DNA of 41,027 nucleotides, from positions 1 to 41,027 of the IMG/VR virus record IMGVR_UViG_3300025138_005898. One strand, 5' to 3'. A program made the translations under genes and the position numbers. How positions within the stretch are numbered: position 1 is the stretch's first letter; each line of letters opens with the position of its first letter. This document shows, in pieces, positions 1 to 41,027 of this stretch. Under the pieces are notes generated by a model. It saw nothing but the letters and a program-made list of their open reading frames with translations, did no database searches and was not told where the DNA came from. This DNA comes from a virus.

Positions 1-79
1 GCCTATCGTCATTTACTTTTTTAAATTCTTCAAAAGTTTGACCAAGGTCTGAAATAGCATTTTTTATATCTTCCGACAT
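1..79 (-). CDS. Major capsid protein, N-terminal fragment (cut by window edge)
   Basis: The frame opens with ATG at 79 behind a strong ribosome site (AGGAGATAATT) and runs off the left edge. The 26 visible residues (MSEDIKNAISDLGQTFEEFK...) are charged and helical, like the scaffold-like delta domain that begins HK97-type capsid proteins. It lies 12 bases downstream of the prohead protease, which is where the capsid gene belongs in this phage class. The call rests mainly on position, since the folded capsid domain is outside the window. Confidence 0.75.
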   Translation of the reverse strand, partial: MSEDIKNAISDLGQTFEEFKKVNDDR

Positions 80-91
80 AATTATCTCCTA

Positions 92-1303
92 TTAAGATTT
101 TAAGGTTAAAGTTAAGTTCTTTATGGCTTCTACCAATTCTGCACTTTCATCAACCTCTCGTTGATCAAAACACTTAGTTACTGCTTTTGCAGCAACCTTT
201 GATTCTGAACGAGACAAGTTGAATGCATCACGCAATCCTTTTTCCCATTCTCTAATAGAATACTGTTCACCTTTTACCGACATCACAGTTGCCTGTGGGT
301 TCATCGGAAAAGTTACTAGGCTAACTTCCATTAAATCTACTTCTTTGATTATGCGTTTATTATTACGCTTATCATATGTTACTTCTGAAGGGTTCACTCT
401 AAAGCCTATTGAAAGACCGTCTAAAGCACCCATTTTTAATAATTCGTAGGCTTCTGCACCTGCTTGTGTTTTGAGTGCAAGTCTGCCCTTTACAACTAAG
501 CCGTAATCATCTTCCTTTACTTCGTCAAATACACCAATAGGCATATCTGATTTGTGTTGATATAAGAGTTTGACACCTTTGTTCTTTCTCTTTCTAAGAG
601 ATTTAGTAAACGCACCTTTCTCAATAACATCATTGCCTAAGTCTTTATTACCAAACACAGAGCCATAGCCTTCAAACAAACCGTATTCTTTATTCTCGTC
701 ATCTTCGTCATCATAGGCTTTAAGTTCTGACTTAACTTCAATGAAAGATTTAAGTTCAGCTAGGTTATCTAAAAAATCTTCTTCTTCTTTTTTCTTAGGC
801 TTCTTTGGTTTGTAACCTGCTTCTTCGGTACTAGATAGTTCTGTGTATTCGCTATGAGTTTTACAAGGCATATAAATTTTGTTTCCGTCCTCGTCCATTG
901 AATGACTGCCAACACAACCAATCTCTTTGGCTCTTGCATTAGCTTCTACAGGATTATCAAATACATCTTTGCGAATCTCTTGCTTTACTTCAGTGAGTGT
1001 TGAAAACCTATGACCAACAATAACATCAGATGGTTCACCACCTTGATAAACTCTGATTAATGCAGCCGGATTTTCTTCGGTTGCGTTAAGAGTAAAGTCA
1101 GTATCAGGAACAGCCAGTGTCCCACTTCTTACAATTCTTGTAATTTTTCCCCTTGCTCTGCCACCACTAGAATTCCATGAGACCATGTCTCCGGTTTTTA
1201 GTGCATCTGCTGAAGCTTTATTCTGTGTAGAATCTTCTTTATAAGAATCGTACTCATTGGTACAAACAGCTAAACTTTCTTCTGAATTAAATTCAGTGGT
1301 CAT
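92..1303 (-). CDS. Prohead protease (HK97 type) with N-terminal Tudor-like extension
   Basis: Serine protease that matures the prohead by cleaving capsid and scaffold. Residues 205-345 carry the HK97-protease fold, with likely catalytic His250 (LLYQHKSD), Ser298 (DGLSIGF) and Glu326 (LMEVSLVTFP). About 200 extra residues precede it: 35-87 resemble the HVA1/DUF2945 Tudor-like domain (GDMVSW...GKITRI), 118-155 carry a small Cys motif (AKEIGCVGSH...IYMPC), then a Lys/Glu-rich linker. At 403 residues it is about twice the minimal protease, so the N-terminus may act as scaffold or be removed. Start ATG at 1303 follows GGAGATAACACT. Adjacent to the capsid gene. Confidence 0.92.
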   Translation of the reverse strand: MTTEFNSEESLAVCTNEYDSYKEDSTQNKASADALKTGDMVSWNSSGGRARGKITRIVRSGTLAVPDTDFTLNATEENPAALIRVYQGGEPSDVIVGHRFSTLTEVKQEIRKDVFDNPVEANARAKEIGCVGSHSMDEDGNKIYMPCKTHSEYTELSSTEEAGYKPKKPKKKEEEDFLDNLAELKSFIEVKSELKAYDDEDDENKEYGLFEGYGSVFGNKDLGNDVIEKGAFTKSLRKRKNKGVKLLYQHKSDMPIGVFDEVKEDDYGLVVKGRLALKTQAGAEAYELLKMGALDGLSIGFRVNPSEVTYDKRNNKRIIKEVDLMEVSLVTFPMNPQATVMSVKGEQYSIREWEKGLRDAFNLSRSESKVAAKAVTKCFDQREVDESAELVEAIKNLTLTLKS

Positions 1304-1390
1304 AGTGTTATCTCCATATATCTACATATAGTACTTCAGGCTTTAGTCTAGCACAACATTTAGGGAAATATAAATAATATAGATTTAGGG

Positions 1391-1418
1391 TTGCATTTAT
1401 TACACTAGTTGTTATAAT
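1391..1418 (+). promoter_or_regulatory. Sigma70-like promoter P1 of the repeated phage type
   Basis: TTGCAT (1391-1396), a 16-bp spacer and TATAAT (1413-1418), lying 33 bases upstream of the ATG at 1451. The -10 box sits in an odd palindrome GTTAT-A-ATAAC (1411-1421). The same design recurs at 6950, 7619, 15069, 17668 and 28368. It faces away from the prohead protease, so 1304-1450 is a divergent control region. Confidence 0.8.
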
Positions 1419-1450
1419 AACTACATAACATGATAAACAAGGAAAATAAA

Positions 1451-1708
1451 ATGACAAACTTAAACTTAGATACAACACAAAGCACTGACAAAATGATTGC
1501 TTCTATATTACCTACACTATTAGATGCTATTAAAGAGAAAGCATTTGTCAAAGGTCATAAAGCTACAGATGCAGAGGCTTTAGGATTAGTGGTTAGCAAA
1601 TTCACACAATGGGATGCAGGTTCTATATTAGCTGTTGCTAGTGAAGCCTTAGAAGATGCAAACTTTGACGATCTTGCACAAAAGATTGATCTTTTAAAAA
1701 GGGTATAA
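1451..1708 (+). CDS. Small phage protein of unknown function
   Basis: 85 residues, first gene behind promoter P1. The ATG at 1451 is preferred over one at 1430 because it has an AAGGA ribosome site at the right distance. The protein is mostly helical and Ala/Leu-rich, with no cysteine, no membrane segment and no motif I recognise. It ends one base before the next gene, so the two are probably cotranslated. Function unknown; the early-type promoter suggests a host-takeover or regulatory role. Confidence 0.7.
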   Translation: MTNLNLDTTQSTDKMIASILPTLLDAIKEKAFVKGHKATDAEALGLVVSKFTQWDAGSILAVASEALEDANFDDLAQKIDLLKRV

Positions 1709-1709
1709 A

Positions 1710-2192
1710 ATGAATATATTTGCAGTACACAGATGCCCTACTAAATCAGCTAGAGCATTACCGGATAAGTTAGTCGTAAAGATGCCATTAGAAACAGCAC
1801 AAATGCTTTGCACAGCACACAGAGTATTATCACCACAGAAATACTGCGATGATTTCAATTTATACAAACCTGCTTTTCTTAACCACCCTTGCACTATATG
1901 GACAAGAGAAACACACGAAAATTATAGGTGGGTGTTAGAGCATTTCGTTTCTTTATGTGAGGAGTATCACAATCGCTATGACAAATATCATGCTTGTTGG
2001 ACTAAGTTATGGGATGGTCTTGCTAGATTCCCTATGGATATACAAGAAGGTGAGCTAACAAAGTTTGCACAAGCTATGCCGTTAGAATACAAATCAGATA
2101 GTCATATATTGTCTTATAGAAACTATATGATTAATGAAAAGCATTATGCTAAATGGGAAAAGGGAACAAATAAACCTAAGTGGTGGAGATAA
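1710..2192 (+). CDS. Conserved phage protein with VVKM/ETAQ/AHR/HPC motifs
   Basis: 160 residues. The conserved pattern is LVVKMPLETAQML-TAHR near the N-terminus, NHPCTIW at about 58-64, ENYRW, and FAQAMP...YRNYM...AKWEKG...KPKWW near the end. I recall this arrangement from uncharacterised proteins of marine and cyanobacterial phages, often drifting in annotation between hypothetical protein and nucleic-acid enzyme; I do not assign an activity. Conserved His, Cys, Trp and Lys residues make an enzyme plausible. It follows the previous gene by one base and overlaps nothing. Confidence 0.75.
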   Translation: MNIFAVHRCPTKSARALPDKLVVKMPLETAQMLCTAHRVLSPQKYCDDFNLYKPAFLNHPCTIWTRETHENYRWVLEHFVSLCEEYHNRYDKYHACWTKLWDGLARFPMDIQEGELTKFAQAMPLEYKSDSHILSYRNYMINEKHYAKWEKGTNKPKWWR

Positions 2193-2194
2193 TT

Positions 2195-2371
2195 ATGGAT
2201 AAACATAGAGGAAAATATGGCGTGGTTGCAATCAACATACCTAAAGAAGTAAAGATAGATGCAAAAGAGTTCTGTAAAAAACACGGACTCGTATTTAGTA
2301 AATTTGTAGAATCTGCTTTACAAGATCGGATTAAAAAAGTTCAGCGAATGTACGATGAATTTGATATTTAA
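2195..2371 (+). CDS. Ribbon-helix-helix-like small protein
   Basis: 58 residues from the ATG at 2195, chosen for GTGGAGATAATT directly upstream. The middle reads VAINIPKEVKIDAKEFCKKHG followed by FSKFVESALQDRI, a short strand followed by two helices as in CopG/Arc-type DNA-binding proteins. Last gene of the P1 unit; a likely small transcription factor acting on phage or host promoters. The family call rests on pattern alone. Confidence 0.6.
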   Translation: MDKHRGKYGVVAINIPKEVKIDAKEFCKKHGLVFSKFVESALQDRIKKVQRMYDEFDI

Positions 2372-2392
2372 ATGTTAAAATATATTTAGGCA

Positions 2393-2480
2393 CTGGCTAA
2401 AAGGTAAATGACAGTCTTTCTAGTGATGCTGAAAATGGTAGTGGGTCTTTTAGTTAAAGTGTCTCCGTTAACTCACTACC
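2393..2480. other. Intergenic element with potential pseudoknot between convergent genes
   Basis: The gap between the convergent genes ending at 2371 and 2485 contains two crossing complementarities: CTAAAAG (2397-2403) with CTTTTAG (2447-2453), and GGTAGTG (2437-2443) with CACTACC (2474-2480). TTAA (2454-2457) can also pair with TTAA (2468-2471). Together they could fold as a pseudoknot on either strand. There is no U-run, so it is not a standard intrinsic terminator. On the minus strand it weakly resembles the repeated elements at 3316, 11036, 12407, 17219 and 9238. Confidence 0.5.
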
Positions 2481-2484
2481 AACA

Positions 2485-3303
2485 CTAGACTATTATATCT
2501 CTTTCATCTACATAAACAATAACGCACCTACAGTTCACAACATTCTTAGCACCACCTGCTGAATCTCCTGCATATTTCATTGGTACACCACCAACAATAA
2601 AACTTTCTTCCATATCAACTATTTGACCACTAGCTTGTGAATGACTAGGTCTTGTTCTTTCATCATTAGCTGATACCCATTGCTTTAGCATTTTAGTGCC
2701 TAAGTCTTGTTGTACTTGTAAGTGGTATGAATTACTGGCAAAACTTGCAGCATTATGTGTTTCGGTTCTTGCTATAAGTGCAGCACGACTTCTGCTAATT
2801 GGTAGAAATTTGTCTGATACTAATTTAGCTATTTGTTGTAGCGTTAAGTTATCTGACCTTCCTATTTCTATAGCTGACGAAATTCTGTTTGCTAAACTTT
2901 CAGTAATGTTTGATAGAACTAATTGTCTAGTGGCAAAGTAGTTAATAACCACTTGTTCAAAATCTATGCTTCTACCAAATACGAAGGTTTCTTGCTTTTG
3001 CTCATTGAATTTATCTTCTGCGTTTAGGTACACAGCTTTAAATACTCTGTTGTAATGCGATTGCATTAATGGAAAAAAATCCTCATTAAGAGTTTGTGAT
3101 GCTATTTGTGGTTCGTATAAACCAAATTCTCTGTATAGATACAGTTGTACATTAAGAAACTTTCTAAAGAGTGTGTTTAGTTTTCTGTAGAACTGTTTTT
3201 CAAGATTATTCCGGATAACAAGTTGTTCTCTATATTGAGACCTTGTATTAACCCTACCTCTTCTAAAATCATTAAGTCTGTTGGTTTGTTTGTTTCTAAT
3301 CAT
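2485..3303 (-). CDS. MuF-domain head morphogenesis protein (SPP1 gp7-like)
   Basis: Minor head protein that binds the portal and is packaged in or ejected from the capsid. The C-terminal 100 residues hold the MuF signature: ARTETHNAAS, then KQWVSANDERTRPSHSQASG, and a terminal KNVVNCRCV with paired Cys. The N-terminal 170 residues are basic and helical. 272 residues is normal for the family. It follows the portal gene, as usual, but across a 100-base gap occupied by a structured repeat element instead of the tight coupling seen elsewhere. The start at 3303 has only a distant AGAAGG, 16 bases upstream inside that element. Confidence 0.9.
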   Translation of the reverse strand: MIRNKQTNRLNDFRRGRVNTRSQYREQLVIRNNLEKQFYRKLNTLFRKFLNVQLYLYREFGLYEPQIASQTLNEDFFPLMQSHYNRVFKAVYLNAEDKFNEQKQETFVFGRSIDFEQVVINYFATRQLVLSNITESLANRISSAIEIGRSDNLTLQQIAKLVSDKFLPISRSRAALIARTETHNAASFASNSYHLQVQQDLGTKMLKQWVSANDERTRPSHSQASGQIVDMEESFIVGGVPMKYAGDSAGGAKNVVNCRCVIVYVDERDIIV

Positions 3304-3315
3304 ATGTAACCAAAA

Positions 3316-3384
3316 TTAACCTTCTGACATAGTTTCTATGAGCATCTTTGCACTAAGTAAAGGGTCTAGCATTAACGAAGTTAA
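3316..3384 (-). ncRNA. Repeated structured intergenic element, copy 1 (portal/MuF gap)
   Basis: Read on the minus strand: closing stem TTAACTT (3384-3378) with AGGTTAA (3322-3316), conserved CTTCGTTAATGCTAGACC, a variable arm, conserved AAAGATGCTC, the hairpin CATAG-AAA-CTATG, then TCAGAAGG. Copies with the same core but different stem bases occur at 17219, 11036, 12407 and 9238. Conserved loops with covarying stems indicate an RNA element. Not matched to any RNA family I know. Confidence 0.65.
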
Positions 3385-3404
3385 GCCATTCATAGAGCAT
3401 TTTT

Positions 3405-5081
3405 TTATTTATCTCTTTCTCTTTGTATTTGATTTCTAACTTTAGTTGACCAAGAAAAACCTGCATCACCACCCCATAGTGCCCAAGCAATTCTTCCGGC
3501 ACTTGGATAGCCTTTTTCACCTTGACTAAAACCTTGCCCTTGCTTATCTACTTCATGCCTTGAAAAAAAGCTGTACATTCTTAATACGGTATCAACAGAT
3601 AGATTTTCTTTATTCATTAATTGATTTGCTCTTGCAACTCCAACTGTAGTTCCACCCCTGTTATATTTCTTTCTCCACTGTAGACCTCTAGCAGCTTCTT
3701 CTGCCATAGAGTTTGTAGGCTTCGTGTCAATATCAGATAGTGCTTTTTCTTCTTCTAATAATTGAGCTATTGCTTTATCAGTTTCATCTTCATCATAGTC
3801 TTCCAAGTCTTCTTCGTTTACTGGATTGATTGGCTTTTCAACATCACCGTCAGATATAGGAAACAGGTTAGCAGATATGTATAGTGCGTCAGCACCGTCT
3901 ACTGGTTCAAGGTTTAGTTGTTGTCTTGCTTCATTACGAGTCATTATGCCTTCCCTTACAGCACTTGTTACATTTTCATAGGTACGCTTTACCCTTTCAG
4001 ACAATGCAGGTATTGAATCAATATCAAACTCTAATGAAAATCTATCATCAAACATTGGTACTAACCACTCGTTCAGGTCTGATGAAACCTTGCGTAGATG
4101 AGGGATAATTGTTTCTTCATACAGAGCCAGTCTAGCTTCTGCAACATTAGCGTAAGTTTGACTATCAGGAACACCAACTAATTGACTTGGTACACCGAAG
4201 CAAAGAGCAATGTCTGTTGCACTCATATGTTTAAGATTAGCAAAGTCCATATCTTTAGGAGATAATCCCATTTCTTTCCAGTCAAAATCTCCTTCTAGCA
4301 ACATTGGTCTACCTGCATTCTTGCTACCGGCAAATCTATTGTTCATATCGGTGAGAAGTTGTTGTCTTTGTGATTCAGTAAGATTGACTGCAAATCCTGC
4401 ATCATCTTGTGGTTTAAATATTATAGCTCCACTAGGTCTTGCTCCATTTTGCAAAAGATTAACATTGTGTTTACTAGACATATTGAATTGATCTACCTCA
4501 ACAGCGGCAGCACTCATTGGACTGAGACCGTAATAATCGTCTAATGGATTCCATAGCTTAATATGTTTTAGTTCGCTAAATCCGTTCACTTGATCTACAG
4601 GGTATGATTCTCTAATCTGTCCATTGACCATGTATTCGTATCTATCAGGCATGGGATTTCCACCACCTTTGATTTGTATACGGTCAGGTCTAAGTTGATG
4701 CAATTCTTTAGGCGTTCCCATTTCGCTTCCTACCTTTAAGATGTAAGCGTTACCACTAAGCAGAACATAACCATATAGGCTATTGAAGAACTCACTATAA
4801 GACTGGAGAGGATTAGGTCGCATTAACAAATCTATCAGTGGGTGTTCTTCTATAATCTGATCGCCCATTTTTAATACAAAAGGAACTGAACTTGCACCCT
4901 TGCTTATCTCATTAACGCATCTGTAGACAATAGCGTTCTTTAGGTAACCCTCTTTTGCTAGGTCTTCATATTTATATTGCTTAGATTCTTCAGTACCTAC
5001 ACCAAAATAACCCATCATGTTTGAGTTCTTTACTTCAGGTTTGCCAGTAAAGATGTTCTTTATGTTATCCAAAATTGCCAT
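3405..5081 (-). CDS. Portal protein (HK97 family) with C-terminal accessory domain
   Basis: Dodecameric DNA-entry ring of the procapsid. Residues 40-430 form the HK97 portal, recognisable by NAIVYRCVNEIS, HPLIDLLMRPNP, YGYVLLSGNAY, LRPDRI and GVPSQLVGV. An acidic linker (about 430-462) leads to a roughly 95-residue tail with AARGLQWRKKYNRGGTTVGVARA and RHEVDKQGQGF...GRIAWALWGG. I know this tail module from phage and capsid-associated proteins, often fused to the protease; its fusion to the portal adds about 130 residues beyond a usual portal. TerL stop and portal start overlap as TAATG. Confidence 0.93.
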   Translation of the reverse strand: MAILDNIKNIFTGKPEVKNSNMMGYFGVGTEESKQYKYEDLAKEGYLKNAIVYRCVNEISKGASSVPFVLKMGDQIIEEHPLIDLLMRPNPLQSYSEFFNSLYGYVLLSGNAYILKVGSEMGTPKELHQLRPDRIQIKGGGNPMPDRYEYMVNGQIRESYPVDQVNGFSELKHIKLWNPLDDYYGLSPMSAAAVEVDQFNMSSKHNVNLLQNGARPSGAIIFKPQDDAGFAVNLTESQRQQLLTDMNNRFAGSKNAGRPMLLEGDFDWKEMGLSPKDMDFANLKHMSATDIALCFGVPSQLVGVPDSQTYANVAEARLALYEETIIPHLRKVSSDLNEWLVPMFDDRFSLEFDIDSIPALSERVKRTYENVTSAVREGIMTRNEARQQLNLEPVDGADALYISANLFPISDGDVEKPINPVNEEDLEDYDEDETDKAIAQLLEEEKALSDIDTKPTNSMAEEAARGLQWRKKYNRGGTTVGVARANQLMNKENLSVDTVLRMYSFFSRHEVDKQGQGFSQGEKGYPSAGRIAWALWGGDAGFSWSTKVRNQIQRERDK

Positions 5082-6388
5082 TAGCTAATTCTCCAGTTAA
5101 TTGTTCCCTGTGATTTGCTTAGTTCGGTAAGACCCCAAACTAGAGCATCTAATCTATCAGGACTGGGTTTCAACTGACCCACATAAGTACACATTTGTGT
5201 CTCTAATTCAGGGAAAGCACCCATATGATGAACCTTTTTTTGTTCGTAAAGTGCTGCTATAGGTTCTGCTCTAAGCATTTTCCCACGAGTAGCTCTTACT
5301 GACCTATAAGGAATATTGTTATCAACGCTCCTCAAAAGTCTTTCAACCAAGTCTCCACCATTATTAGTTTCTGCAACAATTCTGTCTGCTTCCCAATCAT
5401 AAAATGTCTTCACTGCTAGTCTACCCCATTCGTCTGGTGAATACTTGCCTGAGACATCTTCTAATACATAATACTCATTATTCATGTCTTTGCCTACTAC
5501 CACGATACCTGTTTCATCAGAATTCTCTCCTGCAGTTACAGCAGGGTCTATTGCAACAATGATCGTTTTAAAATCTTTTTTGGTATCTCTGTTTATTCTA
5601 GTGTCTTCAATTTGTTTGTGTGTCCACAATGCACCCTCTATATCGTCAAGTATTTCTGCGTATAGTTCTTGTCTTCCTAATGCTGTGCCTTCATATCTTT
5701 CACGCATCATTTCCAAGGCTGATTCTGCTAAGTTATCTGAGTTCTCAAAAGTATTACCTTTGGTAACATGGACATCTTCTCTGACAATTAAACTTTTTAG
5801 TATTGGTATTGGCTTTGGTGTAGTTGTAATAATGCACTTAGGGTCTTCTCCAAGCCTTAAACCAAACATTAATTGGTCAAAAGCTTCAGGGTATCTCCAA
5901 GAAGCTAACTCATCACACCATGCTCTATGAAACTGTGGTCCCCTTAATCGTTCCGGATTGATTGCTGCATATCCAACTATCTTAGAGCCATTAAATAGTC
6001 TTATTTCCATGACACTTGCAGAATAACCATCTGTGCCAAAAGAAGTATCTAGGCATTCTTTAGGTATGATAGACATCAAGCCTGACGGTCCATTGAAACA
6101 AACCCTTCTAAGGTCTCCAAATGTAGGAGCAACAACTGCTGATATAGTGTTTTCGTTTTTTAGTGCATACAATGCAATGTCCTGTGCACCAGTTCTTGTC
6201 TTGCCCCAACCCCTACCTGCAAGTATCAACCATATAAAATGATCTTCCTCAGGCGGTAGTTGCTTCTCTCTAGCTGTAGAAAGCCAATTAGTGTATAGAG
6301 CCCAAGTCGCCAGTTCGCTTGGCTCTTCCAATCTGATCCAAGAGTTCCATAGCTTCGTTGAATGCTGTTGTGTCTTTAATTTCTGCAT
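5081..6388 (-). CDS. terL: Terminase large subunit
   Basis: ATP-driven DNA-packaging motor and headful or cos nuclease. Walker A AGRGWGKT (57-64), Walker B RAWCDE (155-160), coupling motif TTTPKP (188-193); RNase H-like nuclease with Asp281 (VAIDPAV), Glu340 (IVAETNNGG) and Asp414 (DRLDALVWG). 435 residues is standard. The start overlaps the small subunit by 101 bases and has no clear ribosome site, suggesting coupled translation; a later start would cut the packaging domain, so the long form is kept. Confidence 0.96.
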   Translation of the reverse strand: MQKLKTQQHSTKLWNSWIRLEEPSELATWALYTNWLSTAREKQLPPEEDHFIWLILAGRGWGKTRTGAQDIALYALKNENTISAVVAPTFGDLRRVCFNGPSGLMSIIPKECLDTSFGTDGYSASVMEIRLFNGSKIVGYAAINPERLRGPQFHRAWCDELASWRYPEAFDQLMFGLRLGEDPKCIITTTPKPIPILKSLIVREDVHVTKGNTFENSDNLAESALEMMRERYEGTALGRQELYAEILDDIEGALWTHKQIEDTRINRDTKKDFKTIIVAIDPAVTAGENSDETGIVVVGKDMNNEYYVLEDVSGKYSPDEWGRLAVKTFYDWEADRIVAETNNGGDLVERLLRSVDNNIPYRSVRATRGKMLRAEPIAALYEQKKVHHMGAFPELETQMCTYVGQLKPSPDRLDALVWGLTELSKSQGTINWRIS

Positions 6389-6857
6389 TTAGTTTCATGT
6401 TTTCAGTGGATTCACCCAAGGCTAATTTACCTAGCTTTTGAGCTTGTAGTGCAGCGTTACCTAACTGCTGAACCATTTGTGGTGTAAACTTTTCTTGGTC
6501 ATTTGGGTTTGCTGTCCTTCTTTGATTATTTTCGTTTAATAACATTCCTACTTCATTCATTAATATTTTAGCTATCTTTAAACCAGTGCTATCAAAACTT
6601 TTAGATTCTTCTACAAGTTGTTCTTGTCGTTGTTGGTCTAATTTTTGTAGGTACTCTTGGTGGAATCTTTCTTGTTGAGACTTCCATGATTCTTTTTGTG
6701 CCCATTTGTAGAGAGTACTTTTTGCAATTCCATATTCTATAGCCAAAGCATCAATGGAGAAATATTTTCTATCTCCTTCTGTATCTAAGCCTTGTACATA
6801 CTTGTTGCGTATTTTTTCTGCAAGTTCAATAGTTAATTTGTTATTATCTGTACTCAA
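6288..6857 (-). CDS. terS: Terminase small subunit-like protein
   Basis: 189 residues with an N-terminal helix-turn-helix (about 22-50: SIDALAIEYGIAKSTLYKWAQ), a coiled-coil stretch rich in Gln/Glu (55-85), and a helical C-terminus. This is the layout of DNA-recognition subunits of terminase, and the gene directly precedes and overlaps terL. The start is TTG at 6857, picked because AGGAT lies five bases upstream and no in-frame ATG precedes the helix-turn-helix. The overlap with terL is unusually long. Confidence 0.85.
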   Translation of the reverse strand: MSTDNNKLTIELAEKIRNKYVQGLDTEGDRKYFSIDALAIEYGIAKSTLYKWAQKESWKSQQERFHQEYLQKLDQQRQEQLVEESKSFDSTGLKIAKILMNEVGMLLNENNQRRTANPNDQEKFTPQMVQQLGNAALQAQKLGKLALGESTENMKLNAEIKDTTAFNEAMELLDQIGRAKRTGDLGSIH

Positions 6858-6949
6858 TTTTTATCCTAAAATTCTCATTTATTATCATTCCAAAATTGTA
6901 GTCTAGTTGATAGGGTACGATATGTCTATATCTAATTGCACAAATTGGG

Positions 6950-6977
6950 TTGCAATGTTTTTATAATAGATTACAAT
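6950..6977 (+). promoter_or_regulatory. Sigma70-like promoter P2 of the repeated phage type
   Basis: TTGCAA (6950-6955), 16-bp spacer, TACAAT (6972-6977), followed by AAC, upstream of the gene at 7010. It is part of a 150-base divergent region (6858-7009) between terS and the small plus-strand genes. A second TATAAT at 6962-6967 has no -35 partner at usual spacing. Confidence 0.7.
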
Positions 6978-7009
6978 AACAACTGTTAATAAATTGAATA
7001 GGAGATACT

Positions 7010-7222
7010 ATGAATAATTATGATGATGCTAGGTTAACAGCCTTGCGTTTACTGAAAGGAATGTTTAAAAATTATGTAAATGAGTTTGATGTTTTTGAGG
7101 ATAAGGATTTTGCATATGAGTGTGCTGTTAAGAGAATACAGTTACTTGCTTGTTGGGATGAGTTTAAAGATGAGGTCTTACAATGGTATGACTTTGAAAT
7201 ATTGGGGTTGAGATATGGATAA
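7010..7222 (+). CDS. Small acidic protein of unknown function
   Basis: 70 residues, rich in Asp, Glu, Tyr and Phe; predicted helical (ARLTALRLLKGMF, AYECAVKRIQLL). ATG at 7010 follows AGGAGATACT. First gene after promoter P2; its end overlaps the next gene by eight bases. Not recognised. Confidence 0.7.
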   Translation: MNNYDDARLTALRLLKGMFKNYVNEFDVFEDKDFAYECAVKRIQLLACWDEFKDEVLQWYDFEILGLRYG

Positions 7223-7400
7223 TTTAGAAGGTAAAGAATTCAATGATCTCAGTCCGTATGAGAAAGAAGTAGTACTACTAAGTATTAAGTATCAAATGGA
7301 TTTAATGAGTATGAAATTTGATCAAGTTCAATCTTTTCTTTCCCCTAAAGATTGGAAGAAATTACAAACAGTTATTAAGCACGGTAGGAGAATACACTAA
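7215..7400 (+). CDS. Small helical protein of unknown function
   Basis: 61 residues, helical, with Met-rich middle (YQMDLMSMKF) and a basic tail (KHGRRIH). It overlaps its upstream neighbour by eight bases and the downstream gene by one base (TAATG at 7398-7402), so the three genes are coupled. Not recognised. Confidence 0.7.
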   Translation: MDNLEGKEFNDLSPYEKEVVLLSIKYQMDLMSMKFDQVQSFLSPKDWKKLQTVIKHGRRIH

Positions 7401-7591
7401 TGAAAGAATTGCCTGTATTAACTCATGATGATTATTGGGATTGCGAATGTGATGATAACTACATCCATGCCAAAGCTGATACTAAGTATTGTGCAACTTG
7501 TGATACCCATGAAGATGAGCAACCGGACTCACGCATTGATGAAGTACAACAACATAAGTTAGCTCTTAAACCTACATTTGATGATTGTTAA
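7400..7591 (+). CDS. Small Cys/His protein, likely zinc-binding
   Basis: 63 residues with Cys-x-Cys (YWDCECDD), a His three residues after an Asn-Tyr-Ile, and Cys-x-x-Cys (YCATCDTH) followed by EQPDSR. The YWDCECxxNYIHxK...CxxC...QPDSR pattern recurs, from memory, in small phage proteins of unknown role. A zinc knuckle for protein or nucleic-acid binding is the natural inference. Last gene of the P2 unit. Confidence 0.7.
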   Translation: MKELPVLTHDDYWDCECDDNYIHAKADTKYCATCDTHEDEQPDSRIDEVQQHKLALKPTFDDC

Positions 7592-7618
7592 TTAATTAAT
7601 CTTTTTTGTTCCTAGAGG

Positions 7619-7646
7619 TTGTATATGTAACAACAGTTGCTATAAT
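7619..7646 (+). promoter_or_regulatory. Sigma70-like promoter P3 of the repeated phage type
   Basis: TTGTAT (7619-7624), 16-bp spacer, TATAAT (7641-7646) within GTTGCTATAATAACC. Drives the amidoligase/cyclotransferase unit starting at 7677, whose ribosome site is CGGAGATAAA. Confidence 0.78.
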
Positions 7647-7676
7647 AACCTTATATTAAATTGAAACGGAGATAAA

Positions 7677-8522
7677 ATGAACGGACTTAATAACGAAAGA
7701 ACCTACGGAGTAGAAGTAGAATTCATTTCAACTGAGTGGGGTCAAAGAGAACTTGCTGATAAGATCAATTCTAGATCGTCAGATATACCAATGCCTAGAC
7801 TATATATTGCTTCTTACAGCGATACTGATTCTAGTAAGTGGAGACTTAAAACTGATTCATCAGTTTCATCTAGGAACGGTAGAGGACTAGAACTTGTAAG
7901 TCCAATACTAAGAGGTGATAACGATATGCTGATTCTTAAAAACTTCATGACTATGCTTAATGAGTTGCATTGTGATGTTAATAGAACTTGTGGACTTCAT
8001 GTTCATGTTGGTGCTAGAGATTGGGGTGTTAAAGAATTCAAGAACCTTGCTAAGAGATATGCAAAATTTGAATCTGCAATAGATACTATTATGCCTAACT
8101 CTAGAAGACTAAGTAACAACAGCTACTGTCGTTCAAATGCAAATTACAGAGACTCTAGTTTAGAGTTTGTCTTTGCAGAAATTAATAAATGTAAAACTGC
8201 AAGGGATGTATTACAGAAAGTTCAAGGTGGTAGATACTACAAACTAAATCTTGAAAGTTTTTGGAAACATGGAACTGTAGAATTCAGACATCACAGTGGT
8301 ACAATTTGTCCTGCTAAAATTGAGAACTGGGTCATGGTTTGTATGGGTATGACAAAACTTGCTGACACAAACAGATCAGTAAAAATTACACAGGGTGATA
8401 CTACAAGCACCTACAAAACTAAACTTTCATCACTTATGAATGGATTGGTTAAGACTGGTTTGGTAAGTTCTGCAACTAGAAGATTTTACACTAAAAGAGC
8501 GAGGGCATTATGCACAAGTTAA
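7677..8522 (+). CDS. Putative amidoligase (COOH-NH2 ligase, glutamine-synthetase fold)
   Basis: Enzyme of the Amidoligase_2 type, which uses ATP to form amide bonds on peptides or small amino compounds. Visible motifs: YGVEVEF (10-16, two metal-binding Glu), K-x-D at 58-60, GLELVSP (70-76), CGLHVHVG (105-112) and, towards the C-terminus, GTVEFRHHSGT. All lie in the expected order and 281 residues is a full domain. The next genes are a small protein and a gamma-glutamylcyclotransferase-fold protein; such pairs are known from phage and bacterial amidoligase neighbourhoods. The substrate, whether cell wall, peptide or protein, is not given by the sequence. Confidence 0.88.
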   Translation: MNGLNNERTYGVEVEFISTEWGQRELADKINSRSSDIPMPRLYIASYSDTDSSKWRLKTDSSVSSRNGRGLELVSPILRGDNDMLILKNFMTMLNELHCDVNRTCGLHVHVGARDWGVKEFKNLAKRYAKFESAIDTIMPNSRRLSNNSYCRSNANYRDSSLEFVFAEINKCKTARDVLQKVQGGRYYKLNLESFWKHGTVEFRHHSGTICPAKIENWVMVCMGMTKLADTNRSVKITQGDTTSTYKTKLSSLMNGLVKTGLVSSATRRFYTKRARALCTS

Positions 8523-8746
8523 AATACACCATGAAGGGTGGTGCAATATTTGTAGGTTTTGACAAGTACGACATTGTACAAGCCATTTCAGAATCAAGTT
8601 TTGCACCTTGCGATACTACAGAAATATGGATGCAAGAATGTGCTAACCGTATCAAAGTTCAATTTGGTTACAAGTTAGATTATTACAATGCAGATACTTT
8701 CATTGACGAGTTACTTAAATTTGATTTATTACAGGAGATAAAATAA
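8510..8746 (+). CDS. Small protein between amidoligase and cyclotransferase
   Basis: 78 residues, overlapping the amidoligase end by 13 bases and sharing one base with the next start (TAATG). Contains GGAIFVGFDKYDIVQAI and CANRIKVQFGYK. No membrane segment or known motif. Its tight coupling between the two enzymes makes it a candidate partner or substrate protein, which is inference only. Confidence 0.65.
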   Translation: MHKLKYTMKGGAIFVGFDKYDIVQAISESSFAPCDTTEIWMQECANRIKVQFGYKLDYYNADTFIDELLKFDLLQEIK

Positions 8747-9228
8747 TGTTTTACTTTGCTTACGGTGCTAACCTAAATGTAGACAACATGAGTATGCGAT
8801 GCCCTAATGCTCAACCAATAGTTCCATTTACTTTGCCGGACTATGATTTGGTATTTAGAGGTGTAGCTGATATTGAACAAAAAGCAGGTTCGCAAGTGCG
8901 AGGTGCTTTATGGGATATAACAGATAAGTGCGAAGCCTCTTTAGATATATTTGAGGGTTACCCAACTCTATATAGAAAAGAGTGGTTTCAGATTAAATTG
9001 ACAGATGCACTTGCTAGAGATTTTGGTGAGACTGCTGATGTTTTAGTTTATCGCATGAACCGTACTGGTTATGCTAAACCAAGTCCTATGTATTACGAAA
9101 CAATAAGACAGGGTTATAGAGACTTTAATTTAGACCCAGTTGATTTGGTCAAGGCTAAGAACATATGGAGCAATGGTACAGATGCATATGATAATCCCCT
9201 TATGTGGAGATCAAAGCAATGGGGTTAA
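8746..9228 (+). CDS. Gamma-glutamylcyclotransferase-like (GGCT/AIG2 fold) protein
   Basis: 160 residues. The substrate loop YGANL (6-10) replaces the common YGSNL, the catalytic Glu70 sits in IFEGYP, and the family's LWDI and MYYETIRQGY elements follow. These enzymes release or cyclise gamma-glutamyl amine linkages as 5-oxoproline, the chemical reverse of amide ligation. Placement next to the amidoligase suggests a make-and-break or trimming pair acting on one linkage. Last gene of the P3 unit. Confidence 0.88.
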   Translation: MFYFAYGANLNVDNMSMRCPNAQPIVPFTLPDYDLVFRGVADIEQKAGSQVRGALWDITDKCEASLDIFEGYPTLYRKEWFQIKLTDALARDFGETADVLVYRMNRTGYAKPSPMYYETIRQGYRDFNLDPVDLVKAKNIWSNGTDAYDNPLMWRSKQWG

Positions 9229-9237
9229 AAGCCTATT

Positions 9238-9300
9238 ACTTCGTTGGGGGTCTACTATTGGTAGACCTTCAAGAAGTTCACCATGACCTTGTCAGGACGC
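9238..9300 (+). ncRNA. Repeated structured intergenic element, plus-strand copy at convergent gap
   Basis: Plus-strand order: CTTCGTT, hairpin GGTCTAC-TATTG-GTAGACC (9249-9267), TTCAAGAAGTTC, hairpin TGAC-CTT-GTCA (9284-9294), AGGACG. CGTT (9242-9245) can pair with GACG (9296-9299). It matches the copy at 11036 in TTCAAGA and GTCAG spacing. It occupies the 76-base gap between the cyclotransferase and the ParB-like gene on the other strand, where it could also help end transcription. Confidence 0.6.
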
Positions 9301-9304
9301 AAAT

Positions 9305-9832
9305 TTAATCAAAATCCCTTTCTTTTATATCCGGAACCCAACCTTTACTGTATTCCTCACCACTACCCTTTTCAGTCATTGGTGCAAAGTCATATAAACG
9401 ATCTATTTCTTCTTGTTCCATTCCTAGCATTTCTTGAATTTTATCATCGCTGTATTTGTGTTCATCACGCATCTTTCTAATAATGCTTGTCATTGATAAG
9501 ATCATATGATTTCCTCTTGCTCTGTTATGAACTATGGTTGCTACCATTTGTTGAGCTTCATCAACTTCTGCACTTAGGAATACTACCGGAACAAAACCAC
9601 CAGTTAATGCAAAGATTTTTTCATCAGCAGAAACTGTCCATCTATGAAATCCGTCTACTATTTCACCACTAGCACGAGCAACTATTGGCTGTGTCCACCC
9701 ACAAAGCATAATGCTTGTCTTTAAGAGTTCTAACTCAACTGGTGCAACCTTGTTGGGGTTGTAATCATTTGCCTTCAAGGTGTCTCTATCAACCCACTTC
9801 ATATTGTTAATTGGTTGTTTATTCTTTGCCAT
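9305..9832 (-). CDS. ParB/sulfiredoxin-fold protein, IbrB-like
   Basis: 175 residues from ATG at 9832, which has GAGG upstream and overlaps the previous gene by 14 bases. ParB-type nucleotide-binding core: DYNPNKVAPVELELLKTSI, a strand turn GWTQPIVA, and the signature GEIVDGFHRWTVS, then a helical region with HNRARGNH. This subfamily is typically the partner of PAPS-reductase-like proteins (the IbrA/IbrB pair), and here they overlap in one operon. Not a chromosome-partition ParB: no obvious helix-turn-helix for parS. Confidence 0.82.
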   Translation of the reverse strand: MAKNKQPINNMKWVDRDTLKANDYNPNKVAPVELELLKTSIMLCGWTQPIVARASGEIVDGFHRWTVSADEKIFALTGGFVPVVFLSAEVDEAQQMVATIVHNRARGNHMILSMTSIIRKMRDEHKYSDDKIQEMLGMEQEEIDRLYDFAPMTEKGSGEEYSKGWVPDIKERDFD

Positions 9833-11033
9833 GTCTTTCTGCCTCGTATTTCTTTTTTTGTGATGCTTGTTGTTTAGGATCAGTTGTAAACAATGGTTGT
9901 TTACGACCTTTGTAATCTCCACGCATAGCTATACGCAGTAAATATTCCCAACCAACCCCTGTAACATAGTGATGAGTTTTTAAAATAGGCTCAGAAGTTT
10001 TGACATAGTGGGCCCTAATTTGTTCTTGGATTCGTTTTGCAACTTCAGATTTATATGGTTGAGGGTGTTTACTGATGTAATACTTAACAAATTCAAGCCA
10101 TTCCATGTCAGCAGGTTTTTCTGGAAGACCACCAAACCCATAAAGTTCTGTATTTGCATATCTTGCTGCTGTTGCTGCACCTGCAACTCTTGATTGCATC
10201 TTATCCCAAATGTCCGGAAAGGCTATGGAGTACTGCCATAATCCACGCATAGGTTCTTCTCCATATGGGGGAGCACACCGTTGTTGCAAATGTGTAAGTC
10301 CAAGTTTTTCTAGAATGTCATATGTAATGTTGTAATCCCAACCAAATCTTTGTGGAAGTGTCCAAACATCCACAGTTTTCATATCGTATATAGGACAAAC
10401 TTTAAATACATTGCCTAATGCAGTTTTTGATTTCAGACTAATTATGTAATCTTCATACCGTTTCCCATCACCAGTTTGTAATATTGTTCTGTATCTTGTT
10501 AATGATTCTTCAGACCTTATTCCCATGATCACTCCGACTTCTCCCCAGTCTTGAGGTGGGAAAAGTAAACCATTGCATTCCGGAACTGTTGGTCTTTTAG
10601 AAATTTCTTTGGGAAAGAATGGCAAGTCTTTTTCTTGTATTACACAATCATAATCAGGCATTGGTCTGACCCATTTTTCTTCATCTTCAGGTGCCCATGT
10701 ATACCAATATGGTTCACTTCTAGAGCAACCGTTTCTGTGCTTAACTGGTACACATAACCAATTCATATTTACTTCAGGCAGATCAGCAACCCTTTTTACA
10801 TAGTCAATAGTTTCATAGGGTATAGCTTCTTCATCAAAAAAATAAACATCAAGAGGTAGCTTGTTTCTTTCTTTGGCAATTTGGAGTGTTAGATTGAGAC
10901 AGACGGTTGAATCTTTCCCACCACTAAACATAACAACTACATTATCAAAAATATCATAGGTTCGTCTTATTCGTTCTAGTGCTAATTCATAGACATCTTT
11001 GTCTATTTCTTTTTTTTTATGCACTTTTGACAA
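9819..11033 (-). CDS. PAPS reductase-like PP-loop protein, IbrA-like
   Basis: 404 residues. The pyrophosphatase loop is FSGGKDSTVCL (36-46), followed by the FFDEE strand, MGIRSEES and a long C-terminal helical region (DUF3440-like) with HPQPYKSE and HHYVTGVGWEYLLRIAMRGDYKG. Members activate a carboxyl, sulfate or base with ATP; IbrA-type proteins lack a proven substrate. Cys near 257 (QQRCAPPYGEEPMRGLW) is conserved in the group as I recall. Start is TTG at 11033, backed by AGAGGA seven bases upstream; that ribosome site lies in the 3' arm of the repeat element at 11036. Followed by the IbrB-like gene. Confidence 0.87.
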   Translation of the reverse strand: MSKVHKKKEIDKDVYELALERIRRTYDIFDNVVVMFSGGKDSTVCLNLTLQIAKERNKLPLDVYFFDEEAIPYETIDYVKRVADLPEVNMNWLCVPVKHRNGCSRSEPYWYTWAPEDEEKWVRPMPDYDCVIQEKDLPFFPKEISKRPTVPECNGLLFPPQDWGEVGVIMGIRSEESLTRYRTILQTGDGKRYEDYIISLKSKTALGNVFKVCPIYDMKTVDVWTLPQRFGWDYNITYDILEKLGLTHLQQRCAPPYGEEPMRGLWQYSIAFPDIWDKMQSRVAGAATAARYANTELYGFGGLPEKPADMEWLEFVKYYISKHPQPYKSEVAKRIQEQIRAHYVKTSEPILKTHHYVTGVGWEYLLRIAMRGDYKGRKQPLFTTDPKQQASQKKKYEAERHGKE

Positions 11034-11035
11034 AA

Positions 11036-11098
11036 TTTAGTCCTCTGACATACGGTCAAAGAGCATCTTGAAGGGTAGTTAATACCCTAAGACCTACC
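11036..11098 (-). ncRNA. Repeated structured intergenic element between cupin and IbrA-like genes
   Basis: Minus-strand order: GGTAGGTCTT, hairpin AGGGTA-TTAAC-TACCCT, TTCAAGATGCTC, hairpin TCTTTGAC-CGTAT-GTCAGAGG (8 bp with two G-U pairs), then ACTAAATTTTG. It overlaps the cupin stop codon at 11094. The 3' strand of the second hairpin contains the AGAGG ribosome site of the TTG-started IbrA-like gene, so folding could hide it. Confidence 0.65.
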
Positions 11099-11798
11099 CT
11101 TTTCCGTGATTAATATAGGTTCTGTTTAACATTGGATGGTTGGTATCGCTTGGTCCGAAGTCTGAGTCCGGATGATAAGCAATAATATCCATGTAATTTT
11201 CTGCAGTTCTAAAACTATGTATCTCGCCTTCTTCTAAACAAAACATCATTCCTTTGGATAAGTCTTCTTCCCAACCTTTTTGTTTGCCGTCAGGCTTTTG
11301 GAATGCTTCGCCTTTACCACCTATAACAATACCCATTCTGATGCTTGGGTGTAAGTGTTGCGTTTGATCTATTCCCATTGGGAAATGCAAATAATTTAAA
11401 CAAGGGTCGCCCAATCTTGGTGGCATGACAAGTAAACTATCAGTGCAACCGTCAATGTAAGATAATCTCCCTCGCTTTTCTGATTCTCCAACCATATTGA
11501 TTCCTTGAAATCCGTATCTAACAATCCAAAACATCTGCGAATCGTCTTGTGCTTGGAAAGTTTCTGTCATTTCATCAATGTTTGTTTTTAAAGAAAAGAA
11601 ATCACCTTCTTGTACATTCCACTTTCTGTCATTTTTTCCAGTGTTAATTATAAAAGAACCTTTAGTAACAAAACCATAAATGTTTCCGACCATTGGCTCT
11701 AAGTCATAATCATCTGAAATAGAAATTAATTTTGTTGGATACATGGTTTCCGTCATATCTATAATTTCGCCATGTTTGGGTTGTGGTATTAATATCAT
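11094..11798 (-). CDS. Cupin-superfamily protein
   Basis: 234 residues forming two cupin barrels. The first (about 1-110) has GNIYGFVTKGSFIIN and WNVQEGDFFSL; the second has THLHPSIRMG-type metal motif (TQHLHPSIRMGIVIGGKGEA) and GMMFCLEEGEIHSFRT. The His-x-His and downstream His fit a metal-binding cupin, so an oxygenase, isomerase or sensor is possible; substrate unknown. It shares four bases (ATGA) with the upstream ParB-like gene and is followed by the repeat element, then the IbrA-like gene. Confidence 0.78.
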   Translation of the reverse strand: MILIPQPKHGEIIDMTETMYPTKLISISDDYDLEPMVGNIYGFVTKGSFIINTGKNDRKWNVQEGDFFSLKTNIDEMTETFQAQDDSQMFWIVRYGFQGINMVGESEKRGRLSYIDGCTDSLLVMPPRLGDPCLNYLHFPMGIDQTQHLHPSIRMGIVIGGKGEAFQKPDGKQKGWEEDLSKGMMFCLEEGEIHSFRTAENYMDIIAYHPDSDFGPSDTNHPMLNRTYINHGKG

Positions 11799-12385
11799 TT
11801 AACATTCCTCACTAAATATAAAATTGCGTTTGATTTTGTTTGCAGGTCTTTTTCATCTCTCAATGACTCTAATTTGTTCATTACCTCATCTCTATCTTCT
11901 TTTTCAAAATAGAACATTAGGGGTAATTGATTTGTAAGTTCACCTGCACCATAACCAACAGAATCCAAATCAACATCAGACTCAATCATATCATCTAGAT
12001 TTTCGTACAAGCTATCGTTTGCATCTAAGTTAAAACCTGCAATTTCTGTGTTGGTTTCTTTTAGTGCATTGAGTTCAGCATCTAAAAAATCTTGTTCCCA
12101 CTGTGAGTATTCGCCTACTTTGTTATCGGCTAAACGATATGCATTAATTTTATCAGCACTATCTTTGTATATTGAACATGGAACTTCTTTGATGCCTAAT
12201 TTTTTTGCAGCTAACAATCTTGTATGACCTGCAACAATTACATTATCTTCATCTATGCAAATGACTTGTTGTATTCCATGATTGGTAAATGACTTAGCTA
12301 CTTCATTGACAGCTTGGTCAGATATGACTCTTGGGTTTTGAAAGTACGGTATTAGGTCTTCAACCTTTTTTAAGATTATGTCCAT
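11795..12385 (-). CDS. ParB-like nuclease/NTPase-domain protein
   Basis: 196 residues. The ParB/Srx core is complete: VEDLIPYFQNPRVISDQAVN, VAKSFTNHGIQQVICI, IVAGHTRLLAAKKLG and VPCSIY, followed by AYRLADNKVGEYSQWE. In many phages this exact core is fused or adjacent to a DNA methyltransferase; here no methyltransferase is present and the partner is the cupin. The acidic C-terminal half (100-165) is of unknown role. First of the four-gene block after the primase-helicase. Confidence 0.88.
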   Translation of the reverse strand: MDIILKKVEDLIPYFQNPRVISDQAVNEVAKSFTNHGIQQVICIDEDNVIVAGHTRLLAAKKLGIKEVPCSIYKDSADKINAYRLADNKVGEYSQWEQDFLDAELNALKETNTEIAGFNLDANDSLYENLDDMIESDVDLDSVGYGAGELTNQLPLMFYFEKEDRDEVMNKLESLRDEKDLQTKSNAILYLVRNVK

Positions 12386-12406
12386 ATTGTGTCATGTTAT
12401 TAGAAA

Positions 12407-12478
12407 AACAGGTGTCTGACAACCTCTCTATCAGCTTCAGTTGTTCTAACCAATAGTGAGGTATTAACGAGCTTAAAG
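12407..12478 (-). ncRNA. Repeated structured intergenic element between primase-helicase and ParB-like genes
   Basis: Minus strand: GCTCGTTAATA-CCTCAC-TATTGG (arm of 6 bp with G-U pairs), then GAAGCTGATAG-AGAGG-TTGTCAG (7-bp hairpin CTGATAG/TTGTCAG) and ACACC. It keeps the CGTTAAT, hairpin and GTCAGA landmarks of the other copies but is the most diverged. It fills the 97-base gap and leaves the ParB-like start at 12385 without a visible ribosome site. Confidence 0.5.
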
Positions 12479-12482
12479 GCTT

Positions 12483-14195
12483 TTAGTTGCTCCAACTCTC
12501 CGGTATCTCAAAGTCAGTACTCATTCTATGTTCTTTAAATACCCTATGGTTGTTGTCAAACTTAAACACTGCTTGACCAATCTTACCGTATAAATCCTGT
12601 TCTCTAATTTTTCTAGTAAGCACTGTTGTAGTATTCTCGTCAAAATCTCTATGAATGGTTAAGATACAATCACTTTGATTTGACCAATGACTTGCACCAC
12701 TTATATCGTAAGAAGAAGGTGCTGAATAACCACCGTCATTATTCTTTTGTAACTTAGTGGGGTGAGCCACCACCCACACCACAACATCATGAACCCTAGC
12801 AAACCTTTTGCATTTAGAAATAAAATCCCTTATGTGTTCATCTTCTCTTTGGTTGCCAACTCTTTTAGCACTAACTTCATTGTATGGGTCAATAACTATT
12901 CCATTTATTCCATATTTAAGAACACTGGCTTTTGCTATATCTAAAATATAATCAATGTCCGGAACTGTATCGTGTGTTTCTATAAAGTAGAAATGATTGT
13001 GAATCCACTCCATAGCTTGTTCCAATTCGTACTTGCTCATTCTGTTATCCTCGCCAAGGTCAAAAGGTTTTTCATTGTACATTTGAACCATTCGTCTTAT
13101 GTGCATTGATGTGCTGTGTTCCGGAGAAAAGAGTGCGTAAGACCAATCATGCTCTTGTGCAATTTTAATGAGTATTTGATCTAGAAAATATGACTTGCCG
13201 TGATTTGGAACACCTGTAATGCAATGGAATGTACCTTTCATAATCTTATAAATCTCATCTAGGCTTGGGTATCCAATTTCTAGAGGTTTAACATAGTTAC
13301 CGTTATATAAATCTATAACACTTCCTTGATACTGATTAGCTGTATAGAGACCGTCAACTGGATAGGGTACAGCCTGATCTATAATTTGTTTTAGCTTTTC
13401 TGTACCGTGCTTCTGTAATACCTCATTAGCATCCTTGCAGTCATTGGGTGCTTGTACATACCAACATATGTCTTTGCCAAACCTATGTAATAACTCATCA
13501 TGTAAACTTTTTCCTGCTTGGTCATTATCTGTAAAAATTATTATATTTCTTGCTGACAAAGGACAGTTCTCTAATGCTTTAAATCTTGCATCATCTTTTT
13601 TAAACTTAGCTTCTTTTGGCGCACCATCCGGCAAAGATACTGCATTAGTAAAACCTACTTCATATAATGTTAGTACATCCATTTCACCTTCTACAAAAAT
13701 TACTGAATCTGTATCTTTAGAATTCTGATAGTTGAATAGAGTTCTTTCTGCATTTGGCGATTGCTTAAATTTTTTATCCCTTGTCCTGTACTTAATGTTT
13801 ACCACTTCATTGTCTGCATTTAGATATGGGAATGCTAACCAACTACCCTCTGTGTATATGCTTAATGAGTCTACTGTTTCTTTATGTATGCCCCTAGATG
13901 CAAAGTAGCTGTACATACTTTCTGATTTGGTTGGTTCATTTGGAGTTACTGGTCTTACATACACTGGTTTACTAACATAATTATTCTTAACAAAATTATT
14001 GCCACCAGTACCACCTTTAAAATCGCAGTGATGACAAAACCAAACTGCAGTTCCTATGTCTGTGATATTTACTGATAGTGGATTGTCATGTGAGTCATGG
14101 GGTGGCTGACATTGTGGGCATTTAGTCTTACTATTTCCAACCGTAGTATTGTTTACTCTAATTCCATTATCAGCTAATTTACTTTCTATATTCAT
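12483..14195 (-). CDS. Bifunctional primase-helicase (T7 gp4/Twinkle-like)
   Basis: Makes primers and unwinds DNA at the phage fork. Zinc domain with CPQC (26-29) and CHHC (54-57); TOPRIM domain with VEGEMDVLT (Glu168) and FTDNDQAG (Asp222/Asp224); RecA-type DnaB helicase domain with Walker A GVPNHGKS (327-334), Walker B GIVIDPYNE (Asp435) and VVAHPTK (474-480). 570 residues is normal. No DNA polymerase is visible, so the phage either relies on the host polymerase or encodes one outside the window. Downstream of the initiator-like gene by four bases. Confidence 0.95.
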   Translation of the reverse strand: MNIESKLADNGIRVNNTTVGNSKTKCPQCQPPHDSHDNPLSVNITDIGTAVWFCHHCDFKGGTGGNNFVKNNYVSKPVYVRPVTPNEPTKSESMYSYFASRGIHKETVDSLSIYTEGSWLAFPYLNADNEVVNIKYRTRDKKFKQSPNAERTLFNYQNSKDTDSVIFVEGEMDVLTLYEVGFTNAVSLPDGAPKEAKFKKDDARFKALENCPLSARNIIIFTDNDQAGKSLHDELLHRFGKDICWYVQAPNDCKDANEVLQKHGTEKLKQIIDQAVPYPVDGLYTANQYQGSVIDLYNGNYVKPLEIGYPSLDEIYKIMKGTFHCITGVPNHGKSYFLDQILIKIAQEHDWSYALFSPEHSTSMHIRRMVQMYNEKPFDLGEDNRMSKYELEQAMEWIHNHFYFIETHDTVPDIDYILDIAKASVLKYGINGIVIDPYNEVSAKRVGNQREDEHIRDFISKCKRFARVHDVVVWVVAHPTKLQKNNDGGYSAPSSYDISGASHWSNQSDCILTIHRDFDENTTTVLTRKIREQDLYGKIGQAVFKFDNNHRVFKEHRMSTDFEIPESWSN

Positions 14196-14199
14196 GTTA

Positions 14200-14802
14200 T
14201 TACCCTGCTATATTATTTAAAGAAGTTTTTTTCCATTTGAAATTTTCAAAATCAATGAATCTTTTTTGCGACAACCATGTTGCACCATGAGGTATAAACC
14301 TTTCTTCTGTATTACTGTTTTTAACTTGTGATGCAAAAATGATAGTAGCTTTCATTAATTTATCAAAGTCATAATCTTTTAACACAACCTTAAATTTTTG
14401 CATGGTTGAATATTTATTTATTTTTCTTGGATATACTTTCCAAAACTTTTCAAATTCCACACTGTATTTATCTTTAGTATCTTCTTTAGTATTAGTGGTC
14501 ATGGGTGACCTAGGGGTTTGGACATCTGTGTCCATACTAGTGTCAGGAGTGTCCACACTAACAAAATATCTATTGCTAGTTCCTAGTCTATTTTTTATTT
14601 TTATAAAATTATTTTCGCTTAAATATTTTAAAGATCGTCTTACCGTTCTATCAGAAACACCTACTAATTTACCCAAATGTTTTTCACTTGGGTAACAACT
14701 ATTGTTCTCATCGCAGTAGTTTGAAAGTAAAACTAATATTAATTTTGTTGTTGGTGTGTCGCAGTTTTGTTTAATTGACCATGAAAGTGCTTGTATACTC
14801 AT
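14200..14802 (-). CDS. Winged-helix replication initiator-like protein
   Basis: 200 residues from ATG at 14802; an upstream TTG at 14820 has no better signal. The N-terminus (to about 85) is a winged helix like phage replication initiators: SWSIKQNCDTPTTKLILVLL, YPSEKHLGKLVGVSDRTVRRS, YLSENNFI. After a polar linker, the C-terminus has FEKFWKVYPRKINKYSTMQ and IPHGATWLSQKRFIDF, a module shared with phage helicase-loader proteins. Position directly before the primase-helicase supports a role in origin binding or helicase loading. Confidence 0.8.
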   Translation of the reverse strand: MSIQALSWSIKQNCDTPTTKLILVLLSNYCDENNSCYPSEKHLGKLVGVSDRTVRRSLKYLSENNFIKIKNRLGTSNRYFVSVDTPDTSMDTDVQTPRSPMTTNTKEDTKDKYSVEFEKFWKVYPRKINKYSTMQKFKVVLKDYDFDKLMKATIIFASQVKNSNTEERFIPHGATWLSQKRFIDFENFKWKKTSLNNIAG

Positions 14803-14826
14803 TGGCACATAATGTACCAATTTAAA

Positions 14827-15042
14827 TTATTCTGCAATAGGTAAATTATAAAAATCGTTAGCTGATACTTTTCCATTTGTGCAATGGTGTATAGTTTTCA
14901 TTTCCTCTTTTCGTGGAATTCGTAACCCACGGCACCACTTCGCTAATGCACTGTGTGAAATATCTAAACCATTATTTCTGCACATACTAACAAATTCAGA
15001 ATGAGTAATTTTTTCTTCTTTTAACCACTGATTTATTTTCAT
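14827..15042 (-). CDS. Cro/CI-like helix-turn-helix repressor
   Basis: 71 residues, start ATG at 15042 because the protein then begins MKINQWLKEEKITHSEFV, as Cro-like proteins do; longer frames to 15093 or 15183 would run into the opposing gene. Helix-turn-helix: THSEFVSMCRNNGLDISHSALAKWCRGLRIP. It is divergent from the recombination operon at 15122 with 79 bases between, so it probably controls that promoter and its own. No integrase is seen, so this is an early switch more than evidence of lysogeny. Confidence 0.8.
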   Translation of the reverse strand: MKINQWLKEEKITHSEFVSMCRNNGLDISHSALAKWCRGLRIPRKEEMKTIHHCTNGKVSANDFYNLPIAE

Positions 15043-15068
15043 AAAATCTAGTCTAGCATCAAAAGTAC

Positions 15069-15096
15069 TTGTATGAAACCCATTTTGTGTCATAAT
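15069..15096 (+). promoter_or_regulatory. Promoter P6 for the recombination/replication operon
   Basis: TTGTAT (15069-15074), 16-bp spacer, CATAAT (15091-15096), 26 bases upstream of the ATG at 15122. Same geometry as the other plus-strand promoters but a weaker -10 box. A palindrome AAGTACTT at 15064-15071 overlaps the -35 box, and GTACTTAA recurs at 15113-15120, possible operator sites for the divergent repressor. Confidence 0.65.
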
Positions 15097-15121
15097 ACTG
15101 TCATTAATTGAGGTACTTAAC

Positions 15122-15919
15122 ATGAAGAATAATCCATTTGAACAACACGGAGTAGAATATCTAAGTCCGTCATCAATCAACAAATTCAGAAAAAACCCTG
15201 CTAAGTGGTTAGTTAATATTGCAGGTTATAGAGATAGATTCTATTCCCCTGCTATGAGCTACGGCACTTGTATTGAACAAGGAATTACACACGGTTGTTT
15301 TGACCATAACGCAACAGTGCAAGATTGTATTGATGCAACAAATAGAGAATACGAAAAGATATATGCAAAAATATATGAAACAAATGCTATATATGATTTT
15401 GATGCTTGTTTGAAAAAAAGAGAAATGACGGAAGATACAATTACTGCAATGTTGCCTTTGTTCCGAACATTTGGAGTTCCTACTAATGCACAACTTAGAG
15501 TTGAACACCAAATAGACGATCTTCCAATTCCTATGATTGGTTACATTGATCTGTTATACGAAAACTGTGTCCGAGATATAAAAACTACAGGTATTAAACC
15601 AAAACCAAAAAAAGACTATCAATATCAACTATCTTTTTATGCAAAAGCTACTGGTGTAACTCCAGTAGTAGATTGTATATATGTACCAAGAACTAAAAAA
15701 GAATTACATAGTTTTGAAATTATTGATATAGAACAAAATTGGAAAGAAATTAAAAGAATTGCAAATAAGATGATGAGGTTACTTGCATTGTCTAGCGATA
15801 TTAGTGAGGTGTGTTATTTGTCATGTCTAGAACCGGACATATCAAATGAAGAATTCACTAATCAATGGGGTACTAATGAAATCATTGGTGCTAATAAATT
15901 ATTTTTTGAAAGAGGATAA
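15122..15919 (+). CDS. PD-(D/E)XK nuclease (RecB/Cas4-like exonuclease)
   Basis: 265 residues. YLSPSSINKFRKNPAKWL is the family's N-terminal helix; His/Glu region RVEHQIDD, then catalytic GYIDLLYENCVRDIKTTG with the D...DIK motif, and YQYQLSFYAKATG (the QxxxY helix). Phage members act as 5'-3' exonucleases that feed single-strand-annealing recombination; the ERF protein follows directly. First gene after promoter P6. Confidence 0.9.
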   Translation: MKNNPFEQHGVEYLSPSSINKFRKNPAKWLVNIAGYRDRFYSPAMSYGTCIEQGITHGCFDHNATVQDCIDATNREYEKIYAKIYETNAIYDFDACLKKREMTEDTITAMLPLFRTFGVPTNAQLRVEHQIDDLPIPMIGYIDLLYENCVRDIKTTGIKPKPKKDYQYQLSFYAKATGVTPVVDCIYVPRTKKELHSFEIIDIEQNWKEIKRIANKMMRLLALSSDISEVCYLSCLEPDISNEEFTNQWGTNEIIGANKLFFERG

Positions 15920-15920
15920 A

Positions 15921-16571
15921 ATGACTGATAATTTGATAAATGCTTTGATCAAGGCACAACAAGAAATTGATCATGTGGTACAAGATGGAAACAACCCATT
16001 TTTTAAGAGCGACTACGCTACCTTAAAAGAAGTAATTGATTCTGTTAAAAAGCCACTGAATGATAATGGCATATTGCTACAACAAGAATCACATGACTGC
16101 GATAACGGTGCTTGTGTAGAGACTATCTTCTACGGACACGGTGGAAAGATAAGCACAGGCAGAGTAACTATCCCTGCTTCTAAACAAGACCCCCAAGCAT
16201 ACGGCTCTGCTCTTAGTTATGCTAAAAGATACTCACTGCTTATGGCTTGTGGTGTTGCTACTAAGAAAGAAGATGATGATGCTGAACAAGCAATGCAGAG
16301 AAATAAACTTGCACCTGCAGTTAGTAAAACTAAACCTAAAGATTCTTTAGTTATAAGGAATAAAGACGGTATTGCTATAACAGCATTTCCGGATATAGAT
16401 TCATACTTAGATGGATTGCGTAAAGTATTAGCTGACCCTAAAAGCCAAGAGTGTATAGAAACCTTTAAGGCTAATTCTACTATCATAGAAGATGCTTATA
16501 ATAAACTTAATGAGGTAGATAAAAATAAACCCCATTTTGAAAAATTGTTAACACTATATGTAGGTGCGTAA
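15921..16571 (+). CDS. erf: ERF-family single-strand annealing protein
   Basis: 216 residues from ATG at 15921, chosen for AGAGGATAAA upstream. ERF core: IDHVVQDGNNPFFKSDYATLKEVI, then GILLQQ, IFYGHGGKISTGRVTIP and DPQAYGSALSYAKRYSLLMACGV, which is diagnostic. It anneals complementary single strands during phage recombination and works with the exonuclease upstream. The C-terminal 90 residues are variable, as in other members. Confidence 0.93.
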   Translation: MTDNLINALIKAQQEIDHVVQDGNNPFFKSDYATLKEVIDSVKKPLNDNGILLQQESHDCDNGACVETIFYGHGGKISTGRVTIPASKQDPQAYGSALSYAKRYSLLMACGVATKKEDDDAEQAMQRNKLAPAVSKTKPKDSLVIRNKDGIAITAFPDIDSYLDGLRKVLADPKSQECIETFKANSTIIEDAYNKLNEVDKNKPHFEKLLTLYVGA

Positions 16572-16855
16572 TGAAAAAAAAACCAAACAAAGATACATTA
16601 ACATTAGATGATTGTGTTTTTTTAGTAATGAATAAAGGTGGTTGGTGGACTTTTTGGGAATTACAAAAAATTATAATTGAGCATTTTGGTACAAAGTATG
16701 GTGAACCAAGCATATCAGCATCAATAAGAAATTTGCGAAAAGAACCTGCAAGACTCAAATATGGGTTATCAAAGTATGATGAGGTAGTTTTTAAAAAAAG
16801 AATAGAAAACGGTAAAGGTTTTAAATATAAATTAGCAAAGGTGGAAACAATATGA
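16571..16855 (+). CDS. Winged-helix-like small protein
   Basis: 94 residues, very basic at both ends. The centre, FWELQKIIIEHFGTKYGEPSIS and SIRNLRKEPARL, reads as a winged-helix DNA-binding unit, and the C-terminus (KRIENGKGFKYKLA) supplies the wing. Start overlaps the erf stop by one base and the end overlaps the next gene by four. Likely regulator or DNA-binding helper of the recombination genes. Confidence 0.65.
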   Translation: MKKKPNKDTLTLDDCVFLVMNKGGWWTFWELQKIIIEHFGTKYGEPSISASIRNLRKEPARLKYGLSKYDEVVFKKRIENGKGFKYKLAKVETI

Positions 16856-17217
16856 GCGATCAAAAAGAATACGATAATGAACTAAAAGGTTTTATGTGGC
16901 ATGAAAACGATTCAACCATTCACAGGAAAGGTAGCATTACTATAAATGGTCAAAAAAAATATAGTGCCATTGTTGAAAGCACCAATGATAGAGGTGAGAA
17001 AAAACATGAGCTTATGGTTAGTGTTGGTTTACTCCATGTTAATTCAGAAGATCAAAAAAAATCAGAATCTTCTCCGGATATTGGTGGAAAAATTACAATA
17101 GACGGAACTACTTATAAGTTTGGTGGTTGGAAAAAAGAATCCAAAGAAGGAACACCTTACACAAGTTGTAGTCTAAGACTGGTTGAGTCTGATAATGCAG
17201 AGAAAGTACCTTTCTAG
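16852..17217 (+). CDS. SSB-like protein with terminal VPF tail
   Basis: 121 residues, beta-rich: GSITINGQKKYSAIVES, HELMVSVGLLHV, GGKITIDGTTYKFGGWKKES, YTSCSLRLV. It ends ESDNAEKVPF, resembling the acidic tip by which single-strand binding proteins recruit partners. The place after exonuclease and ERF is where phages usually have SSB. I cannot confirm an OB fold by eye, so SSB-like is an inference from tail, size and context. Confidence 0.55.
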   Translation: MSDQKEYDNELKGFMWHENDSTIHRKGSITINGQKKYSAIVESTNDRGEKKHELMVSVGLLHVNSEDQKKSESSPDIGGKITIDGTTYKFGGWKKESKEGTPYTSCSLRLVESDNAEKVPF

Positions 17218-17218
17218 T

Positions 17219-17293
17219 GATTGCTTCGTTAATGCTAGACCATTAACCACACTAAAAGATGCTCTTATAGGCTACCTCTGACAGCAATTTTTT
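17219..17293 (+). ncRNA. Repeated structured intergenic element, plus-strand copy before HNH gene
   Basis: Closing stem ATTGCT (17220-17225) with AGCAAT (17283-17288), then a U-run to 17293. Inside: CTTCGTTAATGCTAGACC, where TTAATG can pair with CATTAA; AAAAGATGCTC; and a hairpin TTATAGG-CTA-CCTCTGA with one mismatch. The closing stem differs completely from that of copy 1 (TTAACTT/AGGTTAA) while still pairing, which is covariation. The U-run could make it a terminator between the SSB-like and HNH genes. Confidence 0.65.
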
Positions 17294-17309
17294 GCTATTT
17301 TAAGTTGTT

Positions 17310-17657
17310 ATGTCTAAGAAATACGAAAACGCAAAACATCTAGATTGGATTAGGACACTGCCATGTCTTATACAAAAGGGTGGTTATTATGCTCACAGCA
17401 ATCCAGTTCAAGCACATCATTTGTTAAAACCGTATGACGGTGTGAGGGGTTTATCGTTAAAAGCGAATGATAGGAATGCTATTCCGTTGTGTCTTATGCA
17501 CCACACGGAACTTCACATAAAATATGGTGATGAGTTTAAGTTTTTTGAAGCATATGGGTTGCCTAAAACCTTTGGGCAAGAATGGGCAAAGCGATATTTT
17601 GAAACAAAAGAAGATACTTATATACCAACCGAAGATGATAATGATTTACCTTTTTAG
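17310..17657 (+). CDS. HNH nuclease with SSB-type C-terminal tail (Rap/DUF968-like)
   Basis: 115 residues. WIRTLPCLIQ, AHHLLKPYDGVRGLSLKANDRNAIPLC and MHHTELHIKYGDEFKFFEAYG form the His-Asn-His metal site of phage recombination endonucleases of the Rap/NinR type. The protein ends EDDNDLPF, a near-perfect SSB-type tip, unusual on a nuclease. It probably resolves branched DNA with the exonuclease/ERF system. No clear ribosome site: the ATG at 17310 follows TAAGTTGTT. Confidence 0.82.
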   Translation: MSKKYENAKHLDWIRTLPCLIQKGGYYAHSNPVQAHHLLKPYDGVRGLSLKANDRNAIPLCLMHHTELHIKYGDEFKFFEAYGLPKTFGQEWAKRYFETKEDTYIPTEDDNDLPF

Positions 17658-17667
17658 TCATTAGGGG

Positions 17668-17695
17668 TTGCAATAACAATTTAAGTTGTTAAAAT
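17668..17695 (+). promoter_or_regulatory. Sigma70-like promoter P4 of the repeated phage type
   Basis: TTGCAA (17668-17673), 16-bp spacer, TAAAAT (17690-17695) within GTTGTTAAAATAACCC, 30 bases before the ATG at 17725. It begins a second transcription unit inside the plus-strand block. Confidence 0.72.
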
Positions 17696-17724
17696 AACCC
17701 TATAATAAATTGATAGGAGATATT

Positions 17725-17964
17725 ATGAATATAGTAAGAAACGCAGCAAAGCACGGTAACCCAACATCTATAATTATGGTTAGATTAGAGGACTTTCGTT
17801 TAGGACATCATTACGGTCACGAGATTGTAGATTTTTTAATTAGAGATAGAACTAACAATTCTTTCTTAAAATCTTTGCTTTCACAATTAAAAGCTAAAGG
17901 TACGCTTTCACCAAAACAAATACAGGTTGTATTAAAAATGAGAGAGGCTACCTTCAATGGATAA
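17725..17964 (+). CDS. Small protein of unknown function
   Basis: 79 residues from ATG at 17725 behind AGGAGATATT. Motifs: NPTSIIMVRLEDFRLGHHYGHEIVDFLI and the basic helix SLLSQLKAKGTLSPKQIQVVLKM, which looks DNA- or protein-binding. Overlaps the next gene by eight bases. Not recognised. Confidence 0.7.
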   Translation: MNIVRNAAKHGNPTSIIMVRLEDFRLGHHYGHEIVDFLIRDRTNNSFLKSLLSQLKAKGTLSPKQIQVVLKMREATFNG

Positions 17965-19060
17965 TACTGTATTGCAAAAATTGTTACATGCTCATGTTTT
18001 ATTTAAAAAAAATCCGCGTAAATTTCAATATGATTTTGTACCACCTGATCATATATCTGTAAATGTTGAAGACGACCCTTACAAGTATGAGCAAAGCGTC
18101 AACTGGAGAAATCAAAAAAATCCAGTACCAACAAAACTATTATCTGTTTGGCTAGAGGCTCATGCCCGTAGAGTTCAACAAAGTATGAAATTTTTTATTC
18201 CTGAACCAACAGAGGAAAACAAACTGACTGGCGAAGAATACTTAAAACTTACTGATGAGATAAAAATGTTTTTACCATTCAAATCTACATTTGTACAACA
18301 TGAAGTTGATATTGGTATTACAGAAAGTGCAGAAGCACATAAGGCTTGGAATAAAATTGCGATTGACGGCATAGGTACAAAAGTTGATCTCAAAAAAATA
18401 GAAGAAAAAATGCTAAAAGGTGAAACTTGTATCGCTAATGTATATTTAGAAGATGTAGGATATGAAGATGATGAAGGACAACCTATGTTCAAAGGTAATG
18501 TTTCAATATACTTTCGTGATGATAATACTTTTTTTATAGACCCTAATGATTATTTTTTTTCATACAGGGGAGATATGGGTTACACATTTTGGTTGCCTGA
18601 GCAAAGTCCTTTCTACCAATATACTGATACTGGTTCTGATGTAGATGGTGGTATGTATAACAACCCTACTTTAAATTCTATGGTATCTACAATTATAAAT
18701 GTACATACACAGTTAGTTCTTATGCTTTCATATCCACAGATTGTTAACAAGCAAAGTATCTTGGGGGTAACTCCTCAAAATGCAGGTTTCATACCTTTTA
18801 GCAAAAAATATACAAATAGTGAATTTCTGAGAAAACCAAAGTATGAACACAAAGTATTAAAATTAGATTTATTTGGTGACACTAATTCCAATGGGAATGG
18901 TAGCACCGGTGAAAGTGGAAGCCGTGCCTTCCATGCAGTGAGAAAACATATCAGACAATATTCTGACGGTAAGATCACTTTTGTTAAAGCACATTTTAGA
19001 GGTAGCAAAGATGTAGGTCTAGTTACAAAAGATTATGAAATTGTTAATAGGAGTAAATAA
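17957..19060 (+). CDS. Large conserved phage protein of unknown function
   Basis: 367 residues. Three parts can be seen: an N-terminal helical part with SVWLEAHARRVQQSMKFF; a middle beta-rich part with YFRDDNTFFIDPNDYFFSY; and a C-terminal segment RAFHAVRKHIRQY followed by KITFVKAHFRGSKDVG. The last segment I recall from many phage proteins of unknown function. The dense basic pattern (HAVRKHIR, KAHFRGSK) suggests nucleic-acid contact. It ends in overlap with a Cro-like gene. Confidence 0.7.
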   Translation: MDNTVLQKLLHAHVLFKKNPRKFQYDFVPPDHISVNVEDDPYKYEQSVNWRNQKNPVPTKLLSVWLEAHARRVQQSMKFFIPEPTEENKLTGEEYLKLTDEIKMFLPFKSTFVQHEVDIGITESAEAHKAWNKIAIDGIGTKVDLKKIEEKMLKGETCIANVYLEDVGYEDDEGQPMFKGNVSIYFRDDNTFFIDPNDYFFSYRGDMGYTFWLPEQSPFYQYTDTGSDVDGGMYNNPTLNSMVSTIINVHTQLVLMLSYPQIVNKQSILGVTPQNAGFIPFSKKYTNSEFLRKPKYEHKVLKLDLFGDTNSNGNGSTGESGSRAFHAVRKHIRQYSDGKITFVKAHFRGSKDVGLVTKDYEIVNRSK

Positions 19061-19260
19061 TGAATGGTTTAGAACTAAAAGAACTTAGAAAAGATACCAA
19101 TACTACACAGCTAGAATTAGCTGAATATCTTGGTTATCAAATAAACGGCTTACCTAATAGAAGTATGATTGCTAGGTTTGAAAACGGACACGCAAAAATT
19201 AATACTAGGGTTGCTATGTTATGCAAACTATTTTTTGAAAATAAAAAATCAACAGTATGA
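19060..19260 (+). CDS. XRE-family helix-turn-helix protein
   Basis: 66 residues: LKELRKDTNTTQLELAEYLGY, then NRSMIARFENGHAKINTRVAML. This is a full lambda-repressor-type helix-turn-helix with the ELAEYLG and MIARFENG helices. Overlaps the upstream stop by one base and the next start by four. Likely the second transcription regulator of the phage. Confidence 0.82.
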   Translation: MNGLELKELRKDTNTTQLELAEYLGYQINGLPNRSMIARFENGHAKINTRVAMLCKLFFENKKSTV

Positions 19261-19727
19261 AAGATATAAAAAAAGGTTGGGTATATGTTATTGACCCATT
19301 AACACGAACACTACAACACACTGAAATAGATTTAGATTACGACTCTATATGCAAAATAGTAGATGCCGAAACAATAGAAGTAGTGGAGTTAGGTCATAAC
19401 TTTATTATGGTCTGCGATGAGAATGCTAGATTGTTAGACAGAAAAAATAGATCACATTTTAGGTGGGTGTTCCGAAGAAATGAAGACGGAACTATGTCAC
19501 CAAACAGGTATCTTGAAGAAGATCAAAGACCTGTAGAAGACATTATTTTTTGTAACAAATGTGTGTTTGCAAGTTATTACATGGATGATAGTGATGATGC
19601 AGTTTGGTCTAGTGCCGGATTACACTTATGGCAAATAGGTCAATGCTTGGATTGGTTAAGTGCAAATTACCATGATGAGCCAAGAGTTGAATTTCATGTA
19701 ATTGAAGAAGACGAGATATTACATTAA
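19257..19727 (+). CDS. DUF3846-like phage protein
   Basis: 156 residues. The N-terminal half (VYVIDPLTRTLQHTEIDLDYD, IMVCDENARLL, HFRWVF) follows the pattern of DUF3846-type proteins, which lack a known function. The C-terminal half has a possible Cys pair (IFCNKCVFA) and ends in an acidic stretch. It is coupled on both sides by four-base and one-base overlaps. Confidence 0.6.
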   Translation: MKDIKKGWVYVIDPLTRTLQHTEIDLDYDSICKIVDAETIEVVELGHNFIMVCDENARLLDRKNRSHFRWVFRRNEDGTMSPNRYLEEDQRPVEDIIFCNKCVFASYYMDDSDDAVWSSAGLHLWQIGQCLDWLSANYHDEPRVEFHVIEEDEILH

Positions 19728-19795
19728 TGGAATTAATATTAATAACTACAGTACTAGCAATATTAGTAATTGTTATTGTTGATTTAAAATTATAG
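19727..19795 (+). CDS. 22-residue single-pass membrane microprotein
   Basis: ATG at 19727 overlaps the preceding stop (TAATG). The product, MELILITTVLAILVIVIVDL then KL, is one hydrophobic helix with a basic end. It is followed nine bases later by the next gene, so it sits in a coupled chain. Such microproteins are too short for standard gene callers. Function unknown. Confidence 0.5.
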   Translation: MELILITTVLAILVIVIVDLKL

Positions 19796-19804
19796 GAGAA
19801 AGAT

Positions 19805-20041
19805 ATGTATAAGAATTTATATAGAGCAGATACGCTAATAATCAAAAGAGCATTAAAACAGTATGTTAAAAACATTTCAATTTACTCTGATGATTATCAT
19901 TCTATTAAAAGAATTATAAAAGAATTGAATGAGCCTAGTAAAGATGCAGAGATTCATGCAGAAGTTGTAGACTTTATGTTGAAACAGCTAATGAAAAAAT
20001 ATTCGTTTATAGACAACGAAGGTAACATTGTAAAATATTAA
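19805..20041 (+). CDS. Small helical protein of unknown function
   Basis: 78 residues, basic N-terminus and helical repeats (IIKRALKQYVKN, HSIKRIIKELNEP, VVDFMLKQLMKKY). Preceded by AGGAGAAAGAT. No cysteine, no membrane segment. Not recognised; part of the small-gene tail of the plus-strand operon. Confidence 0.7.
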   Translation: MYKNLYRADTLIIKRALKQYVKNISIYSDDYHSIKRIIKELNEPSKDAEIHAEVVDFMLKQLMKKYSFIDNEGNIVKY

Positions 20042-20050
20042 GGGGGATAT

Positions 20051-20332
20051 ATGAGTTATTTATTTTGGTTGGTACTGCCTTTAGCTATATGGCTTATGGC
20101 ATGGATAATAATTGATTTTATAGTTACAGATCACAAAGGTGAACTGGAAGATGTAATACACGCTAAGTGGGGTAAAGATAATGAGCCTAAGTTTAATATG
20201 GCAGCAGAAAATATTGATAATATTTTTGTTGACTCAAATAAATCTTTTAATGAAAAAGAGTATTGGGAAAAAAGAACTGAAACATATCTAAAAGAAACAA
20301 AAAATATTAATAAATTTAGTAACAAAAATTAA
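20051..20332 (+). CDS. Small membrane protein with polar tail
   Basis: 93 residues: one transmembrane helix at 3-24 (LFWLVLPLAIWLMAWIII), then a long charged cytoplasmic or periplasmic region. Behind an AGGGGGATAT ribosome site. Could be an envelope-acting early protein such as a superinfection-exclusion factor, but no motif proves it. Confidence 0.65.
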   Translation: MSYLFWLVLPLAIWLMAWIIIDFIVTDHKGELEDVIHAKWGKDNEPKFNMAAENIDNIFVDSNKSFNEKEYWEKRTETYLKETKNINKFSNKN

Positions 20333-20341
20333 GGAACAATT

Positions 20342-20539
20342 ATGGAAAAAATAGAAATGACATTACAGCAATGGCAACAAACAGGTACGCCTGAACACGC
20401 AATTATATTAGGGGTGCTATTGGGTATGATTATTACTTTTGGTGTTTACTTGTGCAAAGTACCAATAAAAAGTAGTAAAAAATATTTTTCAAAAAAAATG
20501 TATCACCATGCAACAACTAGGTTAAAAAAATACAAATGA
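20342..20539 (+). CDS. Small membrane protein with basic tail
   Basis: 65 residues: one transmembrane helix at about 20-38 (AIILGVLLGMIITFGVYLC) and a Lys-rich tail (KSSKKYFSKKM, RLKKYK), so likely N-out, C-in. Behind AAGGAACAATT. Overlaps the next small gene by four bases. Function unknown. Confidence 0.65.
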   Translation: MEKIEMTLQQWQQTGTPEHAIILGVLLGMIITFGVYLCKVPIKSSKKYFSKKMYHHATTRLKKYK

Positions 20540-20631
20540 TAGTAAGAGGAATAAAAATACCAGTTCACTTACAACATCTACCAAGAGAAACATTAAGAAC
20601 TCTTATAGAAATCTTTAAATCTAGGAAGTAA
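20536..20631 (+). CDS. 31-residue basic microprotein
   Basis: ATG at 20536 overlaps the previous stop as ATGA. Product MIVRGIKIPVHLQHLPRETL then RTLIEIFKSRK. Short, basic, amphipathic. Supported by the overlap and by ending just before the terminator-like hairpin at 20636. Function unknown. Confidence 0.45.
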   Translation: MIVRGIKIPVHLQHLPRETLRTLIEIFKSRK

Positions 20632-20635
20632 GTCT

Positions 20636-20651
20636 AACTTAGGTATAAGTT
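20636..20651. terminator. Short hairpin between convergent operons
   Basis: AACTTA (20636-20641), loop GGTA, TAAGTT (20646-20651), followed on the plus strand by CAGGATAGTTTTTCC. Weak 6-bp A+T-rich stem and a delayed T-run, but it lies exactly between the plus-strand early operon and the minus-strand late operon, and can fold on both strands. Confidence 0.5.
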
Positions 20652-20881
20652 CAGGATAGTTTTTCCTTTTTTTCAGACGAGTATTTAATGTTGAGTCCAC
20701 TAAGTGTGCAAAGCCGTGACTTTTCATCAACGCCTTTATCTGTGAGTTGAAAATTATTATCATTTTTTTCTACAAAACCTTCTTTAACAACATTTACTAA
20801 AAGTTCTTCAGGCGTATCTTCATTGAACATTACAGATAGCAATAATCCTAGTCTGTTGTTTTGGGTTTTTGATAAAGCCAT
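20651..20881 (-). CDS. Small protein downstream of lysozyme
   Basis: 76 residues. ATG at 20881 overlaps the lysozyme stop (TAATG), which decides the start. SKTQNNRLGLLLSVMF, TPEELLVNVVKEGFVEKND and FQLTDKGVDEKSRL read like a small winged-helix fold. Unknown role; the last gene of the late operon. Confidence 0.65.
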   Translation of the reverse strand: MALSKTQNNRLGLLLSVMFNEDTPEELLVNVVKEGFVEKNDNNFQLTDKGVDEKSRLCTLSGLNIKYSSEKKEKLS

Positions 20882-21327
20882 TAAATATGTTCCCACCTCT
20901 CACCATTAAACAAAGCAACTTCTGCTGCTCTCCTTCTGCTTAAACCAACCAACACTTTACCACCTGCTTTGTTCCACCGAAGGAACTGTTCAGGAACTAG
21001 GCTGTAGTCTCCTGAGTTAAGCACCTTTAACAGTGTAGATGTTCCTAGTGCATTGGGACCTAAATTGTAAGTAAAGCTACACAGAGCATCAAACTGACAC
21101 TGGTTTAGAGGAACTTTCACACAAGCATTGACGGCATTTTCATATTCGTTTTCAAATTCATGCCACAACATATGTTCTGCTTTCTCTTTTGACCACATAT
21201 CGCCTTCTTGTACACCCTTAGTGTAACCGTAGCCAATAGTCCAAACTCCTGCAGCACATTGATAGGCTTCTAACTCACAGCCTTCAAATGCTCTGACTAA
21301 ATCTATTCCTTCTTGTGATATACGCAT
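20881..21327 (-). CDS. Endolysin, GH24 lysozyme (T4/P21 type)
   Basis: Cuts the glycan chains of peptidoglycan to free progeny. 148 residues from ATG at 21327 behind GGGGAGAATAAT; a longer frame from 21468 would overlap the nuclease gene. Catalytic triad pattern Glu15-x8-Cys24-x5-Thr30 (AFEGCELEAY, CAAGVWTIGYG), with Cys in place of the usual Asp, as in some relatives. No signal or SAR helix at the N-terminus, so release must depend on a holin. Part of the lysis block with the small membrane protein and spanins. Confidence 0.93.
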   Translation of the reverse strand: MRISQEGIDLVRAFEGCELEAYQCAAGVWTIGYGYTKGVQEGDMWSKEKAEHMLWHEFENEYENAVNACVKVPLNQCQFDALCSFTYNLGPNALGTSTLLKVLNSGDYSLVPEQFLRWNKAGGKVLVGLSRRRAAEVALFNGERWEHI

Positions 21328-21328
21328 A

Positions 21329-21724
21329 TTATTCTCCCCAAGTTCCGTCATCTCTGACTTTTGCTTTTTTAGTTCCACCCCAGTATTTAACTGCGTGACC
21401 TTCATTGACAAGAATTTGGCAAACATCTTGACCATCTTCTGTAAAAGGGATTGCAAGTATTCTGCCATATTTTCCTTTGCCTAATGATTGAATTAAAAAT
21501 GAGCCTACGCATAGTTCTGATAATCTTGCTGATGCTTTCTTACCTAATGCTTTTTCTTCTAAGTTGCGAGTTCTTGACTCAGGAGTATCTATACCTGCTA
21601 ACCTGCAGCGTTGTTTATGAAGAAAGACACTAAATCCTAAGTCAAGAGTAACATCAATAGTATCACCATCAACGACTCTTTCTAGTATTGCTTTGTAAAC
21701 AAATGGTGTAACTGTATTTGACAT
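21329..21724 (-). CDS. Staphylococcal nuclease-type (SNase) nuclease
   Basis: 131 residues. VVDGDTIDVTLDLGF with Asp21, LHKQRCRLAGIDTPES with Arg41 and Asp46, a Glu-rich turn near 57 and YGRILAIPF with Arg88 form the SNase active site. No clear signal peptide, so it probably acts in the cytoplasm, degrading host DNA or RNA late in infection. It ends two bases before the lysozyme start. Confidence 0.9.
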   Translation of the reverse strand: MSNTVTPFVYKAILERVVDGDTIDVTLDLGFSVFLHKQRCRLAGIDTPESRTRNLEEKALGKKASARLSELCVGSFLIQSLGKGKYGRILAIPFTEDGQDVCQILVNEGHAVKYWGGTKKAKVRDDGTWGE

Positions 21725-21732
21725 GATTAAAC

Positions 21733-21748
21733 AGGTGCATCTGCACCT
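21733..21748. other. Perfect hairpin between small membrane gene and nuclease
   Basis: AGGTGC-ATCT-GCACCT, 6 bp with a four-base loop, in the 31-base gap before the nuclease start at 21724. No U-run follows on the minus strand (GTTTAATC), so it may slow RNA decay or modulate translation more than end transcription. Confidence 0.45.
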
Positions 21749-21755
21749 TTAGTTT

Positions 21756-21917
21756 CTACTTCTTGGCTTTGCCTATATTTAATGCCATGAGTTCTAAAAA
21801 TTTATAGAACTTTCCAATCAGAGCATCATCTTTTGGCGTTGGAGTTAATGCACAGATAATTGATGCTAAGCATACAACACCTGTAATAATTCCAATCCAT
21901 TCTCCTATAATTCCCAT
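21756..21917 (-). CDS. 53-residue membrane protein, possible holin
   Basis: ATG at 21917 has an ideal ribosome site (AGGAGAATACT). MGIIGEWIGIITGVVCLASI then ICALTPTPKDD shows one transmembrane helix with a polar, Lys-ended tail (LNIGKAKK). It sits between the spanins and the nuclease/lysozyme pair, where a holin or antiholin is expected, because the endolysin has no export signal of its own. Single-helix holins exist, but the assignment is by position. Confidence 0.7.
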   Translation of the reverse strand: MGIIGEWIGIITGVVCLASIICALTPTPKDDALIGKFYKFLELMALNIGKAKK

Positions 21918-21947
21918 AGTATTCTCCTATATGAAAATCCAAGGCTA

Positions 21948-22046
21948 TCAGATTTTATCATTTTTTGGAAGTTTTAAAAAAAGCTTGTATAATTCATTAG
22001 AACCTTGCAGTGCCTTGGGATTGTATATTATGCGGGTTTTATACAA
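21948..22046 (-). CDS. Possible short reading frame downstream of Rz1-like gene
   Basis: Minus-strand frame ending TGA at 21948, with a TTG at 22046 behind AAGGA giving about 32 residues (YKTRIIYNPKALQGSNELYK). The frame stays open upstream into the Rz1-like gene but has no ATG there. It could be a real microgene, a remnant, or a frameshifted tail of the spanin. A strong hairpin covers the putative start, which argues against efficient translation. Confidence 0.25.
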   Translation of the reverse strand: MYKTRIIYNPKALQGSNELYKLFLKLPKNDKI

Positions 22047-22048
22047 TC
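22019..22048. other. 9-bp perfect hairpin in the spanin/holin gap
   Basis: GATTGTATA (22019-22027) pairs with TATACAATC (22040-22048), loop of 12 bases including GCGGG. It is the strongest inverted repeat of the 167-base gap 21918-22084. No U-run follows on the minus strand, so it is more likely an RNA-stability or attenuation element than a terminator. Confidence 0.5.
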
Positions 22049-22084
22049 TTCCTTTTGGTTTGGTGAAGTCGCAGGGTTCACTTT

Positions 22085-22471
22085 TTAATTTTCTTTTGAT
22101 TTTTCGGTAGTTACTTTTCGGTAGTAAACTACCACATCTTTCAACTCTGTAATGTATCTTTTGATCTCTTGCATATTGTATGCCATGACTTCATAGTCAG
22201 GAATCGTCATAGCAAGGAACACTAACTCACCTTCTTGTTGTTCTATTCTTGCTAATTGTTCATCCCAGTTATCAGGCGTAACAGCTATCCACTGCAATTC
22301 TTTTAGATCAATTTCTCTAGGCATGATAGGTTGAACTATCTTGCGCTCAATAGGCTTGGCAGTTACTTGTATTTGCTTAGTTGGAATTAGGCTGCAACTG
22401 CAAACCATCATCAAGGCTATCAACGGTGTCGCTGAGTTTCTCAATATCTTCCATGATATGTTTTGTACCAT
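22085..22471 (-). CDS. Rz1-like outer-membrane spanin lipoprotein
   Basis: 128 residues. The N-terminus has a signal peptide ending in a lipobox-like VCSC (TPLIALMMVCSC), so the mature protein should be lipid-anchored in the outer membrane. The rest (ELQWIAVTPDNW, EGELVFLAMTIPDYEVMAYN, YITELKDVVVYYRK) is longer than a classical Rz1 of about 40 residues. It overlaps the Rz-like gene by 95 bases in another frame, the hallmark of spanin pairs. Confidence 0.8.
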   Translation of the reverse strand: MVQNISWKILRNSATPLIALMMVCSCSLIPTKQIQVTAKPIERKIVQPIMPREIDLKELQWIAVTPDNWDEQLARIEQQEGELVFLAMTIPDYEVMAYNMQEIKRYITELKDVVVYYRKVTTEKSKEN

Positions 22472-22775
22472 TGTTTATTTTCCTCTGCATTTCTATGGGG
22501 TCACTTAAAATTTTAGCAGTTAATTCATAGTTCTGTATGAACTGAGTATATCTGTTTAACTCTCTTTGAGCAGCTTGGCTCTTTACTGAAAGGTCCTGCA
22601 ACTGTTGTGTTTGCATCTCAAAGTCTTTTTGGATTGTCTTAATTGCTTCCTCTTGGGTGGCAACTGCACCCTCTAAAACTGAATTATTTGTTTGCAGTAT
22701 TTGATTTTGGCTATATAGATAATATGTACTTATACCAAGCATGATTATAATTCCTATGAATATCTGTTGCATCAC
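22377..22775 (-). CDS. Rz-like inner-membrane spanin
   Basis: 132 residues: N-terminal transmembrane helix (3-21, IFIGIIIMLGISTYYLY) and a long coiled-coil periplasmic stretch (25-120) rich in Gln, Glu and Lys. This is the i-spanin layout; together with the overlapping lipoprotein it spans the periplasm and fuses the membranes in the last lysis step. Overlaps the upstream small gene by four bases. Confidence 0.82.
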   Translation of the reverse strand: MMQQIFIGIIIMLGISTYYLYSQNQILQTNNSVLEGAVATQEEAIKTIQKDFEMQTQQLQDLSVKSQAAQRELNRYTQFIQNYELTAKILSDPIEMQRKINNGTKHIMEDIEKLSDTVDSLDDGLQLQPNSN

Positions 22776-22990
22776 ATATCCTCTATTATGTAATTAAGAC
22801 CACCTGCACTTCTGTACTCTATTGTCTTGTTATTTAGATCACGAAACTTTAAATGGTTTTCTTTTTGCACAATGATCTTTTTGCTTATGTAAACCTTATC
22901 GTCTGCATCTCCATACTCTTTGTTAAAGGATACTCTTATTTGATAACGATAAATAAAAAGGCTTATTAACCAATCAAAAATTTTTCTCAT
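22772..22990 (-). CDS. Small protein between cyclase and spanins
   Basis: 72 residues. Amphipathic hydrophobic N-terminus (IFDWLISLFIYRYQIRVSF), then polar beta-like region (YISKKIIVQKENHLKFRD, IEYRSAGGLNYIIEDM). It overlaps the cyclase end by 17 bases and the Rz-like start by four, so it is translated with both. Not recognised. Confidence 0.65.
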   Translation of the reverse strand: MRKIFDWLISLFIYRYQIRVSFNKEYGDADDKVYISKKIIVQKENHLKFRDLNNKTIEYRSAGGLNYIIEDM

Positions 22991-24761
22991 AACTACTATC
23001 CCATGTGAATATATTTAAGGCTTTTGCTTTACCTTTGACTATTATAGGTTCTAAGAGTTTTAAATGAAATCCACAATAGGTTTCAGTTTGCTCACCTATT
23101 AACAAGTCTACTCCTCTATCTTTTGTAGCACTTTCTAGTCTAGCTGCAGTGTTTACTGCATCTCCTATAGCTGTGTAGTCAAACCTTGATTCACTACCCA
23201 TGTTGCCTATGATTGCTTCGCCTGAATTGATGCCTATGCCTATAGCAATAGATGGCAAACCCTCATGCTTCAGCTCAACATTTACCTGCTTAATGTTTTT
23301 AATAATATCCAAAGCACACTCTACTGCTACCTTGCTGTGATTATGTAAATCTAAAGGTGCGTTAAATATTGCCATCATTGCATCACCTATATACTTGTCT
23401 ACCATTCCACCATGTTTCTGAACTGCTATCTGTTGAGCTGTTAAAACCTTATTCATTATGTATGTAACTTGTTCAGGCGATACAGATTCAGACAGGGATG
23501 TGAAACCTCTTAGGTCAGTAAACAAGAATGTACAAGTGCGTTTCTCTCCACCCAACTTTAATAGATCAGGATTTTTTTGTAACTCCTTAACCTGTCTTGG
23601 GTCTAAGTAATGCTCAAACTGTTTTTTAATCTGCTGTCTGAGTTTGTATTGTTCTCTAAATCTAATATAAAAAGCTGTTGCTGTAGTTATAAATCCGGAT
23701 AACAAAGACCAACTAACATCTATCAACATACCTTGTTGTATTAACCAGTAACCACCAAAAAAAGTGCTTAAAAGCATTAAACTCGTTAATACTAAACCCC
23801 ATGTAACCCCCAAATATACTAATAGAAGCCATGTCAGAGCATTTAAAATTAGAAAAATTGACCATTCAGCAGTCAAATTCCAATTTGGTATGTATGGGCT
23901 TCCCTCTAGCAATATTGATTCAGACAAGGATGCTTGTATCTTATGAGGTTCTAATAAGCCTACAGGAGTTGCAATTTGTGGCATGACACCACGAGCAGTA
24001 ACGCCTACAAAAACAAACTTACCTGCAACATCCATTTCTTGAAGCGTGGTTTGTGGTGTGTCCACCCAACTAATCCACTGCCTACCATATTTATCTAACT
24101 TGGTTGGTGGTATACCTCTTACAGATATTTCTTCTATTCCTAAAGCAGAGCCTTTTATTATGTAAGTTTTTTGTAGTGCTAATGTTTTAAGAACCTCTGT
24201 ACCAAAAGATGCAACCCAACCATTAGGAGTTTGCATAAGCAAAGGTATTTGTCTAACTAAATTATCTACTTCAGTTGGTGCAGAAGCTATGCCCTGAGAT
24301 GCAATAACTCTAAGCATAGGTATGTTTTGAGTTACACCACTAGCTTTTATGCCAGTAATATTATCACCTAACATGACTGTTCCTGTGGTCGGTGGATATT
24401 CTCCGTTGTCGCTCTCAAACATTGCTAAAACTGAGGGTGCATATCTAAGGCTTACAGCAAAAGAACTATCTCCACCAAACCTATCTTTGTCAGCAAAAGC
24501 AATTACCCAACCTACCCCAGTTGCACCCTTTTCAATTAATTCTTTTTGTATTTCAGCTAGTCTTGATCTAGGAAATGGGTAGCCACCTTCTGCTCTAACA
24601 TCTTTATCTGTGATATTAAGGACTGTGAAAAATCCTGTAGGTTCTTTTTTTGGAACAAGGTAATCAAATGTTTTAAGTTTTAAAGTTTGTAATGGTGAAG
24701 CAGAATAATACATTGGCAATCCAAGTAGGATTATAAGTATAGGAAATATTAACTTCTTCAT
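22974..24761 (-). CDS. CHASE2-domain class III adenylate cyclase
   Basis: 595 residues. One helix (4-20), a periplasmic CHASE2 sensor (about 25-290, with ITDKDVRAEGGYPFPRS and FVGVTARGVM), three transmembrane helices (301-320, 322-342, 350-367), a coiled stretch, and a cyclase domain (405-585). The cyclase is complete: metal Asp416 (LFTDLRGFT) and Asp460 (YIGDAMMAIF), adenine-selecting Lys456 and Asp534 (YTAIGDAVN), transition-state Asn537 and Arg541. It should make cAMP in response to an envelope signal. TAATG overlap with the FecR-domain gene; such cyclases and FecR-domain proteins are often neighbours in bacterial chromosomes. Rare in a phage. Confidence 0.95.
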   Translation of the reverse strand: MKKLIFPILIILLGLPMYYSASPLQTLKLKTFDYLVPKKEPTGFFTVLNITDKDVRAEGGYPFPRSRLAEIQKELIEKGATGVGWVIAFADKDRFGGDSSFAVSLRYAPSVLAMFESDNGEYPPTTGTVMLGDNITGIKASGVTQNIPMLRVIASQGIASAPTEVDNLVRQIPLLMQTPNGWVASFGTEVLKTLALQKTYIIKGSALGIEEISVRGIPPTKLDKYGRQWISWVDTPQTTLQEMDVAGKFVFVGVTARGVMPQIATPVGLLEPHKIQASLSESILLEGSPYIPNWNLTAEWSIFLILNALTWLLLVYLGVTWGLVLTSLMLLSTFFGGYWLIQQGMLIDVSWSLLSGFITTATAFYIRFREQYKLRQQIKKQFEHYLDPRQVKELQKNPDLLKLGGEKRTCTFLFTDLRGFTSLSESVSPEQVTYIMNKVLTAQQIAVQKHGGMVDKYIGDAMMAIFNAPLDLHNHSKVAVECALDIIKNIKQVNVELKHEGLPSIAIGIGINSGEAIIGNMGSESRFDYTAIGDAVNTAARLESATKDRGVDLLIGEQTETYCGFHLKLLEPIIVKGKAKALNIFTWDSSYEKNF

Positions 24762-25876
24762 TAATCACTTTGAGTTATAGTAATGTTACTACTGCTACCA
24801 CCGTTTATTAAAACAGTTTTACTAATACCATTTTGTATTATTATTACAGTATAGCTTCCACTTCCATCTAAATCCAACCTTGCAGTATCGTTACCTGCAC
24901 GAATAAGCGTGACTATCTGCCCAGTTACAAAGGTCGTAATTCCTGTGTCAGTGTCCTGACCTATTTTTGTTCCTGTAATTTTAATTGAAGTTGCATCTTG
25001 TGAAACAGCATCTTTTTCTTCACCTACTGCTAATGAATCTAAAATGTCTAATAAATCTTCTAGGAAATTGCCGTCAAGATAGTTAATGTCTAACTCTGTG
25101 AATTCTAAATCAGCTTCAGCATCCAAGTATTCATTTGATAAGAAGTCCACATCAAGACCATTAAAATCTAGAATATTTGCAGTTTTAGCCACTTCTTCTT
25201 GTGATTCCAATTCTTGTCTCTTAGGTGGGGTAACAATCAACATATTATCAATAGCATCTAAAGTTAAATCTAATATTACTGGCTTGGATGGTGAGTTCTC
25301 AAAGACTGACACTGTGGTAGCTTCAAAAGGTTTTGTTAAACGAACTGTGCCTGTCGCTGTGGCTACCTCTATCTCACCACTAGATAATCCCATAGAATCA
25401 GGCAAAAGAATGATTAGAGAGCGCCCTAGCTCGTCTACTGTTGCTGTAAAATCAGTACCAAGGATTGCAATATTGGCTGTAGGAGTCTTTAGCGTAATGT
25501 TTTTCTTATCTATCTTGCTTAATTTGCCTGTGATAAACCTAGCTGTGCCTACACCAAAGGTCAAAGCCATTTTAGATTTGCTTGGGTCAGCATTGTAGAT
25601 GTACTCATCAATAATGAGAGTTGAATGCTCGGTTAGTCTGACAGTAGAATCGTCAAGAAATGTAATAGCCATCCTTCCATTAGAAGTCACAGCTTCATCA
25701 TTGCTTTGTATGGCAAACTCTAGGTCTGCATCATAAGGCTTGTCTCTCACTATTTGTGCTGAACCATTCAGTTCAGATATATCACCTATATTAACAGCTT
25801 GTGCTTGAACCTTGGTCGTTTTGAGTGACACACACAGTACCACTAGAGCCAACAGAAGTAACTTTAAGCCAGTCAT
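24761..25876 (-). CDS. FecR-domain periplasmic protein
   Basis: 371 residues from ATG at 25876, where a signal peptide begins (MTGLKLLLLALVVLCVSLKT, cut near AQA); alternative starts to 25969 would add a second hydrophobic segment. FecR domain about 30-165 of the mature region: GDISELNGSAQIVRD, VTSNGRMAITFLDDSTVRL, TPTANIAILGTDF. The C-terminal half is acidic with Asp/Leu repeats and a beta-rich end (GSGSYTVIIIQNG). It overlaps the curlin-like gene by 86 bases and is coupled to the cyclase, so it may pass an envelope state to it. Confidence 0.85.
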   Translation of the reverse strand: MTGLKLLLLALVVLCVSLKTTKVQAQAVNIGDISELNGSAQIVRDKPYDADLEFAIQSNDEAVTSNGRMAITFLDDSTVRLTEHSTLIIDEYIYNADPSKSKMALTFGVGTARFITGKLSKIDKKNITLKTPTANIAILGTDFTATVDELGRSLIILLPDSMGLSSGEIEVATATGTVRLTKPFEATTVSVFENSPSKPVILDLTLDAIDNMLIVTPPKRQELESQEEVAKTANILDFNGLDVDFLSNEYLDAEADLEFTELDINYLDGNFLEDLLDILDSLAVGEEKDAVSQDATSIKITGTKIGQDTDTGITTFVTGQIVTLIRAGNDTARLDLDGSGSYTVIIIQNGISKTVLINGGSSSNITITQSD

Positions 25877-26498
25877 TGTCTTGTGTGCTGTGTTGTTGGA
25901 TATTAAAAGTCCTGCTACCCCCAGTATGGTCAAGATAAAAATAACCACCTGCATATCCATCTCCGTCAAAAGTAACAGTATTATCTGAGCCGTCTATGTC
26001 CATGAAGTTAGTTCCACCGTCATAGTCAATGGCTGAAGTAATAGTATTATTACTACCCTGAATAGTCCAATCTAGGTCTAATGTAGCAGCTAAAGCTGCA
26101 ACAGCATGATTTAATGTAAATGTATTACCTGCACCTGTAACCTGTACATTGACATTAGAGTTATCTGCACCATAGGTATTTGTTGGGTCAGTCTGCATAT
26201 TAAATACATTGTTTGAACCAGTGAATTCAAAAAAGCCAGTATATGAGTCTGCATATATGTCTCCTAAAAATTTATTAGTGTTGCCTATCTGATTAATGTC
26301 TAAGGTCATAGATGCACCGTCAAGGTCTAATGGTGTCATGCTTCCTGCAGTTGCAGAAGTGCCACCTATAATATTGCCTGAACCTAATTGCTCAAAATCT
26401 ATGTTTGCTGTAGCACCTGACTGGTCTACATAAATCTCATTATCTGCAGCATTTGCTATCATAGGAATAATGAGAACAATATAAAAATATTTATTCAT
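25791..26498 (-). CDS. Curlin-like (CsgA/CsgB-like) secreted protein
   Basis: 235 residues from ATG at 26498; signal peptide MNKYFYIVLIIPMIANA ends before ADNEIY. The mature part is Asn/Gly/Asp-rich with curlin-type strands: VDQSGATANIDFEQLGSGN, LDINQIGNTNKFLG, VNVQVTGAGNTFTLN, WTIQGSNNTITS, and FNIQQHSTQDN. The spacing (Q-x-G-x-x-N) resembles amyloid repeats but is looser than in CsgA. Two Cys near the C-terminus (VCVTQNDQGSSTSC) could form a disulfide. It is the natural cargo of the CsgG/CsgF pair next door. Start overlaps the csgG end by four bases. Confidence 0.8.
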   Translation of the reverse strand: MNKYFYIVLIIPMIANAADNEIYVDQSGATANIDFEQLGSGNIIGGTSATAGSMTPLDLDGASMTLDINQIGNTNKFLGDIYADSYTGFFEFTGSNNVFNMQTDPTNTYGADNSNVNVQVTGAGNTFTLNHAVAALAATLDLDWTIQGSNNTITSAIDYDGGTNFMDIDGSDNTVTFDGDGYAGGYFYLDHTGGSRTFNIQQHSTQDNDWLKVTSVGSSGTVCVTQNDQGSSTSC

Positions 26499-27292
26499 TT
26501 CCAAAACCCTCTCTCATAACCAATGTTAATGAGTTCCAATACTGCACTCTCAATCGCCTTGCTTAAAGCGATAGTGGTTGACTCATTGTAGGTCACACCG
26601 AATTCTAATTCAACTAGCTCTGTTCCTAGCTCTATAAACTTAAATACATCATCACTATTAGAGTAGCTAAATATAGTTTTTTGCGACAATACTTCTACTA
26701 ATACTTCGCCTGTTGCTGTTGATACCATTCGCAAGGAAACGCTTATTACATCTTCTCTATAAGCTACGCTTTTGCCAATTCCTAGATACCTTGCACCCCC
26801 ACCACCAGTTCTAATATTAGCATCATATGCAATTACTGCGCCTTCTAATATAAGACCTGCAAATAGTAGTGGTTGTATATCATCTTGATTAAATTCTTTT
26901 CTAGCAGACCGTATAAGTTGCCTTTCTTTAGTTAGATTATCTAAACCAACCCTTTCTACCACTCTAAAAAACTCACCATTACCTGCGTGTTTTAAGGCTC
27001 TTAGTAATAAGGAATTAGGTGCTTGTGTTATTGCCGTTGAAAATAAAGCAAACTCACTGTTGCTTTTTCGTTGTCCTGTTTGATCTGTAAAGCTGTTAGG
27101 GTAGACGGCAATAATAGGTCTGCGTTTAGGTACAGACACATTCTTCAACTCATCAGATTGAATGTCTAAGATACTTGCTAGTTTTGCTTCTTTATCTAAT
27201 AGCTGTCTGTTTAGTTGTGAATCAACTTGTACAAATGCACAGCTAGAAAGTAAAAGAACCGATAGGCAAAGTGATTTCTGTAGTATTTCCAT
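26495..27292 (-). CDS. csgG: CsgG-family curli secretion channel lipoprotein
   Basis: 265 residues. Lipoprotein signal with lipobox LLLSSC; the mature protein has the CsgG core: RRPIIAVYPNSFTDQTGQRK, NSLLLRALKHAGNGEFFRVVERVG, NLTKERQLIRSAR, LILEGAVIAYDANIRTGGGG, ARYLGIGKS and GEVLVEVLSQKTIFSYSN. In curli systems nine subunits form the outer-membrane pore that exports curlin. Length and motif order match the bacterial protein, so it looks functional. Overlaps csgF by about 50 bases. Confidence 0.95.
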   Translation of the reverse strand: MEILQKSLCLSVLLLSSCAFVQVDSQLNRQLLDKEAKLASILDIQSDELKNVSVPKRRPIIAVYPNSFTDQTGQRKSNSEFALFSTAITQAPNSLLLRALKHAGNGEFFRVVERVGLDNLTKERQLIRSARKEFNQDDIQPLLFAGLILEGAVIAYDANIRTGGGGARYLGIGKSVAYREDVISVSLRMVSTATGEVLVEVLSQKTIFSYSNSDDVFKFIELGTELVELEFGVTYNESTTIALSKAIESAVLELINIGYERGFWK

Positions 27293-27716
27293 CTGCATCT
27301 GTAACTATAAGTGTTATATATTCTCCGTCAGATTCATAGGTAATAGTATTACCCTCTAATTCAATAGTACCTTCTGTACTTGTAGTTTCTCCAAACAAAT
27401 TTTCTACTAGCTGCCTAGATAACTGTGCGTATATACGACTTTCTAAATTTCTTATAAACCTTGCAAGAGTTGTGTTGTCTGCTTCTCTTGCTAATTCTTC
27501 TTGGTAGGCTTTGATCTCATCTTTGATTGCTTTTTTTCTATTGAACTCTTGATTCTCTGCCGTAAAATAATGAGAGCTTGTATTGTTTCCACTAAAGCTA
27601 GGACTCTTAAACTTGTGAGTCATTTGATCTGCTTTTATGCTTAAAGAAAACAATAGAGTCAAGAAAAAACCTAATAAGCCAAAAGTAATTAATTGATTGT
27701 TACTTAGTTTCTTCAT
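27243..27716 (-). CDS. csgF: CsgF-like curli assembly factor
   Basis: 157 residues. Signal peptide to about residue 29 (SLSIKA), then the CsgF N-terminal plug motif DQMTHKFKSPSFSGNN, which in E. coli CsgF inserts into the CsgG pore; a helical neck (KAYQEELAREADNTTLARFI) and a beta-rich C-terminus (GTIELEGNTITYESDGEY, LIVTDADGNTTEI). CsgF links the pore to curlin nucleation at the surface. CsgE and CsgC were not found. Starts directly after a 28-residue membrane protein (ATGA overlap). Confidence 0.88.
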   Translation of the reverse strand: MKKLSNNQLITFGLLGFFLTLLFSLSIKADQMTHKFKSPSFSGNNTSSHYFTAENQEFNRKKAIKDEIKAYQEELAREADNTTLARFIRNLESRIYAQLSRQLVENLFGETTSTEGTIELEGNTITYESDGEYITLIVTDADGNTTEITLPIGSFTF

Positions 27717-27799
27717 AGCGGATGAGTATCATCAAACCATGACATAATTATTCCTGTTGCAAATAATATTACAAATAGGTTAATTAAAAAATCAATCAT
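27713..27799 (-). CDS. 28-residue membrane microprotein
   Basis: Frame from ATG at 27799 (inside the previous gene end) to TGA at 27713, overlapping the csgF start by four bases. The product MIDFLINLFVILFATGIIMS then WFDDTHPL is a single membrane helix with an acidic tail. Overlaps at both ends make it likely real, but it is too short for homology. Possible holin-like or assembly factor. Confidence 0.5.
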   Translation of the reverse strand: MIDFLINLFVILFATGIIMSWFDDTHPL

Positions 27800-28037
27800 T
27801 TTTTTCCTCTACATCTTTTAATTTTAAAACTGTATTAACTTTCTGCTGTAATCGTATCATATCTTGATCTAGCAACCTTAATTGGTCAGTAAGTCTAATA
27901 ATAGTCTTTTGCATTTCTGCTACTGCAGGTTCAACAGTTTTAGTAATTGTAATCCATACATAATAAACAAAATATCCAAGACCAACTACCATGATTGTAG
28001 TGAAACCAAATTTTTCTATTAATAAAACTATATCCAT
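27792..28037 (-). CDS. Membrane-anchored coiled-coil protein (paralog A)
   Basis: 81 residues: transmembrane helix 10-32 (FTTIMVVGLGYFVYYVWITI) and a coiled coil (38-72). Its N-terminus and helix match the next upstream gene in pattern (LIEKFGF / LIEEVGLP, GYFVYYV / GYFIFLI), so the two look duplicated. Between tail and curli genes; a holin-related or envelope role is possible. Confidence 0.7.
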   Translation of the reverse strand: MDIVLLIEKFGFTTIMVVGLGYFVYYVWITITKTVEPAVAEMQKTIIRLTDQLRLLDQDMIRLQQKVNTVLKLKDVEEKND

Positions 28038-28330
28038 TAATCACGCCTAGCATCTATCTTGCCGTCTTCTACGAAGTTCTCTGCTCTTGCTATTCTGTCT
28101 AAATCAGGTGCAAGATTTAAAGCACTGGACACGCTTGTATCAATTCTAATCATGTCGTTGTTCATTATAGATGCTCTAGTAATAAGCATCTTTGCAATTC
28201 CTTCTACTGTTTTGATTTTATTGACTAAGCCAGTCATCATTTGTTGCATGATCAGAAAAATAAAGTAACCCATAACCAAACCACTTGCGATGGGCAATCC
28301 AACTTCTTCTATTAATGTAAAGGCATCCAT
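28037..28330 (-). CDS. Membrane-anchored helical protein (paralog B)
   Basis: 97 residues from ATG at 28330 (a GTG at 28336 is possible). Transmembrane helix about 11-33 (VGLPIASGLVMGYFIFLIM) and a helical charged tail. Overlaps paralog A by one base. The pair recurs next to tail genes in marine phages as far as I remember; role unknown. Confidence 0.65.
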   Translation of the reverse strand: MDAFTLIEEVGLPIASGLVMGYFIFLIMQQMMTGLVNKIKTVEGIAKMLITRASIMNNDMIRIDTSVSSALNLAPDLDRIARAENFVEDGKIDARRD

Positions 28331-28367
28331 AAACACAGTTTATCACCAAAAAAAACATCTATATTAC

Positions 28368-28395
28368 TTGCATAATTAGATAGGGTTGTTATAAT
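28368..28395 (+). promoter_or_regulatory. Promoter P5, isolated plus-strand promoter in late region
   Basis: TTGCAT (28368-28373), 16-bp spacer, TATAAT (28390-28395), with the palindrome GTTAT-A-ATAAC at 28388-28398, as in P1. It points against the surrounding late operon and drives only the 43-residue gene at 28422. Confidence 0.78.
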
Positions 28396-28421
28396 AACTG
28401 TATAACTTGATAAGGAATAAA

Positions 28422-28553
28422 ATGAAAAAAAGAATCAAACAAAAATTACTAAGACTAGAGATTAGACTTCTTAACTCTGCATCTTTTAATGTGTTAGTTG
28501 CAGTTGGTTTACCTGTAGGTTTACTTAGCTTACTAGGACAGGCAGTATCATAA
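28422..28553 (+). CDS. 43-residue basic membrane protein on the opposite strand
   Basis: ATG at 28422 behind AAGGAATAAA and promoter P5; TAA at 28551. MKKRIKQKLLRLEIRLLNSA then a hydrophobic segment FNVLVAVGLPVGLLSLLG. A basic amphipathic N-terminus plus one membrane helix suggests a small inner-membrane protein. Being alone, antisense to the late operon and under an early-type promoter, it may be made at a different time: for example an antiholin or superinfection-exclusion protein. Function inferred only. Confidence 0.65.
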   Translation: MKKRIKQKLLRLEIRLLNSASFNVLVAVGLPVGLLSLLGQAVS

Positions 28554-28559
28554 ATTAAT

Positions 28560-28943
28560 CTACTTATCTTCGCCCTTAAATCCTTTGCTCTGTCCGGATT
28601 TGCCTGAGTAAACTCCAAATACCACACCCATAGCACCAACTACTACAGATACTAATGCTGACTGTTCTATGTTGGGTTCAGGCAATGCCATAAACCACAT
28701 AACAGATTCATACATCAGATAAATGTAGACGACTACAAAGATTCGTGGAAAGATGCGCCATGAATCAATAGCACTGGCTAAAAATATCCACCTTTGATGT
28801 GGGTTCTTAGTTGACTCATCTTCTAAGTCTCTAATTTGATCTTTGAGCGCACCGATTTCTTGCACCATAGCCATGAACTTATTTAAGTCCATTTCTACTT
28901 CGTTTCTATCCATGTCTCCTTGAAATCTTCCTTCGTCTCTCAT
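28560..28943 (-). CDS. Putative holin-type membrane protein (3TM-like)
   Basis: 127 residues. N-terminal coiled region (MDLNKFMAMVQEIGALKDQI), then SWRIFPRIFVVVYIYLMYES, VMWFMALPEPNIEQSALVSV and GAMGVVFGVYSGKSG, giving two or three membrane helices as in the phage holin family with a Pro-Glu turn. Start has AGGAGTAGATT. It is separated from the lysozyme by the whole curli block, so holin is a guess from fold. Confidence 0.6.
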   Translation of the reverse strand: MRDEGRFQGDMDRNEVEMDLNKFMAMVQEIGALKDQIRDLEDESTKNPHQRWIFLASAIDSWRIFPRIFVVVYIYLMYESVMWFMALPEPNIEQSALVSVVVGAMGVVFGVYSGKSGQSKGFKGEDK

Positions 28944-28952
28944 AATCTACTC

Positions 28953-29318
28953 CTATGGTTGTGTTGGAAATGTAACATCATCATAAGATGCTGCACTTGA
29001 ATTATTTGCAGGTACATCTCTTAATGCTTGTCTGTATGTAACCCATTCTGCTTTCTTGCTATCTGTTAAAGGTGAGTCTAGTGTTTGTGTCCAATCACAT
29101 TCTTGCAACAAGGTATCTCTTGCTATTCTTACTTGACTCCAAAAATCTACAGACTGCTCTACTGCAGAACCGCCAAGTATCTTATATTTCTCTACCTCGT
29201 AAACACCTTCAATTATTGATTGGTGGCTTTCTAAGTTAATTTGATCTATGCCTACATTAGTTGAACCGCAAGATTCTATAACTCCGTCTGATGTTTTGTA
29301 AATTGTATAGTCTGCCAT
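28953..29318 (-). CDS. Phage tail assembly chaperone-like (Phage_tail_APC) protein
   Basis: 121 residues. The C-terminal half has the family pattern RDTLLQECDWTQTLDSPLTD, KKAEWVTYRQALRDVP and DDVTFPTQP. Such proteins follow the tail fibre or hub and help fibre folding or attachment. Here it follows the tail hub by one base. Confidence 0.8.
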   Translation of the reverse strand: MADYTIYKTSDGVIESCGSTNVGIDQINLESHQSIIEGVYEVEKYKILGGSAVEQSVDFWSQVRIARDTLLQECDWTQTLDSPLTDSKKAEWVTYRQALRDVPANNSSAASYDDVTFPTQP

Positions 29319-29319
29319 T

Positions 29320-32300
29320 TTATTGTGTGTTATCTATAAAGACATAGAGTGATTGATAGGTACTTCTTAGTTTTGTTATCCACCTTACTCGCCAATAAAC
29401 AGTCGTTGCATTGGATGCAAGACCTGATATTGTTCCGTTGTATACAAAAACATAGGTTCTAAATGTTCCTGCAGCCATAGTTACCCCTTGTAATCCACCT
29501 GCTGCTTGTTGGAAAGTAGAATTATCTATGCTGTATTCCAAAACACCATTTGTGCAATCTCCATATACACCTGACCATATAGCTCTGTATTTTGCACCAT
29601 TACGAACACTGCCTATTGATAAAGATAAATATGTTCCAGTAGATTGTGTTTGTGTTGTAAAGTTTGTGCTACCTCTTTGAGTTACACTACCAAAAACATC
29701 TAGCGGCACTGTAGCTCCTGTGTGAGCAATAATCGTAGAGCTAACATCAGCAAATTTTTTCACAGCTAAAGTGTCTACATTTATCCTATCGCCATTAATT
29801 GTATTTGCTGCTATCTGTGTTGATGTTATAGACCCACTGACAATACTTGCGGCAACAACTGAGTTAGCAGCTATTTTATCTGCTGTTACTGCATCTGCTT
29901 GTATGTTGGTAGCTACAACAGAATCAGCTGCAAGTTTCCCTGCAATAACCGCACCTGCTGTTATTTTTGCTGAAGTAACTGCGTTAGTTGCAATCTTGTC
30001 CGCTGTAATTGCATCTGCAGTTATTTTAATTGCAGTAACAGCATTAGAGGCTATTTCGGTGGCTGTAATAGCACTTGCATTTATCTTGGCGGTGGTAATT
30101 GCATCTGCTGCAATCTTAGCTGTTGTAATAGCATTGGTAGCAATCTCACTTGCTGTAATAGTTCCTGCAACAATCTGTGTAGCTGTTACCGCATTGGCTG
30201 CAATAGAATCTTGGTTTACTGCATCGGTTGCGATAAGAGCATTAGTTACTGCGTTGTCTGCAATCTTAGCTGTCTCAACTGCATCAGCAGCAATTTGTGC
30301 TGTATCAACTGCGTTGTCTGCTAACTTAGCATTTGTAACTGCATCTGTTCCTAACTTAGCTTCTACTATTGCACCAGCAGCAATAACATCTCCTTGAATA
30401 GCAGAAACCGCTATCTTTGCATTTGTTACAGCTTGTGCTGCAAGTTTAAGGGTTGTTATAGAGCCGTCTGCAATACCTGCTGCAGAGAAATTACCATTTA
30501 CTGAGCTACTAAATCCTGAGTGTTGCCCTGAATGATTAATTGCTCTTACCCAAAAGTAGTAAGTAGTTCCTGCTGTTAGTCCGTCTTGATCTCCAAAAAT
30601 TGTAGTAGTTATTGCGTTAGGCTCTCCTGAAAGCGTATCTACTAAATGAGTATCATCTGTTGGATTTGTATTAGCTGTTCGTCTGTAAACCTTAACAGCT
30701 CTTAGGTCAGAGTTGTTAGGGTTAGTCCATTGAACAAGCATTTGACCTTTGCTAGATGATACAGCTAAGTTAGTAGGTGTAGAGGGTGCTGTACCTGCTA
30801 CTGCTATGCTTATATTCACATTGCTTGTATAAGCACTTGTTACACCATTAACATCTATGTGCCTTATTCTTACATTGTAAGTTTTTCCTACAACTACATT
30901 AGGTATAAGTCCAACTGCAACTCTTTTTCCAACTGTAAAGTCAGAAGTAAAATTGCTGTCTGTAGATAATTTATACTCTATCTCTGTAAGGGTAACTTTG
31001 TCTGATGCGTTGTTAGTCCATGCAACCTTTATATCTACCTTACTGGTAGTGCCGTCTATGTTACTCTGTTGCGTTAGGGCAAGGTTTGTTGGTGCTGTAA
31101 CTGCGTATGTACCTGTTGATACATTAGAGCCTTCTGATTGCGCTGTGGTGTAGTCATTAGTAGCGAAATTAAATACTGCTGCTTCTACTTCTTTAAGTTC
31201 CAACCTTGTTGCTATTACAGGAACATCTCCATCTTGTATAACTTCCATATTTGTAGACAACACTTCAAATACTTTTTGTGTAAAATTTAGCCTTTCATTT
31301 GTTAGGTACACCCAGTCATTAGGTTGTAATCTCATAAACTGTAGACTTACTAAAACTGATAATGATGTTGTCTGTCTTTGGCTTTTCAAACCTATGCGAC
31401 CTAGTCTTTGAGCCATAGTATCTGTGACTGTAAATGGTAATTGCACTTCCATTCTTTTTACATAATTAGCGGTACTTTCTCCACTTGGCGTATCTGCATT
31501 CAGCATTGTGGAATCTGCATAAACTTCTGCATCTGCAGATATAAAGTTTAAACTAGCATCTACATACACAGGTTTAATAGAATTATAAAGATCGCCTGTA
31601 CTAGCATTAGTTGATACTGCTATTGGTGCTAGTAAATCATCATCAATAATTGTTAGACTTGGACTTTGAGAAGCACCTGCAAAAATTGTGAACTGACCAT
31701 TCACATAAGACATTTTTCCTGCCATTGAACTAAGCACACTTTCAAGAACACCATTACCATTAGCACTAAAGTTAGTGAATCCGTTTGCTGTATATCTTCT
31801 TTCCGTTGTAGAGCCGTCCGCAAGAGTTACATTTTGATCACAGGTATTTGCAGCAGATGCAATTCCACCTGCGTTTGTTGTATCGTTTATTTCTGATGTT
31901 TTTGCTTTTAATCCATACTGCGTATCAGTTAAATAATCTCTTATAATTAATGCAGGGTTTGATCTTTGTAGATCGCTACTAGCAACTGCACCAGTTCTAG
32001 GGTCAAAAACATTCTTACCTTTGACTTTAAATGATATTGCAGGCATACCGCCACCAAACTTTTCAGCATCAAATACCATTTGTACATATACATAAGCAAC
32101 ACCTAAAAATTTATCTGTTGTACCCATGCTTGAAAGTTGAGCATCCATAAAACCGTTTGCTGCTGTTTGACTACCGTCCTCAAAAGAGTAACGAACTAAT
32201 CTGCCACTACCAAAATTATTATCATTCTCTGTGTTAGTAAAGTCAGCATTTGTAACTGTATAGACTGTTGAACCGCTTATTGTAGATGTTGTTGTTGTGG

Positions 32301-32676
32301 TATTTATATCATTAAGTCTAAGCGTTTCAAGGCTTTCTATTTCATGCCCTGCAATAGCTACTACCATGTGTAATAAATAATTATCAGTTCCAGTGGTTTC
32401 AATGTGTACCACAGTTCCACCAACACGGCACTCACCATACACAATTTGTCTTGGAGCAAGTGGCGCACGAGTTGCAAATTTAGAACCAAAATTTCCTGCA
32501 GAAGCATCAATACCTTTTGATGTCATCTTTCCTATAACACTAGCTACTAATGTCGTTGCAAAAGTTGTTGCTGCTAATGTAGCAGTAACCACCGCAGAAG
32601 AAAAAAATGATGCAATAAAAGTGCCACCAACAACAATTACTGTTGCAATAATAGCTTGTTTAATCTGCTTAGCCAT
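29320..32676 (-). CDS. Tail hub / host-specificity protein (gpJ-like) with repeat fibre
   Basis: 1118 residues. N-terminal hydrophobic stretch (1-55), then the phage tail-tip domain (APRQIVYGECRVGGTVV and GMPAISFKVKGKNVFDPRTG, GNGVLESVLSSMAGKMSYV), two fibronectin type III-like domains (about 515-730), a run of 23 ten-residue repeats, and a 150-residue beta-rich tip ending YVFIDNTQ. It forms the tail tip that reads the host surface. The TAATG overlap with the peptidase-like gene fits lambda K/I/J order. Confidence 0.9.
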   Translation of the reverse strand: MAKQIKQAIIATVIVVGGTFIASFFSSAVVTATLAATTFATTLVASVIGKMTSKGIDASAGNFGSKFATRAPLAPRQIVYGECRVGGTVVHIETTGTDNYLLHMVVAIAGHEIESLETLRLNDINTTTTTSTISGSTVYTVTNADFTNTENDNNFGSGRLVRYSFEDGSQTAANGFMDAQLSSMGTTDKFLGVAYVYVQMVFDAEKFGGGMPAISFKVKGKNVFDPRTGAVASSDLQRSNPALIIRDYLTDTQYGLKAKTSEINDTTNAGGIASAANTCDQNVTLADGSTTERRYTANGFTNFSANGNGVLESVLSSMAGKMSYVNGQFTIFAGASQSPSLTIIDDDLLAPIAVSTNASTGDLYNSIKPVYVDASLNFISADAEVYADSTMLNADTPSGESTANYVKRMEVQLPFTVTDTMAQRLGRIGLKSQRQTTSLSVLVSLQFMRLQPNDWVYLTNERLNFTQKVFEVLSTNMEVIQDGDVPVIATRLELKEVEAAVFNFATNDYTTAQSEGSNVSTGTYAVTAPTNLALTQQSNIDGTTSKVDIKVAWTNNASDKVTLTEIEYKLSTDSNFTSDFTVGKRVAVGLIPNVVVGKTYNVRIRHIDVNGVTSAYTSNVNISIAVAGTAPSTPTNLAVSSSKGQMLVQWTNPNNSDLRAVKVYRRTANTNPTDDTHLVDTLSGEPNAITTTIFGDQDGLTAGTTYYFWVRAINHSGQHSGFSSSVNGNFSAAGIADGSITTLKLAAQAVTNAKIAVSAIQGDVIAAGAIVEAKLGTDAVTNAKLADNAVDTAQIAADAVETAKIADNAVTNALIATDAVNQDSIAANAVTATQIVAGTITASEIATNAITTAKIAADAITTAKINASAITATEIASNAVTAIKITADAITADKIATNAVTSAKITAGAVIAGKLAADSVVATNIQADAVTADKIAANSVVAASIVSGSITSTQIAANTINGDRINVDTLAVKKFADVSSTIIAHTGATVPLDVFGSVTQRGSTNFTTQTQSTGTYLSLSIGSVRNGAKYRAIWSGVYGDCTNGVLEYSIDNSTFQQAAGGLQGVTMAAGTFRTYVFVYNGTISGLASNATTVYWRVRWITKLRSTYQSLYVFIDNTQ
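29773..30462 (-). repeat. 23 tandem 30-base coding repeats in the tail hub
   Basis: Encodes 10-residue units of the form A(V/I)TxxKIAA(D/N), for example AVTNAKLADN and AITTAKIAAD. Regular Ile/Val spacing suggests a thin beta-helix or collagen-like shaft carrying the terminal receptor domain. The DNA copies are diverged but in frame, so this is not a CRISPR or a recent slippage array. Confidence 0.85.
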
Positions 32677-33092
32677 TAATCAAATCTCCAAACTCTATAA
32701 GCTAAACCGCAATCAACTACACCAATGCCATCATCTGTAGGTGTTAGTATTCCAAAACCATTGCACATTCCTACAAGAAAAGAACCAAGACTTTGTTCGT
32801 AAACAACAAGATCACCGCAAGTCATAAATGCTTTATCTATTTCTCCTACGCCTTTTTCATTACAGGCTTTTTCTATACTCGTTTCTAAATCACCGCCATA
32901 AGATGAGATAGCTTTTTTTGCACTTTCTTCATCATTCCATTTTAAAGTTTTAGGTATTAAATCTTCACCTGTAATTTGTTTTATAATAGCGTTACTAAAT
33001 TTACAACAATCATTTTGACCCCATTCAAAAGGAAAGTTATTCTTTTCTACAAAGGAATCAAACATGACTTGCCAGTTAGGAAGTTTCTTCAT
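32676..33092 (-). CDS. DUF6950/NlpC-P60-like tail-tip protein
   Basis: 138 residues. The motif FEWGQNDCCKFSNAI puts Cys29 or Cys30 where NlpC/P60 peptidases have the nucleophile; GDLVVYEQ and the C-terminal YRVWRF fit the family. It could cut peptide cross-links during DNA entry, but the second catalytic residue is not clearly seen. Four-base overlap with the gene upstream, one-base with the hub. Confidence 0.75.
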   Translation of the reverse strand: MKKLPNWQVMFDSFVEKNNFPFEWGQNDCCKFSNAIIKQITGEDLIPKTLKWNDEESAKKAISSYGGDLETSIEKACNEKGVGEIDKAFMTCGDLVVYEQSLGSFLVGMCNGFGILTPTDDGIGVVDCGLAYRVWRFD

Positions 33093-33739
33093 CTATCTTG
33101 AAAATTTCTGTTAACTGAACCATTTCCATCGCCTGGTCCACCACTGCCGCTACTGCTACCACCTGCATTTTCAGATGATTTACCCCAGTTAATTTGTTTG
33201 TCTTGTAATGATGCAACACGGTTAAAACCAGTGTCTCCTGAGTGTAAAAAATTTTGTGATTCTTTTGTGTATCTAAGATTAGATGGTCTGTCTAGGTCTA
33301 CTAGTCTATTTTCTGCATCTATGGTTACTGTAGAGCCTTCAGGCGTGTCATTTATAACAAGGCTAGTCATTCTACCCTTAAACAAAGTTAGCGTTCCTGC
33401 AACCTCATTCGTTCCACCCATAACATATCCCATGAAAATAGTTATTGATCTATTTTGATAGTTCTCTGTTAGTGCATAATTAACCACAGTTGTGTCCATA
33501 CCTGAAAGAGCAACAACTAAACCATTTGATTTTAGCTCAAGGTTATCTTCAGAATTACTAACTGATAATAATGTTCCTGCACCACTATATGTTTCTGACC
33601 CAATAACAAGATCATCTGTGCCTGACCAAACAAGAATATCATCTGTATCAAACTCTGCTTTTACGGCAAAGAATAAGGCTTGTTCATCAGCACCTAAACG
33701 ATTAACAATAGAAGCATCTAAACCCTGTCTAGTTGCCAT
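33089..33739 (-). CDS. Minor tail protein (tail-tip, DUF2163-like)
   Basis: 216 residues: VNRLGADEQALFFAVKAEFD, DDLVIGSETYSGAGTLLSV, and FKGRMTSLVINDTPEGSTV, typical of the lambda L / GTA gp13-like tail-tip protein. A Gly/Ser-rich linker (SSENAGGSSSGSGGPGDGNG) precedes the C-terminal end. Placed between distal tail and peptidase-like genes as expected. Confidence 0.78.
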   Translation of the reverse strand: MATRQGLDASIVNRLGADEQALFFAVKAEFDTDDILVWSGTDDLVIGSETYSGAGTLLSVSNSEDNLELKSNGLVVALSGMDTTVVNYALTENYQNRSITIFMGYVMGGTNEVAGTLTLFKGRMTSLVINDTPEGSTVTIDAENRLVDLDRPSNLRYTKESQNFLHSGDTGFNRVASLQDKQINWGKSSENAGGSSSGSGGPGDGNGSVNRNFQDR

Positions 33740-33740
33740 G

Positions 33741-34598
33741 TTAAATTACCTCAATACAAGAAAAGCTAATGCCGTAATTTGATATGCGGTCTGCTGACCA
33801 ACTTACTTCATTAGAAATTAATCTAAATGTTCCTTTTGGATTTGTGAATACTGCATAATTTCCTGCAGCTAGGTCTGACCTTAACTTTGGCTCTATTCGC
33901 ACAGCATAATAATCTTTTGCACTACCACCTGCGCTTGTAGCAGTAGCAGTTTGAGTAACCATAACTATCTGTGAGGGCGTTCCTGATGTATTAGAAGTAG
34001 ATTGGATTTGTATGTAGTCTCCTTGCACAACACTTCCTGTAGCACTGTTTGTGGAAGCTCTAAGCACTAATCCTGTTGCACCCTTAACATTACTTCTAAC
34101 CTTGCAACTAGCCGTGCTTGATTCAGAAGTAAAAGCAGTATCAGTTACAACTACTGAGGTACTAGTTTTACTCGTTACTTTATGAGTTCCATTATTTTCT
34201 TCATTAACTGCGCCAGTAACAACAATAAAATCTCCTACAAGTGTGTTAGAAAAAGCAGTAGTAGCAGCAGTCAGAGTTGACCCACTGAATGTTAATGTTT
34301 CACTAGTGTCATTTGTTCTAGCTTCAGCTTCTAAAAAAGATGTTGAGTATGTGCCGTTATTAGTTAAAGCATCAGGGTCTGCAAATTTAAAATGATTTAC
34401 AGTTCCATTTAATTCTAAAAGAAAAGATTGCCAGTTCACTGCATCTGACCTTCTCATAGGTGGCAAGGAAACCTCTGCAGTCCAATAAACACCATCAAAC
34501 TCTTGAGTCTTAGTTTTTCCAGTGAAAGGACTTACTGTTGTTCCCACTGTTCTTATAAGCGACCAATCACTTCTTACGAAGTTAGGACTTGTAGGCAT
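33741..34598 (-). CDS. Distal tail protein with internal beta-repeat insertion
   Basis: 285 residues from ATG at 34598, preferred because AGGTGG lies upstream at the end of the tape-measure gene. N-terminal RTVGTTVSPFTGKTKTQEF and C-terminal PKGTFRLISNEVSWSADRIS are typical of distal tail proteins. Between about 105 and 185 an inserted Ser/Thr-rich beta region (HKVTSKTSTSVVVTDTAF) resembles a surface-exposed Ig-like module. Confidence 0.75.
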   Translation of the reverse strand: MPTSPNFVRSDWSLIRTVGTTVSPFTGKTKTQEFDGVYWTAEVSLPPMRRSDAVNWQSFLLELNGTVNHFKFADPDALTNNGTYSTSFLEAEARTNDTSETLTFSGSTLTAATTAFSNTLVGDFIVVTGAVNEENNGTHKVTSKTSTSVVVTDTAFTSESSTASCKVRSNVKGATGLVLRASTNSATGSVVQGDYIQIQSTSNTSGTPSQIVMVTQTATATSAGGSAKDYYAVRIEPKLRSDLAAGNYAVFTNPKGTFRLISNEVSWSADRISNYGISFSCIEVI

Positions 34599-34608
34599 CG
34601 CAATTAAT

Positions 34609-36498
34609 TTAGCCACCTTGCAACATTCTCCTATAATTACCGCCACGCATTGCAGCTTCTGCTACAGCACCTTTTGTTACATCTGCTATCTGTGGCATCA
34701 TTTTCATAACCTCTGCCCTTACAGTAGGTACAACTCCTGTAGCAAAGTTAATTGATTGATTGATTACAGTAGTTCCCCCACCCATAGCGTTTTTACTATT
34801 CATATTGTTCATTATTGAGCCACCAGTGTTGGGAATAAATATCTCTGCTCCTCTTTCTCCAACAACTGTCGGTCTACCTGCTTGGACTGTTCCACCACCT
34901 GCAAACCCAATCCCATCGGCTAGGTTACCTACATCAGGATTAGATAAATTTATTTCACTTAAACGATTAGTACCTTGCAAATTAAACACTGAATTTAAAA
35001 TTTTATTTACTACAGCCATTTGCATAAAGATAGCTATTATTTGTGAAATTATGTTCCTTGAAAAACTTTTAAAACTTTCTAGAGCATTTTCTCCTTCTAA
35101 TAAAGAATCAACAAAATCTGTAGTGAATGCATTAGATGCTGAAATAATTGCTTGTTTCATTTCACCACTTACTGTAATAACCTCTCCCATTCCCTCACTA
35201 ACTTCAGCTAGAAATTCATCAATAGTATCTACGCCTAACATATCTCTAGTTATACCTGCTCTATCAGGTTGCATCGGACCAAATTTTCCTACTGATTCCA
35301 GTGCCATTTGAGCTAAAATTGCTTTTTCTATGATTGATCTTAAATCTTTCATTTGATTTGCAGTCAAATCATCAATGGTTCTTCTAGCTTTTTCAACTTG
35401 TAACAACAAAGTCTGAAAAAGTTTAAAATCTATTTTTTCAGCAGCAGAAAATTGATCTGTAAATTTTGCTTGTGTTCTTAAAAGTTTTAAAAGTTCAGCA
35501 TCTAATTCTTCAATATCGGTAGCTCCACCTCGTACAGATAATTTAAATTGCTCAAAAGTTTTTATGTTGCCATTCATAAAATCAGACAATAAATCAAACA
35601 TATTGCTAAGTTCAAAAATAGCTCTAATAATAACGAAGATATTATCAACCAGTTTTACTATCTCTGTAACTACATCTGTAAGAATAGCAATTAGAAATCC
35701 AAGTATCTGTCCTAAAGGTCTAAGAGTTTCAATTAAACTTGCTGTAGCTTTTGCAAGGTCTACAAAAGAACTTCGCAAACCCTTTCCACCAATACCATCA
35801 CCAATAGAAACAGCAAACTCTGAAGTTTGATCTGATAAGTTAGAAATTGCTCCTGATAAAGTATTGAATCTTTCTTCTATTGCAGTTGAAAACTGCTCAC
35901 GACCTATAGACCTAATGTATTCAGTTATTGCCTCTCCTGATCTTTCTATTTTTTTAGTAACTCCGTCAAAAGTAACTGTGATCGTTTCCCCTTGTTGTCT
36001 AGCAATAATACCAAACTGTTTAAGCATCTCCATTTCGCCAGTAGTAGCATTAAACGCTGCTTGTGAAAGTTGCGTAATGCTTTTTCCCATACCTGCAGCA
36101 AAATTACCAAAATCCAACAAGGCATCACTGGTAGGGATAATACCTGCTTGTTTAAGGGTAATAAATGATTTGGCTACTTCCTCAATTTGGAAAGTAGTAG
36201 TTGATGTGAATGCTCTTATTAATTCAAAAGATTTTGCTGCTGCTTCAGCACTTCCGGTGACTGCTCTTAATGTAGCTTCTAAATCCTCAAAAGTTCTATT
36301 AATCGCAACAATTTTTCCTAGCACTGCTCCTGCACCAACTGCCACTAAAGCTGATTTCATTTTTGCGAAACCTGCATTAGCACTTTTAGTTGTTTTTTTG
36401 GTTTTATCTAATGACTTGTTAACTTTTTCTAAGCCTTTCCGAAGCTGTTTGGTTTCAGCACGAATTTCTAATACAAGTTGGTCTACTGTTTTAGCCAT
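34609..36498 (-). CDS. Tape measure protein
   Basis: 629 residues, start at 36498 in TAATG overlap with the frameshift reading frame. Coiled N-terminus (ETKQLRKGLEKVNKSLDKTK), NRTFEDLEATLRAVTGSAE, LKQAGIIPTSDALLDFGNF, a hydrophobic centre (LGQILGFLIAILTDVVTEI) and the C-terminal end GFAGGGTVQAGRPTVVGERG. By the usual 1.5 angstrom per residue rule the tail would be near 95 nm, so a siphovirus. Confidence 0.92.
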   Translation of the reverse strand: MAKTVDQLVLEIRAETKQLRKGLEKVNKSLDKTKKTTKSANAGFAKMKSALVAVGAGAVLGKIVAINRTFEDLEATLRAVTGSAEAAAKSFELIRAFTSTTTFQIEEVAKSFITLKQAGIIPTSDALLDFGNFAAGMGKSITQLSQAAFNATTGEMEMLKQFGIIARQQGETITVTFDGVTKKIERSGEAITEYIRSIGREQFSTAIEERFNTLSGAISNLSDQTSEFAVSIGDGIGGKGLRSSFVDLAKATASLIETLRPLGQILGFLIAILTDVVTEIVKLVDNIFVIIRAIFELSNMFDLLSDFMNGNIKTFEQFKLSVRGGATDIEELDAELLKLLRTQAKFTDQFSAAEKIDFKLFQTLLLQVEKARRTIDDLTANQMKDLRSIIEKAILAQMALESVGKFGPMQPDRAGITRDMLGVDTIDEFLAEVSEGMGEVITVSGEMKQAIISASNAFTTDFVDSLLEGENALESFKSFSRNIISQIIAIFMQMAVVNKILNSVFNLQGTNRLSEINLSNPDVGNLADGIGFAGGGTVQAGRPTVVGERGAEIFIPNTGGSIMNNMNSKNAMGGGTTVINQSINFATGVVPTVRAEVMKMMPQIADVTKGAVAEAAMRGGNYRRMLQGG

Positions 36499-36725
36499 TA
36501 GTCCGGATTTAACTCCATAAGTTCTTGTAGTCTTGAACTATCCATTGGTATTTCTTTTTCGTTTGCACCATTAAATTCTGAAAATCCGTCTATTGCCATA
36601 TAAACTTCTATAGGACTGGAGTTCCAAAAATCACTAACAGTGAAACCAATCATGCCAACACAAATTGAAAAAAACCTTTTGATTGGCAGAGAATCATTAG
36701 CTAACTCTCTGTTACTTGCTTTCCC
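36498..36725 (-). CDS. Tail chaperone extension made by -1 frameshift (T-like)
   Basis: The frame -1 to the upstream chaperone gene is open from the slippery site to TAA at 36498, which overlaps the tape-measure start. It has no ATG near its beginning (first at about 51 residues from the end). Its product, ending with [20 protein letters not shown] and [10 protein letters not shown], matches the small tail chaperones of GTA-type phages (TIGR02216-like). It is therefore expressed as a fusion after GGGAAAG slippage, as lambda gpGT. Confidence 0.82.
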
Positions 36726-37051
36726 TCGTCTGCTTCTTCCTTTGAATTATCAGTTAGAGATTGTGATAGCAGATTTGCAACTGCTGTTGTTGAGTTTATG
36801 ATACCTGCGTCTTGTACTATTTTTATAATATCGTTTCTATTCAAATCATTGCCACCACCACGAATAGCAGGGTGTAGTACATTTATTATTTCGGACATTC
36901 TAATATCGGCTTCAGCCATTTTAGTAGCCAGTTTGATAATCCCACAATTACAGGCATCTTCAATTTCCATAATTGCGTTCATTGTTAGTCTACATTTATA
37001 GGTTTTAGAACCTAGTTTTACTTCAATCTGCCCTTTGAGTGGGTTTGTCAT
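36701..37051 (-). CDS. Tail assembly chaperone (G-like)
   Basis: 116 residues from ATG at 37051, decided by AAAGGAGAAGTCAG upstream. [39 protein letters not shown] and [18 protein letters not shown] identify the GTA-type tail chaperone. It binds the tape measure before tail-tube assembly. Normal termination at 36701; a fraction of ribosomes shift at 36719-36725 to make the longer product. Overlaps the upstream gene by 29 bases. Confidence 0.85.
36719..36725 (-). promoter_or_regulatory. Programmed -1 frameshift site G_GGA_AAG
   Basis: On the minus strand the seven bases GGGAAAG read G GGA AAG in the chaperone frame, so tRNAs can slip to GGG AAA. This is the same heptamer used for lambda gpG/gpGT. 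It lies 15 bases before the zero-frame stop, and the -1 frame then runs 75 codons. Confidence 0.82.
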
Positions 37052-37265
37052 CTGACTTCTCCTTTGTTGGACTTGCTTCTGCAAGTATTATTTTAAAAAT
37101 ATCATCTCTGTGGTCAACAATAAAAGATTCTATCTTATGATTTTTTCCGTTGACTGTTATTGCTTCGCCTAGATTTTCTACACTGGCTATCTGTAACACA
37201 TTGGCATTTAACATACCTGATATGTTTTCAGTGCCAACCTTTACATCTACTTTATGCCAAGACAT
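37023..37265 (-). CDS. Small tail-region protein
   Basis: 80 residues. [56 protein letters not shown] and a charged Lys/Asp tail. It lies between tail tube and chaperone genes and overlaps the latter by 29 bases. Not recognised; a tail-assembly role follows from position. Confidence 0.65.
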
Positions 37266-37268
37266 AAA

Positions 37269-37712
37269 TTAAGATGCTGTAAACGCTATGTGTCCTGCTG
37301 ACTCAAAAGACATAGAGTAGGTAACTTCACCATTGTACTCACCTGCGTACTCTAAACTTGTGATTTGAAATAACCCTGCGTATGCTCCAAGAGCAGGAAT
37401 TATGAATTGGAAAGTTTCAAAAGCAGCAGTTTGTGCTGTAGAACCATTTGCTGCTACATTTTTCTGTGCTTCAAAAGCAGTTCTTACAGCAACTTCTGAA
37501 GCTACATCTGTAAATACACCTGACCCACTAATTGCAACGCTGTTCATTCCACCACCTGCTAATAAAGTTCTAGTACCTAGACTATCTTTATTAGTTACAT
37601 CTACTGATTCATCATTCATAGTGATAGAAGTAGACCTAAGACCGCCAACAGTGGTAAGAGTACCACTAATGTCAATCTTCAATAACATATCTAAACCTTG
37701 TTGTGCTGCCAT
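37269..37712 (-). CDS. Major tail protein (TP901-1/GTA type)
   Basis: 147 residues forming the tail tube. LDMLLKIDISGTLTTVGGLR, SITMNDESVDVTNKDSLGTR, SGVFTDVASEVAVRTAF and TSLEYAGEYNGEVTYSMSFE match the compact TP901-1-type tube proteins. Ribosome site AGGAGAATAATAAA upstream. Confidence 0.9.
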   Translation of the reverse strand: MAAQQGLDMLLKIDISGTLTTVGGLRSTSITMNDESVDVTNKDSLGTRTLLAGGGMNSVAISGSGVFTDVASEVAVRTAFEAQKNVAANGSTAQTAAFETFQFIIPALGAYAGLFQITSLEYAGEYNGEVTYSMSFESAGHIAFTAS

Positions 37713-37730
37713 TTTATTATTCTCCTAGAA

Positions 37731-38129
37731 TTATCCTAAAATTATTGCACGAAATCGCATAACACCGTGTCTTGTTATCCCATCTGGGTCTCTCATTATG
37801 TCGCTGTATTCAAATCTAAGGTTAATTAAATTAAATCCAGTAACGCTTAAATTACTATCATGCAATAAATCGTGAACCTTGTCCATAATTTCTTTGGTTT
37901 GTTTAGAGCCTTTATATTGCGACCATATATGAATATTTATAGTTGTTTCTGAGCCTGTTGCAGTTTTAGTAGAATAATCAATAGTTGTTTCTTCACCAAG
38001 TGTGATAAAAGGATATGTATTGCCTTCTATTACTTCGTCATACACACCACAGCTAAGAGTTGTTGTAATGGCACTAACATTTAATGCGTTATAAATAGTT
38101 GTCTGTAATGCAAATTGACCAACGCTCAT
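37731..38129 (-). CDS. Tail completion protein (DUF3168)
   Basis: 132 residues: LQTTIYNALNVSAITTTLSC, YPFITLGEETTIDYSTKTAT, INIHIWSQYKGSKQTKEIMD and FRAIILG are typical of DUF3168 tail terminators that cap the tube. Four-base overlap with the gp10-like gene. Confidence 0.88.
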   Translation of the reverse strand: MSVGQFALQTTIYNALNVSAITTTLSCGVYDEVIEGNTYPFITLGEETTIDYSTKTATGSETTINIHIWSQYKGSKQTKEIMDKVHDLLHDSNLSVTGFNLINLRFEYSDIMRDPDGITRHGVMRFRAIILG

Positions 38130-38557
38130 TTAATGAGTCCCCCATCTACAAACATTTGTATTATTTTTTTCTTATTTTTATTTAAAGCAGGTTGCATAAA
38201 AGGTCTTGGTTGCATATTCACTGTTCCAAATTCTAATGCTTTTGAATAAGGTGCAGCAGATATAATTTGACCAACTACAGTTCCATTTTGTTCTGTTTTT
38301 ACATTCATAGTTATTTGGCTAACCAAGAATCCGGTGTCTGTTGCAGGTGGGTTATTAGCTTTAGATTGTGTGTGTACTCTATTGGGATTGTATTTTTGTA
38401 CACTTTCACCACTACCACCTGCTTGAATGCTACTGATAGCATCTCCGGTAACTAGCATTGTTGCTCTAGAAACTGTTTTTTTTGTTTTTTTTAAAACTTT
38501 TTTAGGTACTTTTGTTTCTAAGTATTTTTGATAATCTTTTACATTTGTAAACTTCAT
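38126..38557 (-). CDS. HK97 gp10-like tail completion/neck protein
   Basis: 143 residues from ATG at 38557 (ATGA overlap with the upstream stop, AGAAGG ahead). Basic coiled N-terminus (KVPKKVLKKTKKTVSRATML), NNPPATDTGFLVSQI, and ISAAPYSKALEFGT followed by RPFMQPAL, the gp10 signature. Confidence 0.88.
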   Translation of the reverse strand: MKFTNVKDYQKYLETKVPKKVLKKTKKTVSRATMLVTGDAISSIQAGGSGESVQKYNPNRVHTQSKANNPPATDTGFLVSQITMNVKTEQNGTVVGQIISAAPYSKALEFGTVNMQPRPFMQPALNKNKKKIIQMFVDGGLIK

Positions 38558-38883
38558 ATTGCTATACCTTCTTCGCATAACAGAGTTAAGAACCTATCTC
38601 GCTCATCTACATTAATAATACCGTTAATGGCAAACTGCCTTGTGCCAAAAGTTATACGGCTGTTAGTATCTATATTTGTCATGTAACGGATTGTTACTTC
38701 GTGGGTTACTTTTTCTTGTAGCATACCCTGTCTATAAACGCTGTTAGCACTTTTAGGTTTTATGTCGGCATAAATAAATGTAACAGGATTAAATGCTTGG
38801 GCAATACCACCACCTGCATCTCTAGTGTTAGTGGCTCTCTCCACTTTCACTCTATATCGCATCTTGCCGATACTGTTTGCCAT
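38554..38883 (-). CDS. Head closure protein (head-tail adaptor)
   Basis: 109 residues: IGKMRYRVKVERATNTRDAG, GGIAQAFNPVTFIYADIKPK, RQGMLQEKVTHEVTIRYM and NVDERDRFLTLLCEE. This is the phage head-tail adaptor fold of HK97 gp7/SPP1 gp16 that seals the portal after packaging. Confidence 0.88.
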   Translation of the reverse strand: MANSIGKMRYRVKVERATNTRDAGGGIAQAFNPVTFIYADIKPKSANSVYRQGMLQEKVTHEVTIRYMTNIDTNSRITFGTRQFAINGIINVDERDRFLTLLCEEGIAI

Positions 38884-38884
38884 C

Positions 38885-39541
38885 TTAACCTAGTGCCATT
38901 AAGGCAGATGAACCCAGTCCTCTATGAATGACATAGGGAGCATACAAAGAACGCAACATAGGGGGATAAGGTTGACTTGCGTTGTACATATCTCCTCTAT
39001 GCTCATAAAGAAAAGCTATATGTTGCATGATGCCTAGTTTTATAGGTTCAGGCACGAGGTATTGAGATGTGTAACCTGCGACATAAGTAATTTCTATAGC
39101 ATTAGCAACTCTTAAATCAGTTGGGAATGTATAGCCTTTTCTAAGCACTATTCTTGAAGGCTCTCTTGCGAGGTCTACATAATAATTAGCACTAGGAAAT
39201 GTGGTAGCTGTATTAGCATCATCAAAGGTTTTCATGTGAGTTACGGAAGCTACTGGAGAGCGTGGTAGAACAACATAATTCTTATATGAGTTAAGATATG
39301 GACCAGTCCTTAAACCTTCCCACAAAGGGTCGTATGAGTCCTCAAACGCATCTAAACTTAGCTTTAAGGTTTGTGTCATTAATGCTCTGCCAGTATGTTC
39401 TTCACAGAATCTCCTAGCACTCTCTATGAAAGGTCTTACAACTCTTTCATCAGTAGCATCATCTACCCTTAGATATTCTTTAACTTCTTGTAGTGTTACA
39501 GGCTCTTGTGTGGGTGCTGTGTGTACTGTTAATCCTGCCAT
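38885..39541 (-). CDS. Head-tail connector (gp6-like)
   Basis: 218 residues from ATG at 39541 (TAATG overlap with upstream stop). EPVTLQEVKEYLRVDD, VVRPFIESARRFCEEHTGRA, VVLPRSPVASVTHM and LRVANAIEITYVAGY, typical of gp6-like connectors that extend the portal ring. Confidence 0.9.
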   Translation of the reverse strand: MAGLTVHTAPTQEPVTLQEVKEYLRVDDATDERVVRPFIESARRFCEEHTGRALMTQTLKLSLDAFEDSYDPLWEGLRTGPYLNSYKNYVVLPRSPVASVTHMKTFDDANTATTFPSANYYVDLAREPSRIVLRKGYTFPTDLRVANAIEITYVAGYTSQYLVPEPIKLGIMQHIAFLYEHRGDMYNASQPYPPMLRSLYAPYVIHRGLGSSALMALG

Positions 39542-39750
39542 TAGACCATTTTCTCCAATATATAAGAGCCAACTAAAACGGCATACAAACCCCAAATCAT
39601 AGCTTCCATGCGAATGAATCTAGCTGAACCTGATTCTAGTCTTTTCTCTAGGTTCTCATAGCGTATGGCACAAATCTGCTCATGCAGTTCTAAAGCACTA
39701 ATGTTAGTTGGCTTTTTTGTCCGAATCCTTTTTGGCTTCTGTGTTTTCAT
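39541..39750 (-). CDS. Small basic membrane protein, XhlA-like pattern
   Basis: 69 residues from ATG at 39750, preferred over 39792 because GAAGAAG lies upstream and less overlap results. A Lys/Arg-rich start (KPKRIRTKKP), a helix (HEQICAIRYENLEKRLESG) and a C-terminal membrane helix (AMIWGLYAVLVGSYILEKMV). The order helix-then-membrane resembles XhlA-type lysis helpers. It lies among head-tail genes and overlaps its neighbour by 47 bases. Confidence 0.6.
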   Translation of the reverse strand: MKTQKPKRIRTKKPTNISALELHEQICAIRYENLEKRLESGSARFIRMEAMIWGLYAVLVGSYILEKMV

Positions 39751-39988
39751 CTTCTTCTTCGGTTGGGAGATGAACTTTAATTTGTTCCACATAGTGCTTC
39801 TGCAAAATCTCGTTTTTCTCTATCTCAAAATTTGCATTAGCAACAAAGTCGTTTCCTGCTTTTTGAATGATAGCCAGTTTGTTAAATAACTGTTTGCCTT
39901 CGTCTGACCAATCATTAACATTAAATTCTTTTTCAACACCATCAATCTCAATTTTGAATGTTGGGTTTTCTTGTTTAGCATCTGCCAT
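39704..39988 (-). CDS. Small acidic conserved phage protein
   Basis: 94 residues. FKIEIDGVEKEFNVNDWSDE, GKQLFNKLAIIQKAGNDF, a helix, and an acidic/basic tail (PTEEEDENTEAKKDSDKK). Reminiscent of small DUF6447-like proteins near capsid or tail genes; I am not certain. AGGAGTAATTT precedes its start. Confidence 0.65.
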   Translation of the reverse strand: MADAKQENPTFKIEIDGVEKEFNVNDWSDEGKQLFNKLAIIQKAGNDFVANANFEIEKNEILQKHYVEQIKVHLPTEEEDENTEAKKDSDKKAN

Positions 39989-40020
39989 AAATTACTCCTG
40001 TAAAAATTAATATCTTAGCA

Positions 40021-40593
40021 TCATTCAGGTGCTATTGGGAACTCCCCTAATGGTCTAACTGGTGGGGTAGCATCATTGTAGACATAGAGTGCCATTAAAG
40101 CTGTTACTGTGCTTACTGCATTGATCTTTGTTTTCATGCTTTGTGCTGCAGTTCTTACGCCTTCCCTGTAAGTAGTCCAATCACTAGCAACTGTACCACT
40201 TGTTTCTTGTGCTTTTACTACTCTCCAATCACTAGGCAGTAATAATCCGTATGCCTGTGGGTCTATTGCTTGTGCGTGTTGATATTTGAGACCTCTAGTA
40301 ACCACACCAGTTTCAGGGTCAGTTGTATCTGCTAAAGGTTTAGCTGTGGCTGTTCCATAAGTAGCAGTTACTTTGTTTGCAGCAAAATTAAAACTCTGAT
40401 TAGTATTAATGTAATATTCAGGGTCTTTATATTTCGTGTTGTTGATTATAACTTCATAGATACCTATAGCTTTTAACTCTACGGCACTCCAAAGCATAAA
40501 TATATTTGCAGGATAATTTACATCACCTACTGTTATTGCTTTAGGTCGTGTATATATCTTTGTTACACTTCCTGATTCTACTAATGCCCACAT
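40021..40593 (-). CDS. Putative tail-fibre-associated protein
   Basis: 190 residues. MWALVESGSVTKIYTRPKAI, YPANIFMLWSAVELKAIGIY, EYYINTNQSFNFAANKVTA and a C-terminal helical part (DWTTYREGVRTAAQSMKTKI). I recall this pattern from proteins beside fibre genes in marine phages, with a C-terminus like the tail-assembly chaperones. Role by neighbourhood. Confidence 0.65.
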   Translation of the reverse strand: MWALVESGSVTKIYTRPKAITVGDVNYPANIFMLWSAVELKAIGIYEVIINNTKYKDPEYYINTNQSFNFAANKVTATYGTATAKPLADTTDPETGVVTRGLKYQHAQAIDPQAYGLLLPSDWRVVKAQETSGTVASDWTTYREGVRTAAQSMKTKINAVSTVTALMALYVYNDATPPVRPLGEFPIAPE

Positions 40594-40596
40594 AAT

Positions 40597-41027
40597 TTAC
40601 CTCGCTGTTGTTGGGATTCCTGTTGATGTTACGAATGGGTGTTCTGCAAATGCCATGTAGATGTATGTTTGACCACTAACATTGCCATCGTTGTATGTAT
40701 TTCTTGTTTTAAAACCATTGCTTAAAAAATCATAACCTGATGTTGATGATGTGGCTTCTCCTGCATTGTTATTTGCATAAAAATACTCATCGTTTAAATT
40801 AAATGCACCTCTTTTATTGTCATACAGCAACCAGTTCCCTGTTCCACTTGACCTTTTAACAATAACAAAAGCAGGTTTGAATCCTGTATAGATAAATGGA
40901 CCATTTGCATTTCCATTACCGACATAACTGCCAAACTTGCTGTAGCCTTGTTTTTCTGCGAAGCAGTAGGCTACATTTGTAGCGTTGTATGCATTTCTAT
41001 TAGTATCTGTACCTAATTTAAAAGTTG
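40597..41027 (-). CDS. Fibre-like structural protein, C-terminal part (cut by window edge)
   Basis: The frame enters at the right edge and ends at 40597 after about 142 visible residues; no start is in the window. Motifs NATNVAYCFAEKQGYSKFGS, GPFIYTGFKPAFVIVKR, NWLLYDNKRGAFN and QTYIYMAFAEHPFV match the DUF7483-type C-terminal domain common in marine phage tail or capsid-decoration proteins. Since the capsid gene leaves the left edge on the same strand, this gene probably lies just downstream of it. Confidence 0.75.
   Translation of the reverse strand, partial: TFKLGTDTNRNAYNATNVAYCFAEKQGYSKFGSYVGNGNANGPFIYTGFKPAFVIVKRSSGTGNWLLYDNKRGAFNLNDEYFYANNNAGEATSSTSGYDFLSNGFKTRNTYNDGNVSGQTYIYMAFAEHPFVTSTGIPTTAR

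Follow-up and report, generated by a model that had tools for sequence, protein, structure and literature searches.

A window of 41,027 nucleotides (the whole stretch of viral DNA analysed, IMG/VR record IMGVR_UViG_3300025138_005898) comes from a marine siphovirus-like phage and holds genes related to bacterial curli secretion beside its lysis genes. This raises the questions of whether these genes truly belong to the phage and what they may do for it late in infection.

An overlapping gene chain that runs into the spanin genes

Five minus-strand genes are chained by overlaps and lead on into Rz/Rz1-type spanin genes; they encode CsgF, CsgG, a curlin-like protein, a secreted protein with a FecR domain and an adenylate cyclase with a CHASE2 domain. 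The features of the locus are:

28037..28336, minus strand: small membrane protein, phrog_18771 (3.6e-23), first of two paralogues
27792..28037, minus strand: small membrane protein, phrog_18771 (6.3e-23), second paralogue
27243..27716, minus strand: CsgF (Pfam PF10614, 3.3e-19 over 135 residues)
26495..27298, minus strand: CsgG, outer-membrane secretion pore lipoprotein (Pfam PF03783, 7.1e-49)
25791..26498, minus strand: curlin-like secreted protein, CsgA/B type (family profile, repeats, AlphaFold model)
24761..25876, minus strand: secreted FecR-domain protein with curlin-like C-terminal strand (Pfam PF04773, 5.5e-9)
22974..24761, minus strand: CHASE2-domain class III adenylate cyclase (Pfam CHASE2 1.5e-24, Guanylate_cyc 1.7e-21)
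22772..22990, minus strand: conserved 72-aa protein linking the module to the spanins, overlapping cyclase and spanin ORFs
22377..22775, minus strand: Rz-like inner-membrane spanin (phrog_739, 1.4e-10)
22085..22471, minus strand: Rz1-like outer-membrane spanin (phrog_812, 1e-11)
21329..21724, minus strand: neighbouring staphylococcal-nuclease-type endonuclease (Pfam SNase 6.3e-12, phrog_452 1.5e-36)
20881..21468, minus strand: neighbouring phage lysozyme, the endolysin (Pfam Phage_lysozyme, 2.4e-46)

The five identities given in a preliminary description were borne out by Pfam matches for CsgF, CsgG, FecR and CHASE2 plus cyclase, and by repeats and a family profile for the curlin-like protein. 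Its further observations also held, namely intact signature residues, a late-operon position with spanins, nuclease and lysozyme directly downstream, and the absence of csgE, csgC and csgD from the chain.

When compared with the PDB, the CsgG family profile matched E. coli CsgG at 2e-64, and the lipobox Cys20 is invariant, an outer-membrane lipoprotein signature. The CsgF profile gave a weak match (0.037) to E. coli CsgF that was confined to its N-terminal part, and the F.xP.F.G segment of this CsgG-binding N-terminus is conserved. Judged by sequence, the chain has two parts of a type VIII (curli) secretion system, a CsgG pore and a CsgF with a CsgG-binding N-terminus. The third protein was labeled curlin-like because it carries QxGxxN and GxxN repeats (the QxGxxN count was reached in 11 of 2000 shuffles), because its family profile matches curlins adjoining csgG in three bacterial contigs (1e-22 to 2e-26) and because its AlphaFold model is beta-rich (pLDDT 81, pTM 0.78). 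A Pfam scan of this protein gave no curlin match, and a fold search with the model returned weak matches only, many of them beta-helix proteins (best E 0.17), and no significant solved structure.

For the FecR gene the most likely start is the ATG at 25876, followed by a signal peptide that precedes the FecR domain; a TTG start at 25969 was rejected, since the longer frame holds stop codons in most relatives. A curlin-like C-terminal motif was present in all 57 family members. In profile comparisons with the curlin this C-terminus scored better than other FecR segments, but at a match probability of just 2-6%, which points to homology at motif level only, and the AlphaFold model of the FecR protein was poor (pLDDT 45). 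The FecI/FecR iron-responsive sigma regulators are matched by the FecR domain alone, and the window proteins that were scanned included no recognizable sigma factor. In the cyclase, D416, K456, D460, T530, N537 and R541 are all intact and make up the class III adenylate cyclase set of a metal Asp pair, a Lys/Thr substrate pair and transition-state Asn and Arg; of these, both metal Asp residues, the Lys and the Arg never vary across the 53 members with letters at those positions.

The order of the five genes was identical in 80 of 80 contigs holding all of them, and dN/dS values of 0.05-0.20 indicate purifying selection on each of the five. The two phrog_18771 membrane proteins (27792-28336) belong to the module as well: of 80 contigs with room upstream, 76 had one or both no more than 900 bp from csgF, and among 50,697 phage records the family matched only the HTVC008M and Melnitz phages, adjoining csgF. 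Short proteins preceding the module, one or two in number, have been labeled histidine kinase (PMC9599517). The two phrog_18771 proteins may correspond to these, but Pfam gave them no kinase domain, so that a histidine kinase identity is not supported; no holin family was matched either.

On its other side the module overlaps spanin-side ORFs, and 24 of 41 contigs had lysis genes at most 2.8 kb downstream of it. The module is probably expressed together with the late genes. A promoter and terminator scan yielded sites no more frequent than in shuffles, and tail typing with Pfam PF12236 and PF04984 was uninformative on these contigs.

Relatives in phages and bacteria

The preliminary description knew of no such full set in one phage operon, which was wrong: CsgF-CsgG-CsgA/B-FecR-(CsgA/B)-adenylate cyclase was described in 2022 in podovirus and myovirus pelagiphages, as systems that are widespread in the ocean and whose genes are expressed in ocean metatranscriptomes (PMC9599517). 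The present chain follows this published order. The curli module itself is therefore not new, whereas a siphovirus-like carrier with the module joined to the lysis cassette is; also new are the phrog_18771 partner, the FecR C-terminal strand, the bacterial order and the alternative cassette described below.

In HTVC008M (gp014-gp019; PMC9599517) CsgF, CsgG, curlin, FecR and cyclase are likewise chained, with small proteins upstream of csgF, and CsgG of the present phage is 47% identical to its counterpart there. HTVC008M differs by a second curlin with a PA14 domain between FecR and cyclase. For the pelagiphage modules, too, no csgC, csgD or csgE was reported, but their carriers are myoviruses and HTVC023P-type podoviruses, and in the present phage the chain overlaps spanin genes. 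The OM43 methylophage Melnitz (PMC9004378) has the same gene order, with two curlins and a small upstream protein that is 43% identical; it is a myovirus, and its curli operon does not adjoin lysis genes.

The preliminary description had also asked whether an assembly error near the junctions had joined bacterial to phage DNA. Homologous bacterial operons do exist, yet each junction is spanned by independent contigs from other samples (L006, L008, L009, L011, L239): in L011 and L008 tail genes run into csgF-csgG, and L006 links h28560, by way of the module, to the spanins and lysozyme. Since these contigs cross both junctions, a chimera is refuted and retains virtually no probability; moreover, the cultured phages HTVC008M and Melnitz carry the module and composition is uniform.

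The order CsgF-CsgG-curlin(s)-FecR-CHASE2 cyclase was also found in Hyphomonas TMED17 and two Caulobacteraceae MAGs (L084-L086), with bacterial flanks in L084 and L085, the two whose flanks were read. In contrast to the phage, no phrog_18771-like ORF was noticed upstream of the bacterial csgF, and the cyclases have 688-691 aa instead of 595. As three alphaproteobacterial genomes share the order, the published exclusion of FecR and cyclase from bacterial curli operons is too strong. When ~1,180 genomes, drawn from the same order, class and phylum, were searched with the full-length FecR protein, it turned up in none beyond the bacteria already identified; other matches were of partial coverage, mostly to the FecR domain. 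A Planctomycetaceae contig (L087) was rejected as bacterial carrier, since with lysozyme-like and phrog_18771-like genes it looks like a misbinned myophage.

With E. coli csgBAC/csgDEFG the phage chain shares the CsgG pore, CsgF family proteins and curlin-type cargo, but it lacks CsgC, CsgD and CsgE, has one curlin only and adds the FecR protein and CHASE2 cyclase. A secreted FecR-domain protein also adjoins a CHASE2 sensor gene in the Burkholderia BiofilmReg operon (PMC5192318); there the output runs through a histidine kinase and a response regulator, in the phage through an adenylate cyclase, and the phage lacks the LysM domain.

A probable exchange site upstream of the lysis genes

The module probably occupies an exchange site between tail-fibre and spanin genes. 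Sister phages carry another cassette in this slot, one that encodes an Asn-rich secreted protein, and so does a second phage lineage; in L236 the gene for the Asn-rich protein lies at 6002-7129. The 72-aa linker protein is conserved in sister phages without the module (L231, L236, L256). No contig carrying both cassettes was found, and no CsgG-like pore was found in the alternative cassette. An Asn-rich secreted protein without such a pore, at the same site, fits a shared secreted-polymer role. We tentatively propose that in at least two marine lineages (siphovirus-like and HTVC023P-like) this slot may serve to exchange alternative late cassettes that export proteins capable of self-assembly: in one case the curli module, in the other an Asn-rich secreted protein, prion-like by composition, accompanied by a secreted protein of ~745 aa and a membrane protein with a coiled coil. 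If so, making a polymer on the dying cell would be a strategy of general use late in infection, with two unrelated solutions.

For Melnitz, of which only csgGF was described, CsgG and CsgF were proposed to form a lysis pore (PMC9004378), a pinholin- or secretin-like timing device to which curlin and FecR would be accessory. The overlap with spanin genes agrees with this, as do the lysis genes that closely follow the module in many contigs. However, the phage has spanins and a lysozyme in any case, curlin and FecR are conserved as strongly as the pore, the replacement cassette has no CsgG homologue, and the CsgG lipoprotein is expected in the outer membrane while pinholins act in the inner membrane, so that a lysis pore appears unlikely. 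Uptake of large nutrients or cofactors through CsgG (PMC7029224, PMC9599517), with which a chain without the CsgE gate would agree, leaves the conserved curlin, CsgF and curlin-like FecR tail unexplained and seems very improbable.

A proposed surface polymer and cAMP output

Fusion to lysis genes, replacement of the whole module and the linked small membrane protein favor a late secreted product; they narrow the possibilities and leave few genes to delete or express. In our best reading, to which we give even chances, the genes would form a whole type VIII cassette that exports a curli-like polymer to the cell surface late in infection and has an envelope-sensing cAMP output. The earlier idea of late amyloid-like export with cAMP reporting envelope state is not contradicted and stays plausible. 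CsgG would insert as a pore into the outer membrane of the infected cell and be capped by CsgF, and the curlin-like protein would exit through it to polymerize on the cell. The FecR protein, ending in a curlin-like strand, may couple through the periplasm to the fiber or its subunits, and the inner-membrane CHASE2 cyclase could read this state and produce cAMP in the host. What the phage would most likely gain is a coat or an aggregate of polymer on the infected cell and its debris ahead of lysis, which might exclude superinfection or keep susceptible siblings near.

A complete set in fixed order under purifying selection, the intact cyclase, the cargo-like curlins, the identical bacterial order and the linkage to lysis support this reading of polymer export. 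Against it count the missing CsgE, tempered by Alphaproteobacteria that also lack CsgE (PMC3521004), the Melnitz infections without visible clumping (PMC9004378), the curlin-like model without a significant structure match, the motif-level FecR/curlin homology and the fact that no cAMP receptor was recognized among the window proteins scanned.

Alternatively, cAMP might be the main product, with the curli genes as an envelope or surface sensor that reprograms the host and the fiber secondary. The intact cyclase residues agree with this, as do a FecR-CHASE2 cyclase pair with no curli genes in view in one bacterial genome, a cyclic-nucleotide-phosphodiesterase-like gene adjoining csgF in one bacterial operon, and signaling from the outer-membrane barrel NsrA to CHASE2 cyclases in Sinorhizobium (PMC13001267). 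It is nevertheless rather unlikely, as phage curli regions always have csgF, csgG and curlin, but not always FecR and cyclase (PMC9599517). Through the bacterial operons of identical order, the FecR-cyclase arm of curli control could be studied in cellular relatives.

Layout and conservation of the curli module

The sequence studied is a virus record of IMG/VR, 41,027 bases long, with a siphovirus-like gene content (head protease, portal, terminase, neck proteins, major tail protein, tape measure, distal tail protein and central fibre J). Upstream of the csg chain, the minus strand carries tail-fibre genes and small membrane-protein genes. With no intervening gap, the five module genes lead on to those for a 72-aa protein and the Rz-like and Rz1-like spanins, after which nuclease and lysozyme genes follow. 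CsgF, CsgG, FecR, CHASE2 and cyclase were backed by Pfam (E 5e-9 to 7e-49).

Genes of the module and its downstream neighbours, with the supporting evidence
27716-27243, minus strand: CsgF (Pfam)
27298-26495, minus strand: CsgG (Pfam)
26498-25791, minus strand: curlin-like protein (repeats, family profile, AlphaFold model)
25876-24761, minus strand: FecR-domain protein (Pfam; start corrected)
24761-22974, minus strand: CHASE2 adenylate cyclase (Pfam CHASE2 and cyclase)
22990-22772, minus strand: 72-aa protein of unknown function
22775-22377, minus strand: Rz-like spanin
22471-22085, minus strand: Rz1-like spanin

The tail-csg and cyclase-spanin junctions were both spanned by contigs from other samples (L006, L008, L009 and L011; CsgG 87-92% identical), gene order was identical in 80/80 contigs holding all five genes, dN/dS across the five genes was 0.05-0.20, and the metal-binding Asp pair, Lys and Arg of the cyclase were invariant across 53 compared members, which together rule out chance or a chimera as the source of the module. 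The preliminary description had observed this gene set, and the Pfam identities, independent contigs, order and dN/dS confirm it. A recognisable spanin or lysozyme gene was located within 2.8 kb of the cyclase in 24 of the 41 contigs with enough downstream sequence, a lower bound since the probes were limited to proteins of the window.

Upstream of csgF, at 27792-28336, the window encodes a paralogous pair of single-TM phrog_18771 proteins, the first of which showed a dN/dS of about 0.01 against three relatives. Proteins of this family were present in 76 of the 80 contigs with room upstream of csgF and, among 50,697 phage records, matched only in HTVC008M and Melnitz phages, again adjoining csgF. 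No kinase domain was found in them, and they may correspond to the short proteins that PMC9599517 labels histidine kinase. Elsewhere in the window (7677-11033), plus-strand amidoligase and gamma-glutamyl cyclotransferase genes are followed on the minus strand by a PAPS-reductase/DUF3440 gene.

The curlin-like and FecR proteins

The secreted protein had no curlin match in Pfam, and a fold search with its AlphaFold model, which is confidently beta-rich, returned nothing significant. Its repeats were more numerous than in shuffled sequences and its family profile matched curlins adjoining bacterial csgG, so that "curlin-like" is the right strength of claim. In HTVC008M, the product annotated as hypothetical, gp018 (L002:10638-11963), is a second curlin that also carries a PA14 domain (Pfam 5e-8 and 3e-6).

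The FecR start was moved downstream into the listed ORF, because the upstream part contains stops in most relatives, which have a common start followed by a signal peptide. A terminal strand of pattern hxhxQ ended 57/57 distinct FecR proteins, and QxGxxN, the minimal curli motif (PMC3521004), occurred in the last 45 residues of 39 of the 57, versus 1 in the remainder of the protein, with averages of 1.7 and 1.6 in shuffled sequences; as these sequences are kin, the counts reflect conservation and not 57 independent events. The window copy has the terminal strand, and Lys replaces the Asn of QxGxxN. Profile comparison of the FecR C-terminus with curlins was not significant.

Phage carriers and bacterial relatives

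The module itself is already published: csgF and csgG were reported in pelagimyophages (PMC7029224, 2020) and Melnitz (PMC9004378, 2022), and the whole set, with curlin, FecR and adenylate cyclase as well, was described in pelagiphages of two kinds, myovirus and HTVC023P-type podovirus, between which it is argued to have moved (PMC9599517, 2022). The interpretation in the preliminary description is supported in part: the gene identities and intact signature residues stand. The view that the full set was unknown was wrong, because PMC9599517 describes it and the records of HTVC008M and Melnitz share the gene order of the window. The window adds a member to this known kind, in a type of phage that is new for it and with a link to lysis genes. 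Its tail genes are of another lineage than those of published carriers; Roseobacter phages such as CRP-6 were the only ones in the phage collection to match the distal tail protein, and among the papers searched none reported the module from a siphovirus. Another curli-bearing contig, L050 (58.7 kb), is related by a virion structural protein to HTVC023P-type phages and DSL-LC04.

The order CsgF-CsgG-curlin(s)-FecR-CHASE2 cyclase was also found in three alphaproteobacterial contigs (Hyphomonas TMED17 and two Caulobacteraceae), with bacterial-looking flanks in L084 and L085, the two whose flanks were read. Since full-length FecR occurred, among about 1,180 genomes, only in these three and the phage-like L087, such bacterial operons seem rare. 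L087, filed under Planctomycetaceae TMED10, combines the module with phage-like genes and is probably a misbinned pelagimyophage. In a quick CsgG tree, phages and the three bacteria formed one clade (SH-aLRT 99), within which the branching gives no clear direction of transfer. A FecR-CHASE2 cyclase pair was also detected in a same-order genome with no curli genes in view, where it adjoins a gene weakly similar to outer-membrane EpsL. CpdA/SpdA-family cyclic-nucleotide-phosphodiesterase-like genes, below curated cut-offs, adjoin a bacterial csgF operon (L085:4116-4976) and lie near a FecR-CHASE2 cyclase pair (L218:13697-14770). CsgG is further encoded by OR851715.1, a 'Salmonella phage' record whose size (1,499 bp) suggests bacterial contamination.

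Proposed function and replacement of the module

Curlins are exported across the outer membrane by CsgG oligomers, the pore being capped by CsgF; CHASE2 domains sense extracytoplasmic signals. In the proposed mechanism, an infected cell would at a late stage export a curli-like polymer, which the FecR protein may sense or anchor, and the cyclase would turn the FecR/polymer state into cAMP. PMC13001267 reports signalling from NsrA, a barrel of the outer membrane, to CHASE2 cyclases in Sinorhizobium, and PMC5192318 describes an operon with FecR and a CHASE2 kinase that acts in biofilm control.

Sister phages (L231, L236 and L256) with a tail gene 91-97% identical to that of the window retain the tail genes, the gene preceding the module (h28560), the 72-aa protein and Rz, and between h28560 and the 72-aa protein hold about 4 kb without a csg gene.

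Sister-phage loci where another cassette takes the place of the curli module
L236:6002-9917
L231:9073-12764
L256:15557-19234

This cassette encodes a secreted Asn/Thr-rich protein (with 40-42 Asn in its richest 100-residue stretch), a secreted protein of ~745 aa and a 119-aa coiled-coil membrane protein, and in L236 an extra 67-aa ORF with a lipoprotein-like start. The cassette is widespread: its ~745-aa protein had no match in the phage collection and 234 relatives in a viral-contig scan; in the 80 of these examined, no csg genes lay beside it, and many had the cassette directly upstream of Rz/Rz1/lysozyme, in siphovirus-like and HTVC023P-like lineages. In whole-record searches of 22 records bearing one cassette, run without their own positive control and on contigs that may be incomplete, the other was not found.

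Because the replacement lacks CsgG but carries an Asn-rich secreted protein, it favours a benefit from a secreted polymer over a role of the pore in lysis or uptake. Against polymer export, no clumping was seen in Melnitz infections (PMC9004378). As benefits of the polymer, a coat, aggregation and superinfection exclusion cannot be told apart. Of these findings, the swapping of secreted-protein cassettes where tail and lysis genes meet most deserves further work. In L231, a DNA-methyltransferase-like ORF with an NPPF motif (13169-13681) lies between the 72-aa protein and Rz.
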